A DNA stretch of 30,622 nucleotides from positions 1-30,622 of IMG/VR virus record IMGVR_UViG_3300009180_000141. One strand, 5' to 3'. This DNA comes from a virus. Positions 1-30,622 of this stretch are shown here, in pieces; the first letter of the stretch is position 1; every line of letters starts with the position of its first letter. The position numbers and the translations under genes are program-made. The notes under the pieces were generated by a model. It worked only from the letters and a program-made list of their open reading frames with translations, was not told where the DNA came from and searched no databases.

Positions 1-684
1 TACTGGAACATTTGCATTTACACCAATATAATCATCAGCATTTGATACCTGATAGTAAGTGGTAATACCGGAAATATTAACAATCGTTGTTCCACCAACA
101 TCATTTGGATCAACAAACTCTGCACTATTTGTGGATGAATTCCAAACCAATACACCTCCATTATAAAAATTTGAATTTGTTTTGATACCTACAACATCAT
201 CCAAATATCTAAAACGAGTCTCTCCACCACCACCTAATGTAGAGAGTTGTTGTTGAATTCGATTTAAAAATAAAGTATAATGTTTATTTAAATCATCAAG
301 TGTTACAAATTTCTGATCCAGAGGAGTTAATGGGTCATTCTTTTGCTTAATATTTGATGGTTCGGCAAGAAGTCCTAATGACCTTTCAATTAAAGTTGGT
401 TGTTTTGGTTTTTCAAGTTCTTCTTGAAGTTCTTCTACTACTTCAAAAATTTCTTCAATTTCTTCTTCATTAATTGGTTCTATTTCATTGGAAGATAAGA
501 AGTCCTCAAATACTTTGAGTGCTTTATGTCCTTTTTTATTTTTTATTTTACTCTTTGTTTTAAGAATAGAAACCTCTTCAAAAACAGAATCTAATCCCAA
601 GTCACCGACTAAAGATTCAAATTCTTCCTTTTTTTGTTTCTTTTCTTGTGCTACTAATTTAAAAAGTTCTGACAGTTCATCCAT
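1..684 (-). CDS. Virion structural protein (tail-fibre-like), C-terminus cut by window edge
   Basis: Reading from an ATG at 684 the frame stays open to the left edge, giving 228 residues without a stop. The protein starts MDELSELFKLVAQEKKQKKE. It continues with a charged, probably helical and coiled-coil N-terminal region of about 100 residues with several glutamate runs. Then comes a linker and the motif LNRIQQQLSTLGGGGETRFR (near residues 145-165), after which the sequence becomes beta-rich (YLDDVVGI, then GGVLVWNSSTN). This layout, a helical anchor plus a glycine run plus fibre-like repeats, is one I associate with cyanophage virion structural proteins encoded near gp16. The preceding gene's TAG ends 1 nt upstream, so translation is probably coupled. 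Exact function is unknown; a fibre or decoration role is inference. Confidence 0.7.
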   Translation of the reverse strand, partial: MDELSELFKLVAQEKKQKKEEFESLVGDLGLDSVFEEVSILKTKSKIKNKKGHKALKVFEDFLSSNEIEPINEEEIEEIFEVVEELQEELEKPKQPTLIERSLGLLAEPSNIKQKNDPLTPLDQKFVTLDDLNKHYTLFLNRIQQQLSTLGGGGETRFRYLDDVVGIKTNSNFYNGGVLVWNSSTNSAEFVDPNDVGGTTIVNISGITTYYQVSNADDYIGVNANVPV

Positions 685-685
685 A

Positions 686-2092
686 CTAACAATTCCACTT
701 TCTCAGAGATAATGCTTTTCTTGTTGGTCTTCCTTTTTCATCTTTCATAGGACCAGGCATTCCACCCATACGGGCACAGAATGATTTTCTACGATTTGCT
801 GACTTTGATCCAGGTTTTAATTCTGAAGGTTTTGTTGTAACAGCAAGTGAAAGATGAGAACCTGGATGCTCTCTACGATAAGAAGCAATCCCCTTTTTAT
901 TTAAACCACCCTCAGGATTTTTTCCCTCTTTTCTTTGCCAAGCAGCAGATGATTCAATCATAAAAGATTCAAAAGTTTTTTGTTCGGGTACGCAGTTTGG
1001 AACCATTTTCTTACCTTTTTTCTTCATACCTTTTTGTTTATAACCATCCCAACATTTTTCCCCAAGCATATAACTACCAATTCCCTTTGAATGTTTTAAT
1101 GGTTCTGGTTTAATTATGTCAATAAATTCTGCATAATGATTTCCTTTAGCATCTTCAATAGAAACTGATTCTTTGTTAATTTTTGGAAGTTTAACACCCG
1201 TTGCCCTTGGTTCACTTTCTTTTGGAAAAACTCTCTTACCTTTTTCTTTTGGTAAAATTGGACCAGATTCGATACTTTCTGCTTTCATTTCACCACTATC
1301 AACATAATCTGCTGCAGTATCAATATAATCTGCCGCTTTTGTAATCTTCGACTGAACCCATGCTTCAATATTACCTTCACCTTTATTAATTTTTTTCTGT
1401 AATCTTTTTACTGCAGAAATAATAGTTGAAAGTTCTGAACGAGCCATAGAATACTCATGATCATATCCTTCATTTGCAGGATGAACTTGAGCAATATCAT
1501 ACTTCATTTGATTTGTGGTCAATACAGATGGTGTTGAAAACAATGCCCAGAACTTAGGACCATATTTGCATTCGGATCGAGTTTCATCTTTCTGACATTT
1601 TGGGCAATATCTTACCATTCCAGTTTCTTCTTTAATAGAACGACAGTCTGGAACTTCTATTCCATCCTTGATTTTTGTCTTTGTAGCAACTTTACCTGGC
1701 CAACACTTACTAGCACCAACATTTTTACGTGCTTGCTTTAAACCTTCTTCAATATCTAAAGTTTTTGGATATCCTTTCTCTCCTGGTTTTTTTGGAGGTT
1801 TTCCTGCTTTTCTACGAGCATTAATATTTGCCCAAAGACCCTTTCCTTCAGTAACATCTTTAAATTTTTGGTGTTCTTTTTTTGCAGATGCTTCCATTTT
1901 TTTAAGTCTTGTATAGTAATCAGGAATTTCGTCCAAATGTTGAAGAGCAATGTCCATAGCAAGTTTATGATCTTTAGTATGCTCGTGCTCAATTGGTTCT
2001 CCCATCTCAAGTTGATGTTTTATAAATGAAACATCTAAGCGATGTTTTCTTGCAATTTGTTCTACAGATTTATGAGATTTGAGATTTTCCAA
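686..2092 (-). CDS. DUF5661/DUF6321 two-domain cyanophage protein, TTG start
   Basis: 468 residues, very lysine-rich. Residues about 8-68 (HKSVEQIARKHRLDVSFIKH through IPDYYTRLKKME) resemble DUF5661. Residues about 380-468 (AWQRKEGKNPEGGLNKKG, SANRRKSFCARMGGMPGPMK, ending RKWNC) resemble DUF6321. Between them are two copies of a Cys-Trp ... Val-Pro-x-Cys motif (129-150 and 347-367), a CPKC...C cluster (163-175) that could bind a metal, and a helical stretch around 217-270. The start codon is TTG. It is preferred over the first internal ATG (residue 30) because the DUF5661-like region begins before that ATG. It lies 4 nt after gp16, has no visible Shine-Dalgarno sequence and probably depends on coupling. 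Function is unknown; its place between terminase and structural genes suggests a virion or packaging-related role. Confidence 0.8.
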   Translation of the reverse strand: MENLKSHKSVEQIARKHRLDVSFIKHQLEMGEPIEHEHTKDHKLAMDIALQHLDEIPDYYTRLKKMEASAKKEHQKFKDVTEGKGLWANINARRKAGKPPKKPGEKGYPKTLDIEEGLKQARKNVGASKCWPGKVATKTKIKDGIEVPDCRSIKEETGMVRYCPKCQKDETRSECKYGPKFWALFSTPSVLTTNQMKYDIAQVHPANEGYDHEYSMARSELSTIISAVKRLQKKINKGEGNIEAWVQSKITKAADYIDTAADYVDSGEMKAESIESGPILPKEKGKRVFPKESEPRATGVKLPKINKESVSIEDAKGNHYAEFIDIIKPEPLKHSKGIGSYMLGEKCWDGYKQKGMKKKGKKMVPNCVPEQKTFESFMIESSAAWQRKEGKNPEGGLNKKGIASYRREHPGSHLSLAVTTKPSELKPGSKSANRRKSFCARMGGMPGPMKDEKGRPTRKALSLRKWNC

Positions 2093-2096
2093 AACT

Positions 2097-2516
2097 TTAT
2101 AATTTTTCTTCTATATTATTTAGAACTCCCTGTTTTAAAAATTTTGAAAGTTCTGCTGTAGATCCAACAAATAGTGCATTATTAACTGTGGTAGGTCCTT
2201 TTTTAGTAGGAGCATCTAAATCCTTCATTTTCTTTTGAAGATCTAATAATTTATCTGTTACATCTCCTACTGATTTTATGAGTTGCCCTGCTACTTCAAA
2301 TGCTCTTGGATGTTCTGACTCATCTGCTAATTCTAAAATTCCATCTATTGCCTTTTGTCCCTTTTCTATTAATGAATAAAGATTTGTTCTAGTATATTCA
2401 TAATCTTTTTGAGGATCATCTGGAACTTTGATAGGATCAATCTCAACTGGATCTGCAGAGACTATTTTAGTCTCTATATCCAGAGTTTTTTCTATAGCAT
2501 TATACTTTTTTTCCAT
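2097..2516 (-). CDS. 16: Terminase small subunit gp16
   Basis: 139 residues; T4 gp16 is about 164. In the T4 family the small terminase forms a ring that recognises DNA and regulates the large subunit (gp17) during headful packaging. The match rests on the order of motifs: an acidic N-terminus; KDYEYTRTNLYSLIEKGQ (38-55, compare DDYGVVRRNMHF in T4); a helical core with HPRAFEV (69-75, compare SPRHMEV); LQKKMKDL (93-100, compare LHKDMKDI); and the C-terminal NALFVGSTAEL (113-123, compare NATVFMGSPTEL). It follows gp15 by 2 nt, as expected from T4 order. gp17 is not next; at least two other genes intervene before the window ends. The T4 sequences are recalled, not searched. Confidence 0.9.
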   Translation of the reverse strand: MEKKYNAIEKTLDIETKIVSADPVEIDPIKVPDDPQKDYEYTRTNLYSLIEKGQKAIDGILELADESEHPRAFEVAGQLIKSVGDVTDKLLDLQKKMKDLDAPTKKGPTTVNNALFVGSTAELSKFLKQGVLNNIEEKL

Positions 2517-2518
2517 AT

Positions 2519-3373
2519 TTACACATTTACATCAATTCCTTGAGATGAACTATATGTTTTAAAGTCTTGGAATTCAACTATTTCATCATTAAATCCAAAA
2601 TCATCCCCATAAGGGATTAATGGATCATCTACAGAATTGATAACATTATCGTTATTATAATCCTTCAATGCCTTTGGAGTTGCTGTATATCTAACTTCTC
2701 TCTTGGAATTTAAGATAGAATCAGTAGAATAATCAACTTGAACTTTTTTAATAAGACCTTGCCCATCTTCAGGGATTTCATTATATATGTAAGTTTTTGC
2801 TGTAAAATTTAATGTATAGTTAATAATTCTTCTAGTACTGAAATCATTTTCATATTCATCTCTAAAACCAATTCTATTTAAAACTATTGGAATATCTCTT
2901 TTCTCATTAATTTGTGGAATTAAATTTACAGTAACATTAAATGATGGTTGAAAATATGGAAGTATTTGTTCTATTATTTGCAACACATCATCTTGTAGTT
3001 TTGAAATAATATTTAATTCAAATGAAATATTATAAGGAACAGGAACAAAAACATTGTTTATTGCCTTCCCATCTACAACTTTTGATGATTTAAAAGTTTG
3101 AGTGACTGAAGATTTTCTGGTTGAATCATAATCAATACCAACCATTTCAAAGGACATTCTTGGGAGAGTTAATGCAATTTTTCTATTTCCATCTGGAGAT
3201 TGTTCAATTCTTGCTAAAAACTTTTGAATTGGTCCATATGCTAAAGGAACTTTTAATATTGATACTGGGTTTTCATTATCATCAAAATGTCTAATTTGAA
3301 TATCATTAAAAAGCGTACCAAAAGCAGTCACTGTTTTAGTGATTGATTTATGATAAAAATAATTACCAAACAT
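2519..3373 (-). CDS. 15: Tail-terminus / sheath stabiliser gp15
   Basis: 284 residues; T4 gp15 is 272. gp15 caps the tail tube and sheath and connects the finished tail to the neck. Diagnostic features are the N-terminal MFGNYFYHKSITK with LFNDIQI (compare MFGYFYNSSFRR and LFSNIQI), the segment LQDDVLQIIEQILPYFQPSF (127-146, nearly the same as YEDDMFQIVEQILPYFQPHF in T4), KRDIPIVL (158-165), and STRRIINYTLNFTAKTYIY (compare SRRRIEWSLTFEVNGWMY). The length suggests no insertion, unlike gp14 upstream. It sits between gp14 (34-nt gap) and gp16 (2-nt gap), in T4 order. No Shine-Dalgarno sequence is obvious. Confidence 0.95.
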   Translation of the reverse strand: MFGNYFYHKSITKTVTAFGTLFNDIQIRHFDDNENPVSILKVPLAYGPIQKFLARIEQSPDGNRKIALTLPRMSFEMVGIDYDSTRKSSVTQTFKSSKVVDGKAINNVFVPVPYNISFELNIISKLQDDVLQIIEQILPYFQPSFNVTVNLIPQINEKRDIPIVLNRIGFRDEYENDFSTRRIINYTLNFTAKTYIYNEIPEDGQGLIKKVQVDYSTDSILNSKREVRYTATPKALKDYNNDNVINSVDDPLIPYGDDFGFNDEIVEFQDFKTYSSSQGIDVNV

Positions 3374-3407
3374 CTTAATTTAACACTCTACATTACTATT
3401 TAATGAT

Positions 3408-4778
3408 TTAAACTTCTCCAAATGGGTTTAGATCATCAAATTCTATAATCTTATCAGATTCTTCTTGAATTTCGTTTGAATTATCATAAGGAGATCCAGT
3501 TTCAAATGACTCATATTTTGATATAATATATGTTGCACTTGATGCAGATCCAACTATTACATCTCCAATAGTAAAATTAGTTCCAAACCCAGTAACTTTA
3601 AGTTTTCTTGTGGATGCATCCCAACTATTGACTGTACCAACTGCATTTGAAATTTGGCCTATTACCTTTTCGCCCAAAAAGAAATTTCCTTGCGAAATTG
3701 TAACACCTGCTCCTATGGTAATTGTTGGCGCTTGAGTATATCCATATCCAGAATTTATTATTCTAATTGACGAAATTGTTCCAACTGAACTTAAGATTGC
3801 TTTAGCAATTGCAGTAGTTCCTCCAGAAACTGGAGATGAAAAAGATACTGTTGGAGCAAAAATATATCCTTGACCTACATTTGAAATAGTTACTATACCT
3901 ATACTTCCACTAGTAGATATAGAAACTTTTACACTAGCACCATATCCATTTCCTCCAAAAAATGAAACTGTTGGAGTTGATGTGTATCCACTACCAGGAT
4001 TAATTAAATAAACCTGATCTAAACTATAGGATGATGTGAATGTTCTTGAACTAGTCATAACACCAACAGCAGTAGCTTGAGTGCCACTTGTGGGGGCAGA
4101 AATGACTATTGAAGGAGTTTCTGAATATTTATATCCACCATTAACCATATCTATCTTTTGAATAGCACCAGAAACTATTCCAGAGTAAGCAGTTGCAGTA
4201 GATCCTATTCCCGATAATGTTATATTTGCAGTATATTCAAATGCCATAGATTCTCTATCAATATCAGATAATCCTGTTTCTATTACATCATCTTCTAGTT
4301 CATAAGCTTCACATCTAAGTTCATATACATAAGTTTTTTGAAGTTGATAAAATGGTTTTTTATTTTCTACATATTTTATTTCCATCAAACTATTTGACAG
4401 TGGAATATAAATTAAATCTCCTTCATTTGGACGTAAATAATTTTTTACATTTGGAATAGTTTTCATCAATTCCCCAATATAAATTTCAAATCTTTCCTTT
4501 GAAATGATTAAGGTCATTTCGTCAGTCACTCTGACTCCAAATTTGCTCATTAAAACACTATTTGAGTCAAATCCCTCATAATTTACCAAATATGCTTCTA
4601 TGGGAAATGCATTTTGAAATTTTGAATAAATTACATCTCTAATAATTTTCCCTGTGGAAAATATTTGTCTTGGCATATAATAAACTTCTATGCCATAAGC
4701 TTTTAATTGCTCATTAATTAAATCTTGAACTAGTGATTGTTCACCAGTGGTTCCTTGAATGAAAAATGGATTTAACAT
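3408..4778 (-). CDS. 14: Neck protein gp14 with a large internal repeat insertion
   Basis: 456 residues; T4 gp14 is 256. gp14 and gp13 form the neck that joins head and tail. Residues 1-178 look like the conserved gp14 N-terminal region (YYMPRQIFSTGKIIRDVIYS, FGVRVTDEMTLIISKERFE). The last 35 residues, ending NPFG, look like the conserved tail. In between (about 180-420) are four copies of a Gly-Tyr...Pro-Thr-Val module (near 215-228, 261-275, 302-316 and 345-356, spaced about 43 residues) and a GE-V-IG...SxA module (369-420). The same modules occur in the baseplate proteins of this window, so this is an accretion into a core neck protein. It starts 1 nt after gp13 ends. Confidence 0.9.
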   Translation of the reverse strand: MLNPFFIQGTTGEQSLVQDLINEQLKAYGIEVYYMPRQIFSTGKIIRDVIYSKFQNAFPIEAYLVNYEGFDSNSVLMSKFGVRVTDEMTLIISKERFEIYIGELMKTIPNVKNYLRPNEGDLIYIPLSNSLMEIKYVENKKPFYQLQKTYVYELRCEAYELEDDVIETGLSDIDRESMAFEYTANITLSGIGSTATAYSGIVSGAIQKIDMVNGGYKYSETPSIVISAPTSGTQATAVGVMTSSRTFTSSYSLDQVYLINPGSGYTSTPTVSFFGGNGYGASVKVSISTSGSIGIVTISNVGQGYIFAPTVSFSSPVSGGTTAIAKAILSSVGTISSIRIINSGYGYTQAPTITIGAGVTISQGNFFLGEKVIGQISNAVGTVNSWDASTRKLKVTGFGTNFTIGDVIVGSASSATYIISKYESFETGSPYDNSNEIQEESDKIIEFDDLNPFGEV

Positions 4779-4779
4779 A

Positions 4780-5610
4780 TTATCCGATCATATCAAATGG
4801 TGCAGTTTCATATTCACTCATCATTCTCTGGCGAATCATTTCCAATTCCTTTACTGCATCATCATAAATTTGTCTTCCATTTAATTCAATTCCACCTGGA
4901 AGTTTTACTCCCTGAAATTTAATTAAATTTTGTCCCCACTGCTTTTTAACTAATGAGGTGAAATACATTTTTAAAAATGAGTCATTATAAACTCTACTAT
5001 AATCAGTTGGATCAAGAATTCTATAACATTCCATAATTAAATATTGATTCGCAACCATAGTATCCCAACTCATATCCAAATATAGTCTATCTTGTCTCTT
5101 ATTAAATCTAATTTGCCTTTGGGGATTGACTATCCAATCAATATCCTCCAAATATCTTTTTGTTACATAATAATTTAAAAGTTCAGTGGAACTAAACCAG
5201 TAAATATCATTTAAAAATAGTTGATAATTTACATTAAAAAGATTAGAAGTAATTGTTCTATTATCAATCTTAAATACTCTTTCTACGCCAATTACACTAT
5301 CTGGAACTTGAATATAATTGCTAGTTTCTTCCCAACCAAAAGTTCCAATACCAGATGATGCATATGTAGTTACAATTCCTATAGTTTTATTGCCACCTCT
5401 TGCTCTTCCTCTATCAATATCATCTTGAGTGATTTTATATTTTAGAAACATTTTTTCAACGCCATCAAAATGTCTCTCGTTGAAATATTGCAAAGCATCA
5501 TCTAATCTATCATCAAGTTGTTCATCAGCAACGTTGATTTCTAATACAGGAGCACCAAGTTGCCTTAAAACATAATCTTTCAATTCTTGTCTTGATGCTG
5601 GTTTTGCCAT
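4780..5610 (-). CDS. 13: Neck protein gp13
   Basis: 276 residues; T4 gp13 is 309. It is a neck/connector component that closes the DNA-filled head and docks the tail. I identify it from the N-terminal pattern typical of cyanophage gp13 (SRQELKDYVLRQLGAPV, then DDRLDDALQYFNERHFDGV), a central aromatic region (YQLFLNDIYWFSSTELLNYY), and a C-terminal helical part (KKQWGQNLIKFQGVKLPGGI, DDAVKELEMIRQRM). Its place directly before gp14 supports the call. The C-terminus is similar in style to phage neck and head-completion proteins. No insertion modules are present. It is separated by 28 nt from the 74-aa gene upstream; the leader has only a weak purine-rich stretch before ATG. Confidence 0.88.
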   Translation of the reverse strand: MAKPASRQELKDYVLRQLGAPVLEINVADEQLDDRLDDALQYFNERHFDGVEKMFLKYKITQDDIDRGRARGGNKTIGIVTTYASSGIGTFGWEETSNYIQVPDSVIGVERVFKIDNRTITSNLFNVNYQLFLNDIYWFSSTELLNYYVTKRYLEDIDWIVNPQRQIRFNKRQDRLYLDMSWDTMVANQYLIMECYRILDPTDYSRVYNDSFLKMYFTSLVKKQWGQNLIKFQGVKLPGGIELNGRQIYDDAVKELEMIRQRMMSEYETAPFDMIG

Positions 5611-5638
5611 TATTCTAATCTTTTTAACTATTTAGATT

Positions 5639-5863
5639 TTAAAAAGTATTTTTAATATTTTTAAGTAAAGTTTTAATTTCATCTAGAGATGATTTTAAAA
5701 CTCTTAAATCTTCTTCTATATTGGATATTTTTAAATTTTCTTCTTCTCTTCTTTTTTTTATGAGATCATAATTATTTGATGCCATTTCGTCTGTGTTGAT
5801 GATTGCATTAGTATCCAAATTTCGTAATAAATTTGGATAACCTTCTACTTTAGCATATTTCAT
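5639..5863 (-). CDS. Small conserved cyanophage-type protein with C-terminal coiled coil
   Basis: 74 residues. The N-terminal part (MKYAKVEGYPNLLRNLDTNAIIN) is a signature I associate with small proteins encoded beside gp13 in T4-like cyanophages. Residues about 35-74 form a heptad-like amphipathic helix (NLKISNIEEDLRVLKSSLDE), consistent with a short coiled coil. The start ATG overlaps the TGA of the 2139-aa gene in an ATGA, indicating translational coupling. The function is unknown. Association with the neck or baseplate is a guess from position. No signal peptide or membrane segment is visible. Confidence 0.75.
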   Translation of the reverse strand: MKYAKVEGYPNLLRNLDTNAIINTDEMASNNYDLIKKRREEENLKISNIEEDLRVLKSSLDEIKTLLKNIKNTF

Positions 5864-8800
5864 TTGAATGCAATTACTCTAAGATCTTTAATTAATGGAG
5901 AATATGATTGGTTTGTACTTGTGCCTATTATTTTTATAATAAAACCAGTAAATGTTGAAAGATTGTCAATTGTATATGAATAATCCAAATATTCATCATT
6001 TGAACTTGATCTTACGTTATAATCAGATCTTCCATCATTATTTGCTGGATTGATTATTTTATTATTAACATCTAAATTATTATACCCAGGAAATAGTTGC
6101 CAAATTTGCTGATCATCTGGAACATTATTTGTAAAAGTTTTGTAAAGTACTCTAATATCAGATGCTGAATTTCTATATGAAGATAAGAAAACTTTTAGAG
6201 ATTTTGCTGGTTGTTGAATATCAATTCTATTTGAAATATATACAAAATTATTAGGGTCTTCTGATTTTGAATTTACTCTATTGTCAGTAGGATAAGATGA
6301 TATTCCTATTGGTTGATTGATATTGTAAATACTTCCCACTAAAGAATTTTGAGTTAAATCCACTAGAGGTGAAACATTTGAATCTGATGTTTCTAAAGTA
6401 AGTTCAACTATCAATGATTTACTTCCTATAAATTCATTTGAATTTAAATATTCAACTTCATTTACTTTTGATGCAACCATTCTTGGAGTAACAAACTTGT
6501 TTTCACTATTAATTCCTATAGATTGGAATCCCTGATCAATATATGAATTTTCAGTTCCATCAACACTTCTGGATGAGATAGTTCGAACTGTAGATGATAT
6601 TTGAGTTTTGTCAAATTTAGTTACTAATTGATCATTTAATTTCAAGGAATTGAATTGTTTATTCTTTGATGCATAAACTGAATTACCTCCCCCAAATTTA
6701 GTTGAAGAGAATGATGATCCAGCACCAATTTGTACATAGTAAGAATCTAATGCAGGTTTCGGATTAGATGCAATAGTATGTTGAGTATTAATTCTATTCA
6801 ATGAAACATTATTAAATTCATACTTATAAACAAAATCTCCAACATAATGAGATTCTGCAGTAGTTCCATAAAAACCTCTAGTAATATTTAATAATTGTCC
6901 TGATCCTAGATATTCATATTTAATAATTTCATTAGATATTTTTATATAACCTGGATTAAAAGGACTTACATTAACTCCTTCAAAGGTTGCAAATATTGAA
7001 GTATTTGCGACACTTATAGGACCTGATTCTGTATTTGCATATGATACAGTAAGTTTATTTGGTAATGTGTCAGACTCAACCCCTAAAATATTTACTTTAC
7101 TATTTGGAAAATGCATTCCATGATTTTTATGAAACACCAACATATGCATTCCATTATTTGGATATGAACTTGATGTTGAAATTGCCAGAATAGGATCTTT
7201 ATCTAATAAATTTTCTTTAGATTTAGTATCAACAGTAGCATTGTATAATTTTACTGTTCCTGATGTTGAAGAGAATTTAGCTTTATTTAAAGTAAATTTT
7301 AAATCTTCCAATGGACTTGAAATCCAAGTTGTGCCATTTTGGGATTTGAATAATGTTCCTAAAGATGGTTGCTTATTAATGAATACTTTATTTAAAATTG
7401 GAGAATTCTTTGTGGAAATATCTTCAGATCCAACTTCAGATATCCAAACTTGATATTCATTTGAATCTGAAATTAAAACTAATGCGTATTCATTTCCCCC
7501 ATCAAGTCTGGTTAAAGTATCAAATGTAAATGTTGTTTTTACACTAGCATCATCACTTACATTAACTTCTGAAGATGATAGAACTTTTCTGAGACCTGGA
7601 ATTACTTTATCAGGACCTCCTGGATTTCCAAATGAAACTTCTCTAATTTCTAAAGTTACTGGTAGATTAGTATCTTTGGTGTAAAAATAAATATCTACAG
7701 ATGTTGGGATAATTCCATTTGGATCTTGTATATCAAATGTCTGAGCCAAAGGATCGTAATAAGTAATTGTATTATTAATTATTACTTTACCTTCTGAAGT
7801 AAAGATTGCAGATGCAGAACTATCTGCAGTTTCTCCTGGAAGTTTTTGTGAAGTTTGGAATAAATTTAAATTTACAGAGCTACTTCCTACTTTGAACTTA
7901 TCATCTCCACTAATCCAAATACTACCAATTAAAACACCTTCTTCATTTGTAATTAATTTTACATCAGATACTTTTGCAGTAGCTTTACTAGTTTTACCAA
8001 CTAAAGTATTATCTTGTTGAATATTTCCCCAATATCCAGTTATATCATTTCTAGAAAGAGATAAAATATCTATATTGAGAAGATCTGATTGATTTCCATA
8101 TTGAGTTGAAATTCCTACAGTAGGGTTATATGGATTTTTTGTAAAAACTAAAGTTGGAGAATCTATAGGACCTTCTTTATGATTTGGTTTACAGATTCTG
8201 AATGTGCAAGATATCTTTCCATTAGAATCTATTGAATCAACAGTTTCTCCTACTTCAAATGTTCCAGTTACATTTTTAATTTCTAATAATTTAGGGAATG
8301 CAAATGATTCAATTGCTGGTGGAGTTTTTGTTAAAGTTCTTCCATCAAATAATAATTTGAATCTTGTATTTGGTATCAATCTTACTGCAGTAAAATCAAT
8401 ATTTCTACTTCTTATGTAATTATCTGCTATAGTTGTACTACTAAAATCACTCTGACCTCTTCTTTCAACTCTTGCTATATTAGTTTGATTATTAATAGTT
8501 GTAGTCCAAGTGTCAATTGATGGAGTTAATTCCAAAATACCCTGATAACTAACAAAAGCAAATGGATTTACATTTGTAACTTTACTTGAAAATGGTTGTT
8601 TAAATTGTTCAATTTCTACGTAATCTAGAGAAATTTGATTTCCAGTAATTTTTACATTATTTGAAGTTGTTTGTGATACTGAAATATTTGAAATTGATGA
8701 ATAATTATCATTATAAAATAATGATAAATCTATTTTTTCTTCATGTTTAGTTGCACTTAAAGTTTTATTTTCTACAAGTGCATTATATGAAGGATCATTT

Positions 8801-11800
8801 ATATTTGAAGTTGAATAGTCATTAAATTCATCTACAAAAAACCCAGATTTAAATCTATTAAATCCATATTGATCTTCGACTAAAAGATTTTGAGTTGAGG
8901 CTTCTAATAGTGAAAGTGATGTATAATATTCTAAATTAGAAACTCTATTCTCAATATCCTTTAAGTCTGCCATAGTATATCTTTTATGATCAGCTAAAAT
9001 GATTTTTACATCAGATTTAACATCATAAACATAAGGACTTGCTACAATTTTTGCTACATCTAAAACTTCATCTGAGATTGTAGGATCTATTGGAAATTCA
9101 TCTGGAGTTCCTAAAATTAATTGAAAAACTCCATCTTTAGATAAAGTTATTCTATCAATTCTTGGCAAATAAAAATCATAATCAAAAATAAAGTTTTCAT
9201 CTGAAACTAAAATTTGAGTAGGATTATATTCTGCAGTATAGAAATATCTAGAAACAAAATCAAATGGACTCAGTATTGCTGAGTTGGGATCATAATTTGT
9301 AACTTTTGGCCTAATATCTATAATATCAGTATTTCTTATACCATTAAATTGAGGAATCTTGTCCTTTAAATTATTTGGGTAACTATTTGCAGATATTAAA
9401 TCTCCTGAATCATTTGAATTGAATTTAAAATAATCAAATACAATTGTCAATCTTCCATCAGGATCTTTATTTGAATTATTTTTAGTAATTCTACCAAAAT
9501 CATAAAAATGTTTTCTTTGTCCATTATCCAAAGTATAATTATCTAAAATGTTAATATCCCCCTTATCTGAGGTTAATACTATAGCAGTATATCCACTCTC
9601 TTGAAATGAAACAGTTTCTCCAAGAATAAATGAATTTTTATTTTTATTAACCAAATAAATTTGAGATGAAGATTTGGATTTTGTATAAATTGCTACAGAT
9701 CCAGATTTTGAACCAATTACAAGTTCTCCAATTATAAGGTCTGAAGTTGTTGAATTGGGACTATTTAATCCAGTTAAAGATATCCAAGGTAAAATAGGAT
9801 CTGATGTGGTTGAAGATTCAAATACCCCATGAACTTCCAAAATATCTGATACATTCAAACTAATATTATCATCTTCAACCCTAGTTCCGTATATTGAAGT
9901 ATATGCTAATCCAACATTTCTACTGGGATTATATTTTGTTTTTGAAATTGTAATAAATTCAGATCTTACTAAATTTTTTAATTTCTGAGTTACATTTGAT
10001 TTAATTTGAGTTGTAATTACTTTACAAGGACCTGAAGTTGCACTTAAATTTGTAAATTGTGCATTTTTTCCACCATTTGTTATAGTTAATAAAGCATTGT
10101 CTAAATTTTCTAAAGTCCCATTTGCATTTACAACAATATATCTTTCTGAATTATAAGTTGCATATGTATAGTTTGTTCCTGATAAATTAGGTAATGTCAA
10201 TGTAGTGGATGTTTTTGTAATTCCACCATATGGAACTTTTACATAAATATTTGAATCTAAGAAATTTACATTTGCAATATTTTTATTATTGAAATTTGAA
10301 TAAAGTGATGAGTCTTGTAATTCTAAAATCTGTGGTTTAATAGTAAAAATATTTTGTATAGATGTACTTACTCCAAGATTTCCTGTGCATACATTTAATA
10401 CTGTTGATACTCCAACAATATCAATTTTATTTTTAGTAGAATATACAGAAGTAATTCCTGCAAATACGTATGAACTAAATCCTATTTGAGTATATTTAAC
10501 AATATCATCTACTTTTAAGTTTGATGCAAATGAACTTCCATTATTTGATGTAATAGTTCCAGAACTTCCATTTGTAGTTAATGTAAATGGTCCAGTAATA
10601 GAAACTTCCTTAGATAAAAGAGTGTCTGCAGTAAATACATTATTAACTGAAATTGACTTAACGTCATCAATTAAATAATTTGTTACAGTTCCAATTGAAA
10701 TGGATGATCCTATTCCATTAACTATTAAACTTTCATTAGGATTGAAGCTTCCTGAAACTTGATATAAAGTTAATGTTTTTCCAGAAAAACTTTTTACATA
10801 TCCTATAGATCCACTATTATTTCCTTTAATATAATCTCCATTATTGATAGAAGAAATTGAAGAATCAGTTACTATTTTTGTATATGTTTGAATATCAAAT
10901 AATCTTAAATCAAATTGACTAGATGGATTTTGATAAGATGATACAAATGATGAAAAATCATATACTCTTGCTACTCCAATTTGCTCGCCTGAAGTTGTTC
11001 CATCAACTAGTCTTTTATTATAGAGTGGAATGTATGTATCAGTAGTTAATCCAATACTAGGTACATTTTTTATATTATTAACTCTTAAAAGATTTCCTGC
11101 ATAAAAACTAGATGAAGAGTTTGATATGAGTTTAGTTTTTCTTGGTTTAGGGTAACTTAATAATTCTATATTTGTTGGTACTTCATATCCTTTAATATAA
11201 GCTTTTCCTGGGGATATTTTAAGAATACCAGTATCTTTTGAAGGAGTAATTGATCCTGATTGGCCTTGATAATATAATCCGTTATTTCCTAGATAATCAT
11301 TTAAAGATTCTAAAAGTTCAACTTTAAATGCATTTGTATAATAATTTCCAGATTCATCAAAAGTTCTTCTTGCTAAAATATCAGTAATAAATGAACTATC
11401 TGTAGTATTTTTAATCTGTTTTAAAATTCCATTATCAACCCTAAACAATTCAATAAAATTATCATCATTAAAATCAGTTAAAAGTTTTTTTGTCAGTGTT
11501 AATGAAATTTTTAATCTATCTGCCCCAGGTGCTGCAAAATTTGAAAATCCCTGAGCATTATCATTTAAAGAAGAATCTTGATTTGAATTAATAATTTCTT
11601 CTTTTATATTTAATCCAACTCTATATGATGGTGTATTTGTATATTGATCTAGAATTATTTCATCCTTTGTAATATTAACAAAAAATCCTCTAATGAAATA
11701 AATACCGTCTTCAATCTTAGCTGCTGATCCAATTGATAATGCAGATCTATCAATTGGAGATGATATTTTTGCAATCCCACTTCCAGAAGCAATAGAAGAA

Positions 11801-12279
11801 GATTCTAATTTTATATTGGCATTAACTGCCAATTCTTCCCCATCTTGAAATTTATTAGATGTGAAATTTTCAGTTGAAGATGATTGATACTTAATATAAA
11901 ATGTAGTAGCAGATCTAATAGATTCTTTTCTAGAAAGAACTTTTTCTATTTTTGCAGTTACACTTGATGTTTTTCCAGTTATATTTGTTCCTACTAGATA
12001 TTCAAAATAATCTTCAACATCTATTCCCTTATATACATTTTCTACTTCTATTGCATAGTAGGATGAATCGTATGCATATCCACCAGGAACAACCACAGTG
12101 CCTTTTTTAAAAAAAGCACTTCCTAGTTTTTCAATTTGATTTTGTAATATCGATTGAATAGTTGTTAGCTCTCTTACCTGAACAGTTGTTCCTGGTTTAA
12201 AAAGAACCTTATAAAAATTCTTCGAATCATTAAAATCATCATAATATGGACTTTTGTTTAAATTAGTGCTTTGTGGCAT
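5860..12279 (-). CDS. Giant DUF4815-type virion structural protein
   Basis: 2139 residues. The N-terminus (FYKVLFKPGTTVQVRELTTI, then KGTVVVPGGYAYDSSYYAIE) is of the DUF4815 type found in large tail proteins of T4-like marine phages. Later landmarks are DFYLPRIDRITLSKDGVFQL (near 1035), a probable helical segment KDIENRVSNLEYYTSLSLLE (near 1110), YDPLAQTFDI (near 1510), and a module with EIIKYEYLGSGQLLNITRGF. Several copies of a GE-V-G...SG-A module are spread along the chain. It lies where T4 has genes 9-12 and wac, between gp8 and gp13, so a baseplate-periphery or fibre-attachment role (a gp10-like position) is likely but inferred. It starts 3 nt after gp8 and overlaps the next gene by 4 nt. 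It is serine-, asparagine- and threonine-rich, with no signal peptide. Confidence 0.85.
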   Translation of the reverse strand: MPQSTNLNKSPYYDDFNDSKNFYKVLFKPGTTVQVRELTTIQSILQNQIEKLGSAFFKKGTVVVPGGYAYDSSYYAIEVENVYKGIDVEDYFEYLVGTNITGKTSSVTAKIEKVLSRKESIRSATTFYIKYQSSSTENFTSNKFQDGEELAVNANIKLESSSIASGSGIAKISSPIDRSALSIGSAAKIEDGIYFIRGFFVNITKDEIILDQYTNTPSYRVGLNIKEEIINSNQDSSLNDNAQGFSNFAAPGADRLKISLTLTKKLLTDFNDDNFIELFRVDNGILKQIKNTTDSSFITDILARRTFDESGNYYTNAFKVELLESLNDYLGNNGLYYQGQSGSITPSKDTGILKISPGKAYIKGYEVPTNIELLSYPKPRKTKLISNSSSSFYAGNLLRVNNIKNVPSIGLTTDTYIPLYNKRLVDGTTSGEQIGVARVYDFSSFVSSYQNPSSQFDLRLFDIQTYTKIVTDSSISSINNGDYIKGNNSGSIGYVKSFSGKTLTLYQVSGSFNPNESLIVNGIGSSISIGTVTNYLIDDVKSISVNNVFTADTLLSKEVSITGPFTLTTNGSSGTITSNNGSSFASNLKVDDIVKYTQIGFSSYVFAGITSVYSTKNKIDIVGVSTVLNVCTGNLGVSTSIQNIFTIKPQILELQDSSLYSNFNNKNIANVNFLDSNIYVKVPYGGITKTSTTLTLPNLSGTNYTYATYNSERYIVVNANGTLENLDNALLTITNGGKNAQFTNLSATSGPCKVITTQIKSNVTQKLKNLVRSEFITISKTKYNPSRNVGLAYTSIYGTRVEDDNISLNVSDILEVHGVFESSTTSDPILPWISLTGLNSPNSTTSDLIIGELVIGSKSGSVAIYTKSKSSSQIYLVNKNKNSFILGETVSFQESGYTAIVLTSDKGDINILDNYTLDNGQRKHFYDFGRITKNNSNKDPDGRLTIVFDYFKFNSNDSGDLISANSYPNNLKDKIPQFNGIRNTDIIDIRPKVTNYDPNSAILSPFDFVSRYFYTAEYNPTQILVSDENFIFDYDFYLPRIDRITLSKDGVFQLILGTPDEFPIDPTISDEVLDVAKIVASPYVYDVKSDVKIILADHKRYTMADLKDIENRVSNLEYYTSLSLLEASTQNLLVEDQYGFNRFKSGFFVDEFNDYSTSNINDPSYNALVENKTLSATKHEEKIDLSLFYNDNYSSISNISVSQTTSNNVKITGNQISLDYVEIEQFKQPFSSKVTNVNPFAFVSYQGILELTPSIDTWTTTINNQTNIARVERRGQSDFSSTTIADNYIRSRNIDFTAVRLIPNTRFKLLFDGRTLTKTPPAIESFAFPKLLEIKNVTGTFEVGETVDSIDSNGKISCTFRICKPNHKEGPIDSPTLVFTKNPYNPTVGISTQYGNQSDLLNIDILSLSRNDITGYWGNIQQDNTLVGKTSKATAKVSDVKLITNEEGVLIGSIWISGDDKFKVGSSSVNLNLFQTSQKLPGETADSSASAIFTSEGKVIINNTITYYDPLAQTFDIQDPNGIIPTSVDIYFYTKDTNLPVTLEIREVSFGNPGGPDKVIPGLRKVLSSSEVNVSDDASVKTTFTFDTLTRLDGGNEYALVLISDSNEYQVWISEVGSEDISTKNSPILNKVFINKQPSLGTLFKSQNGTTWISSPLEDLKFTLNKAKFSSTSGTVKLYNATVDTKSKENLLDKDPILAISTSSSYPNNGMHMLVFHKNHGMHFPNSKVNILGVESDTLPNKLTVSYANTESGPISVANTSIFATFEGVNVSPFNPGYIKISNEIIKYEYLGSGQLLNITRGFYGTTAESHYVGDFVYKYEFNNVSLNRINTQHTIASNPKPALDSYYVQIGAGSSFSSTKFGGGNSVYASKNKQFNSLKLNDQLVTKFDKTQISSTVRTISSRSVDGTENSYIDQGFQSIGINSENKFVTPRMVASKVNEVEYLNSNEFIGSKSLIVELTLETSDSNVSPLVDLTQNSLVGSIYNINQPIGISSYPTDNRVNSKSEDPNNFVYISNRIDIQQPAKSLKVFLSSYRNSASDIRVLYKTFTNNVPDDQQIWQLFPGYNNLDVNNKIINPANNDGRSDYNVRSSSNDEYLDYSYTIDNLSTFTGFIIKIIGTSTNQSYSPLIKDLRVIAFK

Positions 12280-12282
12280 TTT

Positions 12283-13830
12283 CTAAAATTCTAAAATAAT
12301 TTTGATATCTTCTCTTTGTTGTGAAGATCTAGTTACAGATTCCCTATTGTCTACGTATATGATCTCACCACTCTTTATATTTATATCTGGTGACGAAAGA
12401 CCACCTGAGAATTGTTGCCCTAAGTAATAAGTTACTGCACCAATATCAACACTATTTCCACTAAATCCACTATCCACAGAGTAAGAATTTGATCCTATTT
12501 TAATTGTTGTGGAATTAAATTGTTCTAATTTGTATGTATTTGATGTTTGGATTCCACTAATACTATTTGCATAATTGTAATCGAAATTATAATTTTCGCC
12601 ATTCAAATATAAATCTACAAAATTAGTTCTTGGTTGTATAAATTTAAGAACTTTTGTAGTTGTATCAAAACTCACTAAATTTCCTACTGCATTTGTATTA
12701 TCCTGTGTAATTTTTGAATCAAATGGTTCAGTTACTGTACTTGTGGTAAGCTTAAGAGCATATACTCCTGATCCAGAATTTTCTGAAAATACTGTAGAAT
12801 TTTGATCAGATACTCCATTTGGCCTAATATCTTTAATTATTCCAACTCTTGAAAATTGATTTCCTACAATAAAATCTGGATTTGTTGAATCATTTTCTAT
12901 TCTACTATATACAAGAACTCTATAAGATCCCAACTCAGTATATACATTTGCACCATGACCTCCTGGGGGAGGAATAATTACATTAAATATTGCTTTATTT
13001 ACTCCTATTGGAGCTAATATTGAATCTAAGTCTAATGTTGCAAATGTATATCCACTCCCCCCATCAGTAACTTGAACAGATACTGGTCTGGATTGGTCAT
13101 CAAATGTAATACTAGCAAGACCTCCAGTTCCATCACCCCTAATTGGAACATTTGTTAGAGTTCCTGAATAATTATATTGCCCTTGATATTCAACTAATAT
13201 AGTTTCAATTTTTCCAGAAACCGAATTTGTTCTCACTCTACTAATTTCTTGATTTGTAGTAGTTGTCCAATTATTTGGAACAGCTATGAAGTTAGTAGAA
13301 TCAAACTTCAATACATCTGCTGGAAATAATGTATAAAGATATTTCCAAATATATCCATCACTTTCTTTCTTAGGAGTTAAATCTGTATGTAAAGGTTCTT
13401 GAGTGGAAATTACTCCAGTATTATTATTTGATGGGGTAGAACCATTATTAATACAAATATAAACTCTATATTCACTATTCATTACATAAAATAGAGAATC
13501 ATACAATCTTGTTGAACCAGTTACTGGAGTTGTATTATAAACACTATAGTCATGTTTATACATTTCATATTTTTTTCCATTACTCCAAACAATTTTAGGA
13601 ATAACTCTAACTACATCAGTAGATGTTATTTTTTTAACTCCTAGAATATTATCTCTATATGAATTCAAATAGTAAAAATTATCTATTGGATCTGGTCTAG
13701 AAAAATCCCAACTAGGATAATACGAAGTTGCATTTGGAAATCCTACAAACATATAATAATTGCCATTAGCAACATCATTTATAAAATTTGAAGAATTTAA
13801 TAATCTTAATTTGTCAGTAATTATTGCCAT
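12283..13830 (-). CDS. 8: Baseplate wedge protein gp8
   Basis: 515 residues; T4 gp8 is 334. gp8 is part of the baseplate wedge. Family signs are DNILGVKKITSTDVVRVIPK (60-79, compare LGVTDMW...VIPRRDW in T4), YRVYICINNG (121-130, compare WLVYRCLDV) and SDGYIWKYLYTLFPADV (157-173, compare GDGYVWEYLYEIPPDV). The extra length is in the second half. It includes one Gly-Gly-Ser-Gly-Tyr module (VTDGGSGYTFATLDLDS, near 255-270), the same repeat that invaded gp14. The gene is preceded by a T4-late-like AATAAATA element 20 nt upstream of ATG and is separated by 25 nt from the 897-aa gene. In T4 gene 8 directly follows gene 7; here another gene intervenes. Confidence 0.92.
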   Translation of the reverse strand: MAIITDKLRLLNSSNFINDVANGNYYMFVGFPNATSYYPSWDFSRPDPIDNFYYLNSYRDNILGVKKITSTDVVRVIPKIVWSNGKKYEMYKHDYSVYNTTPVTGSTRLYDSLFYVMNSEYRVYICINNGSTPSNNNTGVISTQEPLHTDLTPKKESDGYIWKYLYTLFPADVLKFDSTNFIAVPNNWTTTTNQEISRVRTNSVSGKIETILVEYQGQYNYSGTLTNVPIRGDGTGGLASITFDDQSRPVSVQVTDGGSGYTFATLDLDSILAPIGVNKAIFNVIIPPPGGHGANVYTELGSYRVLVYSRIENDSTNPDFIVGNQFSRVGIIKDIRPNGVSDQNSTVFSENSGSGVYALKLTTSTVTEPFDSKITQDNTNAVGNLVSFDTTTKVLKFIQPRTNFVDLYLNGENYNFDYNYANSISGIQTSNTYKLEQFNSTTIKIGSNSYSVDSGFSGNSVDIGAVTYYLGQQFSGGLSSPDINIKSGEIIYVDNRESVTRSSQQREDIKIILEF

Positions 13831-13849
13831 TTGAATTTCTATTTTATCT

Positions 13850-13857
13850 TATTTATT
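13850..13857 (-). promoter_or_regulatory. T4-late-like promoter element before gp8
   Basis: AATAAATA on the minus strand, 19 nt before the ATG of gp8, in the 25-nt gap after the 897-aa gene. Same octamer as before gp25. Confidence 0.4.
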
Positions 13858-16549
13858 ATAATTTTCTATATAATGATAAAGATGTAGAAGAAGTTCCTGC
13901 AGGAGAGCTTGAATATCTTGTAGTTCCAATTCCAACTACACTAGAACCTATTGAAACAATAGTAACTCCAGTACCTACATAATCACCCTCTATATAGTCT
14001 CCAAGTAGAAGATTTGTAGTACTCATTCCAATAAAGTTTGTACTTATACCAGTAAATACCCCAACATATGTTGCAATTTTGGAAAATGAAGTAATTCCAG
14101 ATCTTTGCTCAAATCTTCCTTTTGTTAAATATATACCATCTATAATTAAATCCATTTTCTGGGGAGTCCATGTTATAGATCTAAATTGGGATGAACTTTC
14201 TGATAATCCAATATCATTGTAAACTTCAGTTCTTAATACATCTGAATTAATTATTTCTTTAACTGTTCTTGATTTTTCTTCTATTGGAGGGGATCCATAG
14301 ATATCTTGATTTAAAACTAAAGAATCTCCTTCTTTTATTCTAGACAAATCAGTAGAAGAAATAGTATCGTTGTAATAACCTTTATAAAAATAAATCTTCA
14401 AAGTACTTCCATATGGAATACTTTCTGAAAAAGTTATTTTAGAACCTCTATTAAATGTGTAAGATTTTTCTGGAATTTGTAAAATATCATTAATAAAAAT
14501 CAATAAGTTATATTGTAAATCAATTTCATATTGAGAATCTGCATCTAAACTAATTCTTCTTGAAATATTGTCTACAGTTTCTGATAATACAAAAGTTTTT
14601 CTTTTTCCATTTACTTGACTTGTTAAATCGTCAAGTTTTTGGAGTATGCCAACATTCCAAGATGAAAATGTATCCTTTGAAACTTCATTAATTGTTATGT
14701 ATAATTTATCATCATTTGTTTGTGTTGAAACACCTATTGTTCCTACAGGAGTTAAAATTTCGTCTTGTTTATATCCATATCCAAAATTTGTAAAAATTAA
14801 ATTTTTAACTTCTCCATATATTCCAATATCAAATGAAACTGATGCTCCAATTCCAGATATAGATCCTGTAAGAGGGAGATTTGTATATCCAATCGGAGAA
14901 TCAAATCTTGCAGTATATGTAGAAATTCCTGAAGAATATCCAGAACCACCATTTAACATGGTTACGCTAGTAACAGATCCTAATCCAATATTTGCTATTC
15001 CAAGAGCATTTGACCCATATCCATCACCATCTTCAAATGTTACATAGTAAGTAGATATCCCAGATCTATATCCAGATCCTTTGCCTGTTATAGTTACTGA
15101 TTGCACTGTACCTAATCCAGATATAACTGCTATTCCTTCTGCAGCAACTAGTGGCTGATATCTAATTCCACTAGTATTTCCATATGATACAATAATTCCA
15201 CCTCTAGGATATCCTTTTACATTTATATCATATGATTTTCCTAAAAATCCTGTTGTTCCAAATCCAACAAAATTTATATTTGTTTTATTATTTTGCTCAG
15301 AAAAACTAAATCCTTCAGTATACTCAGGATACTGGAATATATTATTAACTAAAACTATTCCATTATCGCTTTTTATGCCAACTGTACTAATTCCAGAATT
15401 TTTTAGTTCAAATGAACTAGAAATTCCATTAAATTGTTCAGATATGTCATCAAAAATTAAATTTCCATCATAATTTGATTTTAAAAATACTCTTCCAGTA
15501 AAAGCATTTTCTGAAGTTGGTAAATTGATAATGATTTGAAAATCACTAATATCAAATTCATTTGTAGAAATATCAGAAAATAAAATTTTATTTTTGTTTA
15601 TTGCATTGAAAAAACTAGAAGCAAAACTATAATTATTTGTAGAATTTTTTATTAGGTAATAATATCCTTGAGTTAAAATTTCTTTTGGCGGATTTGCCCA
15701 AAGCAATAAAACCTGATCTCCAGTTTTAACTGAACTTGTTAAAAAATTAAAACTACTATCTGCAAATATAATATCATCTAGTAAAACTTTAAAAGTTATT
15801 TTTTTATCTTCTAGTGGAGGGTCATCAAAATATAAAATATCCTTTATTATATTATAGTTACCAGATAAAACTTGTATATTACTTCCAATAAGATTTGAAG
15901 TGAATGGAGTAATTTCTGTTCCCAATACTCCTGTTCCTCTAGATATTTTTAATTGCTTTGTTGTATAATCTATAGAAGCAACTTTAACAATTTCTCCATT
16001 AATTCTTAAAATTGTTCCTAATTTTATATTATTTAAATTATTTACTGTAATACTACTGGAAGTATATGAAAGTAATTGGACAGTTGAACCAATTGATATT
16101 GGAGATTGTATAATATTATTAATTGTTAATAAACATTTTGAATTTTGCTTGAATGTTTCCAATGAATGTTGTGTTCCTATTCCCAAGGCATTCATGTTAG
16201 CATATTGATTACTTATTGCTAAAGATGAAGCTAAAGCAATCCTAATATTATCTTTATCTAAAACTATTGGATAAACTATAGAAGGTAAATATGTAGAAAC
16301 TCCAATTACTCCTGGGCTACTTGATGATATTCCAATTGAAGTTCCTGTACCTACATCATACTTTAAAGGTTCTCCAGTCTTAAAAAAATGATTTTCTATA
16401 AAAATCTTATCTGAAGTTAAATTTACTGTTCCAGAATTTGATCCATCAAATACTTTATAAAATATTGGAAATCCCTTATGTTGCAATGGGAATGATTTCC
16501 TTCCATATAATGAAGGTGTATATATAGAACCTATTTCGTTAGTTGCCAT
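13856..16549 (-). CDS. Modular baseplate/fibre-associated structural protein
   Basis: 897 residues, unrecognised as a T4 orthologue. The N-terminus begins MATNEIGSIYTPSLYGRKSF and leads into an H-x3-TGE-x-x-Y module (ENHFFKTGEPLKYDVGTGTS, near 50-70). Other modules: an EIVKV...ISRGTG module near 190; two copies of a phage fibre domain of the type QxNG...F.L...LxxFINDILQIP...Y (about 365-430 and 620-705); and two GKGSGY/NGGSGY repeats followed by a related NFGYGY copy near 490-590. The C-terminal part contains SITWTPQKMDLIIDGIYLTK, and the chain ends in Gly-Ser-Thr-rich sequence. The gene sits between the gp7-type gene and gp8, where T4 has none. A baseplate or fibre-connector role is inferred from context and module content. 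No membrane segment or signal is seen. Confidence 0.8.
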   Translation of the reverse strand: MATNEIGSIYTPSLYGRKSFPLQHKGFPIFYKVFDGSNSGTVNLTSDKIFIENHFFKTGEPLKYDVGTGTSIGISSSSPGVIGVSTYLPSIVYPIVLDKDNIRIALASSLAISNQYANMNALGIGTQHSLETFKQNSKCLLTINNIIQSPISIGSTVQLLSYTSSSITVNNLNNIKLGTILRINGEIVKVASIDYTTKQLKISRGTGVLGTEITPFTSNLIGSNIQVLSGNYNIIKDILYFDDPPLEDKKITFKVLLDDIIFADSSFNFLTSSVKTGDQVLLLWANPPKEILTQGYYYLIKNSTNNYSFASSFFNAINKNKILFSDISTNEFDISDFQIIINLPTSENAFTGRVFLKSNYDGNLIFDDISEQFNGISSSFELKNSGISTVGIKSDNGIVLVNNIFQYPEYTEGFSFSEQNNKTNINFVGFGTTGFLGKSYDINVKGYPRGGIIVSYGNTSGIRYQPLVAAEGIAVISGLGTVQSVTITGKGSGYRSGISTYYVTFEDGDGYGSNALGIANIGLGSVTSVTMLNGGSGYSSGISTYTARFDSPIGYTNLPLTGSISGIGASVSFDIGIYGEVKNLIFTNFGYGYKQDEILTPVGTIGVSTQTNDDKLYITINEVSKDTFSSWNVGILQKLDDLTSQVNGKRKTFVLSETVDNISRRISLDADSQYEIDLQYNLLIFINDILQIPEKSYTFNRGSKITFSESIPYGSTLKIYFYKGYYNDTISSTDLSRIKEGDSLVLNQDIYGSPPIEEKSRTVKEIINSDVLRTEVYNDIGLSESSSQFRSITWTPQKMDLIIDGIYLTKGRFEQRSGITSFSKIATYVGVFTGISTNFIGMSTTNLLLGDYIEGDYVGTGVTIVSIGSSVVGIGTTRYSSSPAGTSSTSLSLYRKL

Positions 16550-16557
16550 TTTTTAAA

Positions 16558-16565
16558 TATTTATT
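16558..16565 (-). promoter_or_regulatory. T4-late-like element before the 897-aa gene
   Basis: AATAAATA on the minus strand, only 8 nt before ATG and overlapping the stop of the giant gp7-type gene. As a promoter it would give almost no leader, so this copy is the weakest of the four. Confidence 0.25.
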
Positions 16566-19500
16566 ATTGATTTGCTGATAATAAACTAGCTTGATATATT
16601 TTAAGATCATAATTTGCAGAATTAGTTGGATTGAAATATAAAACATATTGATTACCTACAAAATTATAATCTGATGTAAATGATAGATCTTCATATTCAA
16701 CATCTCCAATTATGTCATATGTAATGTTATTTAAATAATCATTAAAATGTATAGAATTAATTTGGATTAATGATTTTTGTGTGGTAACTCCAATTGTTTT
16801 TTGAACTTCTATGATATAAGATGATGACCCATATGCCCCAGAAATTGTAGATATTCCAATAGAAGTTGTCCCAGATGTAGTTACTCTTGAGCTTGAAATT
16901 TTAGATACTGTTTTTGTAATGGAATTATATCCAGCATAAGTATTTGTTAAAAATTTAATATTTGCTTGAAGAGTGACAGGTATATTTGATATTCCAGTAT
17001 ATGTTAATTCTATATTTGATCCATTAGTACTTATTCCAATTTCTCCAAGATCTTTATTTAAACTTTCAGAGTATAAGTTAGAAAAAATTCCAGTCCTTGT
17101 ATTTACAAATGATGACTCAAAATACTCCTCAATCCCATTGGCCAAAGAAGAAAATCCTACAATTAACTGGCCAGAATTGCATTCTGAAATTGGTATAGTA
17201 TAAAATACTTGAGGAGTTGGAGTTAATGTTGCAGGAAATTGTTGTGTAAGTTCAACTGTCCTTGTGTATCCAATTGATGTTGTTGCAATTCCAACTTGAG
17301 AAGGTGCTGTTTCTTTAAATGCTTTAATATCAATTTTATTATATGGATTTGTGGGACTAAAATATAATAGCATATTATTACTATCATTTGGATTTATTTC
17401 CACAGTAAATTCTCCAAAAATTGACTTTCTGCCTAAAGTTTCAAAATCATAAAAATATGAATATGAAACTAAATTCAAATCATCCAAATCTCTGGTTATA
17501 AAAACTTCAAAATACTCAGGATATTCAAATGAACCTAAAAATGATTTAGTAGATGATAATAAAAATTCATATTTTAATACATTTGTATCTTTACTTTGAA
17601 TAGTATCTATTAATAATTTTGGTGTAATTTTTTCTGTAGTGAATAAAGTTGAAATATCATCTATAGACAAAACTCTATTATTGGTAGACTTTAAACTTTG
17701 CCCTAACCTCAAACTGTTGAATTTTAAATATTGAGAATAAGCTTCATTTGAGGAATCTATATCCTCTTCAGTGACTAAATCTAAATCATGAATAGAATTT
17801 ACATTAGCATATGAAGTTAAAATTACATTAATATTTGATGTTGAATATTTGTTTAGTTCTATTTTGTTAGTTGGTAAAGATTCAACTATCAGATCACTAA
17901 ATTTTTTATATCCAGAAATATGAGATAAATTTGATATTGAAGAATTCCAATTTTGAAATGGAATCTTACTCTTTAGTGAATAAGAAAACTTCTGATAATA
18001 ATCATTATCAGAAAGTTTTTGTATATTTGAAGATAAATATCCTCTATTTTCTTTTCCTCCAATAACTTCAGTTACACTAGAATCTGTTAAAAATATAGAA
18101 TTAAAATTACCAATTTCTAAAATTTTTCCTTGAGATAATGAAGATTTCCCTATAATAATTTGATTTTCTGAAAATTCTAATCCAGTTTTGACCTTTACCA
18201 AATTAGTTATTTTCTCATTTTTAATATTATCAATAATATTAGTATCCAATATACCTTCTCCATTATAAAACTCATTTTCCTTTAATATTGTTTCAATTAT
18301 AGGTATATTTTTGTAAGGAATTACAAATGCAGAATATGATAAATTTGAATCAAAACTTCCAGGATAACTGTTTAATTGATATCTGACAATTGCTGCATCT
18401 TGAGATCCGTATGCAGGATCTACATAACTGACTATAAATGGATCATATTTATAGTCACTACAATTAAAACCATTTCCTATACTACTTGAGTTTACAATTC
18501 CTTCAATTGTAATTTTATCTCCAACATTAATTTCTAAAGGATTTGCAGTTGTAAATCCTGTGACTGGAGTTTGTATTGTTAATGTTATAGTAAATACGCT
18601 TGTTCCAGCAACTGAAGCATTTAATATTTTATAACCATTTCCATTGTTTAGTGTAATTATTCTATTATCATTTGAATTCAACCCATATCCAGGATTTAAT
18701 ATTTTAATTTGATTAATTGATGAATTTTTTAATAAAGATATAGCTGAGAAGTTAGAAATAATTTTATCTTCTTTAAAATTATAGAGTTTTATAATTGGTG
18801 GATTTATGTAATTAGATCCTCCATATATCACATTAATTTTATCTACAGTAAAATTATTTACCAATTTCAATGTAGAAAATATTTTTGTAGATGGTCTTAA
18901 TGTTTTATCAAATGGACATATAAATTGTGTATTATTAACTTTTGTAGAAATAATTTTCCCAATAGAAGTGCTAGATGGAAATAAATTATGACCATTTCCA
19001 CTAATAGTATTAACTGAAGTTATTTTTGGTAATTTTTTATATTGGGATCCTTGTGATAATAGTGTAATGGATTTAATTGGACCCTTAGTATCTGATTTTA
19101 ATACATCATATGAAATTGTGGATATGTCACTAGTATATTTTGATACTTCAGGAGTATTTTTTAAATTAAAAGTAAATTGATAATCTGTAGATGTACTGAT
19201 TGATCCAGTTGTATTGTAAATGCTATTATTGATAATAATACTATTATTATATGGAATTAAATCATCAGTGTATATTTTTTTAGTATTTGATGTTAAAGTA
19301 TAATATAAATTTCTTGGAGTATAATCGCTTATATTTAATGTCAATGATGTTGAAGTTTTAATTACTTCTATTCCGGTTTTAGAATTTCCAATATATCTAT
19401 TTTTAAAGTTGTTGTCTGTAAATAAATTGAATTCAGTATCATTTAATGTTACTGAGGATAGATCAAAAATTACAGGTTGATTTGCATATACATTAATTTT

Positions 19501-22500
19501 TGGATTTTCTTGTGAATTGATTAATACTTTGTAATTAGCACTAGAATAACTTACTACGAATGTTGTAGAAATTCCAGATTTTACATTTAATTTTATTATA
19601 TCATTTGCAATTATTCCATGAGTAGAAGATGTGGAAACCTTGCAAGTGTTTTCAGTTAAACTACCAGTGATTATATTTCTATTTGTAGTAAATTTATGAA
19701 GACCAGATCCTGGTGAACTATAACTAATAAAGTTAGGAGTATTTGTGTCATAAGTATATTGTTTATTATTGACCAAACGTATAACATCATCTTCTAATTT
19801 GATTATATAAAGATTTTGTATTGTATCCAAATTACCTAATTCAGAAACTATAGTAGAATTTCCTGCAGAGTAAGTAATTTTTTCTCCATTTTTAAATTTA
19901 TTATTTGGTAAATATATACCACCTGTTGGTATATATTTTGTATAAGATACTCCATATCCTAAGGGATAAATTGTTAGAGTAGTTCCTATTCCTACTGATT
20001 TATCTGATAGTAAGCAAACAGATTGTGTTGGGTTAAAATAGTATGATTGGTTGATTTCAGAAAATGTGTTTGGATTCTCTTGATATGTATATTCAAATTG
20101 ATTTGAAAGAATCTCTACAGTTTCTGTAGAAAGATGATTTGGAGAACCAGAATCTCTTAAAACATTTACAAGATTATTTTTATAATCCAATCCAATTATT
20201 TTTAAAACTTCATTGCCAATTTTTAAATAAGAATCTACATTAAGTTGTAAAATTGAATCTCGTATTTGAATAGATGTAACTAATCCAGTAACGCTAGAAT
20301 TTGAAATACTTGTGGTAAGACCAGTTTTTATAGATTTAGTTGAAATTTGTCTAAATCCTTCAATATTACTATAAGTGCTACTAGATATTCCAGTTATTTT
20401 TACATAAGTATTATTTTTTAATGAATGATAAGTAGATGCAATTCCAATTACAATATTACCATCAGATATAAATGTTATATTTGATAGTGAATAAGTAATA
20501 TTTTCAATGGTACTTATTCCTACTCCATCTAATTCAGATACTTTTGCAATAACACCTAGACCAGAAGTTCCTTCATTATCAAATACAATAGAATCATTGA
20601 TTTGATAATCTATTCCTCCATTTATAATATCAATATTTTCAACCTTTCCATCTGAAGATTTTTCTACAATAATATCCTTTTGATTAATGTCATTAAAGAA
20701 TTGAAAGTATTCATATACATGATTTTTATCATCTACATTATATGATTTTGTATATTTTGTAATATCTAAATTATTAAAATTTAAATTTTGATTATACTTC
20801 AAATCAAAATTCTCCTTGGGCGCATTGCAATTATAAGTATCTCCTATGATATAAGGAAACTCTGGAGTATCAGAAGTGTCAAATGTACAGAAGTACGCAT
20901 ATACTCCCTTTGGATATTCTGGAGTAATGCAGAATCTTCCATTATGTTCATCTAAATTTCCAGAATTTGTAAATTGATATTCTTCTACAAAGTTAATATA
21001 GGTTGGAACTAGTTTATTTAAACTGTATCCACTTCTCATTCTTACAATTCCACCAGTTCCATCAATATTTTTAAATGCAAAGGGTCCATAAATTGGACAC
21101 CCATCATATGACCACCCAATGATTGGAGAATGTTGTGTTGGAATTGATGATATATTAAAATATTTTCTTAAATTATCAGTGAGAAAATATACTCCATAAG
21201 TATTTCCGATATAAGAATAATTCTTACCAAAAATTAAACCATCTTTAGTTTTGGAAATTGTAAATCTAGTTACATCATTAATAGTCCATGATTTAATATT
21301 TGCTTTTAATTTTAAATTTTTTCCAATTGGAACTATCTCAATAAATGTATTTGTTGATGCATATCCAACTCCAGGATTAATTATTTTAACGCTTGTTATT
21401 TTTCCATCTTGGATAATTGGTTGTAAATTTGCACCAAATCCATTTCCCTGAACTGTAATATTGAAAGAGTTAAAATAATTTTCGCCAGAAGATTTGACAA
21501 TAACTTCATTTATTTTTCCATCAATAATAACTGGCTCTAAGAAACATCCCTCACCTTCTAGAATAGTTACCTCTGGATATTTTTCATAATTAAAGATTGA
21601 AGTATATCCAAAATTATCTACATACTCTGTATGGTCTGCTCTTGGGGAAGCACTTACTACATATCCACTGATATTGGGAACAATAGTTGCATTATAACCA
21701 ATTGTTGATATCCCAGAAACTGTAATATTCCCTAAAATTTCAACTCTAATTGGAGAATATTCTATGTAATAATACGTATATGTACTTCTTGAAGTAATAT
21801 TAATATAAGTTATATAATTTTTAGTTGATGATAATTTAAATCTATTATCGTCAATTTTAACAATATAATAATTTTCATTAACAATTAACCCACCTATTGG
21901 ACCTCCATTAAATCCTGATATTGGTTCATATGAATAAACTACTTCTTCACCTGTAGAAAACCCATGATTTTCTACTTCTATAATATCTTCTTGAATATTT
22001 ACATTAGAATGAATAAATGATATTTTTTTATATTCAAAATCCTTATCATTTTTATCTACAATAACATTATCTATTCCCTTTTTAGGTAATATTGCACTAA
22101 ATTTTTGAATTCCATTTCCATATGTTCTAATATTAATTAAATTTTTTCCAAATAAAGCATCTTCTTTATTAAATGCCAATTTTAGCGAAGTTCCATATCC
22201 AGTATTTACTGCATAATAAATTGCATTATTAATTAAATATCCATCATTAGATACTGTTCCTATACCAATTGGAGATGATCCTAGAGTTTCATATCGAATT
22301 GGTTCTCCAGTTACAAATCTGTGAGGATTATCAAAAATAAAAGTATCTGATATAGTATTAACTATTGAACTTTTTGTTGATGAATTGAATATAACTTCAT
22401 GAGTTACATTTTTCATTTTTACTTTAGTTGAAGTTATATCATTATTCCCACCAAAAATTTTAACAGTAGGAGTTTCTACATAATCAAATCCAGGATCTAC

Positions 22501-24828
22501 AACTGAAATACTTACTTTATTACCTCTTAACTGTGGAATTATTTTTGCATTTGTGTATTCTTGATCATAATATGTAATTTTAAATTGTGGCGGATTGTAC
22601 AAATTATAATCTTCACCAAAATTTAAAACATCTAAAGATACTATTGGTCCATAGTAAACTTTATCAAATGATTTGTAATTTTTAATTTCTACTCCATTAG
22701 TAAAAATACCAATTCCACCTGAAGGAGTTTTTTCCTTTGTCTTAGTTATTTCTGAATTTTTTGGAATTTTTTTAAATAATTTAGATGAATTAAAATTGTA
22801 TCCATATTGATTATTGGGTTTTAATTTAATATTAGTGACTTTTGAGTTAATATTACCTTTTGTGTCATATTCAAATAATTGAACAAATGAAGATATTCCA
22901 ACATTTTCTCTGGAATAGCATAATTTTATTTGAGTAGATGAAATAGTTTTTACATAATAAGATATTCCTGTTTGTATACCTACTTCATTTTTAAAATTTG
23001 AAGTTGTAGAATAATCTACTACAGTTACACAATCTCCATCAAAAAAGTTATATTCAGATTGACTATTTAAAGTATAATCAATATTTACATCAAATGAAGA
23101 TTCAAATTCTAAAGGAGTAATAATATATTCTGGTAACCCATTAGATGTTAAATAATAGTAATTATTATCCAAATATAGATCTTGAATATTTGCAGTAAGA
23201 TTTAAATTTTTATATGATGATTTTTTAAGTTTTCTTCTGAATAACACATTTTTTCCTAATGGAAATTCTACTAAAGGAACAGTAAATTCTTTTGGTGATA
23301 AAACTTTTACTGACAAATCACTAGCAACTAATGTATTAGTATTTTCTAAATATAAATCTACAAAATCTCCAGTTCTTAAATTATGATCATATTTTGTTAA
23401 GGAAGCACCATTTTCTAAAGAAAATCCTTCTTTTTGATAATTTCTAATTTCAGGTGTAATTTCAGTTACTGATACCCCACAAAATACACTGATTGGATGA
23501 TTATAAATTAAAGATTTTGTTAAAGTACTTTCTTCTGTAGATCCAAAACTTTCAATTTGTATTGGATCATTATCCAAAGAATAAATTGCATCTGAAGATT
23601 TTAAACTAGATAAAACATTACACAATCTAAATTTAACAATATTATCTAAATTTTCATTATCATATGCATATACATAATGATCAGAAAATACTTTTGTTTT
23701 TTTGGAAATTGAAGCTGTTACTCCTGTGCAATTTAAAAATTGATTATTTGTTTTATCTGAATAAGATATTATTAAATTTTCTATTTGTAAAGTTCCAGTA
23801 TTGCCAAATCCAATAGTTGAATTTACATTAATGGTATTTGCATTTATTTCAATATCTTCTACTACAAATGTCTTTGGAGTTGCTTTAAAGGTTCCTGAGA
23901 TGCTTCCTTTTGGATTTAAGTTATTTGAATATCCAGAGAATAATTTTAATTTGTAAAAAGTTTCATTGCTATTATTGGTATATGATTGAATATCATAAAT
24001 TGATCCATTTGCAGGTAACACTTCATAATTTGCAAATGCATCTTGATATAAAGTTTGACCCCTAGTATTGTAAGGATTACCTTCCATCAGTTCACATACA
24101 AAAGTTTCTGTTACTACCCACTTGTCATCTGATGGAGTAAAACAATAATCATCAGGTTTAATTATTTTTACTTCTTCACCATAAAGAACTCTGAATAAAA
24201 TCTTAAATGCTTCATCTGTTCCTTTTGATTGATAAAAACTTTTTGCTTTACTTATAAAATTCTGAACATTGATTTTTGAATTAAATTCAATTTCCTCAAA
24301 TCCTGGAGTGAATTGATATTTTGTTTTTCTAAAAAATTCTTGTAAGAATAAATTACTTAAATTATGTACAGTAGAAAGACCAGTATGGGAATTTGATTCA
24401 GTCTGTAAAAATGTTAAATATTCTGGATTATTATCTTCACTAAGAGAACTAATTGCACTGAATCCTCTTATACATCCAGTAAAAGAAGTTGTGGTGATTC
24501 CAGTGTAAGTAATAATTTCATCGTCAATTTTTAAAAGTCCATACTTATTTGGCCAACCATCAGTAGAAGTTACATAAATGGTATCGTCATAAAATTCTAT
24601 ATCAGAAGTTAACTTAGTAGATGCTATTAATTTTTTAGAATCAAATGAATCTATATTTTTATATGATACAAGATTTTCTGCAAGATCTGTGTTTCCACCT
24701 TGAAACTCTTGAGAGTAATAATATTGTGTTAAAAATTCTACAAAATTTGAATTCTCTGAATTTATAAATTCAGGAATCTGATTTTCTAAAATGTCTGTAA
24801 TTTTAACTATATTTTTTTCCTGATTCAT
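16564..24828 (-). CDS. Giant gp7-type baseplate wedge protein with YHYH domain
   Basis: 2754 residues, more than twice T4 gp7 (1032). The N-terminal ~225 residues match the C-terminal domain of T4 gp7 as I recall it. IPEFINSENSNFVEFLTQYY (18-37) compares with MPDSYLLQDSNFEAFCEAYI. SKGTDEAFKILFRVLYGEEV (201-220) compares with STKGIEASYKFLFKVLYNEE. A DDEIITYTGI...CIRGFS module is inserted between them. The rest is a string of beta-type modules: H-x3-TGE (near 840 and 950), PGFDY/PGVGY/GGSNY repeats, and EVLKI...RDSG. A YHYH-type domain lies at about 1225-1330, with GWSYDGCPIYGPFAF, LDEHNGRFCITPEYPKGVY and FPYIIG; the name-giving motif is YAYF here. It follows gp6 by 1 nt, as gene 7 does in T4. 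gp7 joins the wedge to the baseplate; the added modules may face outward (inference). Confidence 0.88.
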   Translation of the reverse strand: MNQEKNIVKITDILENQIPEFINSENSNFVEFLTQYYYSQEFQGGNTDLAENLVSYKNIDSFDSKKLIASTKLTSDIEFYDDTIYVTSTDGWPNKYGLLKIDDEIITYTGITTTSFTGCIRGFSAISSLSEDNNPEYLTFLQTESNSHTGLSTVHNLSNLFLQEFFRKTKYQFTPGFEEIEFNSKINVQNFISKAKSFYQSKGTDEAFKILFRVLYGEEVKIIKPDDYCFTPSDDKWVVTETFVCELMEGNPYNTRGQTLYQDAFANYEVLPANGSIYDIQSYTNNSNETFYKLKLFSGYSNNLNPKGSISGTFKATPKTFVVEDIEINANTINVNSTIGFGNTGTLQIENLIISYSDKTNNQFLNCTGVTASISKKTKVFSDHYVYAYDNENLDNIVKFRLCNVLSSLKSSDAIYSLDNDPIQIESFGSTEESTLTKSLIYNHPISVFCGVSVTEITPEIRNYQKEGFSLENGASLTKYDHNLRTGDFVDLYLENTNTLVASDLSVKVLSPKEFTVPLVEFPLGKNVLFRRKLKKSSYKNLNLTANIQDLYLDNNYYYLTSNGLPEYIITPLEFESSFDVNIDYTLNSQSEYNFFDGDCVTVVDYSTTSNFKNEVGIQTGISYYVKTISSTQIKLCYSRENVGISSFVQLFEYDTKGNINSKVTNIKLKPNNQYGYNFNSSKLFKKIPKNSEITKTKEKTPSGGIGIFTNGVEIKNYKSFDKVYYGPIVSLDVLNFGEDYNLYNPPQFKITYYDQEYTNAKIIPQLRGNKVSISVVDPGFDYVETPTVKIFGGNNDITSTKVKMKNVTHEVIFNSSTKSSIVNTISDTFIFDNPHRFVTGEPIRYETLGSSPIGIGTVSNDGYLINNAIYYAVNTGYGTSLKLAFNKEDALFGKNLINIRTYGNGIQKFSAILPKKGIDNVIVDKNDKDFEYKKISFIHSNVNIQEDIIEVENHGFSTGEEVVYSYEPISGFNGGPIGGLIVNENYYIVKIDDNRFKLSSTKNYITYINITSRSTYTYYYIEYSPIRVEILGNITVSGISTIGYNATIVPNISGYVVSASPRADHTEYVDNFGYTSIFNYEKYPEVTILEGEGCFLEPVIIDGKINEVIVKSSGENYFNSFNITVQGNGFGANLQPIIQDGKITSVKIINPGVGYASTNTFIEIVPIGKNLKLKANIKSWTINDVTRFTISKTKDGLIFGKNYSYIGNTYGVYFLTDNLRKYFNISSIPTQHSPIIGWSYDGCPIYGPFAFKNIDGTGGIVRMRSGYSLNKLVPTYINFVEEYQFTNSGNLDEHNGRFCITPEYPKGVYAYFCTFDTSDTPEFPYIIGDTYNCNAPKENFDLKYNQNLNFNNLDITKYTKSYNVDDKNHVYEYFQFFNDINQKDIIVEKSSDGKVENIDIINGGIDYQINDSIVFDNEGTSGLGVIAKVSELDGVGISTIENITYSLSNITFISDGNIVIGIASTYHSLKNNTYVKITGISSSTYSNIEGFRQISTKSIKTGLTTSISNSSVTGLVTSIQIRDSILQLNVDSYLKIGNEVLKIIGLDYKNNLVNVLRDSGSPNHLSTETVEILSNQFEYTYQENPNTFSEINQSYYFNPTQSVCLLSDKSVGIGTTLTIYPLGYGVSYTKYIPTGGIYLPNNKFKNGEKITYSAGNSTIVSELGNLDTIQNLYIIKLEDDVIRLVNNKQYTYDTNTPNFISYSSPGSGLHKFTTNRNIITGSLTENTCKVSTSSTHGIIANDIIKLNVKSGISTTFVVSYSSANYKVLINSQENPKINVYANQPVIFDLSSVTLNDTEFNLFTDNNFKNRYIGNSKTGIEVIKTSTSLTLNISDYTPRNLYYTLTSNTKKIYTDDLIPYNNSIIINNSIYNTTGSISTSTDYQFTFNLKNTPEVSKYTSDISTISYDVLKSDTKGPIKSITLLSQGSQYKKLPKITSVNTISGNGHNLFPSSTSIGKIISTKVNNTQFICPFDKTLRPSTKIFSTLKLVNNFTVDKINVIYGGSNYINPPIIKLYNFKEDKIISNFSAISLLKNSSINQIKILNPGYGLNSNDNRIITLNNGNGYKILNASVAGTSVFTITLTIQTPVTGFTTANPLEINVGDKITIEGIVNSSSIGNGFNCSDYKYDPFIVSYVDPAYGSQDAAIVRYQLNSYPGSFDSNLSYSAFVIPYKNIPIIETILKENEFYNGEGILDTNIIDNIKNEKITNLVKVKTGLEFSENQIIIGKSSLSQGKILEIGNFNSIFLTDSSVTEVIGGKENRGYLSSNIQKLSDNDYYQKFSYSLKSKIPFQNWNSSISNLSHISGYKKFSDLIVESLPTNKIELNKYSTSNINVILTSYANVNSIHDLDLVTEEDIDSSNEAYSQYLKFNSLRLGQSLKSTNNRVLSIDDISTLFTTEKITPKLLIDTIQSKDTNVLKYEFLLSSTKSFLGSFEYPEYFEVFITRDLDDLNLVSYSYFYDFETLGRKSIFGEFTVEINPNDSNNMLLYFSPTNPYNKIDIKAFKETAPSQVGIATTSIGYTRTVELTQQFPATLTPTPQVFYTIPISECNSGQLIVGFSSLANGIEEYFESSFVNTRTGIFSNLYSESLNKDLGEIGISTNGSNIELTYTGISNIPVTLQANIKFLTNTYAGYNSITKTVSKISSSRVTTSGTTSIGISTISGAYGSSSYIIEVQKTIGVTTQKSLIQINSIHFNDYLNNITYDIIGDVEYEDLSFTSDYNFVGNQYVLYFNPTNSANYDLKIYQASLLSANQ

Positions 24829-24829
24829 T

Positions 24830-26737
24830 TTAAATTCTTACCTTGTTTCCAGTGAAATAACTTGATTCAGGATTAAATTTGCTTCCAGAGCTATTTTCTC
24901 CAGATGCAACAATATCCTTTTCCATTGTAAAATTACTATTTCCAACATCTAATTTTAAGTAAATAGATTTTTTGGCAATAATATCATTTGAATATGGAGT
25001 TGCTTCAATTTCAATAATATTATTTGGTTTTGTAGTTGAAGTAACATTTATATTATCTATATTCAAATTTCCATTAATATAATCAATTGTTCCTATATTG
25101 CTAGAAACAGTTTTAATGGAAGATCTATCAAGATAAAATATAAAAAGTTTTCCAGTTTCCATAGAATTATTTGGAATATCTGATATAAAAACTTCATTCG
25201 CAATTCCTCGAATATAAAATCCACTAGATCTTATATTATATGCACCTTCAGCAGTTGAAATTGCAGTTTCTGTATGAAATCTATTTTCAAAACATATTAG
25301 ATAATTTGTTGGAGAATTTAATATTACTCCTAAATTTCTTCTAATTTTAATTTTTGTAATATTTGATGTGATAGAATTGCTAGTAGCATCTATAACTCTA
25401 AGACATTTGCTATATTTAAATCTTCCTCCAAATTTGTTTAGTTCTGTTGAATTTGAAAAACTGTTCACAGAATCAATAATCTTGGTCTGAAGATCATTTA
25501 CAGAACCAACAAAATTTGAGTTATAATAAACAGTAGAATCTAGTTCAACATAAACTACATTAATATCTACAAATTGTTGTTTGATTCCTGCTATTGTATA
25601 TTTCTTTAATGATTGTAAAATATATTCTTTTGTTGCTTCTGATAGATAATCTGAATTTTTTGGTTTTGCTGCAATGAATACTCTTCCATATTGTGGAGGA
25701 TCTAGATCCTCTCCACCATATGCAGTTACTGATTCTATATTTGGGTAAATAGATGGTATTAATGCTTCATAATCACTAGAAGTTACTGCTCTATATTGAG
25801 ATGAATAAAGTCTTGGTGCATAATATCTAACAGACTCTATAGATTGAATATTATCTCCATTCTGTGATGCTGTATTAGCGATTATAGTTCCAACTTTACC
25901 ACTTAAATTATTTCCTGTATTATTATCACCTAAGATGGTTCCAGAAAATGTAAAGTTAGAAGCACCATTACCATCTTTACCATTGGTGGTAATATATGTT
26001 GCAGTTATATAATTCAGATTTGATAATTTACTTCCAATTATTCCATCTCCAAAAAATATTTCATATTTTTCATCAGATATCTCTTGAGTTAAAAATATTT
26101 TAGAAATGGAAGATATTCCTACAATATTATCTACAGCAGAATATTCTTCTGCTGTACTATCATTTTTAGTATTTTTAACATTAACTCTAATTGTAGATGT
26201 ATCAATATATGGATTTGGTAAAATATATTTTTGATTTGGTTGTGAAGTATCTACTGTAAAGCTCTTACTTAAAAATGATCCTTCATAAATGTCAACTTCA
26301 CTAAAAATTGCTTCTCCATTTGATACTCCAACTGTAATATCTTCTGGAATTGAAAAAATATAACTTGTATTGTCTAAATTACCAGTACAAACTGTACCAG
26401 CCTTAAGTGTAACTGTTTGAACTGAAGTTGCAATATCAGTTAAGATGAAAGAAATATTTGCTTTTGCTGCACGTCTTGATAAAGGAACATATCCAATATT
26501 TCTTGCAAGAGATACTACATTTTCACGAATTGTAGCAGAATCTAAAAATGCCTCATTCGTCACCATATTGGTGTTATAGGCAGTTAGATATGTGTTATAT
26601 GCAAGAACATCAATTAGAACTGAAAAATTAGAACCTTCAAAATCAAAGTCTGTAAAAGTTGAACTTGCTCTCAGGTAATCTTTAATAGATGTTCTAATCT
26701 GATCAAAATCTAGATTAGTAAACTGTATAAATGCCAT
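24830..26737 (-). CDS. 6: Baseplate wedge protein gp6
   Basis: 635 residues; T4 gp6 is 660. gp6 forms the continuous inner ring of the baseplate (the gpJ-like fold of contractile tails). Diagnostic segments: DFDFEGSNFSVLIDVLAYNT (30-49, compare DYDFEGSRLNVLCDLLAYNT in T4); ENVVSLARNIGYVPLSRRAA; FFGDGIIGSKLS (near 228); TTNGKDGNGASNF (compare STNGADANGAVGF); SDYEALIPSIYPNIESVTAY; and VFIAAKPKNSDYLS (near 352, compare AFIAAKPKSGLYL). The start ATG overlaps the stop of gp25 by one base (TAATG), indicating tight coupling. The length is close to T4, so this inner-ring protein has not gained the modules seen in its neighbours. Confidence 0.96.
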   Translation of the reverse strand: MAFIQFTNLDFDQIRTSIKDYLRASSTFTDFDFEGSNFSVLIDVLAYNTYLTAYNTNMVTNEAFLDSATIRENVVSLARNIGYVPLSRRAAKANISFILTDIATSVQTVTLKAGTVCTGNLDNTSYIFSIPEDITVGVSNGEAIFSEVDIYEGSFLSKSFTVDTSQPNQKYILPNPYIDTSTIRVNVKNTKNDSTAEEYSAVDNIVGISSISKIFLTQEISDEKYEIFFGDGIIGSKLSNLNYITATYITTNGKDGNGASNFTFSGTILGDNNTGNNLSGKVGTIIANTASQNGDNIQSIESVRYYAPRLYSSQYRAVTSSDYEALIPSIYPNIESVTAYGGEDLDPPQYGRVFIAAKPKNSDYLSEATKEYILQSLKKYTIAGIKQQFVDINVVYVELDSTVYYNSNFVGSVNDLQTKIIDSVNSFSNSTELNKFGGRFKYSKCLRVIDATSNSITSNITKIKIRRNLGVILNSPTNYLICFENRFHTETAISTAEGAYNIRSSGFYIRGIANEVFISDIPNNSMETGKLFIFYLDRSSIKTVSSNIGTIDYINGNLNIDNINVTSTTKPNNIIEIEATPYSNDIIAKKSIYLKLDVGNSNFTMEKDIVASGENSSGSKFNPESSYFTGNKVRI

Positions 26738-27141
26738 TAGTATCTAGTTGGTTGTAATATGAAACTGATTGCCTGAGTTGGCACTGCTAAACCTACGATA
26801 TCATAGACAATATAAACATTAAGTTCATTATCATCAGGAAATACATTTACTGTAACTTTTCTTGTAATGACTCTAGGTTCAAAATTAGAAATCAATATTC
26901 TAATTTCTTGTTCTATGGGATCTGCAATGCCACTATCAGCAAGTTCAAAAAAGTAATTTTCAACTTTTGATCCCAAAAGTGAGTTAAAAAATCTTTCGCC
27001 AACCTTTGTTCTGATTAAATTGACTACAGATCTTTTAATTGAATCTTCATTTTTAAGAACAGCAATGTCATTAGTCACAGGATGACGTAAAAACGATAAA
27101 CTAATGTCCTTAAATCCCCTAGAAATGTTCTCTAATGCCAC
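26737..27141 (-). CDS. 25: Baseplate wedge protein gp25 (lysozyme-like family), GTG start
   Basis: 134 residues; T4 gp25 is 132. Member of the GPW/gp25 family, which bundles the wedge core and touches the sheath in all contractile injection systems. Family signs are SIKRSVVNLIRTKVGERFFN (34-53, compare SIKNSLLGIITTRKGSRPFD), the start of the family-typical EPR motif at 88-90 (NFEPRV), and alternating strands in VTVNVFPDDNELNVYIVYDI. The start codon is GTG. A TAA stop in frame lies immediately upstream, so no earlier start is possible, and the N-terminus aligns with the family length. An AATAAATA late-promoter-like element lies at 27165-27172. No strong Shine-Dalgarno sequence is visible. Confidence 0.96.
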   Translation of the reverse strand: MALENISRGFKDISLSFLRHPVTNDIAVLKNEDSIKRSVVNLIRTKVGERFFNSLLGSKVENYFFELADSGIADPIEQEIRILISNFEPRVITRKVTVNVFPDDNELNVYIVYDIVGLAVPTQAISFILQPTRY

Positions 27142-27164
27142 TTATTGTTCAAATTAGATACATT

Positions 27165-27172
27165 TATTTATT
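27165..27172 (-). promoter_or_regulatory. T4-late-like promoter element before gp25
   Basis: AATAAATA on the minus strand, 23 nt before the GTG of gp25. It differs from the T4 late consensus TATAAATA in the first base only. It overlaps the stop codon of the 81-aa gene. Confidence 0.4.
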
Positions 27173-27413
27173 GAGGTTTGCCATAAGAAGGTTCAGTTCC
27201 ATATTCCCAATCATCATAGTCACTATCATTTCGAATTTTCTCATGAAATTCTGTTTGTTCTTTTAAATGATGAGTTCCTTTAGGCATATCATCATGCATA
27301 ATTTCCTGTAGAGTTCTTTTTTCCTCTAGTGCTCCATAATCAGTTGCAAGTTTAGTGGTTCCCCACATCTTATACATGTATTCTTTGTCTCTGTCTACTA
27401 GATTCTTAGCCAT
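27168..27413 (-). CDS. Small acidic hypothetical protein at head of the structural operon
   Basis: 81 residues, rich in Asp, Glu, Lys and His (MAKNLVDRDKEYMYKMWG ... HDDMPKGTHHLKEQ ... DDWEYGTEPSYGKPQ), with no signal peptide or membrane segment. I do not recognise a domain. It has the best ribosome-binding site in the window: AGGAG 4 nt before ATG. Part of that site lies at the foot of a 7-bp hairpin (27421-27439). It is the first gene after the terminator at 27524-27547, so it heads the leftward structural operon. It precedes gp25 by 26 nt. Confidence 0.75.
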   Translation of the reverse strand: MAKNLVDRDKEYMYKMWGTTKLATDYGALEEKRTLQEIMHDDMPKGTHHLKEQTEFHEKIRNDSDYDDWEYGTEPSYGKPQ

Positions 27414-27417
27414 TTTT

Positions 27418-27439
27418 CTCCTAATTCAAAGTGAATTAG
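27418..27439 (-). promoter_or_regulatory. Hairpin overlapping the ribosome-binding site of the 81-aa gene
   Basis: An inverted repeat CTAATTC / GAATTAG (7 bp, 5-nt loop, 27421-27439) lies in the leader. The Shine-Dalgarno AGGAG occupies 27418-27422, so two of its bases are in the 3' arm of the stem and the rest directly follow it. Folding could hide or expose the site at the head of the structural operon. Regulation is inference. Confidence 0.45.
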
Positions 27440-27523
27440 AACTTTTAAAGGGGTTTCTATCCCTATCTAGTACTATCTATGAAAGAGAAACGCTTGCGCT
27501 CTGTAAGAGATGCGTGAGAGCAC

Positions 27524-27547
27524 AAAAAAAGGACCTACAAGGGTCCT
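27524..27547 (-). terminator. Rho-independent terminator
   Basis: On the minus strand a 6-bp stem AGGACC / GGTCCT with a 6-nt loop is followed directly by seven T residues. It lies 9 nt beyond the stop of the 46-aa gene and about 110 nt before the 81-aa gene, so it separates the glycosyltransferase transcript from the structural operon. The stem is short but GC-rich for this genome. Confidence 0.8.
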
Positions 27548-27556
27548 CTGAGAATA

Positions 27557-27697
27557 TTACCTACCTTGGCCTCTATACTTTTTAGTAGGTCCATTACGAG
27601 AGCTTCTAGAGTGCTTTGTGTTCTTAGATGTGCCCTGACGAGTATTCTTGGGCCTACTCTCAATTTTGTTGCCATTTAGGGAAGCTCTTTTTGCCAT
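27557..27697 (-). CDS. Very basic 46-residue cyanophage-type protein
   Basis: A 46-residue frame from ATG at 27697 to TAA at 27557-27559. The product begins MAKRASLNGNKIESRPKN and ends SSRNGPTKKYRGQGR. About a third of its residues are Lys or Arg and acidic residues are nearly absent, so nucleic-acid binding is plausible. I associate this pattern (KxTRQG near the middle, YRGQG near the end) with small conserved proteins of T4-like cyanophages of unknown function. It follows the 54-aa gene by 5 nt. Its stop is 9 nt from the hairpin of the terminator, which fits a last gene of the upstream operon. Confidence 0.75.
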   Translation of the reverse strand: MAKRASLNGNKIESRPKNTRQGTSKNTKHSRSSRNGPTKKYRGQGR

Positions 27698-27702
27698 ATT
27701 GT

Positions 27703-27867
27703 TTAGTTATCAGAAATACTTACACATTCTACCACAAGATCCTCTGGATTAGGAACCCCTGTCTTATAAAATTGATTGGCAAGTTCATCCATAATTTCAA
27801 AGGTATCATTTTCTGATATCTCTGTGTAAATTTTTCTACCTTCACAATAGATATTGTACAAGTCCAT
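27703..27867 (-). CDS. Small hypothetical protein (54 aa)
   Basis: 54 residues from ATG at 27867: MDLYNIYCEGRKIYTEISEN, then DTFEIMDELANQFYKTGVPN and PEDLVVECVSISDN. It is acidic, with predicted mixed alpha/beta character. The pattern (YxVYCEGRKIY, then GxPNPEDL) resembles small conserved proteins of T4-like cyanophages of unknown function. It begins 4 nt after the stop of the family-25 glycosyltransferase and is followed 5 nt later by the 46-aa gene, so it belongs to the same transcript. No function can be given. Confidence 0.7.
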   Translation of the reverse strand: MDLYNIYCEGRKIYTEISENDTFEIMDELANQFYKTGVPNPEDLVVECVSISDN

Positions 27868-27871
27868 TAAA

Positions 27872-28570
27872 TTAAATATAATCTGTGAGTTTTGAAAGTC
27901 TGGAATCAGTAGATCTTTCTAGCATATTTAGTTCATGTCTACCAGAATTATCAGATAAACCATCATCTGCAGCAAAAATCTGTGGAGATATTCCAATTGA
28001 TTTGCCCCTTGGTTGAATATAATTCACAAAATATCTATCTAATTCCATAGGAAATGATTGTTGATAAACTTCTACAAGTTCTTGCATTAACTCTTTAGAA
28101 GGACTATATCCAAACAATCCCCAGAAATTATGTGCCCTGTAAATGTGCTCAGAGATGCATTCATTAACTAATGAATAATCCCACATAGAACAATCATCAG
28201 ATAGGGGAATAAATCCTAGATACAATAATTCTGAATTATACAGAATACTTGTATCTAGTTTTTCCCAGATTTGATGAAGTTTAATGTTAATTCTACAATC
28301 ATCTTCTACAATTAGAATTCTTTTATAATTATGTTTTAAAGCATCTTGATAAATTGAAAGATGAGAAATGGCACATCCCAAATAACTTGAATTTCTAAAA
28401 TAAGGATTTTCTAATTTAGACCATAAATGATTTAAAATTGATCCATTTGTAGCACCAAATCTTTCATAGTGATGAATATCTACAAAAGAAAAACGTTTCT
28501 GTGAAACATTCATTCTTTCTTTCTGATGATGTAAATTTAAAATATAGATATTATCAAAAAATTCATTCAT
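27872..28570 (-). CDS. Glycosyltransferase family 25-like protein
   Basis: 232 residues. It resembles GT25 / LPS-biosynthesis type glycosyltransferases (GT-A fold, nucleotide-sugar dependent). Signs are the N-terminal strand and loop IYILNLHHQKERM (8-20), the GCAISHLSIYQDAL segment (65-78, family pattern G-C-x-x-S-H-x-x-x-x-x-x-A), the strand RILIVEDDCRI (84-94) with EDD at 89-91 as the likely metal/nucleotide site, FGYSPSKELMQEL (153-165), and PMELDRYF (174-181). Length is in the normal range. It would transfer a sugar in the host cytoplasm. The acceptor is unknown; virion protein, host envelope glycan and nucleotide are all possible. It lies 9 nt downstream of another glycosyltransferase, suggesting joint action. 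Confidence 0.85.
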   Translation of the reverse strand: MNEFFDNIYILNLHHQKERMNVSQKRFSFVDIHHYERFGATNGSILNHLWSKLENPYFRNSSYLGCAISHLSIYQDALKHNYKRILIVEDDCRINIKLHQIWEKLDTSILYNSELLYLGFIPLSDDCSMWDYSLVNECISEHIYRAHNFWGLFGYSPSKELMQELVEVYQQSFPMELDRYFVNYIQPRGKSIGISPQIFAADDGLSDNSGRHELNMLERSTDSRLSKLTDYI

Positions 28571-28579
28571 ACTATCTTA

Positions 28580-29347
28580 TTAGATAACTCTTGTTTTTTC
28601 ATGTCCTACTCGTATTTGTGGGTGGCACCAAATTTCAAGGCCACATTTACGAATTGCATCAAGGCAAAATGATACATCTTCTCCGCACATATCCTGAACC
28701 TCTCCAGATTCAAAGACTTGCATCTGAGGAGCAAACCACGGATACTTCATTTCAGGATGCTCAAAAACTCCATGCTTAATCAGAACCCAACCAAAGCCTG
28801 TGTAATCCACAGTGAATGGTTTCTTTCTGTTGGAAATGGTGTCTACCATTTCATGATTCATTACGCCACCATTATTCTTGAAGTCATTTTCTTCCAACCA
28901 ATGCGCAACTGATGTGGTACGTCCATCCTCTGTAGCATACCAACCACAAGCAATATCCTTGTCCATTTGTACCAGTGCCCAGAATGCATCAGTATTGAAA
29001 ACAATATCTGAATCAATCCATAGCTGATAATCATAATTAAGTTTACCATCCCATGGAAGTTGATCTGGACCACGTAGTACATTTGCACCAAGACATTTGC
29101 AACGTGCAAAGTTTACCATGGAAGAATAATCCTGTGATATTTGAATGCTTGCACCAGCCTGCACTAAATCAAAACATAACTGAACAAAACTCTTCAAAAA
29201 TGTATATGATACTCCACGTCCTGGAAGACAAAATACAATGCTCTTGCCACGAATTTTTTCTAAAACTTCTTCCCTATTAAACAGAGATTCTGAACCTTGT
29301 TCCTGTGCTTCTGGCTTTTTTGCCTTTACTGTAAATCCTTTTGCCAT
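28580..29347 (-). CDS. GT-A-fold glycosyltransferase-like protein
   Basis: 255 residues. Features expected for a GT-A transferase: strand KSIVFCLPGRGVSYTFLKSF (35-54); ARCKCLGANVLRG (81-93); YQLWIDSDIVF (107-117) with a DSD metal/nucleotide motif at 112-114; VDYTGFGWVLIKHGVFE (180-196); CGEDVSFCLDAIRKCGLEIW (221-240) with an acidic pair in the position of the catalytic base; and HPQIRVGHEK (242-251) with a late His that could bind metal. The first 25 residues are a Lys/Glu-rich extension. Substrate is unknown. It is preceded by a 55-nt untranslated stretch after the 54-aa gene that contains an AATAAATA element, and is followed at 9 nt by the GT25 gene. A second start is not obvious. Confidence 0.8.
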   Translation of the reverse strand: MAKGFTVKAKKPEAQEQGSESLFNREEVLEKIRGKSIVFCLPGRGVSYTFLKSFVQLCFDLVQAGASIQISQDYSSMVNFARCKCLGANVLRGPDQLPWDGKLNYDYQLWIDSDIVFNTDAFWALVQMDKDIACGWYATEDGRTTSVAHWLEENDFKNNGGVMNHEMVDTISNRKKPFTVDYTGFGWVLIKHGVFEHPEMKYPWFAPQMQVFESGEVQDMCGEDVSFCLDAIRKCGLEIWCHPQIRVGHEKTRVI

Positions 29348-29399
29348 ATAATTAATTCAAATAATTTTGCGATATAGTACCAATTCAATGATACTCCAT

Positions 29400-29407
29400 T
29401 ATTTATT
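29400..29407 (-). promoter_or_regulatory. T4-late-like element before the glycosyltransferase genes
   Basis: AATAAATA on the minus strand, 52 nt before the ATG at 29347, overlapping the stop of the 54-aa gene. The 55-nt gap after that gene is one of the longer gaps in the leftward series and suits a promoter. Confidence 0.4.
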
Positions 29408-29567
29408 TGTTGTCAATAACCTTCACTATCTCAAATTCTTTTAACTGAAATTTAGTAGAAAGACCTGCATGTATCATCTGAGAGATGTCTTGAAGAATTT
29501 TCTCAGCATGACTGAGAGATCTTCCTTCATAAAACACTCTGTCTTTTGCAATCACTTTATATTTCAT
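29403..29567 (-). CDS. Small hypothetical protein (54 aa) overlapping its upstream neighbour
   Basis: 54 residues: MKYKVIAKDRVFYEGRSLSH, then AEKILQDISQMIHAGLSTKF and QLKEFEIVKVIDNK. The pattern strand-turn-helix-strand is that of a small alpha/beta fold. The ATG overlaps the TGA of the 59-aa frame (ATGA), a usual sign of coupled genes, and GGGGGT lies 5 nt upstream of ATG as a possible ribosome-binding site. No family recognised. The stop codon overlaps the AATAAATA element proposed as a late promoter for the glycosyltransferases. Confidence 0.6.
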   Translation of the reverse strand: MKYKVIAKDRVFYEGRSLSHAEKILQDISQMIHAGLSTKFQLKEFEIVKVIDNK

Positions 29568-29743
29568 TTTTTACCCCCAAAAAATTTTTTTATATAATGG
29601 GACCCAATTATATTTACAATTTCTCTCAGGCACAACAAATAATACTCAATCTCCTCCCTGGGACCAATCACAGTACCATACAGATTCTCATAGATAAACC
29701 CTATGGGGGATTTTTTATTGGGAAAAAAATTTTTTAAGAACAT
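29564..29743 (-). CDS. Small hypothetical protein (59 aa)
   Basis: 59 residues from ATG at 29743: MFLKNFFPNKKSPIGFIYEN, then LYGTVIGPREEIEYYLLCLR and EIVNIIGSHYIKKFFGGKK. An in-frame TGA 21 nt upstream leaves this as the only ATG. The segment GTVIGPREEIEYYLLCLREI reads like a real folded protein. Support comes from the ATGA overlap with the next gene and from the sigma70-type promoter at 29853-29881 upstream. The long A and T runs near both ends are unusual for coding sequence. The start region has no clear Shine-Dalgarno sequence. Function is unknown. Confidence 0.5.
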   Translation of the reverse strand: MFLKNFFPNKKSPIGFIYENLYGTVIGPREEIEYYLLCLREIVNIIGSHYIKKFFGGKK

Positions 29744-29829
29744 GAAATAATTCGCTTGTTTTCAAAGGTTTGTAGGTTAGGGTAGTTTGCTTTTTTTCGA
29801 ACCGCATAACAAACCCCACAATAATTATA

Positions 29830-29850
29830 ATTAACAATATAACTGTTAAT
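29830..29850 (-). promoter_or_regulatory. Operator-like inverted repeat at the leftward start site
   Basis: ATTAACA and TGTTAAT form a perfect 7-bp inverted repeat with a 7-nt spacer, just downstream of the -10 hexamer and covering the expected start of transcription. This is a typical place for a repressor site; alternatively it is a weak 5' leader hairpin. Confidence 0.4.
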
Positions 29851-29852
29851 TC

Positions 29853-29881
29853 ACTATAGCATCAATCACATATATTGTCAA
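29853..29881 (-). promoter_or_regulatory. Leftward sigma70-type promoter
   Basis: Minus strand TTGACA (29876-29881), 17-nt spacer, TATAGT (29853-29858): 11 of 12 consensus bases with optimal spacing. Transcription would start near 29846 and run into the 59-aa gene and the glycosyltransferases. It suggests host-polymerase (early) expression of that group. Confidence 0.75.
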
Positions 29882-29910
29882 TACTTATCACTTAACACTG
29901 TTTAATACTT

Positions 29911-29930
29911 ATCACAGTGTATCACAGTGT
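29911..29930 (+). repeat. Tandem decamer ATCACAGTGT x2
   Basis: The decamer ATCACAGTGT occurs twice head to tail at 29911-29920 and 29921-29930. The first copy also pairs with ACACTG at 29895-29900 as an inverted repeat. It leads directly into the 24-bp array. Confidence 0.75.
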
Positions 29931-30060
29931 TTATAATATACTAATATTGACTGTTTTTAATATACTAATATTGACTGTTTATAATATACTAATACTCACT
30001 GTTTTTAACTATAAGATATTGACTGTTTATAATATACTAATACTCACTGTTTTTAACTGA
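29925..30060 (+). repeat. 24-bp tandem repeat array (five full units and one partial)
   Basis: Units begin at 29925, 29949, 29973, 29997, 30021 and 30045, exactly 24 bp apart. Most units have the form (C/G)A(C/G)TGTTT-A/T-TAATATACTAATA. Units 3 and 5 are identical; units 4 and 6 share CACTGTTTTTAACT. So there is a 48-bp higher-order period as well. The exact spacing suggests iteron-like protein binding sites on nearly the same face of the helix every two units, or a replication-slippage product. Confidence 0.9.
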
Positions 30061-30065
30061 CAGAT

Positions 30066-30091
30066 CCTGTGGAAAACTAGTTTTCCACAGG
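30066..30091. repeat. Perfect 26-bp palindrome made of two TTTTCCACA boxes
   Basis: The sequence reads CCTGTGGAAAAC, TA, GTTTTCCACAGG and is identical to its reverse complement over all 26 bases, with no spacer. It contains one nonamer on the minus strand (30068-30076) and one on the plus strand (30081-30089). It lies immediately after the 24-bp array. Confidence 0.95.
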
Positions 30092-30101
30092 TAACTAATA
30101 G

Positions 30102-30110
30102 TTTTCCACA
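30102..30110 (+). promoter_or_regulatory. DnaA-box-like TTTTCCACA
   Basis: Exact nonamer in the longer context GTTTTCCACAGG, 12 nt after the palindrome's second box and in the same orientation. Confidence 0.6.
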
Positions 30111-30180
30111 GGGTATATATACTTATTGACACTGAGAACACTAATAAACACTGGGGTTTCACTCATAATACACTGTTGCC

Positions 30181-30189
30181 TGTGGAAAA
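30181..30189 (-). promoter_or_regulatory. DnaA-box-like TTTTCCACA
   Basis: Exact nonamer on the minus strand, again with the full 12-base context GTTTTCCACAGG. It lies 37 bp before the -35 hexamer of the rightward promoter, where a bound DnaA could affect transcription. Confidence 0.6.
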
Positions 30190-30226
30190 CTATCACTATG
30201 CTGGGACTATATCTGCCCCCTGGGAC

Positions 30227-30255
30227 TTGACAAATAAACTGTGCTGTGTTATAAT
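30227..30255 (+). promoter_or_regulatory. Perfect consensus sigma70 promoter, rightward
   Basis: TTGACA (30227-30232), 17-nt spacer, TATAAT (30250-30255), with TG one base before the -10 (extended -10). All 12 hexamer bases match consensus. Transcription would start near 30262 and go rightward through the ATAATACACTATAAT array, opposite to every gene in the window and antisense to the gene ending at 30509. Confidence 0.8.
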
Positions 30256-30307
30256 GTGCAGGCCAAGATCACAATAAGATTACACATTTACACACACATA
30301 CACACAT

Positions 30308-30418
30308 ATAATACACTATAATTAAACTAGATAATACACTATAATCAGAAACTACATAATACACTATAATTCAAGGCATTTATACACTATAATCAGAAAC
30401 TACATAATACACTATAAT
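30308..30418 (+). repeat. Five-copy ATAATACACTATAAT array, 23/25-bp spacing
   Basis: Copies start at 30308, 30331, 30356, 30379 (first bases degenerate) and 30404, so spacing alternates 23, 25, 23, 25. Copies 2 and 4 are followed by CAGAAACTAC, giving a 48-bp super-repeat. Each copy ends in TATAAT. The mean period equals that of the array at 29925-30060, although the sequences differ. Confidence 0.9.
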
Positions 30419-30426
30419 TACTAATC

Positions 30427-30447
30427 TTTTCCACAGCTTGTGGAAAA
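30427..30447. repeat. Hairpin of two inverted TTTTCCACA boxes
   Basis: TTTTCCACA (30427-30435) and its reverse complement TGTGGAAAA (30439-30447) are separated by only GCT. As DNA sites they are two inverted DnaA-box-like nonamers; as RNA they would be a 9-bp stem with a tight 3-nt loop. Confidence 0.85.
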
Positions 30448-30452
30448 CTATA

Positions 30453-30493
30453 ATACATTTATTAATACATTTATATAACATTAATAAATGTAT
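30453..30493. repeat. 14-bp AT-rich inverted repeat
   Basis: ATACATTTATTAAT (30453-30466) and its exact reverse complement (30480-30493) with a 13-nt spacer. Only two G/C pairs occur in the stem. It stands between the DnaA-box hairpin and the stop of the gene entering from the right. It could be a DNA-unwinding element or a weak transcription end; there is no T run typical of a terminator. Confidence 0.8.
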
Positions 30494-30508
30494 CATTACA
30501 CACGGAAA

Positions 30509-30622
30509 TCATTCAATCAAACAGTTTAGAAATGGGAATTGAACCGCATAATGATTTAACAACACTCCATCAGGTGTAGATATAATCCCAAGTTCATTCA
30601 TTAGAATAATAAACTCCTCATA
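30509..30622 (-). CDS. 3' end of an unidentified gene entering from the right edge
   Basis: The minus-strand frame is open from the last base of the window to TGA at 30509-30511. The last 37 residues are YEEFIILMNELGIISTPDGV followed by LLNHYAVQFPFLNCLIE. The amino-acid composition and lack of stops suggest a genuine C-terminus, but the piece is too short to identify a family. It ends 15 nt before an AT-rich 14-bp inverted repeat that opens the repeat-rich non-coding block. Confidence 0.5.
   Translation of the reverse strand, partial: YEEFIILMNELGIISTPDGVLLNHYAVQFPFLNCLIE

Follow-up and report, generated by a model that had tools for sequence, protein, structure and literature searches.

A conserved promoter core with cyanobacterial-type DnaA boxes as a candidate replication origin of T4-like cyanophages

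T4-type phages are the textbook example of replication by a phage's own machinery from several unrelated origins, and to our knowledge they are not thought to use host DnaA. What, then, is the role of a cluster of cyanobacterial-type DnaA boxes in the DNA of a T4-like phage? The window analysed here is the entire IMG/VR record IMGVR_UViG_3300009180_000141 (30,622 nt; 28% GC). Among its genes are gp25 (26737-27141) and gp6 (24830-26737) of a T4-like baseplate, further structural genes including one of the terminase small-subunit type and, next to these, a glycosyltransferase-like gene (28580-29347) whose cultured-phage matches are nearly all from cyanophages. Two very long open reading frames (ORFs) of 2139 and 2754 amino acids are located in the structural region, at 5860-12279 and 16564-24828, respectively, and the larger occupies the place of gp7 in other cyanophages. 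The boxes lie in a stretch of 765 bp (approximately 29744-30508) that proved to be without a long ORF, as had been described in a first-pass annotation of the sequence. The small ORF at its left border had no Pfam match, an Rfam scan of 26000-30622 returned no RNA family, and the main genes on both sides of the stretch run leftward.

The first-pass annotation had listed six exact copies of the nonamer TTTTCCACA, and all six were recovered at the same places and on the same strands, within 380 bp (30068-30447) of the gene-free stretch (Table 1). Only one further copy was present in the 30.6 kb, at 4653 within a gene. That far fewer copies would be expected by chance was borne out by simulation: dinucleotide shuffles of the whole window contained a mean of 0.76 copies and never reached seven, and Markov simulations of the 765-bp region (orders 1-3) gave means of 0.01-0.32 and never reached six in 2000 runs.

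Table 1. Features within and bordering the gene-free stretch, in window coordinates.
Feature	Position	Strand	Remarks
Small ORF, 59 aa	29564..29743	-	left border of gene-free stretch
Sigma-70 promoter TTGACA-N17-TATAGT	29853..29881	-	11/12; reads towards glycosyltransferase/gp25/gp6 genes
Tandem array, 24/48-bp units (TGTTTATAATATACTAATATTGAC)	29928..30058		AT-rich, lineage-specific
Perfect 24-bp palindrome CTGTGGAAAACTAGTTTTCCACAG	30067..30090		two divergent boxes; read from sequence
DnaA-box nonamer TTTTCCACA	30068..30076	-	left array, exact match
DnaA-box nonamer TTTTCCACA	30081..30089	+	left array, exact match
DnaA-box nonamer TTTTCCACA	30102..30110	+	left array; 21 bp from 30081 box, same orientation
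Lone inverted DnaA box TTTTCCACA	30181..30189	-	first base 46 bp upstream of -35
Conserved core: promoter + GCCAAGATCACAATAA..ACATTTA at predicted transcript start	30222..30299	+	model R1 E = 2.8e-16; alignment A1
Extended -10 sigma-70 promoter TTGACA-N17-TATAAT	30227..30255	+	12/12, TG before -10
Tandem array, 25/48-bp units (ATAATACACTATAATCAGAAACTAC)	30308..30420		AT-rich, lineage-specific
DnaA-box nonamer TTTTCCACA	30427..30435	+	right pair, exact match
DnaA-box nonamer TTTTCCACA	30439..30447	-	right pair, exact match
AT-rich element, perfect 14-bp inverted repeat ATACATTTATTAAT..ATTAATAAATGTAT	30453..30493		arms 30453-30466, 30480-30493
3' end of next gene	30509..30622	-	open at window edge; converges with core promoter

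The first-pass annotation overlooked what is most conserved in the locus, namely the promoter core and the sequence downstream of it. The consensus promoter that had been reported is indeed a perfect extended sigma-70 promoter, and in the core it is followed by GCCAAGATCAC-WAYAA..ACATTTA, the whole being non-coding and highly conserved. No ORF lies behind this promoter and, given that the main genes on both flanks are leftward, it faces against them. Seven relatives of freshwater type keep the leftward promoter at 29881-29853, the -10 box being weaker in L026. A second conserved non-coding sequence, TTTGTAGGTTAGGGTAGTT, which reads AACTACCCTAACCTACAAA when written as 5' leader of the leftward transcript, is located at 29760-29800 of the window as well as at L009 6040-6090, L010 6035-6065 and L011 4815-4850; the Synechococcus phages Sf-FS3 and DSL-LC02 share it, and an altered form is present in S-SCSM1.

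The two iteron-like arrays that had also been pointed out are both present, but their weight was overstated: they were found only in this phage and the near-identical L008 and were absent from the other relatives read. Iterons were therefore rejected as the key feature. An iteron origin is defined by conserved direct repeats bound by Rep, whereas these arrays were conserved no further than L008 in the relatives read, and no Rep gene was recognised in this fragment. In some phages tandem repeats follow the core, with a unit that differs by lineage, for example around AGAGCACTTTAC in S-CAM9 (L223 about 2080-2148) and GGTTTATAAGAGTATTAGAGAA in S-SKS1 (L503).

The AT-rich inverted repeat of the first-pass annotation was found with both arms intact; it is a candidate unwinding element and the counterpart of an AT-rich ACATTT-TTAAT tract that adjoins the right boxes in relatives. 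Downstream of the core in relatives, AT content climbs within approximately 200 bp from 0.65 to 0.70-0.76. The tract is unstable, yet it is not the least stable stretch in a window of 28% GC, and DNA stability was set aside as indecisive proof of an unwinding element in such a background. The overall order is left phased boxes, lone inverted box, promoter, conserved transcript start, AT-rich tract, right boxes and AT-rich ACATTT-TTAAT element, the order of the last two being variable.

Loci of relatives were fetched via the glycosyltransferase-like gene, and a box cluster was found at the same place in L012, L013, L016, L017, L022, L023, L024, L025 and L026 and further upstream in L071. Given that the window is the full IMG/VR record, whole-genome counts of the nonamer were made on relatives. 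Seven of the ten copies in DSL-LC03 (172.8 kb) fall within 457 bp, at the core, which places the element at 80.1-80.6 kb in that genome, and box pairs or triples are clustered at one place each in DSL-LC02, S-SM2 and P-TIM68. Syn9 has a box pair at 52565 and 52589, also at the core (element near 52.57-52.68 kb), and the boxes of S-PM2 are located at 19231-19264. One exact and one near copy were present at the same place in S-SCSM1, S-SKS1 has one exact copy of TTTTCCACA and two of TTATCCACA, and the remaining complete isolates counted genome-wide contained none. The nonamer is thus not equally frequent elsewhere in the genome, and many relatives have it at the corresponding syntenic position, two points on which the first-pass annotation had let its proposal depend. 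In the S-PM2 record, two annotated tRNAs span the box triple (L518 5178-5334; S-PM2 19177-19333); ARAGORN found no tRNA in that part, which places the tRNA annotation, and not the boxes, in doubt.

Side-by-side reading revealed a sequence shared between the boxes, consisting of TTGACA, 17 bp, a -10 box, approximately 7 nt and then GCCAAGATCACWAYAA..ACATTTA. A pattern search that used only the downstream part, and neither promoter nor boxes, yielded 103 stretches, and addition of the window gave 66 non-redundant stretches with full flanks; 48 were counted as true cores, with the promoter identified by pattern in 45 and by eye in three, and the other 18 were chance matches. In this box-blind set, TTTTCCACA ranked first among all 9-mers up to 350 bp from the core, both in total copies and in the number of sequences with at least two copies. 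There were 143 copies near the 48 cores versus five in 292 kb of distant flank, a density approximately 250 times as high. At least one box accompanied 32 of the 48 true cores and none of the 18 chance matches, the exact box being absent from a third of the cores. In the reverse test, 38 of 80 loci chosen by a box pair only matched the core model R1, and all 38 cores were within 400 bp of a box, compared with 4.5 expected. The lone inverted box is positioned 42-48 bp upstream of the -35 box in many relatives as well.

Over 24 complete phage genomes, R1 gave one clear match each in twelve cyanophages and a weak match in Syn9, and no match in T4 or in P-SSM2, S-T4, B23, Sf-CH5, S-RSM4, P-SSM4 and P-HM2. 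A strict promoter-core pattern was applied to 11 isolates, ten of which lacked a strong R1 match, the other being Syn9 with its weak one, and found none. S-PM2, which R1 misses, has next to its box triple a degenerate core, recognised by eye, in which the spacer is shortened. All 13 isolates matched by R1 have the core 2-10.5 kb upstream of gp25 and facing against that gene, and 77% of the coding sequence around cores is opposite to the promoter, so that the core transcript is probably non-coding. The core is thus an element that occurs once per genome at one syntenic place and is common to many T4-like cyanophages. This pattern of occurrence was computed directly, as were boxes, promoter and conserved core themselves and the likeness to host arrays described below.

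To which protein might these boxes be addressed? The nonamer TTTTCCACA is the cyanobacterial DnaA-box consensus, and DnaA binding to such origins has been demonstrated in other cyanobacteria (PMC4674748, PMC7198777). Close pairs of the nonamer were found in 94 of 116 cyanobacterial genomes, in which a reversed control pattern was nearly absent. Of the same-strand pairs, 36 of 41 in phages and 49 of 67 in hosts were spaced by 10-12 or 20-22 bp, with peaks at 11 and 21-22 bp in both. The phage boxes are flanked as A-G-box-G-G, in agreement with the host flanks, and point variants are rare (143 exact copies versus at most eight of any single variant). Upstream of dnaN in Cyanobiaceae, the family of the likely hosts, which the CsoS2 family marks in members tested, TTTTCCACA is the commonest box form, with 24 copies in 29 loci where none would be expected. 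Boxes aside, the most widespread 9-mers in these loci (L552-L604) are GTAGTAGTA and CTACTACTA, each present in 20 of 29 and reminiscent of DnaA-trio repeats. Given that box sequence, flanks, spacing and the commonest host form upstream of dnaN all agree, the phage boxes are likely to bind host DnaA. Together with syntenic conservation, these likenesses lend good support to the first-pass identification of cyanobacterial-type DnaA boxes. A site for another phage or host protein that shares the DnaA-box sequence, in a control region unrelated to DnaA, would fit with the replication of some cyanobacterial lineages without DnaA (PMC7198777) and with the fact that DnaA binding to the phage sites is deduced from sequence comparison; given that cyanobacterial chromosomal arrays agree with the phage boxes in sequence, in flanking bases and in 11/21-22-bp phasing, we consider such a site very improbable.

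If the boxes are addressed to DnaA, they might act simply by absorbing it. DnaA sinks of the datA type are clusters of strong DnaA boxes outside oriC, as is the phage box cluster, and perfect phased boxes on multiplying phage genomes might titrate host DnaA in the manner of E. coli datA and so halt replication of the host chromosome. Almost every phage box is the perfect nonamer, whereas those of picocyanobacterial oriC are often weaker variants (TTTTCCCCA, ATTTCCACA, TTTTCCTCA), so that the phage sites could out-compete those of the host. A sink, however, needs no promoter, conserved transcript start, AT-rich tract or fixed place, whereas the phage element has a conserved promoter, an AT-rich tract and a fixed architecture common to many phages; moreover, the boxes number only two or three in some phages and are missing from a third of cores. 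Titration as the main function thus appears improbable.

The arrangement of the promoters suggests another role, in which DnaA bound between the divergent promoters (29881-29853 leftward and 30227-30255 rightward) would switch early transcription on or off, or drive a regulatory antisense RNA, and sense the replication state of the host, with replication starting elsewhere. Both promoters match the consensus strongly, relatives have kept the leftward one, the lone inverted box of many relatives occupies a place usual for an activator, and DnaA boxes outside oriC are known to regulate bacterial transcription (PMC7198777). The conserved promoter nevertheless faces against the genes with no ORF behind it, and right-hand boxes and an AT-rich tract 50-250 bp downstream of the core would be of little use to a simple regulator. 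We therefore regard this role as unlikely to be the principal one, although DnaA-controlled transcription and titration are both possible alongside use as an origin.

We prefer, as somewhat more probable than not, a reading in which a T4-like cyanophage (Kyanoviridae) has its main origin of replication in this element, which would be a hybrid between an origin of T4 type and a DnaA site of bacterial type. As in a DnaA-dependent origin, a cluster of boxes of the host form, with host-like phasing and flanks, occupies a short intergenic region. The AT-rich tract next to the boxes resembles that of relatives but is not uniquely unstable in this window. Cyanobacterial oriC (boxes beside dnaN; Synechococcus elongatus, Anabaena, Cyanothece) has the same TTTTCCACA, flanks and 11/21-22-bp spacing (PMC4674748); the phage element differs in that it belongs to a lytic phage genome and has at its centre a strong promoter whose transcript start is conserved, and in that helicase and primase are supplied by T4-like phages themselves. 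The minimal T4 origins oriF and oriG consist of a promoter and an AT-rich downstream unwinding element, with an R-loop of the transcript priming synthesis, and oriE has an early-mode promoter and 12-nt iterons (PMC3016281). The phage element likewise presents a promoter followed by AT-rich DNA, its promoter is of the early type, and it is located near baseplate genes, as is oriF, annotated 83 bp from gene 25. A middle-mode promoter with a MotA box was not found, the promoter being of the full -35/-10 sigma-70 type. T4 has several origins per genome with no common sequence motif, whereas the cyanophage core is one sequence conserved across genera and accompanied by host DnaA boxes; a review of T4 replication never mentions DnaA (PMC3016281).

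Lambda and plasmid origins, for their part, use host DnaA at or near the start site with involvement of a transcript, but no O- or Rep-type initiator was recognised here and the replication machinery is T4-like. We envisage that a T4-like promoter with an AT-rich downstream tract gained host-DnaA boxes. Early in infection, host RNA polymerase would start at the sigma-70 promoter (30227-30255) and make a non-coding transcript through the AT-rich tract; host DnaA would bind the phased boxes on both sides and help to open the AT-rich DNA, or keep it open; and the transcript would prime leading-strand synthesis, with loading of the phage primosome (gp41/gp61/gp59). DnaA binding, the transcript, R-loop priming and origin activity are all what we infer from the architecture of the element.

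An origin was also the candidate function named in the first-pass annotation, and it remains the best fit, but the GC-skew check gave it no support: in seven complete genomes the detrended cumulative skew neither switched nor reached an extreme at the core with any consistency. This test is weak because skew follows one-sided coding, and a skew switch at DnaA-dependent origins is common rather than universal. Also counting against an origin are the cores without boxes, the several isolates without a core match, and the fact that DnaA normally loads DnaB, not gp41. A single theta origin, which might coincide with the core, has been predicted for Syn9 (as cited in PMC2984593) and speaks for the origin reading.

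Phage origins as such are already known; the new element in our leading explanation is a conserved phage replication origin with host DnaA boxes, and a full-text search of a literature library returned no paper that by its title or abstract describes DnaA boxes, or a DnaA-linked replication origin, in cyanophages. Whether many T4-like cyanophages start replication at a single conserved hybrid origin, with host DnaA acting at a transcription-primed T4-style site, and whether phage replication is thereby linked to host replication control, is a joint proposal on which we are evenly balanced. The element is also present in model cyanophages, in Syn9 and, in degenerate form, in S-PM2, and its exact coordinates in cultured phages make the origin question directly testable. 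If the proposal is correct, it would show by what means phages abundant in marine and fresh waters couple their replication to the host.
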